64,000 bases of DNA from a bacterium (GTDB lineage: Bacteria > Bacillota > Clostridia > Lachnospirales > Lachnospiraceae). The stretch lies in the NCBI GenBank assembly GCA_023664305.1, contig JAMPFT010000007.1, forward strand, positions 62,001 through 126,000, in the 5' to 3' direction. Both the position numbers and the translations under genes were made by a program. Of the stretch, positions 1 to 64,000 are shown one piece after another. Under the pieces are notes generated by a model, which saw only the letters and a list, made by a program, of their open reading frames with translations, was not told the DNA's origin and did no database searches. The stretch's first letter is position 1; each line of letters starts with the position of its first letter.

Positions 1-445
1 AGTTCAGCGTCATAATCAGACACACTGCCAGAAGCGTCCATCCGAAGAAACGGTAAAATTTCCCGGCAAACCGCCAGAAACCGCCCCGTCGGCCCATATC
101 TTCCCGCGCCGTCTCCTTCCGTCCCTCTTTCCCGTCTTCCGTGCCCCCGCGGCACTTCCCGATCAGCTCCGCAACGCCGAAGCCGCAGCAGAAAACTCCC
201 GTCACGGCTGCTGCCGCCAGCAGCAAAAGACCCGCGACAATCATCCACTCACCCACGGAAAAGGGAAATATCCCGGTGATCCGCCCGTATGTCCCCACCC
301 AGATCGGAAAAATGTGCGCGATGTACCAGTCGCAGAAGGCCGCGCTGTTCCACGCAGCCACGTTCAGCAGCACAATGCCCGCCGCCGTCCCAAGGAACAG
401 GACCGTACCTTTTTTCAGCTTTCGTTTCTTTTCTATGATCCTCAA
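1..445 (-). CDS. DUF3810-type membrane protein, N-terminal part (runs off the window)
   Basis: The frame is open from position 445 to the window edge, about 148 codons. It encodes a basic start, a hydrophobic helix near residues 12-28, a segment with FCDWYIAHIFPIWVGTYGR and FPFSVGE, and a second helix. That FCDWY...TYGR..G.FPFS pattern is what I recall for DUF3810 proteins, which are membrane proteins with a putative metalloprotease-like domain further downstream; that part is off the window. The start is uncertain. TTG at 445 lies directly against an AGGAG with no spacer, and a TAA stands just upstream, so no better start exists in frame. It lies 26 nt downstream of the MATE gene and is probably co-transcribed. 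Family call is by memory of the pattern. Confidence 0.65.
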   Translation of the reverse strand, partial: MRIIEKKRKLKKGTVLFLGTAAGIVLLNVAAWNSAAFCDWYIAHIFPIWVGTYGRITGIFPFSVGEWMIVAGLLLLAAAAVTGVFCCGFGVAELIGKCRGGTEDGKEGRKETAREDMGRRGGFWRFAGKFYRFFGWTLLAVCLIMTLN

Positions 446-471
446 CTCCTGTTTTTACATTTCCGGAATCC

Positions 472-1854
472 TCATTCGCCGCGCAGATTGATTCTCGGCT
501 TCTTCCAGATTCCCGCCAGATAAAACGCAAGTAATATCACGCTGCAGATACCGTTGCTTATGACCACGGAATACCACACGCTGCGCACCCCCATATGGAG
601 GACGCTCTCACAGAACCACAGGGTCAGGAAACGGAAAACCCAAAGCCTTGAAGCGTTTACCGCCGTGGAGATCTCCGTGTGGCCCGTTCCGTTAAACAGT
701 CCGATCGTTGAATTATATACGCCGTTTGCAAAACACCAGAACGCCATGATACTCAGAAAGTCCGACGCCATGTCGATCACCTCCCGATCCTCGGAAAAAA
801 TACTGACAACCGCCCGGGAAATGAACCCCCGGGACAGGATCATTCCGCCCACAAACAAAAAGATCACGGAAATTTTCATGGCAATGCGGTAGCCCTTCTC
901 CGCTCTTTTCGGCTGTTCCGCGCCCATATTCTGACCTACGATAGTCGCCACCGCGGAGCCGATCCCGTTGGAGGGCAGCGTGATCAGGCCGTTGATCTTG
1001 TTGCCGATGCCGTAGGCCGCCATGGCCTGGGTCCCGTAAGCAAACACGTTTCTGCTCATCAGAAGAAATCCCAGCTGCATGGTGCTCCCGCCCAGCGCGG
1101 TGGGCAGGCCAATCTTTAAAATCAGCTCCAGGTTCTCCTTCTCGACCCGCATATAATTTTTATGCAGACAGAGCTCGCATCCTTTACAGGTCAAAATCAA
1201 AAACGCTGTCACCGCAGGGGCCATCTTTGCCAAAAGCGTAGCCAGCGCGGCTCCCGCCACTCCCATATTAAAATAGACGATGAGTACGGGATCCAACGCC
1301 AGATTTAACAGGATTCCTCCCATATTTAAAATCATCGGCGCAACGGTATCTCCCTGAGACTGGTAGATGGCGGAAAAAATACTGACCATGTACAAAAAGG
1401 GCATGTCCCAGATCACCACCCGCAGATAGGTAACCGCATGCCTGTAGGTCTCCCCGTCAGCCTTCAGCCAGCTCACAATCGCGGGAGTAAACAAAAAGCA
1501 CAGAACGACGCATACCGCGGCAAAGCACATGGCGCATACAAAAATCTGATTCGCCATACATCTGGCCTTTCTGTTATCCTCCGCGCCCACATACTGCGCG
1601 ATCAGGACAGAGCCCGCCATAGTGATGCCGGAGCCGAAATTGATGACGATATTCTGTACCGGCGTCACAAGGTTAATCGCGGCCAGCTGCTCCGTTCCCA
1701 GCTTCCCCAGCCAGTAGGTGTCCGTCAGATTATACAGCGTCTGCAAAAAACTGTTGATGACGACCGGTATCGCCAGCGCCAGGACCGCCTTCCACAGGCT
1801 GCCCCGCAGTATTTCTTGCCGGTTTTTTAAAGCGGATCCATTCATCTTGAGCAC
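472..1854 (-). CDS. MATE family multidrug/metabolite efflux transporter
   Basis: The 460-residue product has twelve hydrophobic segments in two homologous halves, the normal MATE size. Typical MATE patterns are visible: an N-terminal stretch IPVVINSFLQTLYNLTDTYW, a conserved QYVGAEDNRKAR loop after helix 2, and in the second half GIGNKINGL followed by IGQNMGAEQPKRAEKGYR. These proteins sit in the cytoplasmic membrane and export cationic drugs or metabolites using Na+ or H+ gradients. The substrate cannot be read from the sequence. The next gene downstream (DUF3810-type) is close enough to share its transcript. Confidence 0.93.
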   Translation of the reverse strand: MLKMNGSALKNRQEILRGSLWKAVLALAIPVVINSFLQTLYNLTDTYWLGKLGTEQLAAINLVTPVQNIVINFGSGITMAGSVLIAQYVGAEDNRKARCMANQIFVCAMCFAAVCVVLCFLFTPAIVSWLKADGETYRHAVTYLRVVIWDMPFLYMVSIFSAIYQSQGDTVAPMILNMGGILLNLALDPVLIVYFNMGVAGAALATLLAKMAPAVTAFLILTCKGCELCLHKNYMRVEKENLELILKIGLPTALGGSTMQLGFLLMSRNVFAYGTQAMAAYGIGNKINGLITLPSNGIGSAVATIVGQNMGAEQPKRAEKGYRIAMKISVIFLFVGGMILSRGFISRAVVSIFSEDREVIDMASDFLSIMAFWCFANGVYNSTIGLFNGTGHTEISTAVNASRLWVFRFLTLWFCESVLHMGVRSVWYSVVISNGICSVILLAFYLAGIWKKPRINLRGE

Positions 1855-1975
1855 TCTCCCCGTTCATGGCATATTTCCCTGAACAGAATCATTGTACATC
1901 AAAATTACCGTGGTATCCGCTTTAAAATTTACTTATCTTTTGTAAAATACGGTTTTGCCTGTTAAAATCCGTTCC

Positions 1976-3145
1976 TTACTTCAGAACAAGATCAGACCAT
2001 CCGTCGGAAGGAACCAGCGCAATGTAGGTTTTGCCTGTGTTGATCTCGATCTCCGCCCCCGTCTTCTTGTCATAGAAAACGGTGATGTCGCTCTCGCCGG
2101 ACTTCGTCCAGGTCACCTCGATCGCTTTGCCGTTGGTAATGTAATATCCCTGACGGCCGCTGTCAATCGCATTGTAAATCATGTAACCGCCGCTGTCCAG
2201 CTGGGTAAAGGTAACGTTTTGAATCAGCACATTCTTGAAGGTCAGCTGCGCGTCGTCGTGCAGCGGGTCAAGATGCGCCGCGCCATACTCATAATAGTCG
2301 TAGGTTCCTGTCTCCTCGTTATATCTCAGAATAGACTTGTTGTGAGGGAAGGGAAGCTGAATCTCCGCCACATCCTCCGCATCCGACCTGTCCGCAAAGT
2401 CGATCTCCGCCTCTGCAAACCGGAAGTGAGGTCCGTCGTAGTAGTCGTTATATGTAGTGGTGTATTTGGACTTCTCAAAGCGCTCCTTCAATCCGTCATA
2501 GGTCTTGTTCTTTGTCGTGTTGGTGTAGCTGTCATAGGTCAGATACTCGGTGTACTCCGTCTTCTTGCCGTTATCAAACCGTGCGAAGCCGCCGCTTAAA
2601 TTTGCGCTGTAGCTCTTCTTTACCCACTCGTCAATGTAGAAGGGGCCTCCGTCATGGCAAAGCACCGCGTTCCATTCCGGCGCAAGCATGAAGTTGGTGG
2701 GACGCGCGCTCCGGATACTGCCGAACTGTGTGATGCTGCCCCAGTCCTTCACGATCGCCATGAAACGGGTAATTCTCCCGTTTGCGGTACTGTTCATGAG
2801 CTCATAGACAACGTCCGCTTCGGTCAGTCCGTAGTGAGGCAGCGCGATACTTTCGTTATCCACCATCACCGCGATGGGTCTCTGATCCTTCAGGGCCTCG
2901 TCGATCCACTCGTTCGTAAGCTCGCTGCGGTACATGTTGTCATGGTTTTCCTCCACGGGCGGTTCCTCGGATTCCCCCGAAGATTCCGAAGACTCTTCCT
3001 CTGTCTGCGAGGGCTCTTCGGAAATAGGCTGAGGATCCAGCGAAGACACAGGAGCGGAAGAAGGCGTTCCGTCATCCCCGCCGCATCCCGCAAGAACACC
3101 CAGTGTCATTGCTATTACAAGTGCTGATACTAATTTCTTTTTCAT
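1976..3145 (-). CDS. DUF3048 (YerB-type) lipoprotein
   Basis: The 389-residue product begins with a lipoprotein signal peptide whose lipobox is LAGC (Cys about residue 21), then an acidic Ser/Glu-rich linker to about residue 75. The remaining body matches the DUF3048/YerB pattern: RPIAVMVDNE, GLTEADVVYE, and FGSIRSARP followed by a conserved histidine-aspartate segment (LCHDGGP). The protein should be anchored on the outer face of the membrane; the biochemical role of YerB-type proteins is not established. A strong ribosome site (AAAGGAATATCCT then ATG) sets the start. It appears monocistronic, with its own promoter in the AT-rich region upstream. Confidence 0.9.
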   Translation of the reverse strand: MKKKLVSALVIAMTLGVLAGCGGDDGTPSSAPVSSLDPQPISEEPSQTEEESSESSGESEEPPVEENHDNMYRSELTNEWIDEALKDQRPIAVMVDNESIALPHYGLTEADVVYELMNSTANGRITRFMAIVKDWGSITQFGSIRSARPTNFMLAPEWNAVLCHDGGPFYIDEWVKKSYSANLSGGFARFDNGKKTEYTEYLTYDSYTNTTKNKTYDGLKERFEKSKYTTTYNDYYDGPHFRFAEAEIDFADRSDAEDVAEIQLPFPHNKSILRYNEETGTYDYYEYGAAHLDPLHDDAQLTFKNVLIQNVTFTQLDSGGYMIYNAIDSGRQGYYITNGKAIEVTWTKSGESDITVFYDKKTGAEIEINTGKTYIALVPSDGWSDLVLK

Positions 3146-3180
3146 TAGGATATTCCTTTCTTTAAAAATATTTCCCTTTT

Positions 3181-3209
3181 ATTTTATCGCTAACTTTGTA
3201 ATTTGTCTA
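3181..3209 (-). promoter_or_regulatory. Putative sigma-A promoter of the DUF3048 lipoprotein gene
   Basis: On the minus strand TAGACA (3209-3204) and TAAAAT (3186-3181) are separated by 17 bp, about 35 bp upstream of the ATG at 3145. The region is markedly AT-rich compared with its surroundings. Transcription start is not shown. Confidence 0.5.
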
Positions 3210-3264
3210 TTTTTTCGACAAAGATTTCTGTAGAAAATTTATGCCAATATTAAACAATTTTGCC

Positions 3265-3424
3265 AAATACCGAAAGCGGCGCTTCGGGCAGATACCGATT
3301 CCTCTGCGGACGCGCTTGCACTCGGGTCAGCACATAGCGGACGCTAAGCTCGAAAAGACCTCGCCAGGCGCCGATGTGTCTTTACGGTCCGCAGAGGAAC
3401 CGGCATCTGCCTGAATCGGTATTT
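3265..3424. repeat. 160-bp long imperfect palindrome / structured intergenic element
   Basis: Two 27-bp arms, 3285-3311 and 3387-3413, are reverse complements with three mismatches; both contain CAGAT.CCG.TTCCTCTGCGG. Outside them AAATACCGA (3265-3273) pairs with TCGGTATTT (3416-3424). Inside, CACAT and ATGTG segments extend the pairing. No open frame spans it. It fills the gap between the DUF3048 gene and the zinc-ribbon operon and resembles a non-autonomous (MITE-like) or structured RNA element rather than a simple terminator, since no T-run follows. Confidence 0.7.
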
Positions 3425-3438
3425 TACATGACAACGCC

Positions 3439-3921
3439 TCAATCGACCGTCCCGATCAGTTCCTCCGAAATACCCAGCTTCTCACAGATGCGCTGCCCTT
3501 CGCCGCCAAGCGAGCCCATTGCGCTCTCAGCCTCGTGCAGCTTCTCCCGCCACTTTTCCGCTCCCGCGGCATCCTCCGCCCGTTCGCAGAGATCAAGATT
3601 TGTCACCGCCTCAAAATAATCCGCTATGGCATAATACTCCTCATAGTCCGCGTCCCCGGTTCCGATCCCGCGAACCCGGTTTGCATTGCTCATCTCCAGC
3701 AGTCTGGCATATTTCCCCGCCGTCAAAGCGTACTGCAGCGAGGAAGCGCTGTAGCCCGGATCCCTCTCGTCGATAAATTCGGCAGCCATAAACCACAGAG
3801 ACCCCACCGTAACCAGGCACAGCACCGCGATTACAAGATCCATGATCCAAAGCCCGGTCCGCTTCCTGTCCTTTTCCATGCGCTGTCTGATTCGTCCGGT
3901 CAATCCTCCCTTATTTTCCAT
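3439..3921 (-). CDS. Single-pass membrane protein, third gene of zinc-ribbon operon
   Basis: The 160-residue product has a basic N-terminus, one transmembrane helix at about residues 27-48 (WIMDLVIAVLCLVTVGSLWF), and an acidic helical extracytoplasmic domain. No family is recognised. The ATG at 3921 overlaps the end of the preceding gene, so the two are translationally coupled. Its helical domain resembles in style the outer domains of the two upstream zinc-ribbon proteins (acidic, Tyr-rich, YEEYYAIADYFEAV), which suggests the three work together. It lacks the zinc ribbon. Confidence 0.75.
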   Translation of the reverse strand: MENKGGLTGRIRQRMEKDRKRTGLWIMDLVIAVLCLVTVGSLWFMAAEFIDERDPGYSASSLQYALTAGKYARLLEMSNANRVRGIGTGDADYEEYYAIADYFEAVTNLDLCERAEDAAGAEKWREKLHEAESAMGSLGGEGQRICEKLGISEELIGTVD

Positions 3922-4675
3922 CCTGCAGCCTCTCCTCCAGTCTCTCTTCTAAAAACATATTTCTTTTGGCCTTGCTCATCTCCGGGAGCATTGCCGCTTC
4001 CTCCGCCGTGACGCCGCAGTAAGCCGTCAGGATCTGCTCCATCTTACGCTCCATACCGTCCAAAACCTTTCGATATTCCTCCGGCTCGTCCCTTCCTCCG
4101 GTATGGCGAAAGTCCTCGTTTCGGTAAAGGCCGTAAAAATAATCCAGCATATCCCCGGCATATTCCGCCGCATGCTCCATGTTCTCCGCATCCTCCAAAA
4201 GAGCATATTCATATACATACTCGTAAGCGCTCGCGTAACAGGAGCAGGCATAAATGATCTCGCCGTACTTCTCATCGTAGGCGCTGTCGTAGGACCGGAT
4301 CCCACGTTCCTCGCAAAACGCGTTGAACATCAGGTAGTCCTCTTCCTCAAAATATTCGTCCAGAATACGGGAATATTCCTCAAAATGCCTTTCCGCACCG
4401 ATTTGCTCCGCTTTCCACATGATTTCCCACGCATTTCGGCCTGCGATAAAAAACACGAGACTTAAAACCGCCAGGACGGCCAGAATGATCACCCGCACTA
4501 CGGCCTCCGTATAACCTGAGGTTTTGTCCTGCACATACCGCCTGGTCTTCTCAAATTCGCCCGCATACCGGCGCATCTCCTCGATATGCTTTTCGGCGTA
4601 CCTGTTCGGACGGCCGCAGTGCGGACAGACCTCGTCCTCCAGCGAAAGTATTCCGTTGCAATATTCGCATTTCAT
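3911..4675 (-). CDS. Zinc-ribbon membrane protein, second gene of operon
   Basis: The product (254 residues from the preferred start) opens with a zinc ribbon MKCEYCNGILSLEDEVCPHC (two CxxC pairs), a basic helix, one transmembrane segment near residues 66-88, then an acidic, tyrosine-rich helical outer domain. I chose the ATG at 4675 because it overlaps the upstream stop (TGATG) and has AGGGAGGG at the right distance; the ATG seven codons earlier has none. Double-CxxC ribbons followed by a single helix are common in Firmicutes membrane proteins of unknown job. No catalytic motif is seen. Confidence 0.8.
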   Translation of the reverse strand: MKCEYCNGILSLEDEVCPHCGRPNRYAEKHIEEMRRYAGEFEKTRRYVQDKTSGYTEAVVRVIILAVLAVLSLVFFIAGRNAWEIMWKAEQIGAERHFEEYSRILDEYFEEEDYLMFNAFCEERGIRSYDSAYDEKYGEIIYACSCYASAYEYVYEYALLEDAENMEHAAEYAGDMLDYFYGLYRNEDFRHTGGRDEPEEYRKVLDGMERKMEQILTAYCGVTAEEAAMLPEMSKAKRNMFLEERLEERLQDGK

Positions 4676-5445
4676 CAGCGTCCCTCCCTGATCCACTTTT
4701 TAACAAACGACTCTGTTTTCTCAAAAGGAACATAACGGTTGCCGCTGTCGGACAACTCGCTGTAAAAATCGGCATACTCCTCCTCCGTCAGCTTCCACCT
4801 GCTCTCAAGGTCGGCCGCCGCCAGCTCGATATACGGCAAAAGCGCGTCGTACTCTTCCTCCGTATAGTTCTCCCTGCGCAGAGAAATTCCCTGCAGAGTC
4901 CACTCATAACTGAAGAGAGACCGCAGCGCATATTCGTTCAGCGCTCCCGCCTTTTCTTCCTCAAGATACTCCGACACCGCTCTGGCGCTCCTGTAATCCT
5001 CCAGGAACTCATAGTGCTCCCAGTTAAACAGGTTCGCGTTTTCTTCCCCCGAAAGCTCCTCCATAAGCTCCAGCAGTCCGTCGTACTCCCCGCTTTCGTA
5101 AAGAGCGTCAAGCTGCGGATAATGCTCCTGCTGCCAAAGATATTCCGCCTTATAATCTGTATCGTCCGGACGGTTTATGTACCAGAGCACCGCCGCTGCA
5201 GCCAATGCCGCCGTTGCCCCCGCCGCCAGAATCATCCGGAGCCGCCGCCCCTGCTTCTGCGCCGTTTCCCGCAGCTTCTTCTTCGGCATCCCGTCCAACT
5301 CCTCCATCTCTCCCCGGACGTCTTCCAGCTTCTCCAGATATTCCTTTTCAGCCCCCTCGATATTGATAGAACCGCAGTACGGGCATTTCGGCAAATCTCT
5401 GTCATAATATCCGCCGCAGGACTCACAGACAATCGTTTTATCCAT
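4675..5445 (-). CDS. Zinc-ribbon membrane protein, first gene of operon
   Basis: The product (256 residues) starts MDKTIVCESCGGYYDRDLPK and continues CPYCG, giving a four-cysteine zinc ribbon. It is followed by a charged coiled region, a transmembrane helix (about residues 73-91, MILAAGATAALAAAAVLWYI) and an acidic helical outer domain rich in YEE/LEE. The start at 5445 is set by AGAGGAG nine bases upstream; the earlier ATG at 5463 contains that ribosome site and is unlikely. It heads a tight three-gene operon with two further membrane proteins of the same plan. Function unknown; a membrane sensor or scaffold is possible. Confidence 0.8.
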   Translation of the reverse strand: MDKTIVCESCGGYYDRDLPKCPYCGSINIEGAEKEYLEKLEDVRGEMEELDGMPKKKLRETAQKQGRRLRMILAAGATAALAAAAVLWYINRPDDTDYKAEYLWQQEHYPQLDALYESGEYDGLLELMEELSGEENANLFNWEHYEFLEDYRSARAVSEYLEEEKAGALNEYALRSLFSYEWTLQGISLRRENYTEEEYDALLPYIELAAADLESRWKLTEEEYADFYSELSDSGNRYVPFEKTESFVKKWIREGR

Positions 5446-5545
5446 CGGACTTACTCCTCTCAAATCGGTGGCTGCATCAAAATAGATACGTTTTACCCCT
5501 CTATTTCATTATGCAGTATCTTTATTGAAAAAGCAATAAATTCCA

Positions 5546-5580
5546 ACAAAAAAGGACTCCCCGAAACCTCGGAAAGTCCC
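5546..5580 (-). terminator. Rho-independent terminator of the repeat-containing XRE regulator
   Basis: On the minus strand, GGACTTTCCGA and TCGGGGAGTCC flank a short loop and are followed by TTTTTTG. It sits 20 bp after the TAG/TAA double stop of the upstream regulator gene. Confidence 0.8.
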
Positions 5581-5598
5581 ATAAAATCCAGCTTCTTA

Positions 5599-6399
5599 CT
5601 AATTACTCGAATTTCCCCCAATCAGCTTTTCCACCAGCCGACTCACCATATCGCTTCCCAGAAAAGGCGCAATACTCATCAGTCCGTCCATACTCGGCTT
5701 CTCTTTCATAACCTTCCACGCCAGACGGCCCAATACATCGCTTCCCAGGAAAGGCGCAAGTCCCACCAGTTCGTCCAAGTCCATGTTCTCGTCCACAACC
5801 TTTTCCGCCAGACGGCCCAATATATCGCTTCCCAGAAAAGGCGCAAGTCCCACCAGTTCGTCCAAGTCCATGTTCTCGTCCACAACCTTTTCCGCCAGAC
5901 GGCCCAATGTATCGCTTCCCAGAAAAGGCGCAAGTCCCACCAATTCATCCAGATTCATGTTCTCATCCAGAACCTTTTCCGCCAGGTGACTCAGCGTATC
6001 GCTTCCCAAAAAGGGCGCAAGTCCAATCAATTCGTCCAGGCTGATCTCTCTCTCCGGCACCTTCTCCATGCATTTTTCCACCTCATCAGGCTTCATAAGA
6101 GGCGCTGCCTCGCAAATCTCCCCGAGAGAGACCGGCGCGTCAGTCTTTCCCTCCGCGTATTCCACAACCTTCTTCACATTTGCCGCCTGCTCCTCTGCGC
6201 CCAAAAGGCGGTCCAGACTTAAATTTAGGATTCCGCACAGCTCCTCCAGCTTCCCGATATCCGGCATGGAATTTCCTCTTTCCCAATTAGATACCGCCTG
6301 ATAGCTGATCCCCATCTCGTCCGCCAGATTCATCTGCGTCATGTTTTTGGCGATTCTCGCCTCCCTGATCTCCCGTGCAACCTTCATCGTGTCAAACAT
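5599..6399 (-). CDS. XRE-family transcriptional regulator with C-terminal 29-residue helical repeats
   Basis: The 266-residue product has an N-terminal helix-turn-helix (about residues 5-62; MTQMNLADEMGISYQAVSNW is a typical recognition unit). After a linker come five 29-residue repeats built on LDELVGLAPFLGSDTLGRL plus AEKVVDENMD, and a degenerate sixth copy precedes them (LGEICEAAPLMKPDEV). The start at 6399 (MFDTMKVAREIREAR) follows GGGAGAAGAAGAA; the longer frame upstream lacks a ribosome site. The gene ends with TAG directly followed by TAA. It likely binds DNA and uses the solenoid-like tail for protein contact; the target is unknown. Confidence 0.88.
   Translation of the reverse strand: MFDTMKVAREIREARIAKNMTQMNLADEMGISYQAVSNWERGNSMPDIGKLEELCGILNLSLDRLLGAEEQAANVKKVVEYAEGKTDAPVSLGEICEAAPLMKPDEVEKCMEKVPEREISLDELIGLAPFLGSDTLSHLAEKVLDENMNLDELVGLAPFLGSDTLGRLAEKVVDENMDLDELVGLAPFLGSDILGRLAEKVVDENMDLDELVGLAPFLGSDVLGRLAWKVMKEKPSMDGLMSIAPFLGSDMVSRLVEKLIGGNSSN
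5602..6039 (-). repeat. 87-bp in-frame tandem repeat, five copies
   Basis: Period is 87 bp (29 codons). The second and third units are almost identical at DNA level (for example gtccaccagttcgtcc and cttttccgccagacgg recur), so the array is under recent homogenisation. The outer units are more diverged. Confidence 0.9.
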
Positions 6400-6500
6400 T
6401 TCTTCTTCTCCCTTCCGTGTTATACTGCGCAGTTCCGGCCGGTTCTGCCGCGTCATGTAACGCTGCAATTATTCTATCACACGTCGTTTTCTTTTGAGAA

Positions 6501-6570
6501 TCAAGCAGTGCTTGAGTTAAAAGCAGTGTGCTGATTCAAGCAGAGCTTGAATGAAAAGCAGTGTACTCCG
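6501..6570. repeat. 35-bp direct duplication with two small palindromes
   Basis: TCAAGCAGTGCTTGA (6501-6515) and TTCAAGCAGAGCTTGAA (6535-6551) are palindromes, each followed by AAAAGCAGTGT. The two units are offset by 35 bp. The region lies between the XRE regulator start and the acylation gene stop, so it could be a regulator operator or a transcript end. Confidence 0.65.
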
Positions 6571-6581
6571 GAAAGGGTACA

Positions 6582-7988
6582 CTAATAAAACTGTCTGACA
6601 CTGATGACGGTTTTCCGAAAATTATCGTAGACAAGCACCTTCAGACCGCCTCCGTCAGATCCGTATTCTATTCTGTTGATCATAACGTCGCGAACCGGGC
6701 GCTCTCCGTATAGCGCCGCGCGGTTCTCCAGCTTCAGGGTCTCCGTATCGCTCAGTTTTAAAAGGTATCTTTGGCTGTCGGCTCCGTCCATGGAAAAAAC
6801 AATCTGCTCCTCCTGCCACACCCATTTGCCGCCCTGTCCGTATTCTTCCTCAGAAATGCCCAAAGACGCCATGCACAGCGTAAGCTCCGCCGACCGGGTA
6901 TCTGTGACTCCGTCCAAAGCCAGAATGACGGTCAGCTCGGAATCCTCCAGCGCCATTGACAAATACTCCCCTATTTCACCCGTTTCATTCAGCTTCTTTT
7001 CCCTCTCCAGACGGTAATAATAGTGAAAGCTGGCGTCCCAGAGATGATAGGCCTCGTCGTTCCTGTGATCCGTGAGGTCAAAGTGTTTTGAAAGGTATTT
7101 TCCCAAGTAGCGCGTTATCTTTTCCGCGCCGTACCCGTTGCAGTGATTCCCATCTCCAAAATCGGTATCCGGATTCAGACCCAGCTCCTCCGCCTTTTTC
7201 CCGAAATCCAGAAAATCAAAGCCCTGCTCCCGGACATATTCCGCCGCGGCATTGATAATCTTCTGGTTTGGTCCGTACATCATCATAGGCGCCAAAAAGA
7301 ACACCAGCGTGAAATCTTCTTCCCGGGAAAGCTCCATCAGCCGATCCAGCCACTCTATATTTTCCGGGCTCAGCTCCACGGTCTCCTCGTCCGCCGCAAA
7401 GGCCTGCAGATCGGGCCCCGGTCCGATACCCCATCCGATCGCCGATCCCCTGCCGTATACGCTGTATTCGTACTGCACAAAGTCATACTGTCCCAACTCC
7501 CGGTAACGCGTGTGAACAATGGGCCATTTTAAAAAGTAATTCCACTTATTCTCCTCATCCACTTCCTCCGCCAGGGCAAGACTGTCGGCTGAATTTTTGT
7601 AGGCCAGCAGATTCCTGTATTTATTTCCCTCTTGCCCGTATCCTTCGTACAAAAGGCCGCTGCTTTCCACCAAAACCACCTTCGGACTCTGAGTCTTCAG
7701 CGCCTCCACGATAGAATAATAGGATGAGCTTTTGTCCTGCCCGGAGATGGCCAGATCGAACGCCGCTATCCCGCTGTCCCTCCAGAGACAGTCCGGATAC
7801 ACGGAATTATAACAGTGGCTGCTGCCCACAAACAATACGTCGATCAGATTATCGTCCGTGTGATACAGCTGCTGGGCAGAGGACTGATAACCTCCCGTCG
7901 TATCCTTCCAGGACAGCACGCGGTAAGTCTCCCACATTATCAGAGACAGCAGTATCGCAAAACAAATTCCTCTTACAACCTTTTTCAT
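6582..7988 (-). CDS. SGNH-like membrane-anchored protein of surface O-acylation pair
   Basis: The 468-residue product has an N-terminal signal anchor (residues 4-22) and an outer domain opening with DVLFVGSSHCYNSVYPD, the GSSH form of the SGNH hydrolase block I seen in AlgJ/AlgX/DHHW-like partners of MBOAT acyltransferases. A late block DFGDGNHCNGYGAEKITRYL supplies the expected Asp/His-type residues (GNHCNGYG). It lies 17 bp downstream of the MBOAT gene, the usual pairing for O-acetylation of cell-wall polymers or exopolysaccharide: the MBOAT moves the acyl group across the membrane and the SGNH partner places it on the polymer. Polymer identity is not determinable here. Confidence 0.82.
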   Translation of the reverse strand: MKKVVRGICFAILLSLIMWETYRVLSWKDTTGGYQSSAQQLYHTDDNLIDVLFVGSSHCYNSVYPDCLWRDSGIAAFDLAISGQDKSSSYYSIVEALKTQSPKVVLVESSGLLYEGYGQEGNKYRNLLAYKNSADSLALAEEVDEENKWNYFLKWPIVHTRYRELGQYDFVQYEYSVYGRGSAIGWGIGPGPDLQAFAADEETVELSPENIEWLDRLMELSREEDFTLVFFLAPMMMYGPNQKIINAAAEYVREQGFDFLDFGKKAEELGLNPDTDFGDGNHCNGYGAEKITRYLGKYLSKHFDLTDHRNDEAYHLWDASFHYYYRLEREKKLNETGEIGEYLSMALEDSELTVILALDGVTDTRSAELTLCMASLGISEEEYGQGGKWVWQEEQIVFSMDGADSQRYLLKLSDTETLKLENRAALYGERPVRDVMINRIEYGSDGGGLKVLVYDNFRKTVISVRQFY

Positions 7989-8005
7989 AAGACAAGCTCT
8001 TTCCT

Positions 8006-9490
8006 TTAGAATGCAAAATAAATAAACTGTTTCGAGTCAAAGTTAACACCGTATTCGCCGTAAACTGCCGTGCCGACTACAAGAAGGATGATCACGCCCC
8101 AGGCAAACCACAGATTCTGTTTCCGCAGAAAGGTTCCAAGATCCTCCCGCTTCCTGTATTTTATGAGGTCCACCGCCAACAGCGCCGCCATCGCCACGGC
8201 AAGAATGTGGAACTCCACCACATCCAGACCCCAGCTGTAAAGGCTTTGATCAAACAAAACCCAGGGGTTCCAGCCGGTAAACATGCGCTGCAGATAATAG
8301 AAGGCATCCTGCAGCGTAGCCGCCCGGAAGAAGATCCAGGCAAAGGCCGTCAGGCAGAACGTAACCGCTATCCGGCCGAACCGATAACTGACCGCCTCCG
8401 TCTTCACCTTTCCTTTTTCGGTGATTTTCTCCCGCACCGGCTTCCACACATCTCCCGCGATCTGGTAAAGACCGTGAAGGCCGCCCCAAATCACATAAGT
8501 CCAGTTTGCCCCGTGCCACAGCCCGCTGGCCAGAAAAGTAATCATCAGGTTCCTGTATTTCTTTCCCCTTCCGCTACGGTTCCCGCCCAAAGGAATGTAC
8601 ACATAATCCCGAAACCAGGTACTCAGGGAAATATGCCATCTGTGCCAGAAATCCCCGATACTTACGGCAAAATAGGGCGCGTCAAAATTATCCGTCAATT
8701 CAAAGCCCATGACTCTCGCGGCGCCTACCGCGACCGCGCTGTATCCCGCAAAATCGCAGTAAATCTGGAAAGAAAAGCCGATTGCCCCCAATACCGTCTC
8801 CACCGTTCCGCAGGCGTATACATTGGCAAATATCTCGTCCACAAAGACGGAAAGCCTGTCCGCAATCACCATTTTCTGAAAAAGCCCCCAGGCCATCATC
8901 GTAAAGCCGGACGCTATCCTGTCATAATTCCACAGTTTCATTTTATCCGTTTCGCGAAGCTGCTTCAGCAGCCTTCCGGACCGTTCCACGGGACCCGCCA
9001 CCAATTGTGGGAAAAAGGAGACAAACAGGGCGTATCTTAAGAGATTCTTTTCCGGCTCCGTATCCTCCCGATATACGTCGATCAGGTATCCCAGAGCCTG
9101 AAAGGTGTAAAAGGAAATCCCCACCGGCAGCAGAAAACTGAAAGGGTTATCCACAGCGGAAATGTGGAAAAGTCTCAGCAGACTGTTGATATTCTCCAAA
9201 AAGAAATCAAAGTACTTAAAAAAGAACAAAATCAGCAGATTACTCACCGCGCCGCCCGCCACAATCAGCTTCTTAATCCGGGCCTTTTTCGTTTTGCCCA
9301 ACAGAATCCCGCATACCCATGTGATCAGAGTGGACGTCGCGATCAACGCCACATATTTTGCATTCCAGCACATATAAAAAAAATAGCTTGCAAAAAGCAG
9401 CCAGATGTACCTGATCTTTCGGGGAATTATAAAATAGACCAGCGTAACCGCCGGAAAGAATATCAAAAACGAAAATGAATTGAACAGCAT
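8006..9490 (-). CDS. MBOAT family O-acyltransferase (AlgI/DltB-like)
   Basis: The 494-residue product has about eleven membrane segments and the MBOAT signatures: YFFYMCWNAKYVALI near the start, LPVGISFYTFQALGYLIDVY, GDFWHRWHISLSTWFRDYVY (a hallmark), PLGGNR and GLWHGANWTYVIWGGLHG, whose histidine is the proposed catalytic residue. The ATG at 9490 is preceded by AGGAGG 13 bases upstream; the frame is open further up without a better signal. It works with the adjacent SGNH-like gene in surface-polymer acylation. Confidence 0.93.
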   Translation of the reverse strand: MLFNSFSFLIFFPAVTLVYFIIPRKIRYIWLLFASYFFYMCWNAKYVALIATSTLITWVCGILLGKTKKARIKKLIVAGGAVSNLLILFFFKYFDFFLENINSLLRLFHISAVDNPFSFLLPVGISFYTFQALGYLIDVYREDTEPEKNLLRYALFVSFFPQLVAGPVERSGRLLKQLRETDKMKLWNYDRIASGFTMMAWGLFQKMVIADRLSVFVDEIFANVYACGTVETVLGAIGFSFQIYCDFAGYSAVAVGAARVMGFELTDNFDAPYFAVSIGDFWHRWHISLSTWFRDYVYIPLGGNRSGRGKKYRNLMITFLASGLWHGANWTYVIWGGLHGLYQIAGDVWKPVREKITEKGKVKTEAVSYRFGRIAVTFCLTAFAWIFFRAATLQDAFYYLQRMFTGWNPWVLFDQSLYSWGLDVVEFHILAVAMAALLAVDLIKYRKREDLGTFLRKQNLWFAWGVIILLVVGTAVYGEYGVNFDSKQFIYFAF

Positions 9491-9556
9491 CTTTTTGTTT
9501 ATACCTCCTGACGCTTTTAAGGTTACCACAGCGGTCAGTTCAAGTCAAATTAATTT

Positions 9557-9585
9557 GAGAGGCTCAGGCATTGCCTGAGCCTCTC
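9557..9585 (-). terminator. Hairpin overlapping the trpA stop
   Basis: GAGAGGCTCAGGC pairs perfectly with GCCTGAGCCTCTC across a three-base loop. The hairpin contains the trpA stop codon and marks the end of the trp operon. The following bases (AAATTAATTTG) are not a good T-run, so it may act as an RNA-stabilising end rather than a strong terminator. Confidence 0.6.
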
Positions 9586-10349
9586 ACAGCTTCCTTCATG
9601 GTCCTCACATACTCCCCGATATACGGCGGCGCATTCCGTCCGTACTTTTCCAGCAGCTTGATAATGGCGGAGCCCACGATCGCCCCGTCGGAAAGCTCTG
9701 CCATCCGCCTCGCCTGCTCCGGCGTCGAAATACCGAAGCCCACGGCGCAGGGGATATCCGTATTCTGACGGACCAGCCGGACAATGGACGCAAGATCCGT
9801 TTTAATCTCACTCCTTGTCCCGGTCACCCCGAGGCTGGAAACAATGTAAAGAAAGCCTTCCGCTTCTTTGGCGATCACCGCGATACGGTCCTCCGACGTG
9901 GGGGCGACCAGGGAGATCAGATCCACTCCGTACCGATGACAGATAGGCAGAAACTCTTCTTTTTCCTCAAAGGGCAGATCGGGAAGAATCAAACCGTCTA
10001 TCCCGATTTCCCGACAGGTAGAGATGAATTTTTCCGCGCCGTAGGAAAACACGACATTGGCGTAAGTCATAAACACCATCGGTGTCTTTACATCCTGCCG
10101 CAGTTCTTTCACAAATTCAAAAATTTTGTCTGTGGTGACGCCTCCCTTTAACGCCCGAAGGTTCGCTCCCTGGATCACGGGGCCTTCCGCCGTGGGATCG
10201 GAAAAGGGAATGCCAAGCTCGATCAGATCCGCTCCGTTTTCCGCGGCGGCGCGGACAGCCGCGGCGGAGGTCTCAAGATCGGGATCCCCGCAGGTGATAA
10301 AGGGAATAAACGCTTTCCCGCCGACAAAGGCCGATTTTATTTTACTCAT
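9564..10349 (-). CDS. trpA: Tryptophan synthase alpha chain
   Basis: The 261-residue TIM-barrel subunit cleaves indole-3-glycerol phosphate to indole and glyceraldehyde 3-phosphate. The catalytic Glu and Asp lie in [20 protein letters not shown], and the phosphate-binding end GFGISTPEQ is present. It is the last gene of the trp operon and overlaps trpB by 8 bp, as usual for this physically associated pair. Length is normal and no key residue is missing. Confidence 0.97.
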
Positions 10350-11532
10350 GGATATCCTCCCCTCTGTACCTTGCTATCGCGGCACAATCCTTGTCGCCTC
10401 TGCCGGATATTGTGATGACGATGATCCGATCCTTTTCCATCCCGGGCGCGATCCTCATGGCATGCGCCACGGCATGAGCCGACTCGATGGCCGGAATGAT
10501 TCCCTCCGTCCGCGCCAGATATTCAAAGGCCTCTACCGCCTCGTCGTCCGTCACCGGCACATATTCCGCCCTGCCGATATCATGCAGATAGGCGTGCTCC
10601 GGGCCGATCCCCGGATAATCAAGACCCGCTGAGATGGAATAGACCGGGGCAATCTGGCCGTATTCATCCTGGCAGAAATAGGATTTCATACCGTGGAAAA
10701 TACCGACTCTTCCGGTGTTTACGGTGGCGGCAGTCTCAAAGGTATCGATTCCCCTTCCCGCAGCCTCGCAGCCGATCAGGCGCACTCTTTCCTCGCCGAT
10801 AAAGTGATAGAAGCTGCCGATGGCGTTGGAGCCGCCGCCTACGCAGGCAATCACCGCATCGGGCAGTCTGCCCTCCGCCGCGAGAATCTGTTCCCTGATC
10901 TCCCGGGAAATCACCGCCTGAAAGTCCCGGACAATGACAGGGAACGGGTGCGGCCCCATGACCGACCCCAGGCAGTAATGCGTATCGCTGATTCGGGAGG
11001 TCCATTCGCGCATCGCCTCCGACACCGCGTCCTTCAGCGTCGCCGTCCCTGTTTTCACGGGAATCACCTCCGCTCCCAGCAGCCTCATGCGGTACACGTT
11101 AAGGGCCTGGCGAACCGTGTCCTCCTCCCCCATAAACACTACGCATTCCATTCCCATCAGGGCCGCCGCCGTCGCGGTGGCAACTCCGTGCTGACCGGCT
11201 CCCGTCTCCGCAATCAGCCGGGTCTTTCCCATCTTTTTGGCCAGTAACGCCTGTCCCAGCACATTGTTGATTTTATGCGCGCCGGTATGATTTAAATCCT
11301 CTCTCTTGAGATAAATTTTCGCCCCGCCCAGATCCTTTGTCATTTTTTGCGCAAAATACAGTCTGGACGGTCTGCCCGCGTAATCGTTGAGCAGACCGGT
11401 AAGCTCCCGGTTAAACTCCGGATCGTTCTTGTATCGGTTGTACGCTTCCTCCAGCTCTATCACCGCGTTCATCAGGGTTTCCGGAATATATTGCCCGCCG
11501 TGTATGCCGAAGCGTCCGTTTTGATTAGTCAT
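10342..11532 (-). CDS. trpB: Tryptophan synthase beta chain
   Basis: The 396-residue PLP enzyme condenses indole with serine to give tryptophan. The Schiff-base lysine lies in [20 protein letters not shown], the phosphate-binding loop is [16 protein letters not shown], and the start [16 protein letters not shown] is the classical TrpB1 N-terminus, so it should pair with TrpA and channel indole. Its ATG overlaps the trpF stop (ATGA-type coupling). Confidence 0.98.
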
Positions 11533-12140
11533 ACTCTCTCTCCCTTTCTGACGGCGGAAACAAAGGCCGCCATTTTTCGTTCATCCTTCCGTCCGTCGGT
11601 CTCGATGCCCGAGCTGACGTCCACCGCATAAGGGTGCAGCCGCTCCACCGCTTTTTCCACATTGTCCGCGCTAAGGCCGCCCGCAAGGAAATACGGTCTT
11701 TGAATATTCCGGACCAGACTCCAGTCGAAGGACGTCCCCGTGCCGCCGCTGCCGGAGTCGAGCAGCACATAATCCGCGGCGCTGCACTGAGCCTTTCGGA
11801 CATCGTCTTCCCCGTCAATGCGAAAGGCTCGGATGAGCGGCTTGTCAGTGAGTTCCCGCAGCCTCCTGATATAGGCGTCATCCTCGCCGCCGTGAAGCTG
11901 CGCCATATCGATCAGACCGCTGTTTAACAGACCGCTGACCGTCTCCGGCTCTTCCCGGACGAACACCCCTACCGCCTGAATCTGCCGATCCAGCATCCGC
12001 CTTAACTCCCATGCCTTCGCCGGTTCTATATACCGACGGCTTTTGGGCGCAAACACAAAGCCCACATATTCCGGCCTCCACTCATTAGCCGCCGCGATAT
12101 CACAGGCCCGTGACAGCCCGCAGAATTTTATTTTTGTCAT
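11529..12140 (-). CDS. trpF: Phosphoribosylanthranilate isomerase
   Basis: The 203-residue TIM barrel performs the Amadori rearrangement of phosphoribosylanthranilate. The catalytic cysteine is in KFCGLSR and the aspartate in [30 protein letters not shown] is the phosphate-binding loop. It overlaps trpB by 4 bp and lies 99 bp after trpC. Stand-alone rather than fused to trpC. Confidence 0.96.
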
Positions 12141-12210
12141 CCGCTCACCTTATTTCTTTGCACACTTCCCGCCATGCCGCCAGCGGCGTCACCGCAATCC
12201 GTGAGATTTA

Positions 12211-12249
12211 GAATTTCTTAGGCGGCGTCCTTTGATGCCTTAGAAATTC
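12211..12249 (-). repeat. Intra-operon hairpin at the trpC stop
   Basis: GAATTTCTTAGGC (12211-12223) pairs with GCCTTAGAAATTC (12237-12249) with one mismatch around a 13-base loop. It overlaps the trpC stop codon and precedes trpF. No T-run follows, so RNA processing, stability or partial attenuation is more likely than termination. Confidence 0.6.
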
Positions 12250-13034
12250 TTCTCACACTTCCTTCGAAACCCATCCAGCATGGCCCTTTTGTCCGCCGCC
12301 CTCATCAACGCCTCTCCGATTAACACCGCATCGGCCCCGATCTCCCAAAGCTTCGCCACATCTTCGGCGTTTTGCACGCCGCTCTCCGAGACAAACAGCA
12401 CATCCCGGGGGATCAGCTCCCGAAGCCTGCGGCTGTTGTCCGTATCCACGGAAAAATCCTTCAGATTTCGGTTATTGACTCCGACGATCCGCGCTCCGGC
12501 TTCCAGCGCCGTCCGCACCTCCGTTTCATCGTGAGCTTCCACGAGGGCGGACAGTCCAAGCTCGCCGCAGATACCGAGATACTCCTCCAGCCGCGCCCGG
12601 GTCAGCAGCGAGCAAATCAGCAGAACCGCCGACGCACCCAGTATCTTTGCCTCATAAATCATATACGCGTCTACGGTAAAGTCCTTTCGCAGGCAGGGGA
12701 TAGAAACCGCCGACGCGATCTCCTTCAGATACGCGTCGCTGCCCAGAAACCATTTTGGCTCCGTGAGCACGGAAATACAGTCTGCTCCCGCAGCCTCATA
12801 CTCCTTTGCAATCTGCAGATACGGAAAATCCGCGGCGATAATTCCTTTGGAGGGAGAGGCCTTTTTGCATTCGCAGATAAAAGACATTCCCGGCTTTCTC
12901 AGCGCCTCCTCAAATGCAAATCCCCCGCGGGGAAGCTCCTGTGCCCGCCGCCGGATCTCTTCCGCAGATATCCTTCTTTTTGCCTGTTCCGTGCGCTCGG
13001 CGGCATACTCCGCAAGTTGATCAAGAATTGTCAT
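12240..13034 (-). CDS. trpC: Indole-3-glycerol-phosphate synthase
   Basis: The 264-residue product matches IGPS: MTILDQLAEYAAERTEQAKR at the start, the CECKKASPSKG substrate loop with catalytic lysine, LRKDFTVDAYMIYEA, GVNNRNLKDFSVD and SESGV. It closes the indole ring from carboxyphenylamino-deoxyribulose phosphate. The ATG at 13034 gives the family start; the frame upstream adds 18 residues without homology. A 125-bp gap separates it from trpD, unusually large within this compact operon. Confidence 0.96.
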   Translation of the reverse strand: MTILDQLAEYAAERTEQAKRRISAEEIRRRAQELPRGGFAFEEALRKPGMSFICECKKASPSKGIIAADFPYLQIAKEYEAAGADCISVLTEPKWFLGSDAYLKEIASAVSIPCLRKDFTVDAYMIYEAKILGASAVLLICSLLTRARLEEYLGICGELGLSALVEAHDETEVRTALEAGARIVGVNNRNLKDFSVDTDNSRRLRELIPRDVLFVSESGVQNAEDVAKLWEIGADAVLIGEALMRAADKRAMLDGFRRKCEKNF

Positions 13035-13159
13035 ACTAATACCATGCCTTTCTGCAAGTAGAAATTTGCGGTGCAAAATTGCGTGCAAGCCCGCCCTTTT
13101 GAACCATGTGTAACAAATTTGAGCCGCAGACGCCGCCGGTTTCGCAATTGAAAAATTTC

Positions 13160-14179
13160 CTACGGCCGATTGCTGATCTCGATCAGCCTGTTCAGCGTCT
13201 TGAGCGCCTTGCCGGAGTCGATGATCTCTGCCGCCAGTCCGACGCCCTCCGCCATGCTGCCCGCTTTTCCGCCGATGTAAAGCGCCGCCCCGGCGTTCAG
13301 CAGAACCGCGTTTCTCTTATGTCCCTTTTCCCCGCTTAAGATTCCGCGCAAAATTGCCGCGTTTTCTTCCGGCGTGCCGCCCCTTAAGTCCTCCTTTTTG
13401 CAGCGTTCAAAGCCAAATTCCTCCGGCGTGATGACAAAGGACTTAAACCATCCGTCCCGAATCTCGCAGACGGTCGTGGGGGCGCTCAGAGAAATCTCAT
13501 CCAGCTTATCCTGTCCGTATACTACCATCCCGCGTCTGACCCCCAAGCTGACCAGCACCTGGGCCAAAGGCATTACAAGATATTCGTCATATACTCCCAA
13601 AAGCTGCAGGGCGGGCGCTCCCGGATTGGTCAACGGCCCCAGTATATTAAATACCGTGCGAAAGCCCAGCTCTTTGCGGATCGCTCCCACATATTTCATG
13701 GAGGTGTGATATTTCTGTGCAAAGAAGAAGCACATGCCCGCCTCCTCCAGCAGCTCGATACACCGCTCCGGACTCTGCTGGATATTTACGCCAAGAGCCT
13801 CCAGACAGTCCGCCGTGCCGCATTGCGAGGAGGCGGCTCTGTTGCCGTGCTTTGCTACCTTCATGCCGCCCGCCGCCGCTACAAGGGCGGAGGTTGTGGA
13901 AATATTAAAGCTTTGCGCGTTGTCGCCGCCTGTCCCCACGATCTCAAAAAGCTCCAGCTCCGTCTCAACCCGGGTAGCGTGCGCCCTCATGGCCGCCGCG
14001 CACCCCGCGATCTCATCCGTGGTCTCGGCCCGCGCGCTTTTTGCGGACAGGGCCGCCAGAAAAGCGGCGTTCTGCGTGGGAGTGGTCTCGCCGCTCATGA
14101 TCTCATTCATCACGGTGTACGCCTCGTCGTAGGTGAGATCCTCTTTGTTTACAATTTTTACGATTGCTTCTTTAATCAT
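13160..14179 (-). CDS. trpD: Anthranilate phosphoribosyltransferase
   Basis: The 339-residue product joins anthranilate to PRPP. Seen motifs are [19 protein letters not shown] (PRPP loop), [21 protein letters not shown], and the C-terminal [19 protein letters not shown]. The start codon lies 3 bp after the trpG stop. The gene ends with TAG, useful evidence that TAG is a normal stop in this genome. Confidence 0.97.
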
Positions 14180-14182
14180 AGT

Positions 14183-14752
14183 TTATATCTCCTTTATAAA
14201 ATTTCTCAGCATCTTTTTTCCATCCGGTGTCATGACGGATTCAGGGTGAAACTGCACGCCGTAGATCGGATATTCTCTGTGCTGTACCGCCATCACTTCG
14301 CCGTCTGCGGTGACCGCGGTTATTTTGAGGATTTCCGGAACCGTGGCCGCGTCCGCCGCCAGCGAATGATACCGCGCCACAAGAACTCTCTCGGGACATC
14401 CCCGAAACAACGGACATTCTCTGTCAAGCTTCGTCTCCGACTGCTTCCCGTGCATCAGCTCCTTCGCGTAGGTCACAGTCGCACCAAACGCCGTGCAAAT
14501 CGCCTGATGGCCCAGGCAGACCCCCAGAATCGGGATCTCCCCGCCCAGCGCTTTCACCGCTTCCATGCACACCCCCGCATTCTCCGGCCTGCCCGGACCG
14601 GGCGACAAAATAATACGGTCCGGCTGCAGCCTTCTGATCTCCTCCGCCGTCATTTCATCATTTCGAACGACCCTGATATCGGGCCGGATCTCGCCGATCA
14701 ACTGGTAGAGATTATAAGAAAAACTGTCATAATTGTCGATCAGCAGAATCAT
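14183..14752 (-). CDS. trpG: Anthranilate synthase glutamine amidotransferase subunit
   Basis: The 189-residue class I amidotransferase has the nucleophile in LGVCLGHQAI, the His-Glu pair in VQFHPESVMT, and the start MILLIDNYDSFSYNLYQL. It delivers ammonia to TrpE. Its ATG overlaps the trpE stop by 4 bp. It could also serve p-aminobenzoate synthesis, as such subunits are often shared, but the operon position argues for TrpG. Confidence 0.95.
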   Translation of the reverse strand: MILLIDNYDSFSYNLYQLIGEIRPDIRVVRNDEMTAEEIRRLQPDRIILSPGPGRPENAGVCMEAVKALGGEIPILGVCLGHQAICTAFGATVTYAKELMHGKQSETKLDRECPLFRGCPERVLVARYHSLAADAATVPEILKITAVTADGEVMAVQHREYPIYGVQFHPESVMTPDGKKMLRNFIKEI

Positions 14753-16215
14753 AAGACCACCTCCTCCGCCAGCTGAAGCGCTTTCACAACGGCCTTTGCC
14801 TTATTGATGCACTCCTCATATTCCTTTTCCGGAACGGAGTCGGCCACAATGCCCGCCCCGCTCCTCACAAACACCTTGCCGTTTTTCCTGTAAGCGATCC
14901 GGATTGCGATACAGGTATCCATGTTGCCCGTAAAATCAATATACCCGATCGCGCCGCCATAAATCCCCCGCTTATTGTTTTCCAGCTCGCCGATCAGCTG
15001 ACAGGCCCGGATTTTCGGCGCACCCGACAGAGTCCCCGCCGGCAGAACGGCCTCGATCGCATCCAATCCGTCGCAGTCCTCCCGGATCTCTCCCCGCACC
15101 GTTGAGCCGATGTGCATTACATGGGAATACCGTTCGATCGAATGCAGCTTTTCTACCTGAACTGTGCCGAACCGGCTGATTTTGCCGAGATCGTTTCTTC
15201 CCAGATCTACCAGCATATTGTGCTCGGCAAGCTCCTTTTCATCGGCAAGCAGCTCCGCCTCCAGCCGCCTGTCTTCCTCCTCCGTCTTCCCCCTGGGCCT
15301 GGTCCCCGCCAGCGGGAACGTGTGCAGCACGCCGTTTTCCAGCTTCACCAGCGTTTCCGGCGAGGCTCCCGCCACCTCCACATCCGTGCCCGCAAAGTAA
15401 AACATATACGGCGAGGGATTGATCGTTCGGAGCACCCGATAGGTATTCAGAAGACTTCCCTCAAAGGGAGCACTCAGACGGTTGGAGAGCACAATCTGAA
15501 AGATATCGCCCTCCCGGATATAATGCTTTGCCTTTTCCACCATCCCGCAATAGTCCTGCCTGTCAAAGAGCGGCGTTACCTCCCCCAGCAGACGCCCTCC
15601 CGGCTCCTCCTTTTTCTCCCCGCCGTGGAGCAGCTCCACAAGGCGGGCCAGCTCCGACGCCGCCCTGTTATACTCCTTCTCCGGGTCGTCCAGCCGCATA
15701 TTGACGATCAGAATAATTTTCTGGCGGACATTGTCGAATGCAATCACCTTGTCAAAAAGCATCAGATCAACGTCCTTAAACGCCTCTGTGTCCTCTGCGC
15801 CGCATCGGACAGACGGCTCGCTGTATCCGAGATAATCATAGGAAAAATATCCCACCAGTCCCCCAGTAAAGGACGGAAGATAATCAAAGCGGGGACTTTT
15901 GTACTCCGCAAGAATCTCCCGGAGATAACCGGACGGGTTTTCCGTCCGAAATCCTTCTTCTCCTACCCGCATTTCTCCGTCAATACAGGTAATCTCCAGC
16001 TTTGGCGCAAATCCCAGAAACGTATACCGTCCCCATTTATCGTCCGCCCAGGCCGACTCCAGCATATAACAGTGCGTCGATACATTCTTCAGTATCTTCA
16101 CAGTCTCAATCGGTGTGGTAAAATCGGACAGAATCTCACAGCTGACCGGCAATATATTATATTTCCCGGCAGCGGCAATTTTCATGACCTCATCAAGATT
16201 CGGTGAAATCTTCAT
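14749..16215 (-). CDS. trpE: Anthranilate synthase component I
   Basis: The 488-residue product is the chorismate-using subunit. The feedback site LESA appears in CYMLESAWADDKWGRYTFLG, suggesting tryptophan inhibition. The chorismate-binding domain shows GDIFQIVLSNRLSAPFEG, LAGTRPRGKTEEEDRRLEAE, LVDLGRNDLG and LPAGTLSGAPKIRAC. It is the first gene of the operon; expression is set by the T-box leader upstream. The start codon lies 73 bp downstream of the 61-bp palindromic repeat. Confidence 0.97.
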   Translation of the reverse strand: MKISPNLDEVMKIAAAGKYNILPVSCEILSDFTTPIETVKILKNVSTHCYMLESAWADDKWGRYTFLGFAPKLEITCIDGEMRVGEEGFRTENPSGYLREILAEYKSPRFDYLPSFTGGLVGYFSYDYLGYSEPSVRCGAEDTEAFKDVDLMLFDKVIAFDNVRQKIILIVNMRLDDPEKEYNRAASELARLVELLHGGEKKEEPGGRLLGEVTPLFDRQDYCGMVEKAKHYIREGDIFQIVLSNRLSAPFEGSLLNTYRVLRTINPSPYMFYFAGTDVEVAGASPETLVKLENGVLHTFPLAGTRPRGKTEEEDRRLEAELLADEKELAEHNMLVDLGRNDLGKISRFGTVQVEKLHSIERYSHVMHIGSTVRGEIREDCDGLDAIEAVLPAGTLSGAPKIRACQLIGELENNKRGIYGGAIGYIDFTGNMDTCIAIRIAYRKNGKVFVRSGAGIVADSVPEKEYEECINKAKAVVKALQLAEEVVL

Positions 16216-16288
16216 AAATCCTTTCCTCCTCTCCCGTTTTAACGGACACTTAAGGTTTCCTGTAAAGCAGCTTTACGGACTACCTTTC

Positions 16289-16349
16289 TGTCCATGCAAG
16301 CATGGCCGTTTGGCTATGTGTCTGAAGGACACATTTTGCTCGCGGGAAT
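16289..16349 (+). repeat. Dispersed 61-bp palindromic repeat, copy 1 (family A)
   Basis: This segment matches 56387-56447 (inverse orientation) with one mismatch in 61 bases. It contains three small hairpins: CATGCAAGCATG, GGCCGTTTGGC, and TGTGTCTGAAGGACACA. It sits between the T-box terminator and trpE, so it is part of the trp leader transcript. Confidence 0.9.
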
Positions 16350-16390
16350 AAAAAACGCCCCTGACAGAATCCTATGATCTGTCAAGGACG
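16350..16390 (-). terminator. Attenuator terminator of the trp T-box leader
   Basis: On the minus strand CGTCCTTGACAG and CTGTCAGGGGCG form the stem and TTTTTTAT follows. It lies 22 bp after the T-box sequence, the normal geometry, and is replaced by an antiterminator when uncharged tRNA-Trp binds. Confidence 0.93.
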
Positions 16391-16658
16391 AATAATATGC
16401 CTTTCGGCTTATCCGCGGTGCCACCTTGATTTCACGGGCGTAAGCCCGTGCGCTTAACAGGATACCAACATATCCCCGGCAACTGATGTATGCCGACACA
16501 TTGCAGAATACTCTGTGACTGCAAAAAAGTCACATTTGACTGCACCCTCGGCGGCCCATTTGACAACTTGTTTCTCACCCGGCTCTCAGCATCCCAGGCT
16601 CTCTGTAGAGGCATCACTGCCGTTACTTCCGCTTCATCGGTTTGACGTGTTAAATTTG
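16350..16658 (-). promoter_or_regulatory. Tryptophan-specific T-box riboswitch controlling trpEGDCFBA
   Basis: The leader contains the canonical T-box AAGGTGGCACCGCGG (16427-16413), an AGAGAGCCTGGGATGCTGAGAG-type Stem I apical region near 16600, and an in-context specifier TGG (16558-16556, followed by a purine), which reads tRNA-Trp(CCA). The terminator follows. Uncharged tRNA-Trp should pair at the specifier and the T-box bulge and allow read-through into trpE. The specifier assignment fits the operon. Confidence 0.95.
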
Positions 16659-16664
16659 TAAACT

Positions 16665-16693
16665 ACTATAGCACGGCTTTTACGATCTGTCAA
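16665..16693 (-). promoter_or_regulatory. Consensus sigma-A promoter of the trp operon
   Basis: TTGACA (16693-16688) and TATAGT (16670-16665) are 17 bp apart on the minus strand, just upstream of the T-box leader. This is a near-perfect housekeeping promoter, so control is mainly by attenuation. Confidence 0.9.
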
Positions 16694-16760
16694 GCAATAA
16701 TTTGCCCGGCTGCAGAACCGTGTATAATTTACACAGCTGTGAATCCGGCTGCAAAGCGCG

Positions 16761-17060
16761 CTATACGGCGGTCTCGTCCTTTTCTTCCATCGGAACCAGA
16801 GACAGCTTCACTTCCATGTTCATAGCGGCGGCAATGCGCACCAGCATCTCAAGAGACGGATTGTAATAACCGCTCTCAAACCGCGTGATATTGGGACGGG
16901 AAATCCCGGAGAGCTGCGCAAGATTCTCCTGCGTCAGCTTCTTATCCTTGCGGCATTTCGCGTACGCTGCAATAACGCTTGCCCGCGTATCCTTCTGCAG
17001 TCCCTCGATCAAAATCTCCTCTTTGTCTACGGTAAAGACATAATCCATTGCTTTTCTCAT
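16761..17060 (-). CDS. Small XRE/HigA-type HTH protein (antitoxin-like)
   Basis: The 99-residue product has a helix-turn-helix at about residues 33-90, with RKDKKLTQENLAQLSGISRP and NITRFESGYYNPSLEML. This layout, with a short N-terminal extension (TVDKEEILIEGLQKD), is typical of HigA/RelB-adjacent antitoxins and small regulators. The ATG at 17060 follows GGAGGAAACG; the long frame upstream is out of homology and overlaps the neighbour's end. It lies 74 bp after the ParB-like gene and probably shares its transcript. Confidence 0.8.
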   Translation of the reverse strand: MRKAMDYVFTVDKEEILIEGLQKDTRASVIAAYAKCRKDKKLTQENLAQLSGISRPNITRFESGYYNPSLEMLVRIAAAMNMEVKLSLVPMEEKDETAV

Positions 17061-17134
17061 CGTTTCCTCCCTGTCGCGGTCGTGTATTTGGAGCGGCTGA
17101 TGTCCCGGATTCCTGCAAGGCACGGAATCTGCGG

Positions 17135-17626
17135 TTATATCGTCTCCTTTGCACCTCTTCTGATATGCTTCAGCGCCTTTGGCATCCCTTCGCAATTCTC
17201 CTGCCCATCCACATATTCCACGCGGTCCACCTGTATGCAGGCCGTTCCCTTGTGGGATTCCACACGCAGGATATCGCCGGGAATTACCGGTTCTTTCAGC
17301 GCATATATCCAGGAACCGCCCTTTGCATTTACAAAACTCCATTTCCAGTCCTTATAATGCACATACCGTCCCCTCACAGCCTTGATCAGAGGACTGGACG
17401 CGCGTACTTCGAATATCTGCGGCCTGACTCCGTATTTTCTCGCAAGCAGATAAGTCACATAGCCGGCCCGGATGTTCCAGGCTTCATCCACTACGATCGC
17501 ATTGGCAAAGCGGCCCTCCGCCAGAAAATACTTTTCATAATACCGCAGCTTCTCTGCTCTGGGCATACTCATTCCTGATACATTAATTTTATCTAAGTTT
17601 AAAATTGATGTCAATTCCACAATCAT
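17135..17626 (-). CDS. ParB/Srx-like N-terminal domain protein of unknown function
   Basis: The 163-residue product starts after a perfect AGGAGG. Residues 8-75 resemble the ParB/sulfiredoxin-type nuclease fold: INVSG, then RAEKLRYYEKYFLAEGRFAN, AIVVDEAWNIRAGYVTYLLA and RKYG, where ParB proteins have V(D/N)G..R..A. The C-terminal part (YALKEPVIPGDILRVESHKG) looks like a small beta-barrel domain of the DUF5839 kind. Both assignments are by eye. It precedes an HTH gene, so it may be a regulated nucleotide-binding or toxin-like protein. No toxin motif is proved. Confidence 0.6.
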   Translation of the reverse strand: MIVELTSILNLDKINVSGMSMPRAEKLRYYEKYFLAEGRFANAIVVDEAWNIRAGYVTYLLARKYGVRPQIFEVRASSPLIKAVRGRYVHYKDWKWSFVNAKGGSWIYALKEPVIPGDILRVESHKGTACIQVDRVEYVDGQENCEGMPKALKHIRRGAKETI

Positions 17627-17816
17627 AATTAACCTCCTTTTCTGCCGCAAATTTTTGTTCCCGCAGATCACGGACCTTCCGATCGGCGCGCCTTGCCCGG
17701 TACATTTTCTTCTGTATCAGTCCATGAGCGAAAAAATACGCGTTTTCGTATTAAATAGGATACTTCTACAGTACCTTATTTTACACGGAATGTCAACTAT
17801 GATTTTGAAAATAATC

Positions 17817-17858
17817 AAAAAAAGTCCCTCCCGCCGAAATCCGGCGAAAAGGACTTTT
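17817..17858 (-). terminator. Terminator of the pspC-like gene
   Basis: On the minus strand AAAAGTCC, a GCCGGATTTCGGC inner stem, and GGACTTTTTTT form a terminator 40 bp after the PspC stop. Confidence 0.75.
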
Positions 17859-17897
17859 CCTTCGCTGCAGGACACCGTCATCCCGCTTTGCAGTAAT

Positions 17898-18080
17898 CTA
17901 ACGTCTGGGGATGATAAACATCGCCAGAATGTAAGCCACTATACCGCTGCCTCCCGCGAGACAGAAGATAACCCATACGAGGCGGATCAGAGTAGGATCG
18001 ATATTGAAAAACTCGCCGATTCCGCCGCACACCCCCGCGATCACTACATTTGTATCCGATTTATACAACCTCTTATCCAT
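17898..18080 (-). CDS. PspC domain small membrane protein
   Basis: The 60-residue product is a complete PspC domain: KRLYKSDTNVVIAGVCGGIG, EFFNIDPTLIRLVWVIFCLA and a C-terminal helix ending FIIPRR. PspC-domain proteins sit in the membrane and take part in envelope-stress response. It stands alone, with its own terminator. Confidence 0.93.
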   Translation of the reverse strand: MDKRLYKSDTNVVIAGVCGGIGEFFNIDPTLIRLVWVIFCLAGGSGIVAYILAMFIIPRR

Positions 18081-18325
18081 ACCTTATCCCCTTTCCGCAC
18101 CTCTGTGCAATTCAAACCGCAATCCCGGACGCCCCGATCCTCCCGCTCTGCGCTGTGCCGTCTGTCTTCACCGTCGGCCGCCTGAATAACCTTTTGTCCT
18201 TCCTCTGCGCGCTTTTGCCGGTTTTCACATGTCCGTCTGTGATAGCTTGATTATAACGGAAAACCTCCTCCGTGAAAAGAGGAAAAAACGCATAATAATC
18301 CTCTTTAATGTGCATCCGGCATGAT

Positions 18326-20680
18326 TCAGCGATCTTCCTGAACCGTTCCCGCGTCCGACCCGTCGGCGGCCTCTTCCGCAGGAACGCAGCTCTCGATCAC
18401 ACTGTAGTAATCGTTTCGGAGAATGTAGGCGCTGAAATTATACCTGCGCTTCACATCCTGTTTGACCTCATCCAGGTACGCGCTCTGCTCCTCCTCGGAC
18501 AGCTCCTTCTTCCAGGTAGTAGTTTTTTTCTTTTTATTATATGCGACCGTATCCGTCACAAAGCTCTTGTCGTTGAAGATCACGAGTCCCTCTTCGTCGG
18601 AGAAGATATCCCTTCCCGCGTACATTCTGGAATCATAGTCGAAGCCGAACAGATTTAAAAGCGTGGGGAGCAGATCCACGGAACAGCAGGCTTTTTCCAC
18701 GGTCACAGGCTCCTCCATGGAACCGCTCCACAGAATCAGGCTGTTTCTGTACAGATCCATATCCGCCGACAGGTCTTTTCCGGCAAGCTCCTCGTACTGC
18801 TCCTGGCTCATCCCGTAGGGGTAATGGTCGGCGCTGAGACAGATCACGGTATTCTCCAGCTTTCCCGCCTGCTCCAGCTGCTCCAGCAGATATTGCAGCG
18901 CCTTATCCAGCTCGATATTGCAGGCGATATAGGCTCTCGCGTTCTCGGACATATCCAGCTCCGAAACCGCTTCCTTATTTCGGGAAGACATCTGGTTGCC
19001 TTTGAAGTTGTAATTCATGTGGCCCGAAACCGTCATATAATAGACATGGAACCTTTCGTCGTCAATATATTCCGGAAGCGTCGCCTGCATCATCTCGTAA
19101 TCGGACTGAGGCCATGCGTTAGGATTTTCCATCGTGAAAAGCTGGCCGCCCCATTCCTCCCGCGACAGGTCGCCAAGCTTTGCGGCCTTAAAGTCGTACC
19201 CCAGATTCGGATGGGACAGATGCCTGTCGTAGTAGGAAAGCGAGTTATCATGGTACGCTCTGCAGTATACTCCCTCTTTTGCAAAAAACCGGGCCAGCGT
19301 GTACGCCATGTTGATCTGCGAGCTTTTCCGCATACTGAACTGGCCGTCCGGTATCAGACCGGTGCAGTTTACATACTCCCCGTCGCTGGTGCTGGTCTGC
19401 CAGAGGGGCACATAGTAATTTTCAAACACAAAGGACGAGTTGACCATCTTATAAAGGGTAGGCGTCAGCTCCTCCCGGATCGCGTAGGTGGAAAAGCCCT
19501 CCGCCGTCAGAAAGATAAGGTTGTATCCCTCAAACATGCCTGTATACTCGTTTCGGTTCGTAGGCGTCAGCCCTGCGATATAGTCCGCGAGCCATTTCGT
19601 TTCTTTGTTTGTCTGGGACAGCTCCGCCAGCCGCGCCATGTCGATTTCCCAGGCGTTCGGGGATGTGTCCGGTTCCTCCGGCAAACCTGTTTCCCGGCCG
19701 TCCGAATCCTGACTGCCGTTCTGACCGTCTGCATTTTGACCATCTATGCCCTCGCCGCTGTTCTGGCCATCTACATTTTGGCCGTCTATGCCCTCGCCGC
19801 TGTTCTGACCGTCTACATTTTGGCCGTCTATGCCCTGACCGCTGTTCTGGCCGTCTGCGTTTTGGCCATCTATGCCCTGGCCGCTGTTCTGGCCGTCTGC
19901 GTTTTGGCCATCTATGCCCTGGCCGCTGTTCTGGCCGTCCGCGTTTTGGCCGTCTAAGTCCTGACCGCCGTTCTGACCGTCCGCGCCCCGTCCGTTCGAT
20001 GCCCGATCCGTGGAGCCGGCCGCGGACACCGTACCGCTTCCGTGAAACAGCCCGGACATCAGATTCCCGATCTCATAAGCCCCGTCCCGCTGTACCATAG
20101 CCACCACACCCATATTGCACATCACGGTCTCCGGATCATAATATTCCCGGTACTCCTCCGAATATTCCGCATCCACCATGCCGCCGATAATAATACAACA
20201 GCAGCAGTAGAGCAAAAGCCCCCAGGACGCCAGCCCCATCCGAAGCTTCTGCATTCCGTTCAGAGGCCTCGGATTCCACCTTCCTTTCTTCCTCAGTACC
20301 TCCGCTATGACTATGGGCGCCGCCAGCAGAATCAGGATCGGAACCGCCTTTAAAACGCCCGCCAGCGCCTCCCGCCAGTAATTTGTCAGCGCGTCCTGGC
20401 CGCCTGTCACTGCCGCCGCCAGCTGCAGGGGCTGCCTGAACACACAGTAATACACCGTCTGCACGGCAAACACGGCATACTGCACCCAAACCATAATCCG
20501 AAACGCTCTTTTGCCGCCTTTTTCCCCAAAGCAGCCTCCGATCAGCGTCTGCACCGACGCCACCAGCAGAAGAAGACCCGCCGGAAACAGCGGATTTCCG
20601 GCCTGCAGTCCGAAGAAACGCAAGTGGAACACGGCCTCCATATAAATTAATATTCCAACATAGACAAACCAACTGCTCAT
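18326..20680 (-). CDS. LTA synthase-family membrane sulfatase/phosphotransferase with tandem repeat
   Basis: The 784-residue product has five N-terminal membrane helices and a large outer alkaline-phosphatase/sulfatase domain. Motifs of the LTA synthase group are visible: NLIFLTAEGFSTYAI (metal and nucleophile region), FENYYVPLWQTSTSDGEYVN, FHVYYMTVSGHMNY and ICLSADHYPYG. A low-complexity insert of GQNADGQNSGQGID repeats lies between the membrane part and the catalytic core. It should transfer glycerol- or related phosphate groups to a surface polymer. The start at 20680 (MSSWFVYVG) follows AGAGGAAAAACG. It is transcribed divergently from the LytTR/GHKL pair. Confidence 0.88.
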   Translation of the reverse strand: MSSWFVYVGILIYMEAVFHLRFFGLQAGNPLFPAGLLLLVASVQTLIGGCFGEKGGKRAFRIMVWVQYAVFAVQTVYYCVFRQPLQLAAAVTGGQDALTNYWREALAGVLKAVPILILLAAPIVIAEVLRKKGRWNPRPLNGMQKLRMGLASWGLLLYCCCCIIIGGMVDAEYSEEYREYYDPETVMCNMGVVAMVQRDGAYEIGNLMSGLFHGSGTVSAAGSTDRASNGRGADGQNGGQDLDGQNADGQNSGQGIDGQNADGQNSGQGIDGQNADGQNSGQGIDGQNVDGQNSGEGIDGQNVDGQNSGEGIDGQNADGQNGSQDSDGRETGLPEEPDTSPNAWEIDMARLAELSQTNKETKWLADYIAGLTPTNRNEYTGMFEGYNLIFLTAEGFSTYAIREELTPTLYKMVNSSFVFENYYVPLWQTSTSDGEYVNCTGLIPDGQFSMRKSSQINMAYTLARFFAKEGVYCRAYHDNSLSYYDRHLSHPNLGYDFKAAKLGDLSREEWGGQLFTMENPNAWPQSDYEMMQATLPEYIDDERFHVYYMTVSGHMNYNFKGNQMSSRNKEAVSELDMSENARAYIACNIELDKALQYLLEQLEQAGKLENTVICLSADHYPYGMSQEQYEELAGKDLSADMDLYRNSLILWSGSMEEPVTVEKACCSVDLLPTLLNLFGFDYDSRMYAGRDIFSDEEGLVIFNDKSFVTDTVAYNKKKKTTTWKKELSEEEQSAYLDEVKQDVKRRYNFSAYILRNDYYSVIESCVPAEEAADGSDAGTVQEDR
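19720..19985 (-). repeat. 42-bp in-frame tandem repeat in the LTA-synthase-like gene
   Basis: About six copies of a 14-codon unit (GQNADGQNSGQGID and variants with V, E) occur between the membrane and catalytic domains. Units are near-identical at DNA level, as expected for a length-variable tract. Confidence 0.9.
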
Positions 20681-20731
20681 CGTTTTTCCTCTGTCTTTTG
20701 TAGTTCTCCGTTTTGGTTTTGATACCCCTAT

Positions 20732-20760
20732 ACTATACACCAATCTTCGACAGCAAACAA
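20732..20760 (-). promoter_or_regulatory. Putative promoter of the LTA-synthase-like gene
   Basis: TTGTTT (20760-20755) and TATAGT (20737-20732) are separated by 17 bp and lie about 50 bp upstream of the start at 20680. Confidence 0.6.
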
Positions 20761-20822
20761 CATTTTTTTACAGGTCAAAGCAGTCCGCAATTCTTATTTT
20801 TTGTTTATAAACCCATACTCTT

Positions 20823-20840
20823 TGTCCGCTTAAGCGGACA
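20823..20840. promoter_or_regulatory. Perfect 18-bp palindrome between divergent promoters
   Basis: TGTCCGCTTAAGCGGACA reads identically on both strands. It lies between the promoters of the LTA-synthase-like gene and the LytTR regulator gene, a natural place for an operator. The binding protein is unknown; LytTR proteins usually bind direct rather than inverted repeats. Confidence 0.6.
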
Positions 20841-20874
20841 TACGCTTTTGTTCCGCTCTCCGTCAAATCAACAC

Positions 20875-20903
20875 TTGTGAACATCCTGCGGATACCGTAT
20901 AAT
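20875..20903 (+). promoter_or_regulatory. Promoter of the LytTR/GHKL two-component operon
   Basis: TTGTGA (20875-20880) and TATAAT (20898-20903) are separated by 17 bp, ending 33 bp before the start codon. Confidence 0.8.
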
Positions 20904-20936
20904 AAATAGCGGATATTGGGAAAGGGGGAGCGGGCC

Positions 20937-21647
20937 TTGCTGCATATCGCCATTTGTGACGACGAAGAAAAATTTGTCGCTTATTTAACGCAGTTACTGG
21001 AGAAATTTGCCGCCGAGACAGGCGAAGAGTTCAAAATAACGGCTTATTACGACGGGCTGCAATTGATCGAAAAGTATGATACCTCGACCGATTTGATTTT
21101 TCTCGATATCCAGATGCAGACGGTAAACGGCCTGCAGACCGCGGAGAGTATCCGCCGGATGGATGAAAATGTCGATATCATTTTCCTGACCTCGCTTACT
21201 CAATACAGTCTGGAGGGATACCGCTTTCGGGCCGCCGATTATATTGTAAAACCGATTCACTATGTGCGCCTGAAGGATGAAATGACAAGATGGCTGCAAA
21301 GATACCGCCGCGGCGAATCCCCTTTTGTCGTCGTTTCCAACGACAGCGGCAGATATAAGATCGCCTTAAAGGAGCTTCGGTACATAGAGACCTCCAACCA
21401 CAGGCTGATCTTCCATACCGAGGGCAGGGATATTATCTGTTACAGAACAATGCGGGAAATCGAAAAGGAGCTGACCCCTCACGATTTTGCCCGCTGTCAT
21501 TCCGGCTATCTCGTAAATATGTATTTTATAAAGCGGATTGAAAAACCGGATATTATCCTGTCTACGGGCGAGCACATTCCGATCAGCCAGCCGAAACGGA
21601 AGGAATTTATGAAGCGTCTGGCGGATTACTGGGGAGATATTTTATGA
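20937..21647 (+). CDS. LytTR-family response regulator
   Basis: The 236-residue product has a receiver domain (residues 1-115; acidic pair in IAICDDEE, phospho-Asp in LIFLDIQMQ, and a conserved Thr in IIFLTSLTQYSLEGYRFRA) and a LytTR DNA-binding domain (about 125-235; RYIETSNHRLIFHTEGRDI, FARCHSGYLVNMYFIKRIEK, PISQPKRKEF). The TTG at 20937 has GGGGGAG six bases upstream and fits the family start (LHIAICDDEE). The preceding TTG at 20916 lacks a site. It overlaps the kinase gene by 4 bp. Confidence 0.93.
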   Translation: MLHIAICDDEEKFVAYLTQLLEKFAAETGEEFKITAYYDGLQLIEKYDTSTDLIFLDIQMQTVNGLQTAESIRRMDENVDIIFLTSLTQYSLEGYRFRAADYIVKPIHYVRLKDEMTRWLQRYRRGESPFVVVSNDSGRYKIALKELRYIETSNHRLIFHTEGRDIICYRTMREIEKELTPHDFARCHSGYLVNMYFIKRIEKPDIILSTGEHIPISQPKRKEFMKRLADYWGDIL

Positions 21648-22921
21648 TTGCGCTGTATTTTACTTTAGACATTCTGGTTACGGTCGTCCACAAGTGGGTT
21701 CTGACACGCTGCACCGTCACTTCCCTGTGCAGGGAGAAAAGAGGCAGTCATGCCGCCTGGCTTCCCTATACCGTCTCCACGCTTGTGACCGTCTTATCCA
21801 CATGGATCATTAAGCAGCCGGATTTACATCTGATCATCTGCCTGCTGGGAGATATCATCGCGGTAAAGCTAAGCTACAGAGATTCGGTTTATAAAGTGAT
21901 GATCTGTATTTTCCTTTCCCAGACGGTCAGCTTCACCGTCGATTCCATGCTTATGGCGGTCATCGGCAGCTTCATGAAGGAACCGTTTGTCATGATTGAC
22001 GGCCTGCAGTTCGCGTCCTGGCAGGCTTACCTGATCTGTATTTCCCTGCTGTTTCTCGCGGCGTTTGTTATCCGCGCGGTGCTTCAGGATTTTCAGTATA
22101 AGGTCACTCTCCGGGATTTTGTGATTATTCTGATCTGGTATCTTCCCGTGTTTGTCCTGGGGCAGTCCGATCTGGTGCCGTTTTTGGGATTGAACCCGGA
22201 TTGGTTCAGCCCTTTTAAATTACTTCTGACCGCCCTTTTGGGGCTTGTGTTTATGCTGGCCCTGCTGTGCGTCGAGAATCGGTTCTATCTTCGTGAAAAG
22301 GTGATGGAGTATAAGCTGGAGATCGAGCAGCGGGACCGCCAGTATACCTATTATCAAAAGAAACAGGCGGATGAAGAAAAAATCCTCGCTTTATACCACG
22401 ACATGAAAAACCATCTGCTCCTGCTGCGGGAAAATCAGGGGCCGGAGAGCGCAAAATTGGCGGAATCGCTTCTTGCCCAGATCTCGGACTACGAAAATTA
22501 CCGACAGACTGGGAACGCTTTTTTGGATGTGATTATCCGGGATAAGGCCCAAAGGGCGAAAGAGTGCGGCGCGGATTTTAAATGCAGCATTTCGTTTGAG
22601 GACGGGGACTTTCTTCAGCCCCTGGATATCAGCACCGTTTTCGGCAACGCCCTGGATAACGCAATCGAGGCCGTTGAAAAGCTGCCGCCGGAGGAGCGGA
22701 TGATCACCGTCAAGGCCGGGCGCGTGCAGGATTCCCTTGTCATTGTCTTCGAAAACACCTTTTCGGGAGAGCCCGTTCGGAAAACCTCCAAATCGGACTC
22801 TTTTCTGCACGGCTTCGGGATTCCGAACATTCAAAAGGCGGCGGAAAAGTACGGAGGGGAATGTACGGTACACAGAGACGGCGGAAGGTTTGTCTTAAAA
22901 GTCCTCCTCCCGATTCCGTAA
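21644..22921 (+). CDS. GHKL-type sensor histidine kinase
   Basis: The 425-residue product has six or so N-terminal membrane helices (to about residue 210), a dimerisation helix with the phospho-acceptor in LALYHDMKNHLLLLRE, and a GHKL ATPase domain with N box VFGNALDNAIEAVE and G box HGFGIPNIQKAAEKYGG. This is the AgrC/NatK-like layout that often senses peptides. It is translationally coupled to the LytTR regulator. A 39-residue membrane peptide gene follows 156 bp later. Confidence 0.92.
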   Translation: MIALYFTLDILVTVVHKWVLTRCTVTSLCREKRGSHAAWLPYTVSTLVTVLSTWIIKQPDLHLIICLLGDIIAVKLSYRDSVYKVMICIFLSQTVSFTVDSMLMAVIGSFMKEPFVMIDGLQFASWQAYLICISLLFLAAFVIRAVLQDFQYKVTLRDFVIILIWYLPVFVLGQSDLVPFLGLNPDWFSPFKLLLTALLGLVFMLALLCVENRFYLREKVMEYKLEIEQRDRQYTYYQKKQADEEKILALYHDMKNHLLLLRENQGPESAKLAESLLAQISDYENYRQTGNAFLDVIIRDKAQRAKECGADFKCSISFEDGDFLQPLDISTVFGNALDNAIEAVEKLPPEERMITVKAGRVQDSLVIVFENTFSGEPVRKTSKSDSFLHGFGIPNIQKAAEKYGGECTVHRDGGRFVLKVLLPIP

Positions 22922-23077
22922 CGGCGCTTTTGCTGTGGCGCGGTTTCCTATGGAATTACCACACCAGCGGATAACGGATTAGTTTACGTCGTCAGGATAT
23001 TAATTTAGTCGGTTTCCGTTGAAGATTTCTCCCGGAAGGATAAAATGAGTTTACAAACAAGAAAGGGAGGTATCGAC

Positions 23078-23197
23078 ATGGATACGACAGCACTCGGAGC
23101 AATTGCGGCAATTCTTTTATGCTGTGTGTGCGGCGCGGCGCAATTAAACAAAAAGCACAGGGAGGAAGAACAGAATAAGGGTAATAAGGACAAATAA
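23078..23197 (+). CDS. 39-residue single-helix membrane peptide
   Basis: The frame has an excellent ribosome site (AAAGGGAGG seven bases before ATG), encodes MDTTALGAIAAILLCCVCGA and then a charged tail rich in K, E and N, and is closed by TAA just before a hairpin terminator. It is below the size usually annotated. Downstream of a peptide-sensing type two-component pair, it could be a small regulator of that kinase, or an unrelated small membrane protein. No family is recognised. Confidence 0.72.
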   Translation: MDTTALGAIAAILLCCVCGAAQLNKKHREEEQNKGNKDK

Positions 23198-23201
23198 TAT
23201 C

Positions 23202-23252
23202 AATCCCGGAAGCAGAGGACCGTCAGTCTCCTCTCCTTCCGGGATTTTCCCA
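23202..23252 (+). terminator. Terminator after the 39-residue peptide gene
   Basis: AATCCCGGAAG and CTTCCGGGATT enclose a second pairing AGAGGA/TCCTCT, followed by TTTTCCC. It lies 5 bp after the stop, and the minus-strand oxidoreductase ends close by, so it may serve both. Confidence 0.78.
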
Positions 23253-23265
23253 AAATTACATCGCT

Positions 23266-24234
23266 CTATTTTTCAAAGGGATACTTCAGATTTAGCTGCG
23301 CACGGCACTCATCCATAATCTCCATCACATCCAGCGTAGCCTGAAACGGTACGAATCTGCTCTCCCGTAATCCTTCCGTGATTTCCGCAGCCACAAGATC
23401 AAATTCGTTTAAATAATCGCTGCGGCCGGATACCCGATCCGCCGTCCCGTCGTTGCGGACAAGCTCCGCCTCCGCCACATAGTGAAAATCCGGGATCTCC
23501 GTTCTGGCCTTTGTCCCTTCAATGATAATCCTCTGTCCGCCGTTTGTGTCATGTATCGATACGGATGTAGAATAGCATTCCCCGGAAGGGAACTGAAAGT
23601 CAATGTCCTCCTCCCAATCGATTCCCCCGGATATGACGCCTCTACACTTGATTTTCTCCGGTTTTCCGAACAGGCGGTACAGGTATGTGACAGGGTATAC
23701 GCCCATATCCAGCAATGCGCCGCCTGCCGCATTGGGATCCGTCATTCTGGGCGCATAGTCTTTTGAGTTCAGGTGGCAGTTCACGACAACCTTCTGTATC
23801 TGACCAAATTCGCCGTTATCCAGCCAGCTCTTGACGCGGTTGGCTACAGGGGCAAACCAGGTCCACATTGCCTCCGCCAGATACAGCTGTTTTGTCTTTG
23901 CAAGAGCAACCAGCTCCTGCGCCTGGGCGGCGGTAACGGTAAACGGTTTTTCACACAGAACCGGCTTACCCAGATTCAGTGCCAGCTTTGTATATGCGTA
24001 ATGGCTGTCATGGGTTGTAACGACGTACACGCCTTCAACGCCCTCCGTCATAATCGCATCTTCCGCGCTGCCGCAGGCCGCCGCGCCGTACTGTCCGGCA
24101 AACCGATCGGCTCTTTCCGGATTGCGGGAATATACGGAAACGATCTTATGCCTGCCCGATTCCGTAATCTGCTTTGCCACCGTTTTTGCCAGCGTCCCGC
24201 AGCCGATAAAGCACCAGCCAAATTTCTCATTCAT
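23266..24234 (-). CDS. Gfo/Idh/MocA family oxidoreductase
   Basis: The 322-residue product has an N-terminal NAD(P)-binding Rossmann fold (WCFIGCGTLAKTVAKQI) and the family EKP motif in LGKPVLCEKPFTVTAAQA. A C-terminal domain carries the GGALLDMGVYPVTYLYRLFG substrate region. Members oxidise sugars, inositols or related polyols; the substrate is unknown. ATG 24234 follows GGAGGGCGG. It is probably a single-gene unit next to a FMN oxidase gene. Confidence 0.92.
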   Translation of the reverse strand: MNEKFGWCFIGCGTLAKTVAKQITESGRHKIVSVYSRNPERADRFAGQYGAAACGSAEDAIMTEGVEGVYVVTTHDSHYAYTKLALNLGKPVLCEKPFTVTAAQAQELVALAKTKQLYLAEAMWTWFAPVANRVKSWLDNGEFGQIQKVVVNCHLNSKDYAPRMTDPNAAGGALLDMGVYPVTYLYRLFGKPEKIKCRGVISGGIDWEEDIDFQFPSGECYSTSVSIHDTNGGQRIIIEGTKARTEIPDFHYVAEAELVRNDGTADRVSGRSDYLNEFDLVAAEITEGLRESRFVPFQATLDVMEIMDECRAQLNLKYPFEK

Positions 24235-24341
24235 AAATTTTCCGCCCTCCATTCTTTTACTGGCACACCCGCCGCAAGGGCTGTGTTTCGCATATAAGAA
24301 GATACCTGTCTGTATTCTTCATAACTTTTCAGATGCTCTCC

Positions 24342-25244
24342 TTACCAGGAAAAGGAACCTAAATGTACTACGGTTGCATCCATATGCTGCAGATCCGGAG
24401 TGCAGGTCATCGCCATAGCGTATGCCAGCTCCCGTGTGACATCCTCAAGCACCCGGCGAACGCCGTCCGCCCCTTCTTCCCCCAGCTTCTTCATCAGCGG
24501 TCTGCCGATACAGCAGGCCGTCGCTCCCAGTGCCAGCGCCTTAAAAGCGTCTAATCCGGACTGCAGGCTGCAGTCAACAAACAAAGGAATTTTTCCTTTT
24601 GTCGCTTCACGGATCTTTGGCAAAACCATCAACGGCGGAACGGAATAGTCGAGTCTGCCATTGTGGTGGGAAACAACGATACCCTGCACGCCGCATTCCA
24701 TACACTCGACAGCGTCCTGGCAGCTCAGTACGCCCTTAATGACGAACGGCAGCCTTGTCGCCCTGACCATATCCCGCAATTCTGCGCTTTGCAGCGGCCG
24801 CATTGCCATACCGTCAATCACGTCGTAGCCTCCCTGCCAGTGAAAAGCGTGGTCAATATCAATACCGACCGCCAGCGCGCCGCAGTTTTCCGCGTGGCGG
24901 ATCTTGTCATAAATGCACTCCCGGTCTTCATAGGGCTTTATGATTTTGATGACAGAAGCCCCGGTAGCAGTCATGGCTTCCAACTCCTCCTTCGGCCCCA
25001 TGCCGCTGAAAGCGATTGCACCGGCAGCGAAAGCGCCGCCTGCCATCTCGGCCATACCGTTTTTGCGCACTCTTTCCAGATGGGAAAGCGCTGCCGTCGC
25101 CACCGGCGTGGAAAATTCCCTGCCGTAAAGAGTCAGTTTTGTGTCAGGCAGCACGGCGTTCATATGGCGCACCTCCAACAGCAGGCTGTCTAAATACGCA
25201 CGGGTAATCACATCTGATGATCCTGTCCTACGTTTCTCATCCAT
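24342..25244 (-). CDS. FMN-dependent alpha-hydroxy-acid oxidising protein
   Basis: The 300-residue product resembles lactate oxidase/glycolate oxidase TIM barrels of the short kind: FVIKGVLSCQDAVECMECGV with the FMN-binding lysine, GIVVSHHNGRLDYSVPPLMV (where the family has S.H.GR) and FVDCSLQSGLDAFKALALGA. The usual N-terminal segment is shortened, consistent with the smaller bacterial lactate-oxidase-like proteins found in clostridia. Substrate is not inferable. Confidence 0.88.
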   Translation of the reverse strand: MDEKRRTGSSDVITRAYLDSLLLEVRHMNAVLPDTKLTLYGREFSTPVATAALSHLERVRKNGMAEMAGGAFAAGAIAFSGMGPKEELEAMTATGASVIKIIKPYEDRECIYDKIRHAENCGALAVGIDIDHAFHWQGGYDVIDGMAMRPLQSAELRDMVRATRLPFVIKGVLSCQDAVECMECGVQGIVVSHHNGRLDYSVPPLMVLPKIREATKGKIPLFVDCSLQSGLDAFKALALGATACCIGRPLMKKLGEEGADGVRRVLEDVTRELAYAMAMTCTPDLQHMDATVVHLGSFSW

Positions 25245-25291
25245 AGCTTATCTCTCCTATCTATCTTAAACCTTATTCAAAAACCCGTCCG

Positions 25292-26674
25292 TCACTTATA
25301 AACTGCCCGCATCATATCCCTGACTCTTTCAAACGCGGGCTTCGGTTGATAATTTTCGTCAAACAGTCTGGAATTGGTGGTATCGCCCGGGCGGTAATGG
25401 TCGATCAGTCCGAAAAAGGTCACGTTGGTAATATTCGCCTTGCCGCCGCCTTCGGTATCCAGCCCTTTCAGCGACATAAAGACAGAACCGTACCGACTGC
25501 CCTGCCTGGCAAAATTTTCCTCTGTTTCCTCATCCACCCCAACAGAAAGCTCCGTGATATGAATCTCCAAACCCAGCTCTGCAAACCGCGTAACGGTAAG
25601 CTCCAACGTTCCGATAGACGGATAGTCCAGTCCCCAGTAGCCCTGCATCCCAATTCCGTCGATCAGCCCCTTTTCCTTCAGGGATTCACAGAGCGTATAA
25701 ATCGCATCCCTCTTCTTCTCCTGATAAGTATTGAAGTCGTTATAAAAAAGCTTCACCCCGTCCGCGGCATATCTCCGGGCGTAGGTAAAGGCCATCTCTA
25801 CATAGTCTTCCCCAATGGTCACATACCATGGATTCGGCTCCCCGTCATTCTCCGTGCGGCATAAAAAAGCACTGTTTTGGTCTCCCCTATCGGGATCTAC
25901 CGCCTCATTCACCACATCCCAGCAATAAACCACACCCGGATAACTGTCCTGCACATGTGTCATCAGCTGCGCAATATAGCTCTCCATCCGAAAAAGCATG
26001 GTTTCACGGTCAACAAAATCCCCCTTATCCGTGTAACCTTCCCGAAAGAACCAACCGGGAGCCTGGGCATGCCAGATTAGCGTATGTCCCCGCATCTGCA
26101 TCCCATTCTCCATGCACCATTCCAGCGTAGGATCAATAGTATCAAAGGATAGTGCAGGGCTCTCATCGCCCTTTGCCGCATTCTCCGCCGAACCCTTCTG
26201 ATCCAGAATATACGCGCTCTTCATCAGATTTGTCATCGTGCAGCTGTTGAAATGCTTTTTCGCCACAGCCATATATTCCGGCATATTCAAGGTCTGATTC
26301 TCTAAAGAGCTGCCGTTGATCCCCACTCCCAATGTAAAATACCCACCGCAAAGATCCTTCAGGGCCGGCTCCATCAATGCCGCAGTCAGGTCGTACTCAC
26401 TGTCCGCAAACTCCTTCAGCATTTCCTGCCAGTAAAGCTCTTCCGCCGTCCCGCCGCCGTTTTCCTCTTCGTTTTTCGGGTTGTCCGCCGCGACTGCTCC
26501 ATCATTGGCGCCCTCCGCCCCGTTTATCTCCCCGCCGCCGTTTTCCCCCGGGTTCCCGGATGCGTCCGTCTCTTCCCGGATATCCGCGCCGTCCGTCTTT
26601 TCTCCGCATCCTGCCGCCGCCAGCGCAAACAGCGTTAAAAAGCATAGCAGCATCCGTACTATTTTCTTTTTCAC
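25292..26674 (-). CDS. GH10 endo-1,4-beta-xylanase lipoprotein
   Basis: The 460-residue product has a lipoprotein signal (AAAGC lipobox, Cys about residue 23), an acidic Gly/Asn/Glu-rich linker to about residue 75, and a GH10 barrel. The acid/base Glu is in YCWDVVNEAVDP, the nucleophile Glu in LEIHITELSV, and the conserved GHTLIWHAQAPGWFF is present. It should cut xylan at the cell surface. It is preceded by an AraC regulator whose stop overlaps its ATG, so the pair forms an operon and the regulator probably responds to xylo-oligosaccharides (inference). Confidence 0.95.
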   Translation of the reverse strand: MKKKIVRMLLCFLTLFALAAAGCGEKTDGADIREETDASGNPGENGGGEINGAEGANDGAVAADNPKNEEENGGGTAEELYWQEMLKEFADSEYDLTAALMEPALKDLCGGYFTLGVGINGSSLENQTLNMPEYMAVAKKHFNSCTMTNLMKSAYILDQKGSAENAAKGDESPALSFDTIDPTLEWCMENGMQMRGHTLIWHAQAPGWFFREGYTDKGDFVDRETMLFRMESYIAQLMTHVQDSYPGVVYCWDVVNEAVDPDRGDQNSAFLCRTENDGEPNPWYVTIGEDYVEMAFTYARRYAADGVKLFYNDFNTYQEKKRDAIYTLCESLKEKGLIDGIGMQGYWGLDYPSIGTLELTVTRFAELGLEIHITELSVGVDEETEENFARQGSRYGSVFMSLKGLDTEGGGKANITNVTFFGLIDHYRPGDTTNSRLFDENYQPKPAFERVRDMMRAVYK

Positions 26675-27609
26675 AGATTTATCCCTCCAAAGCCGTCCTG
26701 CTCTCCTTCCTTCTCCCCACCCGCAGGCCGGATCAGGCTTTCAATCAGGCTCTCCACCTCCTGCAGCTGTTCCCTCGTGCTTTCCTTGTGGCTCATCTTA
26801 CGGTATTGCGAGGGCGACATCCCCTTCATGGCGCGAAAGGCCTTTGTAAAAACCAGTGCGTCGCTGTACCCGCAGGAAAGTGCGATACTCTCAATCGGAT
26901 AGGTCGTGGAATCCAAAAGCTCCCGGGCCTTCGTGATCCGAAAGGTAGTCAGAAACTGCTGGGGCGACATCCCCAGATAGCTCTGAAACAGCGTGTACAG
27001 ATAGCTTCTGTTGATACATACATAATCCGCCACATCCGTGACCTTGATCGGGTTACAGTAATTGCTCTGGATAAAGGAAACCGCTTTTTTCACATACTGA
27101 TTCCCCTTATCCTTCTCTTCCTTCGCCACCACGCCGGCGCTTTCCGCCAAAACCGAAAGGAATACGCTCATCTGTCCGTTCCTGCGCAGATCGTTGGCCA
27201 TGCTGAAGGTGTTGTGTTCCATCATATCCCGCACGATAGCGTAAAGCTCCTCGTCCCGGTCACAGGAAAAAATGGGGTGTCTGGCCGACAACCCCATAAG
27301 ACTTAAATATTCCTGGGCGCGGGTTCCCCCGAAGCCCACCCAGAGGTAGCTCCAGGGATCCTCCTCGTCCGCCTGATAAAAGGCCAACTCATTGGGCTGT
27401 ATCAGAAAACCGTACCCTGCCTCCAGCCGATATTCCTTGTCATGAAACCGGAAAACCCCCTTGCCCTTCAACACATAATGGATGAGATAATGGGGCTTGG
27501 AGGCGGGGCCAAAGCTGTGGAGGCTCTCCGTCTGAGAGCATCCGCAGCAATTTACATACAGATTTCCTGTTTTATCGTTTTCAAAATCCAGTTTGAACGC
27601 TTTTTCCAT
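26671..27609 (-). CDS. AraC-family transcriptional regulator
   Basis: The 312-residue product has an N-terminal cupin-like sensing domain (HYVLKGKGVFRFHDKEYRLE, about residues 1-150) and a C-terminal pair of HTH motifs (KVTDVADYVCINRSYLYTLF and IESIALSCGYSDALVFTKAF with AMKGMSPSQYRK). The gene is upstream of and overlaps the xylanase gene by 4 bp. It is likely to control xylan use. Confidence 0.94.
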   Translation of the reverse strand: MEKAFKLDFENDKTGNLYVNCCGCSQTESLHSFGPASKPHYLIHYVLKGKGVFRFHDKEYRLEAGYGFLIQPNELAFYQADEEDPWSYLWVGFGGTRAQEYLSLMGLSARHPIFSCDRDEELYAIVRDMMEHNTFSMANDLRRNGQMSVFLSVLAESAGVVAKEEKDKGNQYVKKAVSFIQSNYCNPIKVTDVADYVCINRSYLYTLFQSYLGMSPQQFLTTFRITKARELLDSTTYPIESIALSCGYSDALVFTKAFRAMKGMSPSQYRKMSHKESTREQLQEVESLIESLIRPAGGEKEGEQDGFGGINL

Positions 27610-27704
27610 CTTTTAACCGCTATCCTGCGCTATTCCTGCCATGTCGGCCCAATCAATTCGCAGTTACAGATCCCAGACCGGCATAATCGTTTTCCGCCCC
27701 AACA

Positions 27705-28856
27705 TTACAGCACAAATTCCTTCCGATCCAGATCCGCCTGCACCTTCTCCAAATCCGCCCGGATCGAGAGCTTCTGCGGGCAGGCCTGTTCGCACTTGCC
27801 GCACTTGACGCAGTTCTTTGCCTTATGCTCCTCGCCCACGCCGTTTTCCCATCTATCCCTGACCATATTGTAATTCCGATACATATGATACACGTTCCAG
27901 ATGCGGAAGTTCTGGGGAATATTGACCCCTGCCGGGCAGGGCATACAGTAGCCGCAGCCGGTGCAGCCATTCTGAATCCTGCTGTTGATCAGGGCTACCA
28001 CCCTGTCTATGGTCGCCTTTTCTTCATCGGAAAGGGGAACAAACTGTCCAAAGGTTTTCAGATTGTCCTCCACCTGCTCCATGGTAGACATACCGCTGAG
28101 CACCACCTTCACATTCGGCAGACTTCCCACCCAGCGCAGTGCAAAGCTCGCCATGGAAGCTGACGGATCCAGACTGTGAAACATCTGTGTAATATCCTCC
28201 GGAAACGATGCCAGCGAACCTCCTTTTACAGGCTCCATAATAACCAGCGGCACCTGCTTCTTTTCCGCCAGAAAATATCCCTTCATCCCCGCCTGCTGAA
28301 ACTCTTCCTTCTCAGCGGCGTCCATATAATTCAGCTGAATCTGGCAGAAATCCCAGTCCCTGTAATTTAAAATCTCTTCAAAGGCCTCGTAGCTGTCGTG
28401 GAAGGAAAAGCCCAGATTTTTTATCTTCCCTTCCGCCTTGAGCTCTTCCAGCCGCGCGACGACCCCCAGCTCCGCCATCTTCCGGAAGCTTCCCCGGTTC
28501 AGGGCGTGCAGCAGATAAAAGTCTATGTAATCCGTCTGCAGCCTGTCAAGCTGCTCCTGAAAGATCCTGTCCGCGTCCTCTGTCTTCTGAACCGACCAGC
28601 AGGGCAGCTTTGTGGCAAGATAAAAGCTGTCTCTCGGGTATTTCTTCAGCACCTTCCCCACAAAAGGCTCGCTCTTTCCGCCGTGATAAGGATACGCGGT
28701 ATCGATATAGTTGACCCCGGCGGCAATAGCCTTATCCAGCATTTTTTCCGCCTCCGGCTCGTCGATCGCGCCGTCCTTCGTCACCGGAAACCGCATACAG
28801 CCGAATCCCAGAAGAGAAGTCTCGATTCCCAGTTTTTCCATCTTTCTTTTTTCCAT
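27705..28856 (-). CDS. Aldo/keto reductase with C-terminal 2x[4Fe-4S] ferredoxin domain
   Basis: The 383-residue product has the AKR barrel (LLGFGCMRFPVTKDG, NYIDTAYPYHGG with Asp/Tyr, then the catalytic lysine region LATKLPCW) and two ferredoxin-type cysteine clusters near the end: CTGCGYCMPCPAGV and CVKCGKCEQACPQ. This MJ-type architecture is common in anaerobes and joins a redox partner to a reductase. The start at 28856 (MEKRKMEKLGIETS) is chosen over a longer frame. The substrate is unknown. Confidence 0.9.
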   Translation of the reverse strand: MEKRKMEKLGIETSLLGFGCMRFPVTKDGAIDEPEAEKMLDKAIAAGVNYIDTAYPYHGGKSEPFVGKVLKKYPRDSFYLATKLPCWSVQKTEDADRIFQEQLDRLQTDYIDFYLLHALNRGSFRKMAELGVVARLEELKAEGKIKNLGFSFHDSYEAFEEILNYRDWDFCQIQLNYMDAAEKEEFQQAGMKGYFLAEKKQVPLVIMEPVKGGSLASFPEDITQMFHSLDPSASMASFALRWVGSLPNVKVVLSGMSTMEQVEDNLKTFGQFVPLSDEEKATIDRVVALINSRIQNGCTGCGYCMPCPAGVNIPQNFRIWNVYHMYRNYNMVRDRWENGVGEEHKAKNCVKCGKCEQACPQKLSIRADLEKVQADLDRKEFVL

Positions 28857-28949
28857 CTCTGCACCCCATACCTTTCCTGATTTCAAGTCTGCCCTGCAAC
28901 GCCTGCCTTACAGCGTTTTAGCGCACATTTCCGTGTTATTGTTATTATT

Positions 28950-29020
28950 CCATGATTTCGTGCGCTTTAGCGCACATGGAATCAGAAGTTGACACAACGC
29001 CCTTCTGTGTCAACATTTTA
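28950..29020 (+). repeat. Dispersed 71-bp palindromic repeat, copy 1 (family B)
   Basis: It matches 60149-60219 with four mismatches in 71 bases, same orientation. Hairpins are GTGCGCTTTAGCGCAC, CCATG...CATGG, and TTGACACA...TGTGTCAA. It lies about 95 bp upstream of the aldo/keto reductase start. A further run of hairpins (GATTGCGTTGCAATC, GGATGGCCATCC, TGTCCTGAATAAGGACA) follows to about 29093. Confidence 0.9.
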
Positions 29021-29160
29021 CCATGATTGCGTTGCAATCACGGTATGGATGGCCATCCGGCCGTTTCCTGTCCTGAATAAGGACATTTTACCATATCCTT
29101 TCCCCTCCGGAAAATGGATTATCTTGTTTGGATTATCTTGTTTGGATTATCTTGCCTGCG

Positions 29161-29469
29161 CTATCTCTTTTTTAACATTTTTATCTCTATCTTGCTGTAG
29201 ATTTTCAGCACCGCAAACGCCTCTATCAGCATTGCGACGGTTCCGATCAGACTGCCGAGCCCGCCGAAAAAGAAGCTGAGAAAAAGCGTAATTTCCACCA
29301 CAACCCCGAAACCGATGACGAGAAAACCGCAAAGCTGATTATATTTTTTGACGTCCACGACCTCGATGGGCCGCTTGTTAAACACCTGGTTGCGCTCCTC
29401 CGAGTTGAATATTTTTCCTGCAACATAGGCGCACAGACCGCCCACAAATACCATAATCGCTAAATCCAT
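29161..29469 (-). CDS. Small three-helix membrane protein
   Basis: The 102-residue product has an N-terminal helix (MDLAIMVFVGGLCAYVAGKI), a polar loop with an NKRPIEV segment, two further helices (CGFLVIGFGVVVEITLFLSF and a Gly-rich one) and a basic C-terminus. A ribosome site GGGGGTATAAGG precedes the ATG. The layout resembles small Firmicutes DUF membrane proteins but I cannot name a family. It stands between the hairpin-rich spacer and the GH3 gene. Confidence 0.7.
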   Translation of the reverse strand: MDLAIMVFVGGLCAYVAGKIFNSEERNQVFNKRPIEVVDVKKYNQLCGFLVIGFGVVVEITLFLSFFFGGLGSLIGTVAMLIEAFAVLKIYSKIEIKMLKKR

Positions 29470-29582
29470 CCTTATACCCCCAGTCTCTTTTCAAATCCGT
29501 TTTATTCTGCCTCGGCCGGAAACCGGAACGGGCAGCCGTTCGTTCCTAACGGCCGCCCGTTCCCTGTTTTGCCGGATCCCTG

Positions 29583-32012
29583 TCAATCTATCTTCAGAAT
29601 CAGCCCCAAAATTCTCCGGGCACAAATCTCCATCTCCTCACGGGTCAGGGCTCCTTTTTCCTTAGCCTCCAAAAGCCTCTTCGGGAAACCGCAGCCCATC
29701 TTCACGTCGTTTCCGGCCTTCGTCTCCTTGTAATGCTCGCTGTGCGCCCACCAGTCCGTAGTCACCATCCCGTCAAAGCCCCACTCGCCGCGGAGGATAT
29801 CCTCCAGCAGCTCACGGTTTTCGGAAGCCCTGCGGCCGTTGATGATGTTGTAGGAGGTCATAATGCTCCAGGGCTTCGCCTCCTTCACGATAATCTCAAA
29901 GCCCTTCAGGTAAATCTCCCGGATCGCGCGCTCGGACGCCCGCGAATCGCTTTCCACCCGGTTCGTCTCCTTATTGTTCAGGGCGAAATGCTTTACCGTC
30001 GCCGCCACATGATTACTCTGGATCCCGGTGACCATGGCTCCCGCCATCTTACCGGTCAGATAAGGATCCTCGGAATAATACTCAAAGTTTCTGCCGCAGA
30101 GAGGACTCCTGTGGATATTGACGGCGGGAGTCAGCCACGCGCCGATATTGTTCTCCTTCGCTTCCAGTCCCCCGGCAGCTCCCACTCGCTCTACCAGCTC
30201 CGGATTCCAGGTGCAGGCCAGCATGGTGGAGCAAGGCCAGGCCGTAGTACACACGCCGCACTGAGGCGCGATCCGCACGCCCGCAGGGCCATCCGCCGTC
30301 ATGATGTTGGGAACGCCGTAGTCCGGCAGATTGCCGTACCCAAAGGTATTCGCCACACCCGTGTTCGGCTGCCCTCCCAAAAGCTCCGCAAGCTCCTCGT
30401 CGGGCAGCTTTGCCACAAACTCCTTTAGGGCAATCCGTCCTTCCGCCACATCGATCAGCTGAGGCTTGTCGCTCCGGTTTCCCCAGAGACGGCGGCTGTC
30501 CCGATGCTTCACCACAGGTGTCATCCCGCTTGATTCCGCCGGGGACAGCTTCGACGCAAAGACGCTTGCATCCGTATCGACCGGCTCTCCCTGGGGAAGC
30601 TCCTCAAAGCTTCCGTCCGCCAGCATCCTTTTGCCAAGCTGCACGGGAACCATCTTCGGCGAAAGCTGCTTTGCCACCTCGTCCTCCGCCAGCGTCAGGA
30701 CATAATCCGTCTCCGCGGCGTCACGGACAGAGGTTCCCACAAAGAAACGGTACTCGCCCTTTTCCAGAACATAAGCCGATTTTGCAACCTTGCCCAGATC
30801 GTCGTAGGAAGCCATGTCGCTCACCGCAAAACGCATCGTAACCCGCTGTGTCTCTCCCGGCGCAAGCTCTCTTGTCTTGCAGAATGCCGCCAGCGCCCTG
30901 GCCGGTTTCCCAAGCTTTCCCTGGGGCGCGCTGTAGTATACCTGAACCACTTCTTTTCCCGCTCTTGTGCCGATATTGCAGACATCCGCAGTGACCAGAA
31001 TATCGTTCCCCTGCCGCTTTGCCTTCCTGTCGGAGACGGTAAACTCCGTGTAAGAAAGACCAAAGCCAAAGGGATAATTTACTTTCTCCGCCGCTCCGGG
31101 AACCGTCTCGAAATAACGGTAGCCCACATAGATATCGTCCGTATATTCCACATAATCCGCCGATTCATGGAAATTACAGGTGGACGGATAATCCTCCAGA
31201 CGTTTTGCAAAGGTATCCGACAGCTTTCCGCAGGGATTCCCCTGTCCGATCAGAAGCTCCGCAGCCGCCAGACCTCCTTCGATGCCGCCCTGCCAGGCCA
31301 TAAGCACCGATTGGATTCTGTCTTCGCCCGCGAACCAGTCCGTGTCTACCATGCCGCCTACATTCATCACTACGGCGACCTTCGGGAAGCGGCTCTTTAC
31401 GGCCTCTACCATAGCCTTTTCCGCATGGGTCAGATAAAAATCCCCGTCCTCAAAAAGCTCCGGCTCCTTGCCCTCGGACTCTTCCAGCCCCGCGATGACC
31501 ATATCGTCCTTCGGCTTCTTTTTGTCGTAGACGCTCTTTCGGTCCCAGCCCTCGCCGGAAAATCTGCAGATGCTGATCACCGCCGTGTCCGTGAACGCCC
31601 TCGCCTTTTTAAGCAGCTCCTCCGGCACCTTCGGCTCCACCGTCATGCCGGGCTGCCGTCCCGCGGCATACTGTTCCTTCACGTTTTTCCGGTAGTAGTC
31701 CGCAAGCTCCTCAAAGACCTCCACATGACCCTTCTTTTCCTGCAGACCATCGTACAGATTGCGGGTGTAGGCAACGGTTACATCCCCGCTTCCGCCGCCG
31801 CCCTTCACATAGTCGAAGGTCGCCTTGCCGAACAGCGCTACCCTGCTTCCCTTTTTTAACGGCAGCAGACCGCCTTCATTTTTCAGCAGCACCATACCCT
31901 CCTTCGCCGCATCCTTCGAAAGCGCGATATGCTCCCTGCTTCCCGTAATCCTCCTTCCGCCTTCCCCCAGAGGAAGAACCGGCTGATACTTTGCTCTGGC
32001 CCATCTTTCCAT
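29583..32012 (-). CDS. GH3 beta-glucosidase with permuted domain order
   Basis: The 809-residue cytoplasmic product (no signal peptide) begins with the GH3 C-terminal domain (EGMVLLKNEGGLLPLKKGSR, then VAVVMNVGGMVDTDWFAGED), continues with a fibronectin III-like domain, and ends with the GH3 TIM barrel, whose nucleophile Asp lies in GFDGMVTTDWWAHSEH; NIHRSPLCGRNFEYYSEDPY and TVKHFALNNKE are the classical substrate-site motifs. This swapped order is known in rumen and gut clostridial GH3 enzymes. It probably acts on oligosaccharides taken up by the cell. Confidence 0.93.
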   Translation of the reverse strand: MERWARAKYQPVLPLGEGGRRITGSREHIALSKDAAKEGMVLLKNEGGLLPLKKGSRVALFGKATFDYVKGGGGSGDVTVAYTRNLYDGLQEKKGHVEVFEELADYYRKNVKEQYAAGRQPGMTVEPKVPEELLKKARAFTDTAVISICRFSGEGWDRKSVYDKKKPKDDMVIAGLEESEGKEPELFEDGDFYLTHAEKAMVEAVKSRFPKVAVVMNVGGMVDTDWFAGEDRIQSVLMAWQGGIEGGLAAAELLIGQGNPCGKLSDTFAKRLEDYPSTCNFHESADYVEYTDDIYVGYRYFETVPGAAEKVNYPFGFGLSYTEFTVSDRKAKRQGNDILVTADVCNIGTRAGKEVVQVYYSAPQGKLGKPARALAAFCKTRELAPGETQRVTMRFAVSDMASYDDLGKVAKSAYVLEKGEYRFFVGTSVRDAAETDYVLTLAEDEVAKQLSPKMVPVQLGKRMLADGSFEELPQGEPVDTDASVFASKLSPAESSGMTPVVKHRDSRRLWGNRSDKPQLIDVAEGRIALKEFVAKLPDEELAELLGGQPNTGVANTFGYGNLPDYGVPNIMTADGPAGVRIAPQCGVCTTAWPCSTMLACTWNPELVERVGAAGGLEAKENNIGAWLTPAVNIHRSPLCGRNFEYYSEDPYLTGKMAGAMVTGIQSNHVAATVKHFALNNKETNRVESDSRASERAIREIYLKGFEIIVKEAKPWSIMTSYNIINGRRASENRELLEDILRGEWGFDGMVTTDWWAHSEHYKETKAGNDVKMGCGFPKRLLEAKEKGALTREEMEICARRILGLILKID

Positions 32013-32190
32013 ATTCGTTTTTCCCTTTCTGCGGGTTTCCTGCAGCTACTGCTTTCTGACAACGTCCTTTTGCCTGGCTTTTCCCGGACCCGCCGGTCTC
32101 CCATTCGTCAGGAGACATCCATCCTATCGTTTCTATTGTAATCGATTCTCCACACAATTTCAACAAATACCTGTCTTCTTCTATAACGAA

Positions 32191-32220
32191 AGTCCGCAAA
32201 ATCACAGGATTTTGCGGACT
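32191..32220 (-). terminator. Hairpin closing the RelA/SpoT operon
   Basis: AGTCCGCAAAATC and GATTTTGCGGACT are perfect 13-bp arms with a 4-base loop, 13 bp after the last gene's stop. On the minus strand TTTCG follows, a weak T-tract; on the plus strand an A-run and T-run are nearby, so it may be bidirectional. Confidence 0.6.
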
Positions 32221-32232
32221 AAAAAATTTATT

Positions 32233-32772
32233 TTACTGTTCTGTCTTTTGAAATTCAATTCCCATCTTAAAAGTCTCGATCAATAACTCCAGCGCCTGGG
32301 GGCTGCATTCCCGATATTTGAAATAATAAAGCAGGAAATCCAAATATTCATCAAATTTTTTCTGTCCTTCCGCACCGAGCGCGTAATTCACTCCTTCTAA
32401 CAAGCACTCGTTTATGACCAGAAATAAGGCAAACCGTTCATTTACAAAAATGTCAGGTTCCTCAATATCGTCATTTATAAACTGCAACGGTTTCCTGCGC
32501 AGTATCCAATAGGCAATATACGCAAATACCTTGTTGGTTCTTACATCCTCAATGTGATGAAATTGTTTCAGTCTCTCAATATCAGAATAATAATCCAATA
32601 TGGCATGAAACAATATCCTGTCGTTGCAGACTACGCTCCCTTTATAGGAAGCTTCCCGTAAAAACAGTTCGCACTGTTCCTGCAGAAAACGCATAAATTC
32701 ATCTACGGTATTATCCCCAATCTTTTCGATAAGGGACTGATATGTGTCCTTTTTTCCTTCCGTCATAATCAC
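32233..32772 (-). CDS. Hypothetical helical protein, third gene of RelA/SpoT operon
   Basis: The 179-residue product is mostly helical and acidic, with no membrane segment. A central patch FAYIAYWILRRKPLQFINDD followed by VNERFALFLVINECLLEG is the most distinctive part. No family is recognised. The start is GTG at 32772 (or ATG at 32766); it follows the second gene by one base, so it is translationally coupled. Base composition is AT-rich like its two partners and unlike the GH3 and nucleotidase neighbours. Given the alarmone-synthetase-like gene at the head, this could be the antitoxin or an effector (inference). Confidence 0.75.
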   Translation of the reverse strand: MIMTEGKKDTYQSLIEKIGDNTVDEFMRFLQEQCELFLREASYKGSVVCNDRILFHAILDYYSDIERLKQFHHIEDVRTNKVFAYIAYWILRRKPLQFINDDIEEPDIFVNERFALFLVINECLLEGVNYALGAEGQKKFDEYLDFLLYYFKYRECSPQALELLIETFKMGIEFQKTEQ

Positions 32773-32773
32773 C

Positions 32774-33013
32774 TTATCCCCTGCCTGTTACCCGGTAAAA
32801 ATCAGGAGTCTTATCTTTGTGATTCTCCATAATCATGTGCGCCAAAACCGAGGCCATAAAGATTCTGCTCCTGGCGGCGTAACCGGCAAGCAGCGAACCG
32901 GAAAATGCATATGCAGAGTTAGGCAGAGTGTCCCTTTCAATCTTACCCTCCTGCGCTTCCTGAATCAAAATCCTGCGGTGGGACTCTTTCAGATCTTCAT
33001 AATGTTTGTCCAT
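32774..33013 (-). CDS. Small hypothetical protein, second gene of RelA/SpoT operon
   Basis: The 79-residue product begins MDKHYEDLKESHRRILIQEA and contains an Ala/Ser-rich middle (AYAFSGSLLAGYAARSRIFM) that may be a helix lying in a groove or membrane. AGGAG overlaps the stop of the RelA/SpoT gene and lies seven bases before ATG 33013; the TTG at 33019 is less good. No family is recognised. Size and position fit a toxSAS antitoxin, but nothing proves it. Confidence 0.75.
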   Translation of the reverse strand: MDKHYEDLKESHRRILIQEAQEGKIERDTLPNSAYAFSGSLLAGYAARSRIFMASVLAHMIMENHKDKTPDFYRVTGRG

Positions 33014-33024
33014 ACCCAATCTCC

Positions 33025-33912
33025 TTATCGCCTCAAAATTTTTTTGTTGGCAATTGTCCTGGCATCCATCGATCCGGTTAATGTTTTTTCTTCATTGTCA
33101 GCTACCGGAGGTTTATTTCTTACAACGAAATCCGCGTACACGTCACCGCCAAATTCCCTGTCGCACCTGTCCCACAGCTCCTCGGACATCTGTAAACAGG
33201 TTGAGACAAGCTCGTCCGCCGCTGCCATTATCTGAGCCATGGTTGTAGTATACCTCAAGAGAAATTTATTATCCTTGCGATAAGGATATCTGACCTTATG
33301 ATCAAATTCACCGTATACTTCTTCTGCTATGGTTCTTACCTGAATCTCACAATAATGCCCCTTATACGCTATAATATAATGCTGGGATCGATATCCTTTA
33401 TTAGAATATTGCGTATGTATTTTATTATGAAAAACATCTCTGTCCCCATATCTTATATATGCTTCCGGTTCTTCCTTCATGTAATACCGGGAATCCTTTT
33501 CCACGCTGTCCTCGGCCTTAAATACGCTGCAAAGTACATCATGTACCTGCTCCCAGCCCTCCTTGGAAAGGACCAGAACCCGTATTCCAATCAGATCCCG
33601 GATAATCTCACAATAATTGTCCTTGCATATCTTTTCGTACTTATTATTGTCTTCGATACATTTTTTTCGTATGATCTTTTCTATCAGATGTTCCGGATTT
33701 TTGATCCGGCTTTCAATGGAATGACAGCTGCCTTTTAATTTAGTCTTTAATAATTCCAGGATGTCCTTTTGGGCGTCCTCAAGTTCCTGAATTTTTTGTT
33801 CCCCGAAATCATCATATATACTCTGAATCGTATCCCAGCTGATCAGCTCTTCCCTGTAAAAATCCCGTAGCCTATACTCTGTCAGAAACCTCTCTTTATC
33901 CAAGGTTTTCAT
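33025..33912 (-). CDS. RelA/SpoT-domain nucleotide pyrophosphokinase (toxSAS-like candidate)
   Basis: The 295-residue product carries a single alarmone-synthetase domain. Seen motifs: HSIESRIKNPEHLIEKIIRK (substrate loop), IIRDLIGIRVLVL (metal/nucleotide strand), NKGYRSQHYIIAY and CEIQVRTIAEEVYGEFDHKV (the EIQxRT...E..H block). An N-terminal helical extension (about 70 residues) and a C-terminal tail flank it; there is no HD hydrolase, TGS or ACT domain, so this is a small synthetase, not Rel. AGGAG lies six bases before ATG 33912. It heads a three-gene AT-rich operon with two unknown proteins, which is the layout of toxic small alarmone synthetases with antitoxins. A housekeeping (p)ppGpp synthetase remains possible. 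Confidence 0.88.
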   Translation of the reverse strand: MKTLDKERFLTEYRLRDFYREELISWDTIQSIYDDFGEQKIQELEDAQKDILELLKTKLKGSCHSIESRIKNPEHLIEKIIRKKCIEDNNKYEKICKDNYCEIIRDLIGIRVLVLSKEGWEQVHDVLCSVFKAEDSVEKDSRYYMKEEPEAYIRYGDRDVFHNKIHTQYSNKGYRSQHYIIAYKGHYCEIQVRTIAEEVYGEFDHKVRYPYRKDNKFLLRYTTTMAQIMAAADELVSTCLQMSEELWDRCDREFGGDVYADFVVRNKPPVADNEEKTLTGSMDARTIANKKILRR

Positions 33913-33976
33913 AATGTACTCCTCAATTTATCATTCTGTAATAAGGCGAACAGGCCACCTTTGTAGAGCAATGACA

Positions 33977-34005
33977 AGTATAGCATAATTCATTATGATT
34001 ATCAA
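33977..34005 (-). promoter_or_regulatory. Promoter of the RelA/SpoT operon
   Basis: TTGATA (34005-34000) and TATACT (33982-33977) are 17 bp apart on the minus strand, 65 bp upstream of the start codon. The spacer between 33913 and 34212 otherwise holds only AT-rich DNA and the start region of the divergent nucleotidase gene. Confidence 0.8.
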
Positions 34006-34212
34006 CCGGAATTTATTTTTGTTTTGATCACTCTTAATGTCAGTCTAACTGTTTTGCATATAAATAGCAAGCATAAAATAAATTTTCCCCTCTGATGAAG
34101 ACAGCCCGTCCCGCCGATATAAGATATGGTAAAGATTCGCCGAAGGTAAGGCCGGCCGTCGGAAATTGCTTTCGCCCGGCCTGACAACAGGCAATCAACA
34201 GCATTTCGCGAT

Positions 34213-36228
34213 ATGAAAAAGAAAGGTACGGTAACCCCTATGAAGCATTCCCTGAAACCCCTATTACGGCGCGCCGCCCTCGGCCTGACCGCGGCGCTTC
34301 TGCTCCTCGTTTCGATTTATCCGGCCGTTCAGGCGGCACAGCCTCCCGCGGATGCCGCGAGGTTAGACATTCTTTTTACCCACGATACCCATTCCCACCT
34401 TGACAGCTTTATCACGGTGGAAAACGGCGAGTCGGCCACGGTGGGCGGCTTTGCCCGGATCAAGACCCTGATCAATGAAGCCAAAGACAAAAATCCGGAT
34501 ACCTTCGTGCTGGACGCCGGGGACTTTTCCATGGGCACCCTGGTGCAAACCATATACGACAGCGAAGCCGCCGAGCTTCGCATGCTGGGGGCTTTGGGCT
34601 GCGACGTCACCACCCTGGGCAACCATGAATTTGACTACCGCTCCGCCGGGCTGGCGGGAACCCTTAACGCCGCCGCTGCCAGCGGGGAGCCCGTTCCCTC
34701 CCTCGTTCTCTGCAATATCGACTGGGAGACCATGGAAACCGAGGGCCTCACCGCAGAGCAGCAGCTGCTCCGGGACGCCTTTGACGCATACGGGATGCGG
34801 GACTACGTCGTCGTCACAAAGGGCGACATTAAAATTGCCGTTCTCGGCGTTTTCGGCATAGATTCGCTGGCCTGCGCCCCTACCTGTGTCCTGAAATTCC
34901 GGGACGCCTCGGAGGCTGCCGCGGAAACCGTGACACAGATCAAGGCCAACGAAACCGTTGACATGATCGTCTGCGTGTCCCACAGCGGCACGAGCGAGGA
35001 CGAAAAAAAGTCCGAGGATGAGATTCTGGCAAAGAACGTACCCGATATCGATCTGATCATCAGCGGCCACACCCACACGACGCTGGCGGAACCCATCCGC
35101 CACGGCAACACCTACATCGTCTCCTGCGGGGAATACGGTAAAAATCTTGGCTCCCTCTCCATGTCCCAAAGAGAAGACGGGCGCTGGGAGCTTACAGCCT
35201 ATTCCCTGATTCCCATCACTCCCGCCATCGCCGCCGATCAGCCCACACAGAAAAAGATCGACGGATTTATGGAGGCAGTGGACTCCTCCTATCTGGCCCG
35301 GTTCGGATACACCAGAAGCCGCATTTTGGCGCAAAACGACATTGTCTTTGCAACCGTGGACGATCTGTACACGGTTCATACGGATCACAATCTGGGCAAC
35401 CTTTTGTCCGACGCCTTCAAATACGCCGTCTCAAATGCCGAAACGGAAGACACAAACCCGGTTGCCGTGGCGATCGCGCCTTCCGGCTGTATCCGCGATA
35501 CCTTTGCCGCCGGCGATATCAGCGTGGAGGACGTCTTTAACGCCTACTCTCTGGGAATCGGTCTGGACGGCGTTGCGGGCTATCCCCTGATCAGCATTTA
35601 TCTCACAGGCGCGGAGCTGAAGACCGGCGCGGAAATCGACGCCTCCGTGTCGGACCTGATGACTACCGCAAGACTGTATACCTCGGGGCTGAATTTCTCT
35701 TTCAATCCCCACCGCATCATCCTCAACCGGATCACAGACTGTTACCTGACGGACGACGCCGGAAACCGCGTGGAAATCGAGGACGACAAGCTGTACCGCG
35801 TGGTCTGCGATCTCTACAGCGGCCAGATGCTGGGAGCAGTCACGGACGTATCCTACGGTATTTTATCCATTCAGCCCAAATTTGCGGACGGCTCTCCTAT
35901 TGAAAACATCGAGGACGCCATCATCACCGCCGACGGACAGGAAATAAAGGCGTGGGCAGCTATCGCGGGATTCTTGGAAACCTTCGAGGATACCGACGGC
36001 GACGGCATTCCCAACGTCCCCGCGCTCTACGGAAGTCTTCACGGCCGTAAGGTCGTAGAGGACAGCACAAGCCTGCCGGATCTGGTAAAGGGCCTCAACA
36101 AATACGCCGTCATCATCCTTCTGGCCGTATTGCTGGTTCTCGTTATCCTGATTCTGCTCATCGTGCTGATTGTAAAGTTGATCCGCAGGATATGGAAGAA
36201 GCGCTCCCGCAAGGCGGCAGACAAATAA
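34213..36228 (+). CDS. Cell-surface bifunctional 5'-nucleotidase / UshA-type metallophosphatase
   Basis: The 671-residue product has a signal peptide (hydrophobic LRRAALGLTAALLLLVSIYP), a metallophosphatase domain with DILFTHDTHSHLD, DAGDFSMGT, TLGNHEFDY and IISGHTHT metal motifs, and a 5'-nucleotidase C-terminal domain (VAIAPSGCIRDTF region). A final transmembrane helix (YAVIILLAVLLVLVILILLI) with a basic tail anchors it. It should release phosphate from nucleotides outside the cell. The start could be 34213 or the ATG nine codons later; neither has a strong site. Confidence 0.93.
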   Translation: MKKKGTVTPMKHSLKPLLRRAALGLTAALLLLVSIYPAVQAAQPPADAARLDILFTHDTHSHLDSFITVENGESATVGGFARIKTLINEAKDKNPDTFVLDAGDFSMGTLVQTIYDSEAAELRMLGALGCDVTTLGNHEFDYRSAGLAGTLNAAAASGEPVPSLVLCNIDWETMETEGLTAEQQLLRDAFDAYGMRDYVVVTKGDIKIAVLGVFGIDSLACAPTCVLKFRDASEAAAETVTQIKANETVDMIVCVSHSGTSEDEKKSEDEILAKNVPDIDLIISGHTHTTLAEPIRHGNTYIVSCGEYGKNLGSLSMSQREDGRWELTAYSLIPITPAIAADQPTQKKIDGFMEAVDSSYLARFGYTRSRILAQNDIVFATVDDLYTVHTDHNLGNLLSDAFKYAVSNAETEDTNPVAVAIAPSGCIRDTFAAGDISVEDVFNAYSLGIGLDGVAGYPLISIYLTGAELKTGAEIDASVSDLMTTARLYTSGLNFSFNPHRIILNRITDCYLTDDAGNRVEIEDDKLYRVVCDLYSGQMLGAVTDVSYGILSIQPKFADGSPIENIEDAIITADGQEIKAWAAIAGFLETFEDTDGDGIPNVPALYGSLHGRKVVEDSTSLPDLVKGLNKYAVIILLAVLLVLVILILLIVLIVKLIRRIWKKRSRKAADK

Positions 36229-36341
36229 AATTCACGCTTCGCGAAAGTTCCGGTGTCATAAAAAAGTGCCGCAAGCGGCACTTAGAAGAATGCTCCGCAT
36301 TCTTCCCTTGCCACGACGAAATTTCTTGTAGAATAACAAAC

Positions 36342-36410
36342 GCAGGGCTGCCACACCGCAGATCATTTCACTGATCGCCGATGCGGCAGCCCTGTTCATG
36401 TTTTCTTTTC
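36342..36410. terminator. Bidirectional terminator between nucleotidase and small membrane genes
   Basis: CAGGGCTGCC-ACACCGCAGATCA (36342-36364) pairs with TGATCGCC-GATGCGGCAGCCCTG (36372-36394); TTCATGTTTTCTTTTC follows on the plus strand. Smaller hairpins (GTGCCGCAAGCGGCAC, AGAATGCTCCGCATTCT) lie just upstream. Confidence 0.82.
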
Positions 36411-36417
36411 TGTTCCG

Positions 36418-36612
36418 TTATCCCTGACTGCCGTCAAGCTGTACGGAGTCATTCGCATATATTTCGGAGACCTGATCCTCCAGATCCTTTTCCTGCTTCT
36501 TCATATCATGGTGCTTCCACACGAATACTGCGATAACGGCAATCAGTATAATCGCTGCCGGAATGTCCCACCAGCAAAAGCCCAATGCGCTGTGCTCAAA
36601 AACATATGACAT
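36418..36612 (-). CDS. Small membrane protein of WD[IL]PA type, paralogue 2
   Basis: The 64-residue product has LGFCWWDIPAAIILIAVIAV as an N-terminal membrane helix and a charged cytoplasmic tail (KKQEKDLEDQ). It aligns with its upstream neighbour over LG..[FW]WD[IL]PA and the helix, and the two are 15 bp apart, so they arose by duplication. It is the last gene of the surface-protein operon. I recognise this pair as a recurrent companion of large surface proteins in Lachnospiraceae only from memory; function unknown. Confidence 0.8.
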   Translation of the reverse strand: MSYVFEHSALGFCWWDIPAAIILIAVIAVFVWKHHDMKKQEKDLEDQVSEIYANDSVQLDGSQG

Positions 36613-36627
36613 ACCAATCCCTCCTTC

Positions 36628-36840
36628 TTACCGCTGCTTCGCAGCATCCTTTGCAAGCTCTTTGCGGAGCGCTTCGATCTGCTTTTGTCCTTCTTTGTCA
36701 AAATCATCCTCGCGCTTTCTCTGGTTGCGCACATGCACAACCAGAATCACCGCAAGCGCCGCCGCTAATACAAGTGCAGGCAGATCCCAGAAATGTAAAC
36801 CCAACACATTGTGTACCGCTTCATACATATTGTAAAACAT
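36628..36840 (-). CDS. Small membrane protein of WD[IL]PA type, paralogue 1
   Basis: The 70-residue product starts MFYNMYEAVHNVLGLHFWDL, continues with PALVLAAALAVILVVHVRNQ and ends in a coiled charged tail (KREDDFDKEGQKQIEALRKE). It lies 29 bp after the giant surface protein gene and 15 bp before its paralogue, with a GAGGAGGAAAC ribosome site. A role in handling or anchoring the surface protein is plausible but not shown. Confidence 0.82.
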   Translation of the reverse strand: MFYNMYEAVHNVLGLHFWDLPALVLAAALAVILVVHVRNQRKREDDFDKEGQKQIEALRKELAKDAAKQR

Positions 36841-36869
36841 ACGGTTTCCTCCTCTCTGCTCACACTGTA

Positions 36870-39800
36870 TTATTCAGTGGCCTTTCTCTTAATCGTCTCG
36901 GTATTGTATTTGCCCATCAGCTCCGCGATCTTCTTCTGGTGCTTCTTCATGCTCTTCGTATAGCAGATCGCCACGATGAGCGCCGCCAGCATCAGCAGGA
37001 AATGCAGTATACAGCAGATATGGCCGTCGTGGAAATTAGCCAGAGGCGTCTCTTCCTCTTCGATGGGGATGATAATGACGTCTCCGTCCTCATTTTCATC
37101 GATCACTCCGCCGGGCGCCAGAGGCGCTGTCTCTTCCTCGATCTCAACCCCGGGGTCTGCAGGCGCTTCAGGCCCTCCTGCAGGCACGTTCGCCACTACG
37201 GGCACGATAACGGGTACAATCGGCGCGGGCTCCACGGGAGCAGGCGTTTCATCCGTCGGTTCGGGATCCGGCGTAGGAACCGGCGCGGGTCCCGGGACAA
37301 CCGCATTCAGCGTATAAACGACTGTCAGCTCTACATCTCGCGCGGGCATTCCGTTCTCACCCGGTCTCAAGAATGCATAGTTCGGTGTATATCCTCCGAT
37401 CGTCGGCGAATAAATTGCCTCAAGGTCATCTCCCGCCCGGAATGCTCTTCTGACGTCGGGCGCTGCCTGAACGCCGTTTGCGTATACATAATGGATCACC
37501 AGGCTGTAGATATTCTCCACGTTTACGGGATCCGTTTCCGTTACCTTGGGCTCGGGATTAATCGGTTCCGGCTTAACATCAGGCTTTTCGGGATCTACAG
37601 GTCCTGTGGGCTGCACGGGATCCACCGTCACTCTCACTCCGTTGACAATCGCGTTTCCTGCATCTGCCTCCTGAACCGTATACTCGCAAATCAGCGTAAA
37701 GGTTTCGCCGGGCTCCAGGGAATCTACCGTCACGGTGTTATCCTCATTCAGCGTATATCCCGCTGCCGCAAGGGCATCCGCATCCTCTGCGAGAATGCCG
37801 TTCAGCTCTGTAAATACCACCTGTCCCGCCGCATTCTGAAGCAAATCTGTAACCGTCACACCGTGAAGCGTCACATTCGCGTTGCTGCTTACGGTGATCT
37901 GGTATCTGATCACATCGTCCGTGTCATACTCATCCTGAGGATCCAGCACTACCTTGCTGACCGCGTAGTCCGTGCGGATCGGTTCTGTGCCAACCGTCAC
38001 TTCACCGGGAACTACGTCAGGATTCTCCGGCGCACCGTTCGGCGTATTCTCGGGCATCTTTCCTGTGACAGTCGCCCTGTTAAACACCTGACCCGCCTTG
38101 ATATCTTCCTCCGTCACGGTGTAGGTTACCTTATACTCCGCGGACTCGGTCTGCGGTGCGAGCGTTCCAACCTCGATGATGTCTCCGGTAAGTTCGTCCT
38201 TCACCACGATATCCGTCACGGTGACATTACCCGTATTCTTTACGGTGATGGTATAAACAATATCCTCGCCAAGCGCATATCCTCTGTCCGGACTGTCCGC
38301 CGTCTTCGTCACCGTGAGCTCGCCGTTCACCGTTGTGGACTGCGCCGTTGCCTCGGCCTGATACTCATGCCCCTTATAGGACGCCGTCACTTCATTCTTA
38401 AAGCTGCCTGCCTTAATGTCCGCTTCCGTGATGACATAGCTTGCCTTGATTGTCTCTTCTTCGCCTGCTCCCAGGTCGATATCAATGATCTCCTCGCCGC
38501 TGTTGCTGAAAAAGGCTGTTATGGCTCTCCAAATCCTTGTAAGCAGACCGGCATCGTTTACTCCCGTTTCGAAGGTCACGCCGGGAAGCTCTTTCAACGT
38601 TACGGTCACAGGCTCGTCGTAAATGTTCTTCACGGTAATGGTAAAGTTCACGGTCTGGCCGATCTGGTATTCGGACACATTTCCGTCTACGACTTTGGTC
38701 ACCACCAGGTCATCACTTACTTCGATAGGATCACCATTTTCATCTTTGGCGACATCCGTCACCTCCAGAACGCCTTCCTTGCGTTCAATTACATAGTTAG
38801 CGGTTACATCGACATTTTCCTTCGTCAAAATCTGTACATCGTATACATCGTCTCCAACGATGTTCGGGCCGGAGCCTACCAGAGTCTGGCTGCCGATGAT
38901 CTTCGCTTTCACATCCTGCTGGCTTACAAGGCCACGGTTTTCTTCTGCGTTGAACTCCTCAACGGTATACTCATTCGCCGTCAGCGCCTCGCCGGTATAA
39001 ATTCTGGTCGCCGACTTTGCGGTAATCGTAAGAGGGCGGGGCTTAATGGTCAGGAAACCGGAGACAGGCTTTACATTAAATTGATCCGTCACATCGTTTC
39101 CGGCCGCATCCCAAACTGTGTAATTTCCCTGTACAGGAATAGTTTCCTTGCTGTCCGTTACAATTGTTCCGCTGGCTTCCGAGGTCAGGCCTGTCACATA
39201 GTAATTTTGGCCGTCTTCCACTACGAGGATTCCCTTTTCAGGCGTTTCTGCCGTTCCGGTCGAAAAAGGTAATTCCTCCTCATTTTCAAACCCGCTTACG
39301 GTCTGCAACGTTCCGTCATAAAATGTTTCGAGTCTCTTCGCCGTTACCGTTACTTCACTTGCGTCGCGGTTGTTTACCGTCAGCGTTCCTTCTGATTTAA
39401 CAATTGTGTAGTTATCTTCCTTCGTATTCGCGTTCAGTTTATAGGTAAACTCGTTAGCGGAGAATCCCACCAAAGTCTGGGTGCCGGTAAAGGTATAGGT
39501 TGCGCCTTCTCCTGTCGCCCAGCCGTCCCCTGATACTATAATAGCCGCATCGCCGTTTGTCAGTGCCTTTCCGTCGTACTCTTTATCGAGGTTATCCGAA
39601 ATCAGCGTTACATGCCGCTTCTCAATCGTCAAATGTCCGGGAGTGATTGTAACGTTAAACTGAGCGGTCACATCGTTCCCTGCCGCATCCAGCACTGCGG
39701 GGGTTCCGGTCACAGAAATCTCTGCCACACTGTCCTCTACATTCTTACCGCTGGCTTCCGAGGTCAGACCTGTCACATAGTAGGTCTTGCCGTTTGCGGT

Positions 39801-42800
39801 TACGGGGATTCCCTTTACGGTCGTTCCGTCCGGCAGGGTTACATCGGCTTCCCCTTCTTTAAATCCGCTTACGGTTTTCGGCGTTCCGTCATAGGTATCC
39901 GTGAGGCTCTCTGCCGTCACCGTTACCTGATACAGATCAGTATCAGGACGGTTTCTTACCGTCAACGTTCCTTCCGTCTTTGTGATATCGTAGTTATCGG
40001 CATTCGTGCCATCCTTTAACGTATAGGTGAACGCGTTAGCGGACTCGCCCACTAAAGTCTGGGAGCCGGTAAACTCATAGTCCGCGCCATCCTCACCTAC
40101 CCAGCCGGTCTCTTCTGCAAGCGCCGTATCGCCGTTCGTCAGTTCCGATCCGTTGTATGCCTTGCTCAGAGTCGCCGAGGTCAACGTTACAGGCTGCTTT
40201 TTAATCGTCAAATATCCGGGCTCAACTGTAACATCAAACTGAGCGGTCACATCGTTCCCCTCTGCATCCTTCACTACCACAGCATCAGTTCCGGTCACTT
40301 CGGTTTTTCTGCCTACTACCACCTTAACAGTTTCACCGGTCTCTGTGGTTTCTTCTTTTACCACAACATCCTTACCGGTCGCTTTAGAGGTCAGACCCGT
40401 CACATAATAGGTTTTGGAAACGGTTTCACCGTTTATCTCTTCCTCTACCGTTACAGGGATTCCCTGCGCGGTTTCGCCTACAAACCCTTCTACCGTATGT
40501 TCCGTTCCGTCATAGGTCGGTTCAAGGCTGCTCGCCGTTACCGTTACCTGATACTTCTCGGTACGGTCGATTACTGTCAGCGTTCCTTCCGTCTTTGTGA
40601 TATCGTAGTTACCGGCCTTCGTATTGGCGTTCAATTTATAGCTGAACGCATTAGCGGACTCGCCCACCAAAGTCTGGGTTCCGGTGAAGGTATAGGTTGC
40701 GCCTTCTCCTTCTGCCCAACCGGTCTCTGTTGCAAGTTCTGTCTCGCCGTTTGTCAGCGCTGTTCCGTCGTATTCCTTTTCCAGAGTCGCCGAGGTCAGC
40801 GTTACCGCACGCTTGCTGATCGTCAGGGAGCCGGACTTCTTTGTAACCTCAAACTGATCGGTTACATCGTTCCCCGCTACATCCTTCACTACAGCGGTTC
40901 CGCTTATAACGGTATCCTTGCTGTCCGCCACATTCGTACCGCTGGCCTTGGAAGTCAAGCCTGTCACATAGTAGGTCAGGCTATAGGTTTTGCCGTCTAC
41001 CGTCGTCTCTACTACGACAGGGATTCCCTTTTCGGTCGTTCCGTTCGAGAATGTTACTTCCTCTTCTCCCTCAAACCCGTCTACGGTCTTCACTGTCCCG
41101 TCATAAGGTTCTGTATGGCTCTTCGCCTTTACCGTTACCTGATACTTCTCATTACGGTCGCTCACCGTCAATGTTCCCGGCTGCATAGTGATTTCGTAGT
41201 TATTCGCATCCGTACCCGTCTTCAGGGTATAGCTGAATGTGTTTTCGGAGCTGCCGACCAAGGTCTGGGTGCCGGTGAACGAGTAGGTTGCGCCTTCTCC
41301 TTTCACCCAGCCGTCCCCTGTTATGGCAATCGCGTTCCTGCCATTCGTCAGCGGCGTTCCGTCATACTCCTTGCTCAGAATCGCCGAAGTCAACGTTACG
41401 GTTCTCTTATTAATCGTCAAAGTTCCGGGAATGCCTGTAACCGTAAACTGTCCGGTCACATCTTTTCCGTTCTCATCAAACACCTGAGCGGTTCCGCCTA
41501 TAACGGTTTTCTTGCTGTCCGCCACGTTTGTACCGCTGGCCGTAGAAGTCAGACCCGTCACATAATAAGTTTTGGAAGTGGCTTGACCTTCTGCTGTTAC
41601 CTTTACGGGGATTGCAAGAATCGTCCTTTTATTTTCAGTACCTTCCCCAAGAGTTACTTCCTTTTCTTCCTCAAACCCGCTTACGGTCTGCACTGTTCCG
41701 TCATAGGTTGTTGTAAGGCTCTTTGCCGTTACCTGGATTCCTTTCAGTTCTTCTACCTGTACTACTACCGGCTCCGGCTCTTTCCCGGTAACCTCAATAG
41801 CTCCCGAGACGATCTTCGCCGTATTGCTGATTGCAGCGCCCGCATCCTGAACAGCTATCGTGTAATCATATGTAATAACCGCTTTTCCCTTCGCGCCGAT
41901 GCTCGCAATGGTAAACGTCTTTTCTGTTTCGTTCCATACCGCGCCGCTTACATTGCTGATCTCTCCCGCGCCGCTCAGAGTATCCTGCACCACTACATTT
42001 TTTAACTCTTTTGCTTCTGTATTCTTGACCGTAATGGTATAGTGAACCGTCTCTCCCACTGCAGCCCGGCTCGCATCAGACGTCTTGTCAAGCCCGACCT
42101 GGGACTTTCTGTACTTGAGGATCATCTTATTGGTCTGCAGTCCGAGCGAAATGCTTACGCCCTCTACGATTTTATCGCCGAGCAGCTCCACGCCCTCATA
42201 TACATAATTGTCAATATCCTTTTTATATTCGGCAACAGAAAGCACCTGTCCGAAAGCGCCAGTTTCCTCGACGGAGTCGGCTATTTTATTGCCGTCGCTG
42301 TCTACATATTCTACCGTGTAAAGCAGATTTGAAAGGTACTCCGAAAGATCAAGATATCCGTCTAAATGCCATGCGAGCGTTTCCCACCCTATATTAAAAT
42401 CGTTCGCTCCTTCGCTCGTCAGCAGGTTTTTCCACTCTATCTTCGCAATGTCAACCGTATCCTTCGGAAACGTACTAAAATACTCGATACTTCCAAGCGC
42501 ATTTATAACTGTATTAAAATGCTCCGTTTCGGTTAATGTTTTGCCCTTTTCCGTCGCTAAAGGGATGGCCGCCCTAACCTTTCCTACCGTAATCCAGCCA
42601 GCACCGTTCGTTTTCAGGCCCAGCGCCTTTAACGCCTCTGTATTCTTCATGGTAGCGGAATCCAGCTGCGCATACACATAAACCGTGCGTTCCTCCACCT
42701 GCTGCGCTGCACCCGTCACATTGACAAGATATTCTGTCCCACAGATATCAACCGTCGTCGTTCCTGCACTTTTGCCGGTTACTTTGAAGACATTGCCATA

Positions 42801-43307
42801 ACCGGTCCACTCTACGGTGGCAATCGCAAGATCATAGCTGCTATACTGCCCATTATGCCGATTCGAGCCTCCAGACCCCTTATCATGACTCGTATTTCGG
42901 CACCAAGCCCATGTAGAGCCTCCCACCACTAAATCTATCACATTCTCCTCCGCGTAAACGGAAGCAGTCTCCGCGCCGAAAGAATCCGCCGAAAGCATAG
43001 CGCTGCCCGCTTCCCGGACATTATCCGCCGAAGCCGCAGCATCCTCCGAAAGCTTCTCATCTTCCGAAACCGTGTTTTCCGCCGGAAGACCTTCCGTCAG
43101 CGCTCCGTCCTCCTCAGGCTCCCCGGGAATCACAATCACCTGTGTTTCCACCGTGTTCTGCGCATTGCCGCCGGACACCGTGCTGCCATCGGTAACCGCC
43201 CACAAAAGGCTGTCCGAAGACGAGTATACACATGCGGTTATCACAAGTGTTATCGTCAGCAGAAATGCAAGCGCTCTCTTTACTCTCTGCCAGTTTTTCT
43301 TTTTCAT
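36870..43307 (-). CDS. Giant MBG/DUF11 surface protein with C-terminal membrane anchor
   Basis: The 2145-residue product has a signal peptide (MKKKNWQRVKRALAFLLTIT and following). Next come an N-terminal region, a DUF11-type domain (about 405-500), about eight MBG-type repeats with YDGT and YYVTGLTS motifs (about 519-1510), and two to three DUF11 domains (about 1529-1890; VTVTDIVVKDELTG). A MucBP-like segment, a Pro/Val/Glu-rich linker and a transmembrane helix with basic tail close it. No LPxTG is visible; the end reads ETPLANF before the helix. ATG 43307 has AAAGGAG six bases upstream; the longer frame is a purine-rich non-coding leader. It is likely an adhesin. Confidence 0.9.
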   Translation of the reverse strand: MKKKNWQRVKRALAFLLTITLVITACVYSSSDSLLWAVTDGSTVSGGNAQNTVETQVIVIPGEPEEDGALTEGLPAENTVSEDEKLSEDAAASADNVREAGSAMLSADSFGAETASVYAEENVIDLVVGGSTWAWCRNTSHDKGSGGSNRHNGQYSSYDLAIATVEWTGYGNVFKVTGKSAGTTTVDICGTEYLVNVTGAAQQVEERTVYVYAQLDSATMKNTEALKALGLKTNGAGWITVGKVRAAIPLATEKGKTLTETEHFNTVINALGSIEYFSTFPKDTVDIAKIEWKNLLTSEGANDFNIGWETLAWHLDGYLDLSEYLSNLLYTVEYVDSDGNKIADSVEETGAFGQVLSVAEYKKDIDNYVYEGVELLGDKIVEGVSISLGLQTNKMILKYRKSQVGLDKTSDASRAAVGETVHYTITVKNTEAKELKNVVVQDTLSGAGEISNVSGAVWNETEKTFTIASIGAKGKAVITYDYTIAVQDAGAAISNTAKIVSGAIEVTGKEPEPVVVQVEELKGIQVTAKSLTTTYDGTVQTVSGFEEEKEVTLGEGTENKRTILAIPVKVTAEGQATSKTYYVTGLTSTASGTNVADSKKTVIGGTAQVFDENGKDVTGQFTVTGIPGTLTINKRTVTLTSAILSKEYDGTPLTNGRNAIAITGDGWVKGEGATYSFTGTQTLVGSSENTFSYTLKTGTDANNYEITMQPGTLTVSDRNEKYQVTVKAKSHTEPYDGTVKTVDGFEGEEEVTFSNGTTEKGIPVVVETTVDGKTYSLTYYVTGLTSKASGTNVADSKDTVISGTAVVKDVAGNDVTDQFEVTKKSGSLTISKRAVTLTSATLEKEYDGTALTNGETELATETGWAEGEGATYTFTGTQTLVGESANAFSYKLNANTKAGNYDITKTEGTLTVIDRTEKYQVTVTASSLEPTYDGTEHTVEGFVGETAQGIPVTVEEEINGETVSKTYYVTGLTSKATGKDVVVKEETTETGETVKVVVGRKTEVTGTDAVVVKDAEGNDVTAQFDVTVEPGYLTIKKQPVTLTSATLSKAYNGSELTNGDTALAEETGWVGEDGADYEFTGSQTLVGESANAFTYTLKDGTNADNYDITKTEGTLTVRNRPDTDLYQVTVTAESLTDTYDGTPKTVSGFKEGEADVTLPDGTTVKGIPVTANGKTYYVTGLTSEASGKNVEDSVAEISVTGTPAVLDAAGNDVTAQFNVTITPGHLTIEKRHVTLISDNLDKEYDGKALTNGDAAIIVSGDGWATGEGATYTFTGTQTLVGFSANEFTYKLNANTKEDNYTIVKSEGTLTVNNRDASEVTVTAKRLETFYDGTLQTVSGFENEEELPFSTGTAETPEKGILVVEDGQNYYVTGLTSEASGTIVTDSKETIPVQGNYTVWDAAGNDVTDQFNVKPVSGFLTIKPRPLTITAKSATRIYTGEALTANEYTVEEFNAEENRGLVSQQDVKAKIIGSQTLVGSGPNIVGDDVYDVQILTKENVDVTANYVIERKEGVLEVTDVAKDENGDPIEVSDDLVVTKVVDGNVSEYQIGQTVNFTITVKNIYDEPVTVTLKELPGVTFETGVNDAGLLTRIWRAITAFFSNSGEEIIDIDLGAGEEETIKASYVITEADIKAGSFKNEVTASYKGHEYQAEATAQSTTVNGELTVTKTADSPDRGYALGEDIVYTITVKNTGNVTVTDIVVKDELTGDIIEVGTLAPQTESAEYKVTYTVTEEDIKAGQVFNRATVTGKMPENTPNGAPENPDVVPGEVTVGTEPIRTDYAVSKVVLDPQDEYDTDDVIRYQITVSSNANVTLHGVTVTDLLQNAAGQVVFTELNGILAEDADALAAAGYTLNEDNTVTVDSLEPGETFTLICEYTVQEADAGNAIVNGVRVTVDPVQPTGPVDPEKPDVKPEPINPEPKVTETDPVNVENIYSLVIHYVYANGVQAAPDVRRAFRAGDDLEAIYSPTIGGYTPNYAFLRPGENGMPARDVELTVVYTLNAVVPGPAPVPTPDPEPTDETPAPVEPAPIVPVIVPVVANVPAGGPEAPADPGVEIEEETAPLAPGGVIDENEDGDVIIIPIEEEETPLANFHDGHICCILHFLLMLAALIVAICYTKSMKKHQKKIAELMGKYNTETIKRKATE
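38760..41760 (-). repeat. MBG-domain tandem repeats within the surface protein gene
   Basis: About eight units of 300-400 bp share gtcacatagtagg, accgttacctgata and ccgtcatagg-type blocks and encode YDGT, YYVTGLT, AGNDVT.QF and TLVG.SAN patterns. The DNA identity between several units suggests recombination-driven variation in length. Confidence 0.8.
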
Positions 43308-43309
43308 AC

Positions 43310-43500
43310 CTTTCTCCTTTTCTTTTTGGGATAAACCTTCTCCACCCCGTTCTTTTTCTTTTCCCGTTCTTTTTCTTTTCCCGTTCTTTTCGTTTCCGTT
43401 CTTTTTTCCGCTCTTTTTCTCTTTCCGTATGCTTTCTTTCCGTCCGTTTGTCTTTCCCCGCGCTTTTCCGTTCTTTTCTTTCGGAAAATTACGCCGTAAC
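43310..43500 (-). other. Purine-rich leader of the surface protein gene
   Basis: On the minus strand this stretch is almost entirely A and G, with imperfect repeats of AAGAACGGGAAAAGAAA. It can be read as a Lys/Gly/Asn/Glu-rich frame, but that has no signal peptide or ribosome site. It is most likely an untranslated leader. Similar purine-rich tracts precede other minus-strand genes (58500-58640, 62405-62525). Confidence 0.6.
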
Positions 43501-43611
43501 AGGTGTCGCAAAGGGACGTTTTTTTGCCGTTTCATATATAAAAGAGCGTTCAAATCAGAAAAATGGCTCAAAAAAAATTTAAAAAATTTAAAATTTTATG
43601 AAAACTGTAAT

Positions 43612-43639
43612 TTTACAAAGGGAAAACATGTGCTATACT
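43612..43639 (+). promoter_or_regulatory. Promoter of the GGDEF-like / sigma / anti-sigma operon
   Basis: TTTACA (43612-43617) and TATACT (43634-43639) are separated by 16 bp, 44 bp before the first start codon. It is divergent from the giant surface protein gene. Confidence 0.7.
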
Positions 43640-43682
43640 ACACTTAATTGTGATAATTATGAGATGGAAGGATGATAGCGTT

Positions 43683-44372
43683 ATGAAAAGATTTGATAAA
43701 CACAAAACCGTGCAGTTGGTCTTGACAGTGGTCCTCGCTGTTATCAGTTTGTACATAATCCTGTCGGACGGCGAGCTATACCAGCTGGTGGGCCGGGATC
43801 CCCATATCAGGGCTCTTTGCATTCTGTTATGGCTTTCCTTTGTTTTATCCTTCCTGTTTATATTTGTAGACTTCAGTCTTTTCAGCAAATTTAAAAGAGA
43901 TTACAGGGAACTGGACTTTGCCGTATCTTCGGATCCGGTGTCGGGAATTGCCAACCGTTACAGCTGCGACATGCTGATTGAAAAATATGTGGATCAGCCG
44001 CTTCCCGACGGGATTGGCTGTATCATGTTTGATCTGACGAATCTTCGGGAAACAAACCGGCGGCAGGGGCACAAGGCGGGCGATATCCTGATTCAGGCCT
44101 TTTCCGGCATCCTGCAGTCCTCCGCAAAGGATCTGTGTTTTGTGGGACGCAACGGCGGAAATACTTTTCTTGCTCTTTTTGAATCCTGCAGCGATAAAAA
44201 AATGAACACCTTCCTAAAACGGATCGCGGACAAGGTGGAGCATTATAACAGTTCTTCTTCTTTTCCGATTCATTACCGTTACGGAGCCGCTTTCGACGAA
44301 GAATCCGATATCGAGACAATCACGGATTTGATCGCGCTTTCCAACAAGCGCATACACGAGGATGAAACGTAA
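43683..44372 (+). CDS. Membrane protein with degenerate GGDEF domain
   Basis: The 229-residue product has two N-terminal membrane helices (about residues 10-30 and 45-65) and a GGDEF-like domain with a typical start, DPVSGIANRYSCDMLIEKY. The signature loop reads GRNGGNTFLAL, that is GGNTF instead of GGDEF, so the metal/catalytic residues are lost and diguanylate cyclase activity is unlikely. A nucleotide-sensing or scaffold role is inferred. The ATG at 43683 follows AAGGATG. It is first in an operon with a sigma factor and its partner. Confidence 0.83.
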   Translation: MKRFDKHKTVQLVLTVVLAVISLYIILSDGELYQLVGRDPHIRALCILLWLSFVLSFLFIFVDFSLFSKFKRDYRELDFAVSSDPVSGIANRYSCDMLIEKYVDQPLPDGIGCIMFDLTNLRETNRRQGHKAGDILIQAFSGILQSSAKDLCFVGRNGGNTFLALFESCSDKKMNTFLKRIADKVEHYNSSSSFPIHYRYGAAFDEESDIETITDLIALSNKRIHEDET

Positions 44373-44395
44373 AATTATAACGGGAGAAAATACAA

Positions 44396-44773
44396 ATGCC
44401 TACGTTGGATTACAGCTATATTGCCGATCTGGTTGTCCGGGCACAGTCAGACGACAGCGATGCATTTGCAGAACTGTATGCTGCTACTTATCAAAGACAG
44501 TATCATTTTTCCTATCGCTACTTAAAGGATGAGTACCTCGCGCAGGATGCTCTGCAGGAGACCTACACCATCGCCCTTGAAAATCTTTCCAAATTAAAAG
44601 AGCCCAGCCTGGTGATCGCCTGGTTAAATCAGATTAACTTTCGCGTCTGCTATAATCTGAGTGTAAAGCAGAAAAACTTTTATCAGGAAATGACAGACTA
44701 CAACGCCTCGGCGGAAGAGCTTGTCTCCGCCGCGTCGCCCCACGACAGCGATCCGGAGGCCGCCGTCATATAG
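44396..44773 (+). CDS. ECF sigma factor, N-terminal part (region 2), ended by in-frame TAG
   Basis: The 125-residue frame contains sigma region 2 (DAFAELYAATYQRQYHFSYR, LKDEYLAQDALQETYTIALE) and the linker, then stops at TAG (44771-44773). The next codon GTG continues in the same frame with sigma region 4. Together they give 195 residues, the usual ECF size. The TAG probably replaces a CAG or similar codon by one base change. Options are a nonsense mutation, read-through, a split two-subunit sigma, or a sequencing error. It lies 23 bp after the GGDEF-like gene. Confidence 0.85.
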   Translation: MPTLDYSYIADLVVRAQSDDSDAFAELYAATYQRQYHFSYRYLKDEYLAQDALQETYTIALENLSKLKEPSLVIAWLNQINFRVCYNLSVKQKNFYQEMTDYNASAEELVSAASPHDSDPEAAVI

Positions 44774-44983
44774 GTGGATTCCAGAAAATATCTGATGAAC
44801 CAGATTTTAAAGCTGCCCTTTACGGAGTCTCAGGTGATTCTTCTGAAATACTATCGGCATATGAAGCAGGATGAAATTGCCCTGCTGATGGATATCAGCC
44901 GCAGCTCCGTCAAGCGGTATCTGTCGAGCGGGCTTAAGCGGTTGCAGCAAATACTTCAGAAAGGAGAGACGATCGGCATATGA
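44774..44983 (+). CDS. ECF sigma factor, C-terminal part (region 4), after in-frame TAG
   Basis: The 69-residue frame is sigma-70 region 4: LPFTESQVILLKYYRHMKQD, EIALLMDISRSSVKRYLSSG and LKRLQQ. It could start at GTG 44774, with GGAGG 14 bases upstream (longer than ideal), or at ATG 44795. The stop overlaps the ATG of the anti-sigma-like gene (ATGA). If translated alone, it would be a free region 4, comparable in concept to the two-part sigma SigO/RsoA. Otherwise it is the remnant of a broken gene. Confidence 0.75.
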   Translation: MDSRKYLMNQILKLPFTESQVILLKYYRHMKQDEIALLMDISRSSVKRYLSSGLKRLQQILQKGETIGI

Positions 44984-45696
44984 AACTGTTTAAAAAGGAT
45001 CCACCGCCGCAGCTTGATATCGAAACGGCAAGAGAAATTCTGCAGCATACCTTTGAAGTCACCCAAAACGAGCCGAACTCCGTCCCTCTGGAAGTATTGG
45101 CTTCTTACAGTAATTACCGCAAGGAACGCTTTTCCCTGCAAAAAACGGTATTGGTTCTCCTGACGGTCTTTTTCCTGCTGATTCCGCTTTTGTTTATCCC
45201 GCCTTCCTTCACGCTGTCTGTAAAGACAGACGAGAACGGGGTAAATCCTGTGTACCGGCTGGAGCTGGAGTCGTTTATGCTGGTGGATCAGCTGACCGTC
45301 CGGATCGGGGATCGCAATATCCCTGCGTATGAGGTGGATTCGCATGTTTATTCCATAGAACCTCCCGTGAACGGGCAGATGGTCATCACGGTCAAGCTGA
45401 TCAACCGACAGACCTACACAGAGTATATCGAAGTGACAAACGTAGACAAGGAAGCCCCCGTTATCGAGAGCTATGAGGTGATAGATCATCTGCTTCATCT
45501 CTTTGTGACGGACAGCGGCATCGGCGTGGATTTTGGCGGAATCGTCGCCCTCAATTCGGACGGGCAGGAGGTCGCTCCTCTAAAAATCGACGAGGCCTCC
45601 GGAGAAGTGATTTTTGAGCATCCCTCCCAGATTGTCAATATTACGTTTCCCGATAAGGCGGGCAACGTTCTGCAGGTTATGCTTGTGACGGAGTAG
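44980..45696 (+). CDS. Anti-sigma-factor-like single-pass membrane protein
   Basis: The 238-residue product has a cytoplasmic N-terminal part of about 50 residues, one membrane helix (TVLVLLTVFFLLIPLLFIPP) and an outer beta-rich domain with Ig-like repeats (YEVDSHVYSIEPPVNGQMVI, DKEAPVIESYEVIDHLL). It overlaps the sigma gene by 4 bp, the common arrangement of an ECF sigma and its membrane anti-sigma factor. Outer Ig-like domains could sense an envelope or surface signal. It ends with TAG. The assignment comes from context; no named anti-sigma motif was found. Confidence 0.78.
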   Translation: MKLFKKDPPPQLDIETAREILQHTFEVTQNEPNSVPLEVLASYSNYRKERFSLQKTVLVLLTVFFLLIPLLFIPPSFTLSVKTDENGVNPVYRLELESFMLVDQLTVRIGDRNIPAYEVDSHVYSIEPPVNGQMVITVKLINRQTYTEYIEVTNVDKEAPVIESYEVIDHLLHLFVTDSGIGVDFGGIVALNSDGQEVAPLKIDEASGEVIFEHPSQIVNITFPDKAGNVLQVMLVTE

Positions 45697-45708
45697 GGCA
45701 GACGGCGT

Positions 45709-45742
45709 GGAAAGCAGCGACTCGTTTGAGCCGCTGCCTTCC
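45709..45742 (+). terminator. Terminator of the sigma/anti-sigma operon
   Basis: GGAAAGCAGCGACTC pairs with GAGCCGCTGCCTTCC (G-U at two places) around GTTT. It lies 12 bp after the stop. The T-tract is weak. Confidence 0.65.
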
Positions 45743-45759
45743 TTCCCACATTTCTATTG

Positions 45760-46095
45760 TCATAAATATTTTTCTATTTCTGCTTTCAATTCAGGTAAAT
45801 CTTCATGAATGGTATCCCAGATAATATTCATATCTACGCCTGAGTATCCATGGACAATCCGATTCCTCATACCATAGAGCTGCTTCCACGGTATTGTCCT
45901 GATTTTGTTCTTCGCGTCATCGCTTATGGATGTTTTGGCAAGTTCTCCTATCTGCATAAGATTAAATACGCAAGCCTCTACCCTCATAGAATCTTTTTGA
46001 AATTCGTTAAGCTCTTTGCAGTCATTACAATAGCTCAATATCGAGACTACATGTTCATATATTTTTTGTAAAACCCTTCTGTCTTTATTATCCAT
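45760..46095 (-). CDS. HepT-like (DUF86) ribonuclease toxin
   Basis: The 111-residue helical product matches HepT: an N-terminal helix with DRRVLQKIYEHVVSILSYCN, then the RNase motif RNRIVHGYSGVDMNII (Rx4-6H type; here R..IVHGY). HepT proteins cleave RNA and are inhibited by their MNT partner, which adenylylates a tyrosine near the active site. Its start lies inside the 3' end of the MNT gene (8-bp overlap), giving the canonical MNT-HepT order. Confidence 0.92.
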   Translation of the reverse strand: MDNKDRRVLQKIYEHVVSILSYCNDCKELNEFQKDSMRVEACVFNLMQIGELAKTSISDDAKNKIRTIPWKQLYGMRNRIVHGYSGVDMNIIWDTIHEDLPELKAEIEKYL

Positions 46096-46387
46096 AAATC
46101 ACCTTCCCGCTTTGCCTGATTTCCTCGTCGATCTGTGAATTTGGTGCAATTTGCGACACGTCAATCAGATCAACATCTTTTCCCAAAGATGTCACAACAT
46201 CTTCAAGCAGTCCAAAAAAGGCAAGTCCTTTTAATCCGCTGTCAACCAAAATATCAACATCACTTTGCTCTCTTGCAGTACCTTTTGCATAAGAACCAAA
46301 AATGATTGCCGTTTTTACTTTGTAATCAGAAAAAATTGGATTTAATATCATCTGTATTTGCTGTACGGTGTATACTTTATTCTGCAT
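46088..46387 (-). CDS. MNT-type nucleotidyltransferase antitoxin (MntA)
   Basis: The 99-residue product has the minimal nucleotidyltransferase signature GSYAKGTAREQSDVDILVDS (GSx10DxD), with a third carboxylate expected in VDLIDVSQI. It belongs to the MntA family that AMPylates HepT. ATG 46387 follows GGAAGGAATTATT. Together with HepT it forms a toxin-antitoxin module that may act in phage defence. Confidence 0.92.
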   Translation of the reverse strand: MQNKVYTVQQIQMILNPIFSDYKVKTAIIFGSYAKGTAREQSDVDILVDSGLKGLAFFGLLEDVVTSLGKDVDLIDVSQIAPNSQIDEEIRQSGKVIYG

Positions 46388-46402
46388 AATAATTCCTTCC
46401 TG

Positions 46403-46993
46403 CTATCCAAAATATTTCTGCATAAGACTGTCAAACAAAAGCTGTGTGTTTGGCGAAATACAGGATATTGTTTTCAGATAAGCCCATCCCACGCGAAGCA
46501 GTATCTTCCCTTTTATCTGCCGGGTTCCCACCACGCCAAAGCTCCTGGAGTCCATGGACTGCGCCCGGTTATCCCCCATCACAAACAGCTGTCCCTCCTG
46601 CAGGGTGAGAGGATACCGCACCGCTCCTTCCTGCTCCAGGGTCTCCCCCACGGCATACGGTTCCTCCAGGGGCGTACCGTTCCGGTATACCTTTCCGTCC
46701 CTTATCTCAACCGTATCTCCGGCCACCGCGATGATGCGCTTTAGATAATATTCCCCCGAGGGGATTCTGACCGACACCACATCCCCCGGCTTGTACCCAA
46801 AGTTGATTCTCCGGTAGAAAACCAACTCGCCGTCGTACAGCGTCGGCTCCATGGAATCTCCCTTTACAAAGGAGATTCCCACCGCCAAACGGAGGATGAC
46901 AAATACGGCGATCAGCAGAATCAGTATTTTTTTTGCGCTTTTCAGCCAGCCGTATTTCAGTCCGTCCACTTTTCTGAAAGATTTTCTTTTCAT
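46403..46993 (-). CDS. lepB: Signal peptidase I
   Basis: The 196-residue product has an N-terminal membrane helix, the nucleophile serine in FVKGDSMEPTLYDGELVFY, the general-base lysine in YYLKRIIAVAGDTVEI, and the box FVMGDNRAQSMDSRSFGVV. It cleaves secretory signal peptides at the outer face of the membrane. It follows the GH3 gene by 40 bp. Symbol is given for the family; this organism probably has several copies. Confidence 0.95.
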   Translation of the reverse strand: MKRKSFRKVDGLKYGWLKSAKKILILLIAVFVILRLAVGISFVKGDSMEPTLYDGELVFYRRINFGYKPGDVVSVRIPSGEYYLKRIIAVAGDTVEIRDGKVYRNGTPLEEPYAVGETLEQEGAVRYPLTLQEGQLFVMGDNRAQSMDSRSFGVVGTRQIKGKILLRVGWAYLKTISCISPNTQLLFDSLMQKYFG

Positions 46994-47033
46994 AAATTGC
47001 CTATACCGCTCCCCGGTCACAAACGCCGGTCCG

Positions 47034-49994
47034 TTATTCTCCCGCGTTTTCCTTGCGCTTTTTGATTGCCTCGCGTATTCTCTCTTCCATGGATTCCTCC
47101 ATAACGATTTTCATGTCCTTCAGCTCCATGCCGCTCATCCCGAAGAACAGCTTCAGGAAGAAAGTATAATGGAACAGGGGCATCGGAAAATGTACCGTCT
47201 TTTTCTTCCACTCCTTCTCGGAACCGGCCAGCGTCACGGTCTCTATCAGCTGTTTGTCCTGAAATACCGAGAGCGGAAGCTGCGCCAGATCCGCGGTCTC
47301 TGCGGAAGCCCTGCAGAAAAATTCCAGCCGGAACGTACCTCTCTCCTTCACCGCCACCTGTACAGTTGTGGTCTTTCCCTTTGCGGTGTCGATCAGCGCC
47401 GTATCGACGGCGGCCTCATCCCTCATCTCCACCTTCAGAAGCGCTCCCACGGACAGGCTGTCCTGCTCCGCGCATTCCCTGAGCTCTCTGTCAAGCTCCG
47501 TCTCTGCTCCCACGCTTCTCTGATAAGCGGGGGACGCCAGCAGGAATCTGCAGATATTGGCCGCGCTGCGCTGAAACTCGCCTCTTGTGACAGTACCTTT
47601 CTGCAGCTCCGCCATCGAGTTATCCTCGTTGGAATTGCTCAGGGAATCTCCCGTCACCATATACAGGTCGTTCTGGCTGCGCACCATGGCTGCGGTGTTT
47701 TCGATGGAGGCGGGCTTTCCTTCGTCGTTTGCCTTCGCCCACCAGTCCGTCATGACAATCCCGCGATAGCCCCATTCTCCCCTGAGTATTGTCGTCAGCA
47801 GATCGTAATTTCCCGCGGTCCACAGTCCGTTTACGGGGCCGTAGGTAGACATGACTGACCTTGCCATGCCTTCCTTCACCGCAATCTCAAAGCCCTTGAG
47901 ATAGATTTCGCGGAGGGCTCTCTCGGAAACCGCCGCTTCCGCAAAGTTACGGCTGTGCTCTTGATTGTTGCAGGCAAAATGCTTTACCGTCCCCGTCACG
48001 CCGTACCGCTGCATCCCCAGAAGCTGGGCCGCCGCCATCCTTCCGGTGAGTACCGGATCCTCCGAAAAATATTCGAAATTCCGCCCGTTCAACGGGTTTC
48101 TGTGGATGTTCATGCCCGGCCCGAGAAGGGTATCCACCTGATTTTTCCGCAGCTCCATGCCCTCAAAACGGTAAAGCTCCTCCACCAGCTTCAGGTTAAA
48201 GGTACACGCCAGACATGTGCCGTTCGGCATGGCAAAGGCAACCGTCCCGCAGTCCATGCGGATACCGCTTGGACCGTCCGCGCAGCAGCCCGCCGGAATA
48301 CCGTACTTTTGCAGACTCTCCGTGACGCCGCCGAAAGCGCCCGCCGTTCCGGGCGTCACCTTGGGCGAACACATTCCCTCGCCGCGGATCATACAGCAAA
48401 GCTCCTCATCCGTCAGCTGTGCCAGAAAATCTCCCATGGAAGCCCGCCCGGCTTCCACGTCCGCCAGCCGATATCCTTTATCCCCCGTATAGGCGTACTC
48501 CTCCGGCAGTCTCTTAAGTCTTCTCTCTGCGGGATCCGTCGTCCGCAGCGGAACCTCCTGCCAGCCCTGCTCATAAACGCCGTCCGCTTTTCGCTCTGCG
48601 GGCCTCATCCGCTCGAACGGGGTCACGGGCGCCATGGCTTCCTCCAGCCTCTCCACCGCCGCCGTCGTGCCACAGGTTATACTGCCTGCGGCTTTCGCGT
48701 CCCGCACATTTTCTCCCACATAGAAAACGTACTCTCCCGCCTCCAGCACATAGCAGGACTTATACCCCGTAGCGCCGCTGTCGTCGTAAGACGCCAGCTC
48801 GTAAGCGGAAAAGTCAAGCAGCAACTCCTCGCTTTCCCCGGGAGAGAGCTCCCCCGTCTTGGCAAAGCCGCAGAGGACTCTCCCCGCTTTTCCCAGTACG
48901 CCCTGAGGCGCTTCACAGTATACCTGTACCACTTCTTTCCCGGCGCGGCTCCCCACATTTTTTACCTGTATTTTGACGGTGACGGCTTTCCCTGTGTTTT
49001 TACCGCTCACCGCTTCTTTTCCCGCCTCTCCCGTGTAGGCCCGGGTTTCCTCTTTACGGCCTGTGCCGTCGGTTCCTTTCCCGAAATCTCCCGTTTCGTC
49101 ACTCTTTTCAGCCGCCCCGGGAAGCTCTCCCTCTACCCCGGCGGAAATCTCGAACCGGGTATAGGAAAGACCGAATCCGAAGGGATACAAAACTTTTTCC
49201 GGCGCAAAGGTCGAAAAATAGCGGTATCCCACATAAATGTCCTCCGCATAAAAATTTCTGACAGTGTTGCCATAAAATTTTGCAGAGGGGTAATCCGCAA
49301 GGTCAAAGGCAATCGTATCGGATAATCTGCCCGAAGGATTCACGTCCCCGGACAGCACGTCCGCCACGCCGTTTCCTCCCTCCTGGCCTCCCTGCCAGAC
49401 GTAGAGCACCGCGGAAGGACAATACTTTTCCACCCACTTCATGTCGATGATATTTCCCACGTTTAAGAGCACTACCGTCCGCTCGAACGCGCGGCACACC
49501 GTCTTTAGCATCCGCTCCTCTGTCCCGGTCAGAAGATAGCTGCCCTCCTCCTTCAGGTTATCCTTATCTTCCCCGGCTGTCCGCCCGATTATGATGACAG
49601 CTGTGTCAGATTCCTTTCTGGCCTGTGCCGCCAGCTCTTCGGAGACCGGCATTTCCTCCTGAAACCACGGCTCCTGGGCCCAGCCCTTCCCGCCGTCAAA
49701 AGGATGAGTCTCCAGCCATTTCTCATAGACCCTCATCAACTCCCCGTTCAGCTCAAACCGCCCGTCAGCCTTTAACGCGTCCAGAATCCCCGTCACATAC
49801 GCCGTATTTACCAGCCCGCCGGAGCCTGTCCCACTCTTATAATAGCAAAACTGGCTTCTGCCAAACAGCGCGATTTTACTCCCGGCAGGAAGCGGAAGCA
49901 CGCCGTCCTCGTTTTTCAGCATCACAATTCCTTCCGCTGCCGCCTGCCTGGCCGCCGCCTTGTATTTTTCCGGATCAAATTGTTTTTCTTTCAT
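47034..49994 (-). CDS. GH3 glycosidase with permuted domains (second copy)
   Basis: The 986-residue product has the same order as the 29.5-32 kb enzyme: GH3 C-domain first (AEGIVMLKNEDGVLPLPAGS), a fibronectin III-like part with an acidic insert, then the GH3 barrel (NIHRNPLNGRNFEYFSEDPV, TVKHFACNNQEHS, and IVMTDWWAKAND with the nucleophile Asp). Its C-terminus extends by about 100 residues with a hydrophobic patch. No signal peptide is seen. Substrate is probably a beta-glucoside or xyloside; this cannot be decided here. Confidence 0.92.
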   Translation of the reverse strand: MKEKQFDPEKYKAAARQAAAEGIVMLKNEDGVLPLPAGSKIALFGRSQFCYYKSGTGSGGLVNTAYVTGILDALKADGRFELNGELMRVYEKWLETHPFDGGKGWAQEPWFQEEMPVSEELAAQARKESDTAVIIIGRTAGEDKDNLKEEGSYLLTGTEERMLKTVCRAFERTVVLLNVGNIIDMKWVEKYCPSAVLYVWQGGQEGGNGVADVLSGDVNPSGRLSDTIAFDLADYPSAKFYGNTVRNFYAEDIYVGYRYFSTFAPEKVLYPFGFGLSYTRFEISAGVEGELPGAAEKSDETGDFGKGTDGTGRKEETRAYTGEAGKEAVSGKNTGKAVTVKIQVKNVGSRAGKEVVQVYCEAPQGVLGKAGRVLCGFAKTGELSPGESEELLLDFSAYELASYDDSGATGYKSCYVLEAGEYVFYVGENVRDAKAAGSITCGTTAAVERLEEAMAPVTPFERMRPAERKADGVYEQGWQEVPLRTTDPAERRLKRLPEEYAYTGDKGYRLADVEAGRASMGDFLAQLTDEELCCMIRGEGMCSPKVTPGTAGAFGGVTESLQKYGIPAGCCADGPSGIRMDCGTVAFAMPNGTCLACTFNLKLVEELYRFEGMELRKNQVDTLLGPGMNIHRNPLNGRNFEYFSEDPVLTGRMAAAQLLGMQRYGVTGTVKHFACNNQEHSRNFAEAAVSERALREIYLKGFEIAVKEGMARSVMSTYGPVNGLWTAGNYDLLTTILRGEWGYRGIVMTDWWAKANDEGKPASIENTAAMVRSQNDLYMVTGDSLSNSNEDNSMAELQKGTVTRGEFQRSAANICRFLLASPAYQRSVGAETELDRELRECAEQDSLSVGALLKVEMRDEAAVDTALIDTAKGKTTTVQVAVKERGTFRLEFFCRASAETADLAQLPLSVFQDKQLIETVTLAGSEKEWKKKTVHFPMPLFHYTFFLKLFFGMSGMELKDMKIVMEESMEERIREAIKKRKENAGE

Positions 49995-50101
49995 GAGTTT
50001 TCCCTTTGCCCCTTCCTACTTTTTCCGTCAAACTCATTCTACCACAAATTTTTGTTTCGTCCACCGGAAATCGCTGCGACGGTATTATATTTGCTCTTTC
50101 C

Positions 50102-50782
50102 CTACTGCTGCCGTCTCAGCGCCCCCGCCAGGGCTCTCTTTGACATAGGCGCTTTATACACCGCCAGCGACAGCAGATACTGCAGAACCCCGCAGATCAG
50201 AATCGCGGCAAACCCTGCCGCCCCGACCAGCCCGAAGGTTCTCCAGCTCCCTGCGCCGATTCCGCTCAGCCAGTTTCTGCTCCGGTTCGCATAATATCCG
50301 AAGGTCAAAAAGAACATCGCCATAAACAAAGCGGAGGACACGAAGAAATATTTGTAGGCTGCCCCCATGTACAGCATAAGGCATCCTATGACCACCGCTG
50401 AAAACAAAATCTGCTCACAGACGCTTCCCATTGCATCGGGCCAAAGCGCCGCCGCAACCCCCTCCGTCAGCAAGAGCGCAGAATAGCCGCATATCATACA
50501 AAACACGCTCATCACCGCCGGAACGGAGGTCTGCAGCTTCTTTTTCATCGGGGAAGCCTGGATCACATCAGACATGCTGCAGGTGTAGAGCAGCTGTACC
50601 ATAAACATTGCCGTCAACGCCAGAAAATACCCTCCGGGAATCGTCCCGTCTTCCGTCATCGAGGCCTGCAGGAAGCACAGCGCAATTCCGATCAGGCTTA
50701 CGATGATTCCGCTGATCACCGTGCTTTTGTAGTTGAGCCCAAATTTTAAAATCCGAAATCCCAGTTTCAAATTACTTATCAT
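50102..50782 (-). CDS. ABC-2-type membrane subunit, downstream partner
   Basis: The 226-residue product has six hydrophobic segments (for example ISGIIVSLIGIALCFL, YFLALTAMFMVQLLY) and no obvious conserved motif. It overlaps the preceding membrane gene by 11 bp and belongs to the GntR-controlled ABC operon. It resembles small ABC-2 permeases of YtrC/YtrD type operons, recognised by context. Confidence 0.78.
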   Translation of the reverse strand: MISNLKLGFRILKFGLNYKSTVISGIIVSLIGIALCFLQASMTEDGTIPGGYFLALTAMFMVQLLYTCSMSDVIQASPMKKKLQTSVPAVMSVFCMICGYSALLLTEGVAAALWPDAMGSVCEQILFSAVVIGCLMLYMGAAYKYFFVSSALFMAMFFLTFGYYANRSRNWLSGIGAGSWRTFGLVGAAGFAAILICGVLQYLLSLAVYKAPMSKRALAGALRRQQ

Positions 50783-51416
50783 GATAGCCCTCCTTCACCT
50801 TCCGCATTGCCGTCTTTACCGCCAGCGCTCCGACGCCCGCTCCCAAAAGAGCCGCCGCCCCGCAAGAAACCCAGAGCGGGCAAACCTCGACCTCCGCAAG
50901 GGCAAAGCATACGATACCGATGATCGCGGCAACGTACCCTATCAGCATATTCATATTCAGTGTGCTCCAAAATCTGGCGATCAGCGTCCCGGCTACGGAA
51001 AGACAGCCGGTTTCCAAAATCGGCAGCGCCAGTCCGCCCAATACCCCAAGGGTTTCTCCTCCGAGCAGCAGACTTATCAAAAAACAGCTTCCGAAGATAG
51101 CGGCTGCCTCCAGAAAATGCCTTATGACATCCAGAATTAGCACGCTTTCCATCATCTGCATCCCTCTGGACGAGGTTTTCAGACAGTCCAGCTTTTCGGC
51201 ATTTTTCTCCTGAATCCCTCCTAAAAACCAGTGATCCGCCAGAATCTCCAGCAAAATCAGTGCAGTCATAACCGCGGGGACGCCGCTTCCCCCCATCTTT
51301 ATCAGGAAAAGCAGCTGGATTCCTGCCGCGGACAGCGGCACAGCCAGGTACATGACCAGCCGGTAACCCAGCGAGGTAAACGCCAGATAACTTTTTATTC
51401 TCATCTTCACACTCAT
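50772..51416 (-). CDS. ABC-2-type membrane subunit
   Basis: The 214-residue product has about six membrane segments (YRLVMYLAVPLSAAGIQLLF, FLEAAAIFGSCFLISLLL). It lies 22 bp after the ATPase gene and overlaps the next permease. It probably forms the pore with its neighbour. Confidence 0.78.
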   Translation of the reverse strand: MSVKMRIKSYLAFTSLGYRLVMYLAVPLSAAGIQLLFLIKMGGSGVPAVMTALILLEILADHWFLGGIQEKNAEKLDCLKTSSRGMQMMESVLILDVIRHFLEAAAIFGSCFLISLLLGGETLGVLGGLALPILETGCLSVAGTLIARFWSTLNMNMLIGYVAAIIGIVCFALAEVEVCPLWVSCGAAALLGAGVGALAVKTAMRKVKEGYHDK

Positions 51417-51438
51417 TTCATACCCCTTTATGCGCCAT

Positions 51439-52317
51439 TTAACGCAGGCTTGTGTTGGTCTTCATGACCGCCACGCAGATCTGCGACAACGTAGGCGTCT
51501 CCACGGAAATATCCATTCCCGCCAGCCGATTCATATTTTCGGCAAGACAGATCCCCTCGAACCCGTAGGAGCTTTTCGATATCGTGTACAGAATTTTCCC
51601 GGCTGCCTCCGCGTCCGCCGCCTCTCCCTTTACCGACACATACTTCTCCTTCAGATCCTCCACAAAGCCCTGCTCCACAATGTTCCCGTGCTCCAGGATG
51701 ATCGCGTAATCCGTCACATTTTCCATGTCGGAAATGTTATGAGTGGAGAAAAACACGGACCGTTCCCCGCCTCCCTGCTCCAGATACTCCCGCAGGATGT
51801 CGCAGAGTCTGTCCCGCATCAGGGGATCCAGAGGCGACGCAGGCTCATCCAGAATCAAAAGCTGCGTATCTCTCGCCAGAACCATGGCCAGCATCAGCTT
51901 GATCTTGTTTCCGTCGGACAGACTTTTCACATCCTTGACCGCCCCGGTGGGAATACTCAGCTCTTCGCAAATCTCCCGAAACTTCTCCCTGCTAAAGCCC
52001 TCATACAGGATTTCGCCGAGCTCCTCCACCTGCTTCACCGTCCATTGCGGCAAAAAGTAGTTCCCCGGCCCGGTATAGCCGATCCGCTCCTGCACTGCGC
52101 CGCTCATCTTTTCCTCTCCGTCAAAATAGCGGATTTCTCCTTTGTAGTCCAGACGGATCCCCGTCAAAAGATTCAGCAGGGTCGTCTTCCCCGCCCCGTT
52201 CTCTCCGATCAGCGCGGTGGCGTAGCCCTTCGGGATCTCCAGCCGCGGTACGGACAATTCAAATCCCTTAAATTTTTTCTGCAGATTTGATAGCTTGATT
52301 ACGCTGTTTGTTTCCAT
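51439..52317 (-). CDS. ABC transporter ATP-binding protein
   Basis: The 292-residue product has Walker A GENGAGKTTLLNLL, the signature region KSLSDGNKIKLMLAMVLARD, Walker B LLILDEPASPLDPL and an H-loop TH. This is the usual drug/peptide ABC-2 ATPase form. A GntR regulator gene lies 88 bp upstream and two small permeases lie downstream, an arrangement like the Bacillus Ytr system that responds to cell-wall antibiotics. The substrate is unknown. Confidence 0.93.
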   Translation of the reverse strand: METNSVIKLSNLQKKFKGFELSVPRLEIPKGYATALIGENGAGKTTLLNLLTGIRLDYKGEIRYFDGEEKMSGAVQERIGYTGPGNYFLPQWTVKQVEELGEILYEGFSREKFREICEELSIPTGAVKDVKSLSDGNKIKLMLAMVLARDTQLLILDEPASPLDPLMRDRLCDILREYLEQGGGERSVFFSTHNISDMENVTDYAIILEHGNIVEQGFVEDLKEKYVSVKGEAADAEAAGKILYTISKSSYGFEGICLAENMNRLAGMDISVETPTLSQICVAVMKTNTSLR

Positions 52318-52405
52318 GGTCCTCTCCTTTTTCGGTTAAGTCGTCGCCTGCGAAAACGGCGGTTCTCCGATGCCTGCAAAGGCGCAGACATGCTTCCCGC
52401 TCTTC

Positions 52406-52777
52406 TCATACCTCCAGATTCAGCAGCGTCTCCAGGGTTTTCAGCAGCTCTTCCCGCGTAATTCCCGCCATCTTTGCCGCGCGAATCGCCTCCAGCAGAG
52501 CCTCCTCCACCTTTCTCGCATGCTGCTCCTTCAGCATCTCGCTGTCCTGGGCGTTGACATAAAAGCCCTTGCCCTGAACCGCCGTCACCAGTCCTTCCTC
52601 CGCCAGCTGTTCATAGGCCTTCATCGTGGTAATCACGCTGATCTTCAGATCCCGTGCCAGCCCGCGGATAGACGGGAGATATTCTCCCTCCTTCAGTTTT
52701 CCTGCCAGGATATCGGCTCTCAGCTGATCCGCAATCTGCTGATAAATCGGAATCCCGGAATTTTGTAATAGTTTCAA
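52406..52777 (-). CDS. GntR-family (YtrA subgroup) transcriptional regulator
   Basis: The 123-residue product has a winged HTH (GIPIYQQIADQLRADILAGK, LPSIRGLARDLKISVITTMK, LAEEGLVTAVQGKGFYV) and only a short C-terminal helical tail, as in YtrA. A GAGGTGG site lies before the TTG at 52777, which I prefer to an earlier in-frame TTG at 52795. It should repress or control the ABC operon it heads. Confidence 0.9.
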   Translation of the reverse strand: MKLLQNSGIPIYQQIADQLRADILAGKLKEGEYLPSIRGLARDLKISVITTMKAYEQLAEEGLVTAVQGKGFYVNAQDSEMLKEQHARKVEEALLEAIRAAKMAGITREELLKTLETLLNLEV

Positions 52778-52961
52778 AGTGGCCACCTCTTTCAACTGTC
52801 TATATGTTATATATACAGCATAATCAGTTTCCTGTCAACACCTTTTTGAAATTATTTTGAAGATATTCTTGAAGACAACAGAATCCACATCCCGCGGAAA
52901 TTCTATCGCCATCAAAAAACGACCCCGCAGCAAAGCTGCGGGGAAACAAGCCCAAAGTATG

Positions 52962-54572
52962 TCAAATACCGGCGTTCTGCGGGTTTACCGGAACGATCTT
53001 CCCTCCCGTAAACTCAAAGACGGCGTCCGCCAGCTCCTCGATGTCGCCGGGAATATGGCTTGTGAGCAAAATAAGCCGCTCCGGCGACTTCAGTTCGAAG
53101 AGCAGCCGCTTGATCTGCGCCGCGCCCTGTTTATCCAGACCGTTAAAGGGTTCGTCCAGGACAAGGATTTTCTGGTGCTCCATAATCGCCTGTGCTATCG
53201 CAAGCCGCTGGCGCATCCCGAGAGAAAAGTTCTTTACCTTTTCCCTGTTGGCGGGGTCCAGCCCGACCAGCTCCAGTGCGGCTCTTATTTCCTCATCCTT
53301 TATGATGCCCTTGATCTGCGCAAGATATCTTAAATTCTCAAGCTGTGTGTAATTCTCTATAAATCCGGGTTTTTCAATGAGGACGCCCAGCTCCGGCAAA
53401 AAATCGATATCCCTTCCGATCACTTTGCCGTCTAAAGCGACGGTTCCTCCGTCGGCCTTCAGGAAGCCGCAGATTATTTTAAAAAACACGGATTTTCCCG
53501 AACCGTTTGCTCCCGTAAATCCGTAGATATTGCCAAATTCCAGCTCCAGATTGATATCATCCAGAACCGTCCGCTTCTTAAATTTTTTCGTTAATCCGCT
53601 TATTTTTAACATGTAACCGCTCTCCCTTCTCTTTTCGGCGTATATACAATCATTTTTTCCTGCACGGCGAAGTGCTGCTCCGGTTTCCTGCCCGGCACTT
53701 TGCGGCAGACCGTGACCTCCTTTTCCCGCACGGCAGAGTATTTCCCCGGTTTCCTGCCCGGCGCTTTGCGGCAGACCGTGACCTCCTTTTCCCGCACGGC
53801 AGAGTATTTCCCCGGTTTCCTGCCCGGCGCTTTGCGGCAGACCGTGACCTTTCTTCCCCGCACGGCGAAGCGTCGGCCCACGCGACATCCGCCGGATTTC
53901 ACGGCAATAGAGCGCCGCCGCGGCCAAATCCGTGCCTGCCGTCAACAAAACTAAGGGGACTTCCGTAATCCGCTTTTTTGCGATAAAAAACTGCGCCGTT
54001 GACATAGCCAAAACCGGCGTCGGCAAAACGGTGTTGACGAGATAAAGCGCAATAATGCAGATCAGGCTGTGCTCCAACGCATAACAATTGTTCAGGATGA
54101 CGTAGATGACGACGATACCGAAAAAACCCAGACAGTCCATGAACAAATAAAAAAGAGTGGATGCCGCCTGTTCCGCATAAAATCCCGCGAAGCAGTAATA
54201 CACAATATGGGAAACCGCAAGGAGCGCTTCCCCCGACAGAAGGAGCACTGTCAAATGCGCATATAAAAATTTTCTGTAATCCGTGATCCGGGCGAGGAGA
54301 CAGGGCATGATATCGCCGGATAATTTGTCGGCTATCTTCCCTACCGTAAGGAAAACGGCCGAGATATTTAAAAGCTTTAACAGTACAGTGCTTAAACCGA
54401 ACTGATAAGTCTCGTTCCCGCCCTGCCAGAGAATCGTGCCGCTTTCTCTGCCGAGCTCGATCCCGGTAAAATTTGCATAGACAAAATCCAGGAAGACAAA
54501 AAGTAAAACGGAAAGAAGGAAATCTTTTCTAAACTCTCTGACAATTATTTTGAAAAGCTTACTCACTTTCAT
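52962..54572 (-). CDS. ABC permease fused in frame to an ABC ATPase by a tandem repeat
   Basis: The 536-residue frame starts with a 230-residue membrane part of six helices (FLLSVLLFVFLDFVYANFTG and others). A linker follows of three GHGLPQSAGQETGEILCRAG repeats, and then a 216-residue ATPase (GANGSGKSVFFKII Walker A; FSLGMRQRLAIAQAIMEHQK; ILVLDEPFNGLDK Walker B). The ATPase has its own ATG at 53612 with AGGGAGAG nine bases before, so it can be made separately. The linker looks like spacer DNA now read through. The cluster with two upstream permease genes resembles lantibiotic-immunity (LanFEG) or bacteriocin exporters. Confidence 0.85.
   Translation of the reverse strand: MKVSKLFKIIVREFRKDFLLSVLLFVFLDFVYANFTGIELGRESGTILWQGGNETYQFGLSTVLLKLLNISAVFLTVGKIADKLSGDIMPCLLARITDYRKFLYAHLTVLLLSGEALLAVSHIVYYCFAGFYAEQAASTLFYLFMDCLGFFGIVVIYVILNNCYALEHSLICIIALYLVNTVLPTPVLAMSTAQFFIAKKRITEVPLVLLTAGTDLAAAALYCREIRRMSRGPTLRRAGKKGHGLPQSAGQETGEILCRAGKGGHGLPQSAGQETGEILCRAGKGGHGLPQSAGQETGAALRRAGKNDCIYAEKRRESGYMLKISGLTKKFKKRTVLDDINLELEFGNIYGFTGANGSGKSVFFKIICGFLKADGGTVALDGKVIGRDIDFLPELGVLIEKPGFIENYTQLENLRYLAQIKGIIKDEEIRAALELVGLDPANREKVKNFSLGMRQRLAIAQAIMEHQKILVLDEPFNGLDKQGAAQIKRLLFELKSPERLILLTSHIPGDIEELADAVFEFTGGKIVPVNPQNAGI
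53649..53880 (-). repeat. 66-bp tandem repeat in the permease-ATPase junction
   Basis: Units begin at 53680, 53746 and 53812 with CCGGTTTCCTGCCCGGC and are almost identical; partial units flank them. The period of 66 bp keeps the reading frame, which is why permease and ATPase stay joined. It lies at the position where the stop of one gene and start of the next would be expected. Confidence 0.92.
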
Positions 54573-55305
54573 TTTCCAAAAACTCCCATTTTACAGACAG
54601 ATATTTCACGGTTATAAAGGCAAAAAGCGCCAGATACGCGACTAAATGAAGGTTCCGAAGCACAACGGTCTCCCACAAACCGTCGGCGGTGAAAAAAACG
54701 CTTCCGCCCGCCGAGAAGTCCAGAAGCTGCGGATACAGCCCTTTTATTCTCAAAAACTCCATCGGAAACGTGAATACGCAAAAGAGAAGGAAGGGAACGG
54801 CACAAATACTGCCTCCCCTCTTTTGGAAATCAGGAAAAGCATACCGGACAGCGTACAGGACATACTGGATCAATAAACCGACCAGCACATACCGCGTCAG
54901 GAAAAAGGACATGCCTGTAAGCAGCTCCCGGCTGACAGGCGCGCTCCCCTTAAGCCAAAGAAAAATCAGAGGGGTAAACAGCACAGCAGAAACGGACAGG
55001 CAGGTGGAAGCCGCCAGCGTGAGAAAATCGGCAAGAATCATCCTACGGATACCGCCAACTCTGGAAATACAGCCGTAAAACGTTGAAAAAACGCCTGCCT
55101 TATGCTGGATTGCCAGAATCGGAATACAGATAAGCCACAAAAAATAATCCTTTTGCAGAAGGGAAAAATAATCCGAAGCCGCAGCAGCTTTACCGACATA
55201 TAGGTAAATAACCGCAAAGGAGACCTGAAGAAAAATCAACAGATACAGTAAAGGCGACGTATAAATTAATCTCATTTTACATTTTATGAAACGCAACAGA
55301 TTCAT
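54559..55305 (-). CDS. ABC transporter permease subunit
   Basis: The 248-residue product (from ATG 55305) has six membrane helices (SPLLYLLIFLQVSFAVIYLY, FLTRYVLVGLLIQYVLYAVR and others). It is the middle gene of the three-permease, one-ATPase set and overlaps the fused gene by 14 bp. The start is chosen because the frame upstream adds a non-homologous tail; the ribosome site is weak. Confidence 0.8.
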   Translation of the reverse strand: MNLLRFIKCKMRLIYTSPLLYLLIFLQVSFAVIYLYVGKAAAASDYFSLLQKDYFLWLICIPILAIQHKAGVFSTFYGCISRVGGIRRMILADFLTLAASTCLSVSAVLFTPLIFLWLKGSAPVSRELLTGMSFFLTRYVLVGLLIQYVLYAVRYAFPDFQKRGGSICAVPFLLFCVFTFPMEFLRIKGLYPQLLDFSAGGSVFFTADGLWETVVLRNLHLVAYLALFAFITVKYLSVKWEFLENESE

Positions 55306-55396
55306 CCGAGTCAACTGCCTCTCCGCCGACAAAAGCGTCACAGAATTTCCTGTAGAATAAAATTTCCGGCCATTCTTCAGCAGAAGGCTGAACGGC

Positions 55397-55437
55397 GACG
55401 GCAAAAAGCGTCTCTTCGTGATGCTTTTTGCTGCGAC
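55397..55437. repeat. Hairpin in the permease-permease gap
   Basis: GCAAAAAGC and GCTTTTTGC pair across a short loop within the 140-bp gap between the two permease genes. It may limit downstream expression. Confidence 0.45.
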
Positions 55438-55445
55438 GGAGTTTC

Positions 55446-56228
55446 CTATAGAGCAAGGAACTCCGATACCGCCAGTAAGAGAACCCCGACAGCCACATAC
55501 ATACCGATCAGGATACCGTACCCGCCGACAGAAAATGTCCCAAAATACGGCCGCATTGCAACATTGGGCTGCAATGCCGTCGGCAATACCATATCCAACA
55601 CCCCCACCGCAATAAAGGGCATCACCGTGACGACAATTTTATTCTTAAAAAAGGACGTTATTCCCAGAGCAAAAATCAGGAAGCAAAAATAGTACGCCAC
55701 ATGGGAGGCATACAGAAAAACAAAGTAGAGCAGCGGCTTTGCCAGAAAGAAATCTTCCCGGAAAGACACGATTCCCTGCATAAATTCCGCCGAAGTGTCA
55801 TGCTGCGTGAGGAAACAAGCAGTCACCGCAAAAAGCATCTCGCAAAAGGCCAGCAGAACCGTACCCGATACCGCGATGGCAAGCGCTTTCTGCAGGACAT
55901 ATTTCGCATTCCCCTTTCGGCTCACACAAAAATACCGGAAACGGCTTTTCTTTTCCGACAGATAGCTGCTTAAATACGGCGCGACAAGTATCAGCGGCGC
56001 GAATATCTGAGCCGAATAATACGAATCCGCCCATACCCTGTACATGTTGCCGAAATATTTTTTATAAAATACAACGTCTTCCGGATTCAGGATATCCTGA
56101 GCGGAATCTGCGGTCAAAGCAGTTTTCCATCCGTTGTAATATGCATTGATAAACATCAGGCACACAACGGCAACGATGAGAATTATGTTTGACTTTTTCA
56201 ACAGAGCTCTTTTCAGTTCGTTTTTCAT
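55446..56228 (-). CDS. ABC transporter permease subunit
   Basis: The 260-residue product has six membrane segments (NIILIVAVVCLMFINAYYNG, AIAVSGTVLLAFCEMLFAVT) and belongs to the same ABC set. ATG 56228 is set by the basic start MKNELKRALLKKSN. It is the first gene of this group. Confidence 0.82.
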   Translation of the reverse strand: MKNELKRALLKKSNIILIVAVVCLMFINAYYNGWKTALTADSAQDILNPEDVVFYKKYFGNMYRVWADSYYSAQIFAPLILVAPYLSSYLSEKKSRFRYFCVSRKGNAKYVLQKALAIAVSGTVLLAFCEMLFAVTACFLTQHDTSAEFMQGIVSFREDFFLAKPLLYFVFLYASHVAYYFCFLIFALGITSFFKNKIVVTVMPFIAVGVLDMVLPTALQPNVAMRPYFGTFSVGGYGILIGMYVAVGVLLLAVSEFLAL

Positions 56229-56386
56229 AAGTCCTTTGCGTTTTCCCTCTTTTCAAAAGAAATGATTTTAGAAAACTGTTTCCTGCTCTCATTTTACCAC
56301 AGACACAGGCGCGGCTTTCTTTCGTTTTTCTTTCAAGTTTCTGTCTTTTTTCTGTCGTTTTCCGGCGCTCGCCTGCACTGTCTTTG

Positions 56387-56447
56387 ATTCCCGCGAGCAA
56401 AATGTGTCCTTCAGACACATGGCCAAACGGCCATGCTTGCATGGACA
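56387..56447 (-). repeat. Dispersed 61-bp palindromic repeat, copy 2 (family A)
   Basis: It matches 16289-16349 with one mismatch, inverted. It lies about 160 bp upstream of the permease start at 56228. Immediately beyond it (56467-56533) stands a second hairpin structure. Confidence 0.9.
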
Positions 56448-56466
56448 ATTGGCGAATGCCGCGAGG

Positions 56467-56533
56467 GTCAAATACCCCGCCCCTTGGGGCGTTTCAAGCC
56501 TGATGCCCCGCTGCTTGCGGCGGGGTATTTGAC
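56467..56533. repeat. Perfect 15-bp inverted repeat adjacent to family A copy
   Basis: GTCAAATACCCCGCC (56467-56481) and GGCGGGGTATTTGAC (56519-56533) are exact reverse complements; between them GCCCCTTGGGGC is another small hairpin. The region 56229-56796 holds no gene, only these repeats, a terminator and AT-rich DNA. Confidence 0.9.
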
Positions 56534-56706
56534 TCTAATGCAAGTTCGTTGTCAAATTTGATTATATTGTTTTCTCCCTTCGGAAAGATGCTTCCACTGC
56601 TATTATTCCACTGCTATTATCAAAGAATTTAGTGTATATTTATAAAGATCTTAATTTTTTGCTCATTTTGAGTGACTGCATTTTAATTTCACTTACTGAA
56701 TATTGG

Positions 56707-56740
56707 AAAAAGGCTATCCGTTTGATTGGATAGCCTTTTT
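56707..56740. terminator. Bidirectional terminator after the PIN-domain pair
   Basis: AAAAAGGCTATCC and GGATAGCCTTTTT are perfect arms around an 8-base loop. On the minus strand it ends the PIN/companion operon. Confidence 0.85.
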
Positions 56741-56796
56741 CACTGTTTCAGCTTGATCAATTTTAATTGATTTGGTACGATTATGGGGAACACTTT

Positions 56797-57024
56797 TTAA
56801 AGAATAATTTTCGCATTACCTTTGTATGGATGACTATCAGCATAAGCAGATGCTTTCTCCATAAATTCATCCGTTTCCATTCTGTCATAATACTCCCTTT
56901 GCCATACAGTATAATCAAAATCATCTCTTTTAAGCATCGAAATAAAATACTCTGCATCAAGTACGCCCAACTTTTCAATAAGGCAGGCAATTCCCTGTTC
57001 CATTAACTGTGCTGTGTTCATCAT
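56797..57024 (-). CDS. Small companion of PIN-domain protein (antitoxin-like)
   Basis: The 75-residue acidic product starts MMNTAQLMEQGIACLIEKLG and includes AEYFISMLKRDDFDYTVWQR. It overlaps the PIN gene by 4 bp. Its size and position suit an antitoxin, although in PIN modules the antitoxin more often comes first. No family is recognised. Confidence 0.75.
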   Translation of the reverse strand: MMNTAQLMEQGIACLIEKLGVLDAEYFISMLKRDDFDYTVWQREYYDRMETDEFMEKASAYADSHPYKGNAKIIL

Positions 57025-57467
57025 AACTCATCCGCCTCCATTTTTCTTATAAACTCGCAGGGAGAAACCAACTGTATTTGTTCAGAACAATACTTTAACA
57101 ATCTGTCATCTGTAGTAATAAAATAATTGCACTCTGCCAAAATTGCACAAGCTACATGACAGGCATCCTTTACCTTAATGCCGGTTTCCATGATAGAACG
57201 TGCATTTCTTTCTACAATTTCTTTATCCTTATTTGTCACATAAACTGTGGCATTGGCATTCATAAAATTTTCAATGGCAAGTCTTTTTTGCATTGACCGA
57301 TTATTACTGTTTTCAAATTCCAGAACATAAGAGGTGACAAGTTCCAACTGCCCTCTTTTTACCGTATCCTGAATATAAAGTTTAGCTTGTGTTTCCAAAC
57401 TTATTCTAATCTGTGATTGATCATCATAAGGGCGATTATAACAACAATTATCCAAATAGATTCTCAC
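57021..57467 (-). CDS. PIN-domain ribonuclease-like protein
   Basis: The 148-residue product shows a PIN fold: the first Asp in RIYLDNCCYNRPYDD, a middle acidic region VLEFENSNNRSM, and the late IKVKDACHVACAILAECNYF plus ITTDDRLLKY motifs carrying Asp residues for metal. The start is GTG at 57467, with AAGAGG nine bases before. PIN toxins cut RNA. Paired with the small downstream protein. Confidence 0.88.
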   Translation of the reverse strand: MRIYLDNCCYNRPYDDQSQIRISLETQAKLYIQDTVKRGQLELVTSYVLEFENSNNRSMQKRLAIENFMNANATVYVTNKDKEIVERNARSIMETGIKVKDACHVACAILAECNYFITTDDRLLKYCSEQIQLVSPCEFIRKMEADEL

Positions 57468-57517
57468 ATCTATATCCTCTTAACTTCCGGTTTACCTTCA
57501 TAAATCTTAACATTTTT

Positions 57518-57546
57518 ATCATACTATATTTTTCTGCTTGCATCAA
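57518..57546 (-). promoter_or_regulatory. Promoter of the PIN-domain pair
   Basis: TTGATG (57546-57541) and TATGAT (57523-57518) are 17 bp apart, 51 bp upstream of the GTG start. Confidence 0.7.
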
Positions 57547-57619
57547 GGTATGGAAAAAACATTTATTCACAAAAATGCGGATATACGCAATTTTATTTCA
57601 AGTATATATTCTGCCCTTA

Positions 57620-57735
57620 TGTTAAACAAAATCTGCCCTCCCTTGCAGGATCTCTCAAAGACAAAGCAAGGGCAGGGCAGATTCCTTTTGAGATCGGGAA
57701 CTCCGCTTCCGCAAGGCAGACTCTGCCCTTACAAT
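57620..57735 (-). terminator. Hairpin-rich end of the MBL-fold gene
   Basis: ATCTGCCCTCCCTTGC and GCAAGGGCAGGGCAGAT (both on the plus strand) pair over about 55 bases; on the minus strand TTTTGTTT follows the second arm. GGCAGACTCTGCC forms a second small hairpin. The first is a plausible terminator for the MBL gene. Confidence 0.65.
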
Positions 57736-57745
57736 TCAGTACGCC

Positions 57746-58498
57746 TTATTTCCCGGCGCGATATACGATAAGCGAATTACCGTCTCCGTAGGGATGCTGC
57801 TTCGCCGGTCCGCCAAACCAGGAATAGTCCTTATCCTCTTCCGTATGACCTTCCACAAGCTCCCGCAGGCCCTCATGCAGCTCCTCCAGCAGCGAAATCG
57901 GCTCAAAATCTTTTGCATGCCCGTGCAGAATCCTGTCCGCTTCCTCTTTCAAGTGCATCACCTTGTCAAGCGCCCGCAAAGCCTCCTCCGGCAAAAGACT
58001 GTCATCCACCTGCAGCCAGAGATGACGGTTGACCGCATCTCCCGTGAACAGAATCCTGTCTTCTTTTAACAGCAGCAGAATACTTCCCGCCGTATGGCCC
58101 GGAAGGTCGATCACCTCCACCGTCAGGCCGCCCAGGTCGATAACGTCACCGCCCCGAATTTCCCGAAACGGCGGCATGGAAAGACCTTTTTCCTTCGTTT
58201 CCGCAACAAAATCATCAAAATTCGCGTGTTTCTCTGCCAGACTCAGATCCGCCGGATGCAGATAAGCCTCTTCAAAAAAGATGTTGCCGAAAATATGGTC
58301 GCAATGACCGTGGGTGTTCACTACCGTGATCGGAAGATCGGTGATTTCCCGCACCACCGCCTTTACGTCCTCATGGCCGTTCATTGTATCGATGACCAAC
58401 GCCTTTTTATCGCCGACCACCACATATCCTGTGGACTCTCCCGCATCATCCATCAGATAAACGTGCGGATTTAACTGTTTTACCTTGATTCTTTCCAT
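57746..58498 (-). CDS. MBL-fold metallo-hydrolase
   Basis: The 250-residue product has the metallo-beta-lactamase motif TVVNTHGHCDHIFGNIFFEE (HxHxDH form), further metal residues in IDLPGHTAGSILLLLKEDRI and FTGDAV, and ends with a histidine in ILHGHAKDF. It could be a glyoxalase II-like thioesterase or another hydrolase. Single gene with own hairpin. Confidence 0.92.
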   Translation of the reverse strand: MERIKVKQLNPHVYLMDDAGESTGYVVVGDKKALVIDTMNGHEDVKAVVREITDLPITVVNTHGHCDHIFGNIFFEEAYLHPADLSLAEKHANFDDFVAETKEKGLSMPPFREIRGGDVIDLGGLTVEVIDLPGHTAGSILLLLKEDRILFTGDAVNRHLWLQVDDSLLPEEALRALDKVMHLKEEADRILHGHAKDFEPISLLEELHEGLRELVEGHTEEDKDYSWFGGPAKQHPYGDGNSLIVYRAGK

Positions 58499-58499
58499 T

Positions 58500-58640
58500 T
58501 TGCTCCTCCTTTTGTGTTTCCTGTGTGTTTTCGGTTTCCTGTTCTTGGCTTTTTTGTTTTCAGTTTTTCTGTTCTTGGCTTTCTGCTCTCCTCTTTTCTG
58601 TTTTCGGTTTCCCTGCTCTCATTTTCCTGCTCCCGGCTTC
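58500..58640 (-). other. Purine-rich imperfect repeat between MBL and NagZ-like genes
   Basis: The minus strand is almost pure purine with imperfect repeats of AAAACAGAAAA and GCCAAGAACAG. No gene is seen. It is the spacer after the NagZ-like gene, like the leader at 43310-43500. Confidence 0.5.
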
Positions 58641-58648
58641 CCGGCATC

Positions 58649-60097
58649 CTACTGCAGAATCCCCCGCTCCTGTTTCAGCCTTAAAATTCTCCTGACGCTT
58701 TCGTCCAGACGCTCCTGTGTGATTTCTCCCGACTCCACCGCCCGGATCAGCGCATCCGCGGCTTCTTCCAGATCCCCGGGACACAAGAGCATATCAACTC
58801 CCGCCTTCACCGCCTTCACGGCGATCTCTCCGTTTCCGTAGTAATCCGTCATCGCCTTCATCTGGAGGCTGTCCGTGATCACGACCCCTTCAAAATGCAT
58901 CTCTTCTCTCAAAAGCTCGGTGACCAGCCGGTAGGAAAAAAGCGCCGGTTCTTCTTCCACATCCGAAACAATCAGATGTCCCATCATCACCGCGTCCACC
59001 CCCGCATCGATACCGGCCTGAAAGGGCAGAAGCTCCTGCTCCCGTATTTCGTCCAGAGATTTGTAAACGTAAACCGCGCCGTAATGACTGTCCGCCGAGG
59101 TATCTCCGTGCCCGGGAAAATGCTTTAACGTACAGGCTGCTCCGCCCTCCCGGAATCCTGCCACCGCGGCGGCCACCAGCTCTGCCGCCTCCTGAAAGTC
59201 ATCGCTGTAGGCCCTGTCGCCGATCACCGTATTCTGCGGGTTGGACCAGACATCCGCCACTGGCGCCAGATCCATATTAAAGCCCAGATCCGTCAAATCA
59301 CCGGCTATCGTCTTCGCATTTTGCTTTGCCACAGCCGCCCCGTCTTCACGGTAGTCAAACATCGGCCCCACTTTCGTCGTCCCCACGGTATTCATCAACC
59401 GGCTTACCCGGCCGCCCTCTTCGTCACAGGTAAGGATCAGCGGAATCTTTGTGTAGGACTGCACATTTGTAAGCATTGTGCGCAACTGCTCCTTGCTCAC
59501 TATATTTGATTTATCGTAGATCAGGCCGCCTACCGGGTATTTTTCCAGCGCCAGGCGCGTGGTTTCCCCGGCCTGCGTGACCTTGGAGACTCCCGTAATT
59601 GCCGACGGGAATACCACAAAAAGCTGATACACCTTCTCTTTTAGAGTCATTTCCGCCAAAAGCTTCTCTACGGCGTCCCGCTCGGGGTCCGCGCCGTTTC
59701 CGCTGTTTCCTGAATTTTCTTCTCCTGCTCCGTTTCTGTCGCTTCCTGAACCCTCTTCGCCCGCCCCGTTTCCGTCGGCTCCTAAACCGTTTTCTCCGTC
59801 TCCTGAATTTTCTTCGCCCGCTCCGTTTTCGCCGCTTCCCGAACCCTCTTCTCCTGCCCCGCTTCCGCTGCTCCCTGAACCCGGGTTCCCCGCGCCGTCT
59901 CCTGAACCTTCTCCCCCCTGCAAACCCGCCGCAGAAGAATTTTCAGCATCCTGCATCCCGGGGGAAGGATCGCCGTCTCCCCGCGTTCCCGCGCCCCAAC
60001 ACAGCAGTAATACCGCGGCAATTCCCGCCAGAACGACTGCTGCCGTCATCATCGCCGTATCGTTATATTTCCCTTTTCGCCTTTTCTTTCTCTTCAT
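58649..60097 (-). CDS. GH3 beta-N-acetylhexosaminidase (NagZ-like), membrane-anchored
   Basis: The 482-residue product has an N-terminal anchor helix (AMMTAAVVLAGIAAVLLLCW), a Gly/Asn/Glu low-complexity linker to about residue 135, and a GH3 barrel with LILTCDEEGGRVSRL, the NagZ loop KHFPGHGDTSADSHYG and the nucleophile Asp in FEGVVITDSLQMKAM. It should remove N-acetylglucosamine, probably from peptidoglycan fragments or glycans outside the cell. The start at 60097 follows AGGAGGGCAGA. Upstream lies the family B repeat (60149-60219). Confidence 0.94.
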   Translation of the reverse strand: MKRKKRRKGKYNDTAMMTAAVVLAGIAAVLLLCWGAGTRGDGDPSPGMQDAENSSAAGLQGGEGSGDGAGNPGSGSSGSGAGEEGSGSGENGAGEENSGDGENGLGADGNGAGEEGSGSDRNGAGEENSGNSGNGADPERDAVEKLLAEMTLKEKVYQLFVVFPSAITGVSKVTQAGETTRLALEKYPVGGLIYDKSNIVSKEQLRTMLTNVQSYTKIPLILTCDEEGGRVSRLMNTVGTTKVGPMFDYREDGAAVAKQNAKTIAGDLTDLGFNMDLAPVADVWSNPQNTVIGDRAYSDDFQEAAELVAAAVAGFREGGAACTLKHFPGHGDTSADSHYGAVYVYKSLDEIREQELLPFQAGIDAGVDAVMMGHLIVSDVEEEPALFSYRLVTELLREEMHFEGVVITDSLQMKAMTDYYGNGEIAVKAVKAGVDMLLCPGDLEEAADALIRAVESGEITQERLDESVRRILRLKQERGILQ

Positions 60098-60148
60098 TCT
60101 GCCCTCCTGCATCCCGCCCCGCAGAACCCAGACTTCTTTTTTATTGTA

Positions 60149-60219
60149 CCATGATTTCGTGCGCTTCAGCGCACATGGAATCAAAAGTTGACACAATGCC
60201 CTTCCGTGTCAACATTTTA
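60149..60219 (+). repeat. Dispersed 71-bp palindromic repeat, copy 2 (family B)
   Basis: It matches 28950-29020 with four mismatches, same orientation. It lies about 50 bp upstream of the NagZ-like start. Three of the four differences are C/T transitions and one is A/G. Confidence 0.9.
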
Positions 60220-60402
60220 ACACAGTCCGGACCTTTCAATCTACTAAAATTATAAACATTCTCTCCGGCCGAATCTGTTTATATATCAGGAAGGATTATT
60301 CCTCCCGCTGAATTATATGCACCGTAGGGCAGGTTTATCATGTATCAGATTCCTCTTTGGAATTTCTCCTTTGGGAATTGTGTATTTGGCGAAAACAGAC
60401 GG

Positions 60403-60431
60403 TTGTCGGCTTTTCCGAAATGTGTTAAACT
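60403..60431 (+). promoter_or_regulatory. Promoter of the bacteriohemerythrin gene
   Basis: TTGTCG (60403-60408) and TAAACT (60426-60431) are 17 bp apart, 43 bp upstream of the TTG start at 60475. Confidence 0.55.
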
Positions 60432-60474
60432 GATTACAGCGAAAGCGGAAAAAGTTGAAGGAGGGATCCTTTTC

Positions 60475-61389
60475 TTGAAAGAGATTAAATGGAACGATCG
60501 GTATAATATAGGCGTGGAAAGCATCGACAAGGCGCACCGACGTCTTTTTTCCATTGTGAGTAAGCTGATCAGCCTCAACGAAGACGAGGCAAAGCAGCAG
60601 CACGCATGTCGGGAAGGCATCAAATACTTTAAGAACTATACGTTAAAGCATTTTGCCGACGAGGAAGCCTATATGCAGTCCATCGGCTACAGCGACTACG
60701 CCATACATAAAAGCCTGCACGACAATCTGCGGGACAAAACGCTCCCGGCTCTGGAAAACGAGCTGGAAACCCAAAATTACTCCACCGAGTCCGTTCAGCA
60801 TTTTATCGGCATCTGCGTGGGCTGGCTGAACGCGCATGTTATGATCGAGGATCATGCGATTACGGGGCGCACCGCCAATAAATGGATCCATCAGGCTTCG
60901 GAGAATGAACTGGCCTCTCTGGAAAAAGCGATCATTCAGGCGCTGAACGAGCTGTTTCAGGCAAACTCTCATATCGTCAGCGAACACTACAGCGGCGAGG
61001 ATTTTGCGTCTGGCAGGGCGCTGTGTTACCGCCTGACTTACGCCTCCACGGAAAAGAAGCCGCTGCAGGTCTATCTGATTTATGAGGAGCGGATGATCCT
61101 GAACATCTTAAGCGAGATGCTTGACCGGCAGATCAAGAAGGTTGACAAGACGGTCTGCGACGCCTTCCGTCTCCTCTCGCAGAGATTTATGAAAAGCCTT
61201 TCCTCTCACTTTGTCCTGACAGAGGGCTACCGTCTGGAAAAGGTTGACGTACTGACCTTCGCCCAGATCCAAAAGGTATTTTCCATGGATAAACAGTATC
61301 CTCTCTACAGTCTTTTGTTTAACACGGAAAAAAATAATTATTTTGCTTTCTGCCTGAGAAAAAGACAGGAAAGCGCCAAAACAGAGTAA
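60475..61389 (+). CDS. Bacteriohemerythrin-type protein with extra C-terminal domain
   Basis: The 304-residue product carries a hemerythrin fold: DKAHRRLFSIVSKLIS, HFADEEAYMQSIGYSDYAIH, KSLHD and NAHVMIEDHAI, giving the conserved His and Glu/Asp ligands for a diiron site. The remaining 160 residues form a domain of unknown kind (LQVYLIYEERMILNILSEML, KKVDKTVCDAFRLL), faintly CheX-like. The TTG at 60475 has GAAGGAGGG nine bases upstream; the longer frame lacks a site. The protein may bind oxygen or sense redox in an anaerobe. Confidence 0.87.
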   Translation: MKEIKWNDRYNIGVESIDKAHRRLFSIVSKLISLNEDEAKQQHACREGIKYFKNYTLKHFADEEAYMQSIGYSDYAIHKSLHDNLRDKTLPALENELETQNYSTESVQHFIGICVGWLNAHVMIEDHAITGRTANKWIHQASENELASLEKAIIQALNELFQANSHIVSEHYSGEDFASGRALCYRLTYASTEKKPLQVYLIYEERMILNILSEMLDRQIKKVDKTVCDAFRLLSQRFMKSLSSHFVLTEGYRLEKVDVLTFAQIQKVFSMDKQYPLYSLLFNTEKNNYFAFCLRKRQESAKTE

Positions 61390-61420
61390 AAAATACGCGG
61401 CGGCCGCCGCGTATTTTTCT
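61388..61420. terminator. Bidirectional terminator between hemerythrin and hydrolase genes
   Basis: AAAAAATACGCGGCGGCCGCCGCGTATTTTT is a perfect palindrome with A- and T-runs on the two sides, which end both convergent genes. Confidence 0.93.
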
Positions 61421-61429
61421 GTCTTTTCC

Positions 61430-62404
61430 CTAATTCTGCATCCGAATCTGTTCTTCCCGAATCATGGGATAGCTGATCAGTTTGTTTCCCTCCAGCTCTT
61501 CCTTTCTCATATCCACCCCCGTGATCTGATGATTGTCGTAGGAGGTGTAATAATAGATTCCCTGATCCGCATTGCAGCAGGAGGTATAGATCGTAATCTC
61601 ATATTTCCCCTCTGCCACCTCGCAGCAGCCTCTCTGCTGATCCACGGAACCGAGAATGTGGAAAAACTGGCTGACGCTCTCCGCCTCCGATTCCCCGGAA
61701 AGGGCGTTCATCTTTGTAAAAGCCACCCGGACAAAGCGGGACTGCGAGGACAAATCTCCCGGCAGACCCATGGCGCCCATTCCCCGGCTGTAGCGCTGCA
61801 GGGAAAGCTTGTCGGAAAAGTGGTTCTGCGGATCCTTTACCGATAAATGCATAAAATTGTTCAGGTGAAACAGCTGCTTGTCAAAGGGCGGATTGTTTGT
61901 CAGTACTCCCACCGGATTATCATAAATCTTAAGCCCTTCTTCCACGGACTCCACCGTCAGCGCTCCGTCTTTGTCCGCGATAATCCAATGCAGCTGGGAC
62001 ACCGGCAGGTTTTGACTGAAAGGAGTATCTGTCAGCTGAAGCTTCTCCAGAAGTTCTCTGGCCTCCCTTACCGTAGTACACTGCGCCAGTATCCAGGGAA
62101 TGAACTCAAAAGAAGCGATATTGTCCTTCCCCTGCAGCTCTTTGCCGTAGCGGGCGTTTCCCACAAAATTCAGCCCAGCCATTCCCAGACCCTTCTCGTT
62201 GACCGCGTCGTAATACAGCGGATAGTCCTCCGCCACATGCGCGGTGCCGATCATCGCGTAATGATTCCTCAGATCCCCCATATGCCGAAAATGAAACACA
62301 TAATTCCGCGGGGTTACCGTGATCTGCTCCCCGTAGGAAAATTCATAATCCAGCGTCCGTCCAAAGTAAAAATCCTTCGTTTTGTAAGTTGCCGCCGTAC
62401 ACAT
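61430..62404 (-). CDS. Choloylglycine hydrolase family protein (bile-salt-hydrolase-like)
   Basis: The 324-residue product has the Ntn-hydrolase start MCTAATYKTKDFYFGRTLDY with Cys2 as nucleophile after Met removal, Arg16 and Asp19 as expected ligands, NEKGLGMAGLNFVGNARYGK and ...GVLTNNPPFDKQL (conserved Asn), and R near SRFVRVAFTKMNAL. This pattern is that of bile-salt hydrolase or penicillin V acylase enzymes; the distinction needs specificity tests. It fits a gut habitat. Confidence 0.93.
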   Translation of the reverse strand: MCTAATYKTKDFYFGRTLDYEFSYGEQITVTPRNYVFHFRHMGDLRNHYAMIGTAHVAEDYPLYYDAVNEKGLGMAGLNFVGNARYGKELQGKDNIASFEFIPWILAQCTTVREARELLEKLQLTDTPFSQNLPVSQLHWIIADKDGALTVESVEEGLKIYDNPVGVLTNNPPFDKQLFHLNNFMHLSVKDPQNHFSDKLSLQRYSRGMGAMGLPGDLSSQSRFVRVAFTKMNALSGESEAESVSQFFHILGSVDQQRGCCEVAEGKYEITIYTSCCNADQGIYYYTSYDNHQITGVDMRKEELEGNKLISYPMIREEQIRMQN

Positions 62405-62525
62405 ATTCGTCTTTCCTCCAATCTGCCGTTTTCGCGCCGCCCGTCCGGGCTTTTTTGCGTCTTTCCGTATCTTTCCGTTTCTTCCCCGGTTTGCTTTTTC
62501 CGGGACCTTCCGCGTCTTTCCCGCT
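62405..62525 (-). other. Purine-rich intergenic tract
   Basis: On the minus strand the stretch is rich in GGAAA/GAAAG repeats. It lies between the interrupted small gene and the choloylglycine hydrolase start. No gene is seen. Confidence 0.45.
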
Positions 62526-62530
62526 CTTCC

Positions 62531-62749
62531 TTAAAACATCTTCTTCAAAAATCCCGCCGCATCCGAAATTTTATCGACCGTGATCTTTCCCTTTACGCCC
62601 GCAACAATCTTTTCAATCAGATCGTCCGGCAGATCCACGCCCAACACCTTTTCCACCGCCTTCACAGGTTCCTTCTGGAACTACGCGCGCAACTCGTCGT
62701 CCTTTGTGATTTTTTCCACCATTTTGTTGATTTGCTCTTTGATATCCAT
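62531..62749 (-). pseudogene. Small helical protein gene interrupted by an in-frame TAG
   Basis: The 72-codon frame has AGGAGCGGG eight bases before ATG and starts MDIKEQINKMVEKITKDDEL. Codon 23 is TAG (62683-62681), after which the frame goes on with FQKEPVKAVEKVLGVDLPDD and ends with TAA at 62531. I recall intact homologues in Lachnospiraceae, with a charged residue at codon 23. The TAG is one base from a Glu, Lys or Gln codon. The gene may be silenced, read through or mis-sequenced. Confidence 0.7.
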
Positions 62750-62918
62750 TTTTCCCGCTCCTTTTTCCTTTTATGAAAACTTTGAGTATCTGTTTTTATT
62801 TTAGCGGCTATTCCGGTAAATTACAAGCGCAATTTCTCAGTCGCGCTGACAAATTGAAAAATCAGAGATTTCTCAGCCGCAAGCTTATTCCTGCGGAAAC
62901 ATACAAAAACTGCCTCCT

Positions 62919-64000
62919 TCAGAGATTCTGCAATAACAGAATGACGGAGCCTATGGAGGTCGGCATCATGTGATACTCCTTTTTCTCACCGTTCTTCTCT
63001 GCAATCATTTTATCAACGCCGAATCGGCACCTCTTCAGCTCGTCTATCGTAAAATATTCAAAGATCTCCCCATCGACAATCTGCTTTTTCTTATTTTCTT
63101 TCCTGTTTGCCTTTTTTGACATGACAGCTTTAAAATGACTTTCAAACTGCTCTTTACTATACCGATCCGTTTTATAATAGAACAAAAACTGCGGCTTGCC
63201 GCCCTCCACCAAATCGCGGTAAAATGCAAAAACGCTGTTGCACATATCTTCCTGCGTGTCGATCTCTATTTTTAACTCGTCCGTAATTTCATTCCGTATC
63301 GCTTTGGAAAGTCCTTCTTTTGTAAAACGGCCACCCTCTTCCAGACAGTATTTGGTCTTCAGCGACGCGCCCACGCTCTGCGACCACATCCCTTTTGCAA
63401 TCGAAACGTTTCTGCCTCGCAGAACGAAAATAATGTTTCCGTCGTTTAACTCGACAAAACCGTTAAACCCCAGGTGGTTCGACAGCTTTGACTCGCACAG
63501 CGCCGACAGCATCGGACCGGGCTCATACACCTCCCGAATCGTTCTTGTATTCTTAAATTTATAATCCATCGCCCTGTTTGTGATCAGCGAATCGTAATAT
63601 GTCGTAAAGCTGTACTTTAAAATTACTTCACGGCCGTCCTCCTGATACCGCAGGTCGTCCAGCCGGATATTGATATTGTTATAGACCGTCGAGCTTTTAT
63701 GAGCCTCGAACAAAACAGACGAATTGTCCGACACCTGCTTTGGCAGAGTATACTTTTTGATCTGCCGGTCGTCCTTAAGATTTGCCTCCACGCTGATCTG
63801 AAAGGGAGCCCCGTTTATTTTCCTCTGCAGCAATACGATTTCCGGAACATATAATTTCTTCCCGTCCTGTTCGACAAATACCATATCCTTTTTATTCACG
63901 ACATATTTGTTTACCAGCGCGGCATAATCTTCCGTCAGCTTTACGGAATCCTCCGTATATTTCGAGATAACAGTCATAACGATAGACGCTATTGCCTCAC
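62919..64000 (-). CDS. Nudix-like hypothetical protein (start probably off the window)
   Basis: The frame is open to the window edge. ATG 63977 has no ribosome site and the upstream codons (EAIASIV) read on without stop, so the start lies outside. A core segment GGRFTKEGLSKAIRNEITDE followed by LKIE resembles the Nudix box (GX5EX7REUXEEXGU) with changes. The N-terminal part may be a beta-sandwich. Near the C-terminus, FTIDELKRCRFGVDKMIAEK is charged. No other family is recognised, and the Nudix call is tentative. Confidence 0.6.
   Translation of the reverse strand, partial: EAIASIVMTVISKYTEDSVKLTEDYAALVNKYVVNKKDMVFVEQDGKKLYVPEIVLLQRKINGAPFQISVEANLKDDRQIKKYTLPKQVSDNSSVLFEAHKSSTVYNNINIRLDDLRYQEDGREVILKYSFTTYYDSLITNRAMDYKFKNTRTIREVYEPGPMLSALCESKLSNHLGFNGFVELNDGNIIFVLRGRNVSIAKGMWSQSVGASLKTKYCLEEGGRFTKEGLSKAIRNEITDELKIEIDTQEDMCNSVFAFYRDLVEGGKPQFLFYYKTDRYSKEQFESHFKAVMSKKANRKENKKKQIVDGEIFEYFTIDELKRCRFGVDKMIAEKNGEKKEYHMMPTSIGSVILLLQNL

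Follow-up and report, generated by a model that had tools for sequence, protein, structure and literature searches.

A RelA/SpoT-type synthetase and two companion proteins of unannotated families encoded in an inserted cassette of a gut bacterium

The three-gene operon and its inserted segment

The stretch of DNA analyzed here (64,000 nt, hereafter the window) belongs to a gut bacterium and carries three ORFs, A, B and C, which lie on the minus strand and form a single operon. ORF A (33025-33912, minus strand, ATG start) encodes a 295 amino acid small RelA/SpoT-type synthetase (PF04607), the candidate effector. ORF B (32774-33013, minus strand) encodes a 79 amino acid protein with a loose LPN motif and is a candidate adaptor to the effector. 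The last ORF, C (minus strand), extends from 32233 to either 32772 (GTG start, 179 amino acids) or 32766 (ATG start, 177 amino acids) and encodes a helical protein that constitutes the constant core of the module. Comparison with the nearest relative of the cassette (L034) gave dN/dS values of 0.126/1.11 for A, 0.156/1.03 for B and 0.093/1.13 for C. This corresponds to strong purifying selection on all three genes, indicating that B is a real gene and agreeing with a preliminary description of this DNA, which had reported an operon with two unknown proteins.

These ORFs are part of a segment of about 1846 bp (32223-34068) with a GC content of 40.2%, compared with 57% in the two flanking genes and 51.4% in the window; the region is indeed more AT-rich than its neighbors, as had been remarked. 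In a close relative, G727 (locus L208; 93% identity in one flanking protein and 84% in the other), the base corresponding to 32223 is followed directly by the one corresponding to 34069, with the ends certain to a few bases. This empty site implies that the window carries an insert, which comprises A, B, C and a promoter-like site (TTGATA-17-TATACT with a TG before the -10; 33977-34005, minus strand). The suggestion that the operon has its own promoter stands insofar as this site is present, within both the insert and the stretch alignable with L034, but the 11 promoter-like sites found in the region against 5.7 expected make it weak evidence alone. The closing hairpin proposed for the operon also exists, with a 13-bp stem located after C and just outside the insert (32191-32220, minus strand), and is one of two terminator-like sites in the region (1.9 expected); however, the empty site of the relative has the same hairpin, which therefore belongs to the flank and predates the insertion. 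An Rfam search of 31500-34500 gave no match.

The nearest cassette (L034, the same as L132 of G744, from the same genus) is located at another genomic place with 79% DNA identity, and the homology spans 32228-34020, reaching to within ~50 bp of either end of the insert. A 13-nt inverted pair (32223-32235 and 34074-34086) was considered as transposon ends and discarded, since its right arm is present in the empty site too. Both flanking genes are kept as divergent neighbors on one contig in 12 other genomes, with the cassette between them in none (0/12). The distance between the flanking-gene matches is 175-424 bp in 10 of these 12 genomes, 1686 bp in G727 and ~2.6 kb in G721, the last two each having another gene there. 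The presence of other single genes at this position suggests that the intergenic site may be an insertion hot spot. By eye, the gene in G727 is kinase-like (L208, 385-1701) and the one in G721 is chemoreceptor-like (L219, 566-2353).

Relatives of C were detected in 13/101 genomes of the genus, 14/299 of the family, 5/391 of the class and 2/398 of the phylum, counts that include the genome's own copy and some fragments. This patchy distribution is as for a mobile accessory system. The cassette combines compact co-directional genes, patchy horizontal spread and partner exchange, all of which are type II-like toxin-antitoxin (TA) features.

The synthetase and its relatives

The RelA_SpoT domain of A was detected over the Pfam cut-off (PF04607, E = 1.4e-17), corroborating the earlier identification of a stand-alone alarmone-synthetase domain with its catalytic signatures. 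Residues K71, K79, D106, G109, R111, Y174, H178, E189, Q191 and H205 are invariant in 82/82 cassette A sequences, and R69 and T194 are kept in 81/82, these rows being the A proteins of at least 240 amino acids from the 81 C loci described below plus 19 others, with some rows from identical loci. A also matched phrog_2211 (unknown function) in PHROGs, with a value of 3.1e-22. Comparison of predicted structures placed the fold of A nearest to RelQ/RelP; A did not come out closer to the FaRel2/PhRel/CapRel branch than to housekeeping SAS. Against the NCBIfam YjbM (RelQ) equivalog NF053588, A scored 22.4 bits, the curated cut-off being 320. No PADLOC model matched A, B or C of the window at E≤1; among relatives, the A protein of L024 weakly matched the candidate PDC-S33 (1.9e-4), and two X proteins gave values of 0.015 and 0.056.

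A family search with A matched 36/299 genomes at E≤1e-5; at E≤1e-20 it matched 23, one of which is the genome of the window itself. C adjoins A in ten of these strong matches, whereas the flanks of the remaining 13, retrieved up to 1.5 kb, gave no C match. These 13 solitary synthetases (L007-L015, L018, L020-L022) constitute one clade (100/100) within the cassette enzymes in an unrooted tree. Solitary relatives, with ~34-42% identity to A, are present in the same bacterial family and live without B-C nearby, which argues against an inherent toxicity of the enzyme family. Either the partner was lost by this clade or it was gained by the others; the clade is a natural comparison in both cases. 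Wider relatives of A occur in Fusobacteriaceae, Geobacillus/Firmicutes, and alpha- and beta-proteobacteria, a spread that matches the one reported for the fpRel group of SAS (Atkinson, 2011; PMC3153485), which we take as a lead since distribution alone was compared.

The B-C pair and the exchange of its effector

A collection of 84,980 species was scanned with a C alignment, and the 80 best of the 108 relatives obtained were retained; together with one from a viral scan they make up 81 loci, so that the counts come from the best-scoring part. In this search with C alone (best 80 of 108 plus one viral), an A of at least 240 amino acids was found near C in 63/81 loci, a short or split A in four (L095 and L103, both at contig edges, L106 and L107) and no A in 14, and a B-profile match at a lenient threshold (E≤0.05) was obtained in 76/81. 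The neighborhood survey that had been proposed as a check thus upholds the association, and the co-occurrence of A and C is far beyond chance. If each gene is read from its most upstream start codon, the median B-C distance is -13 nt, an overlap, and the median A-B distance is 12 nt. The gene order is A-B-C as a rule, including in the window, with B-A-C in L023 (the same as L111), L024 and L113, and B-C-A in L138, where B was assigned by position only. Distance matrices for 61 loci are correlated (r = 0.87 for A-C, 0.80 for A-B and 0.89 for B-C), each with p = 0.001, the minimum from 999 permutations, and with shared ancestry explaining part of the agreement. A, B and C diverge together.

As for the defective loci, A is split in L106 and L107, where B and C are open, and both A and C are broken in L029 and L139, where the whole locus has decayed. 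Given these two decayed loci, and given that loci with an intact A but a broken C escape a search with C, the split A of L106 and L107 proves little. Contig edges at the A of L095 and L103 and at the start of L066 similarly mean that a missing or short A says little there. By eye, two cassettes sit behind an EF-Tu-like gene (L024, 105-1016, with A turned to the plus strand, and L029, 62-1249); EF-Tu is the protein on which Doc acts (PMC8832971).

An intact protein of 163-181 amino acids with 3-4 hydrophobic segments occupies A's place in 8/81 loci (best 80 of 108 plus one viral), namely L061, L081, L084, L085, L092, L098, L099 and L110. The membrane proteins of L061, L092, L098 and L110 are mutually related and that of L083 is related to that of L085, the rest being not detectably so; in L083 and L097 the membrane-type gene in A's place is seemingly broken. 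A hydropathy scan revealed an N-terminal hydrophobic helix in the B-position protein of 9/9 membrane-type loci vs. 1/69 other B proteins (those with E<1e-4). Six of these nine are B by sequence, and the other three (L081, L083 and L099), whose small gene has no B-profile match, are B by position only. L236, which comes from a different family within the phylum, again combines a membrane protein with a B helix, and a recombinase-like gene follows this locus.

Divergent C relatives from the window's own genus and class (L140, L141, L143, L144, L146 and L147) accompany further kinds of protein. L140 encodes a TIR/SEFIR protein (PF13676, 1.2e-15; a single locus), L141 and L143 each encode a member of a second, distant lineage of RelA_SpoT, and L144, L146 and L147 encode small membrane-type proteins, with a weak SLATT_5 match (0.0073) for L146. 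L235 encodes a 111 amino acid protein with one hydrophobic stretch, as judged by eye. The small gene of the divergent loci L138, L140, L141, L143, L144 and L235 gave no match to the B profile, and neither did those of L146 and L147. Behind the TIR-type locus, L140 also encodes (3444-4814) a 456 amino acid protein whose HEMIH motif is metalloprotease-like and for which Pfam gave nothing at E≤0.01. In L088 (6605-7746), from an Atopobiaceae MAG and again a single locus, A's place is taken by an AbiH fragment (PF14253, 1e-11), behind which B-C stands, and a Panacea gene (PF13274, 7.2e-14) lies divergently upstream. When six partner labels, counting "none recognised" as one, are mapped onto the tree of C, 14 changes are required against a possible minimum of five, and L138 (A-type) and L235 are sisters (100/89); several divergent branches are long and their placement is unsure.

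B-C also occurs without a recognised effector. This is the case in the viral contigs L114, L116 and L117, and L116 has a 7TM gene upstream of B-C that is also present in L118, where C is a fragment only. In L104, B-C stands alone and the sequence ends 259 bases after C, so that an A may lie behind C there. A further B-C pair of this kind, from an Azospirillum plasmid (L115), has a C of 26% identity and a B assigned by position only; it was the one plasmid with a C relative in the phage and plasmid collections searched. B-C is not tied to A.

Neither B nor C scores above a cut-off in Pfam, NCBIfam or PADLOC (best Pfam values 0.13 and 0.095, respectively), and PHROGs gave no match for either. 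CxxC is present in 1/76 B and 9/80 C proteins. As part of the structure prediction of the complex that had been recommended, A and B were modelled as one chain: the A part was well predicted, but the B part reached pLDDT 44-67 and gave no dock, so this docking was rejected and no interface is claimed. The predicted structure of C superposes best on Doc, and C likely has a Doc-like fold without the Fic motif, as the catalytic motif HxFx(D/E)(G/A)N(G/K)R was found in 0/80 C proteins. Comparison of C with the Doc/Fic proteins of related genomes gave hhalign values of 0.1-0.2%, that is, no detectable sequence homology, and Fic is absent among 25 of the 29 Pfam families listed for 48 C members. Membership of C in the Fic/Doc family was consequently rejected, since the predicted structure points there but the motif and sequence tests do not. 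Searches with C against a viral fold library found nothing at E≤0.001, and profile searches of the PDB with C alignments found nothing at E≤10. C contains a cluster of conserved residues, which suggests a putative binding site. L019/L086 encode a fusion of part of B with C. L085, from a Streptococcaceae MAG, carries two head-to-tail copies of C within a single 370 amino acid open frame (1306-2418), a hint that C may work as a dimer.

Regarding the genomic context, 138 neighbor genes were listed and 130 scanned, eight belonging to membrane-type modules being left out. No clear defense-island signal was detected over these 130 genes, with no control set alongside. PADLOC returned 61 families, and among the 25 listed none exceeds 4/130 (RmrA, mads, capH, HTH, GajB-like helicase and others); the Pfam families are mostly metabolic, transport and regulatory, with AAA-ATPase_like found six times and PDDEXK_9 five times.

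Comparison with known systems and possible roles of B-C

The preliminary description had proposed a toxSAS-type system. As in toxSAS (FaRel2, PhRel, PhRel2, CapRel and FaRel), the RelA/SpoT enzyme of the cassette has a single SYNTH domain and is encoded in a small operon, the SYNTH domain being stand-alone with intact catalytic residues and the operon having conserved partner genes. C. marina faRel sits between two antitoxin genes (PMC11782079). However, A is nearer to RelQ/RelP in fold, no model of Pfam, NCBIfam or PADLOC recognizes B or C, and relatives of B-C accompany other effectors too. The toxSAS antitoxins described in PMC11782079 have pZFD/PAD1, Tis1-like or hydrolase domains, and in profile searches (Pfam, NCBIfam and PADLOC) B and C matched none of the known kinds of antitoxin (pZFD/PAD1, Panacea, Tis1-like or SAH hydrolase). 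At the level of these profiles, the remark that the candidate antitoxins do not match the known ones is borne out. Direct membership in toxSAS was rejected as unsupported in view of the RelQ/RelP-like fold of A, the lack of a profile match to a known antitoxin domain and the existence of solitary A relatives.

Other known systems share single traits with the cassette. Panacea (SocA/DUF4065) is one antitoxin domain found with many toxins, including toxSAS, Fic/Doc and membrane disruptors (PMC8832971; PMC10440598), and NetFlax collects two-gene modules (PMC10440598). B-C is likewise a constant partner beside many unrelated candidate effectors, but its constant part consists of two proteins of unannotated families and the protein in B's place changes with the effector. 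The RelQ/RelP enzymes share their fold and catalytic motifs with A, which differs from them in being encoded in a mobile operon with B-C and in falling far below the NCBIfam YjbM cut-off. In Phd-Doc and FicA-FicT operons a small gene precedes the Doc/Fic gene. The cassette is comparable in that a small gene lies ahead of the gene of the Doc-like C, but C has neither the Fic motif nor a sequence relation to these proteins, and the third gene is a candidate effector. A literature search, with subscription papers outside its reach, found no paper on the A-B-C trio or on the B and C families.

C and a small companion accompany synthetase, membrane and TIR proteins, so a role in alarmone metabolism proper is unlikely for them, and they resemble a control part. 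Our preferred reading, held tentatively and at close to an even chance, is that B-C is an exchangeable control module of the TA/defense type that restrains a growth-arresting effector. The locus would thus be a horizontally moving effector-control cassette in which A would be a small-alarmone-synthetase-type enzyme able to stop growth through (p)ppGpp or (pp)pApp synthesis, or through tRNA pyrophosphorylation. B and C would jointly hold A in check, with B acting as an effector-matched adaptor and C as the conserved core that would hold B and receive the trigger; an upset of this control, most likely by phage infection, would release A and arrest the cell. We infer the harmfulness of free A, the restraint by B-C, the phage trigger and the product made.

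Sensor-effector defense systems, too, typically join a constant partner to swappable effectors, and B-C could accordingly be an activating sensor. A would then stay inactive unless C, together with B, detected a phage or a stress signal, as in CBASS-like or other sensor-effector systems. In favor of this, solitary relatives of A are tolerated and the conserved cluster of C suggests a binding site; we nonetheless consider it rather unlikely, as effector-free B-C pairs (L114, L117, perhaps L104, L115 and L116) make little sense for a pure activator, and B and C are open beside the split A of L106 and L107. The effector-free pairs in phages, these two split A genes and the patchy spread favor an antitoxin-like part over a pure activator, and the solitary relatives and the RelQ/RelP-like fold of A count against simple toxicity. 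A could also serve ordinary physiology as a RelQ/RelP-like stress synthetase, accessory and non-toxic, whose (p)ppGpp output is tuned by two regulators and which is mobile only by chance. We regard this as improbable, since C relatives are also found beside proteins other than alarmone synthetases, namely membrane proteins and a TIR protein, since the cassette is patchy, low in GC and inserted as a unit, and since the YjbM (RelQ) score of A is so far from the cut-off. Most doubtful of all is an enzymatic role of C, in which a remodelled Fic-type pocket would serve to modify and silence A (type VII-like), B being a regulatory peptide as in Phd-Doc or FicA-FicT.

Beyond the control module that we prefer for this locus, it is possible, at somewhat less than an even chance, that B-C constitutes a new two-protein, effector-independent platform. 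C would be its Doc-like universal core, perhaps the trigger sensor, and B a swappable adaptor, serving at least four effector kinds (two RelA/SpoT lineages, 3-4-segment membrane proteins, small membrane/coiled-coil proteins and TIR), and the effector-free B-C carried by phages would perhaps be silencers. If so, a RelQ/RelP-like synthetase under a previously undescribed bipartite control pair would be added to the toxSAS story, and B-C would represent a second route to one controller with many toxins, besides Panacea. New effectors could then be found by their position beside a B-C signature, and effector-free B-C pairs in phages would be candidate anti-defense genes. As solitary relatives of A are present in the same family, they would permit a direct test of what makes an alarmone synthetase toxic.

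Three other regions of the window drew our attention. An open frame of 2233 amino acids (36870-43571) encodes, by eye, a repeat-rich surface-type protein. The region 56229-57745 is AT-rich, with about 35-41% GC, and has no open frame of at least 150 amino acids. Finally, 52962-54572 encodes an ABC-transporter-like ATPase with a membrane part, joined by a linker with three near-identical repeats (GHGLPQSAGQETG).
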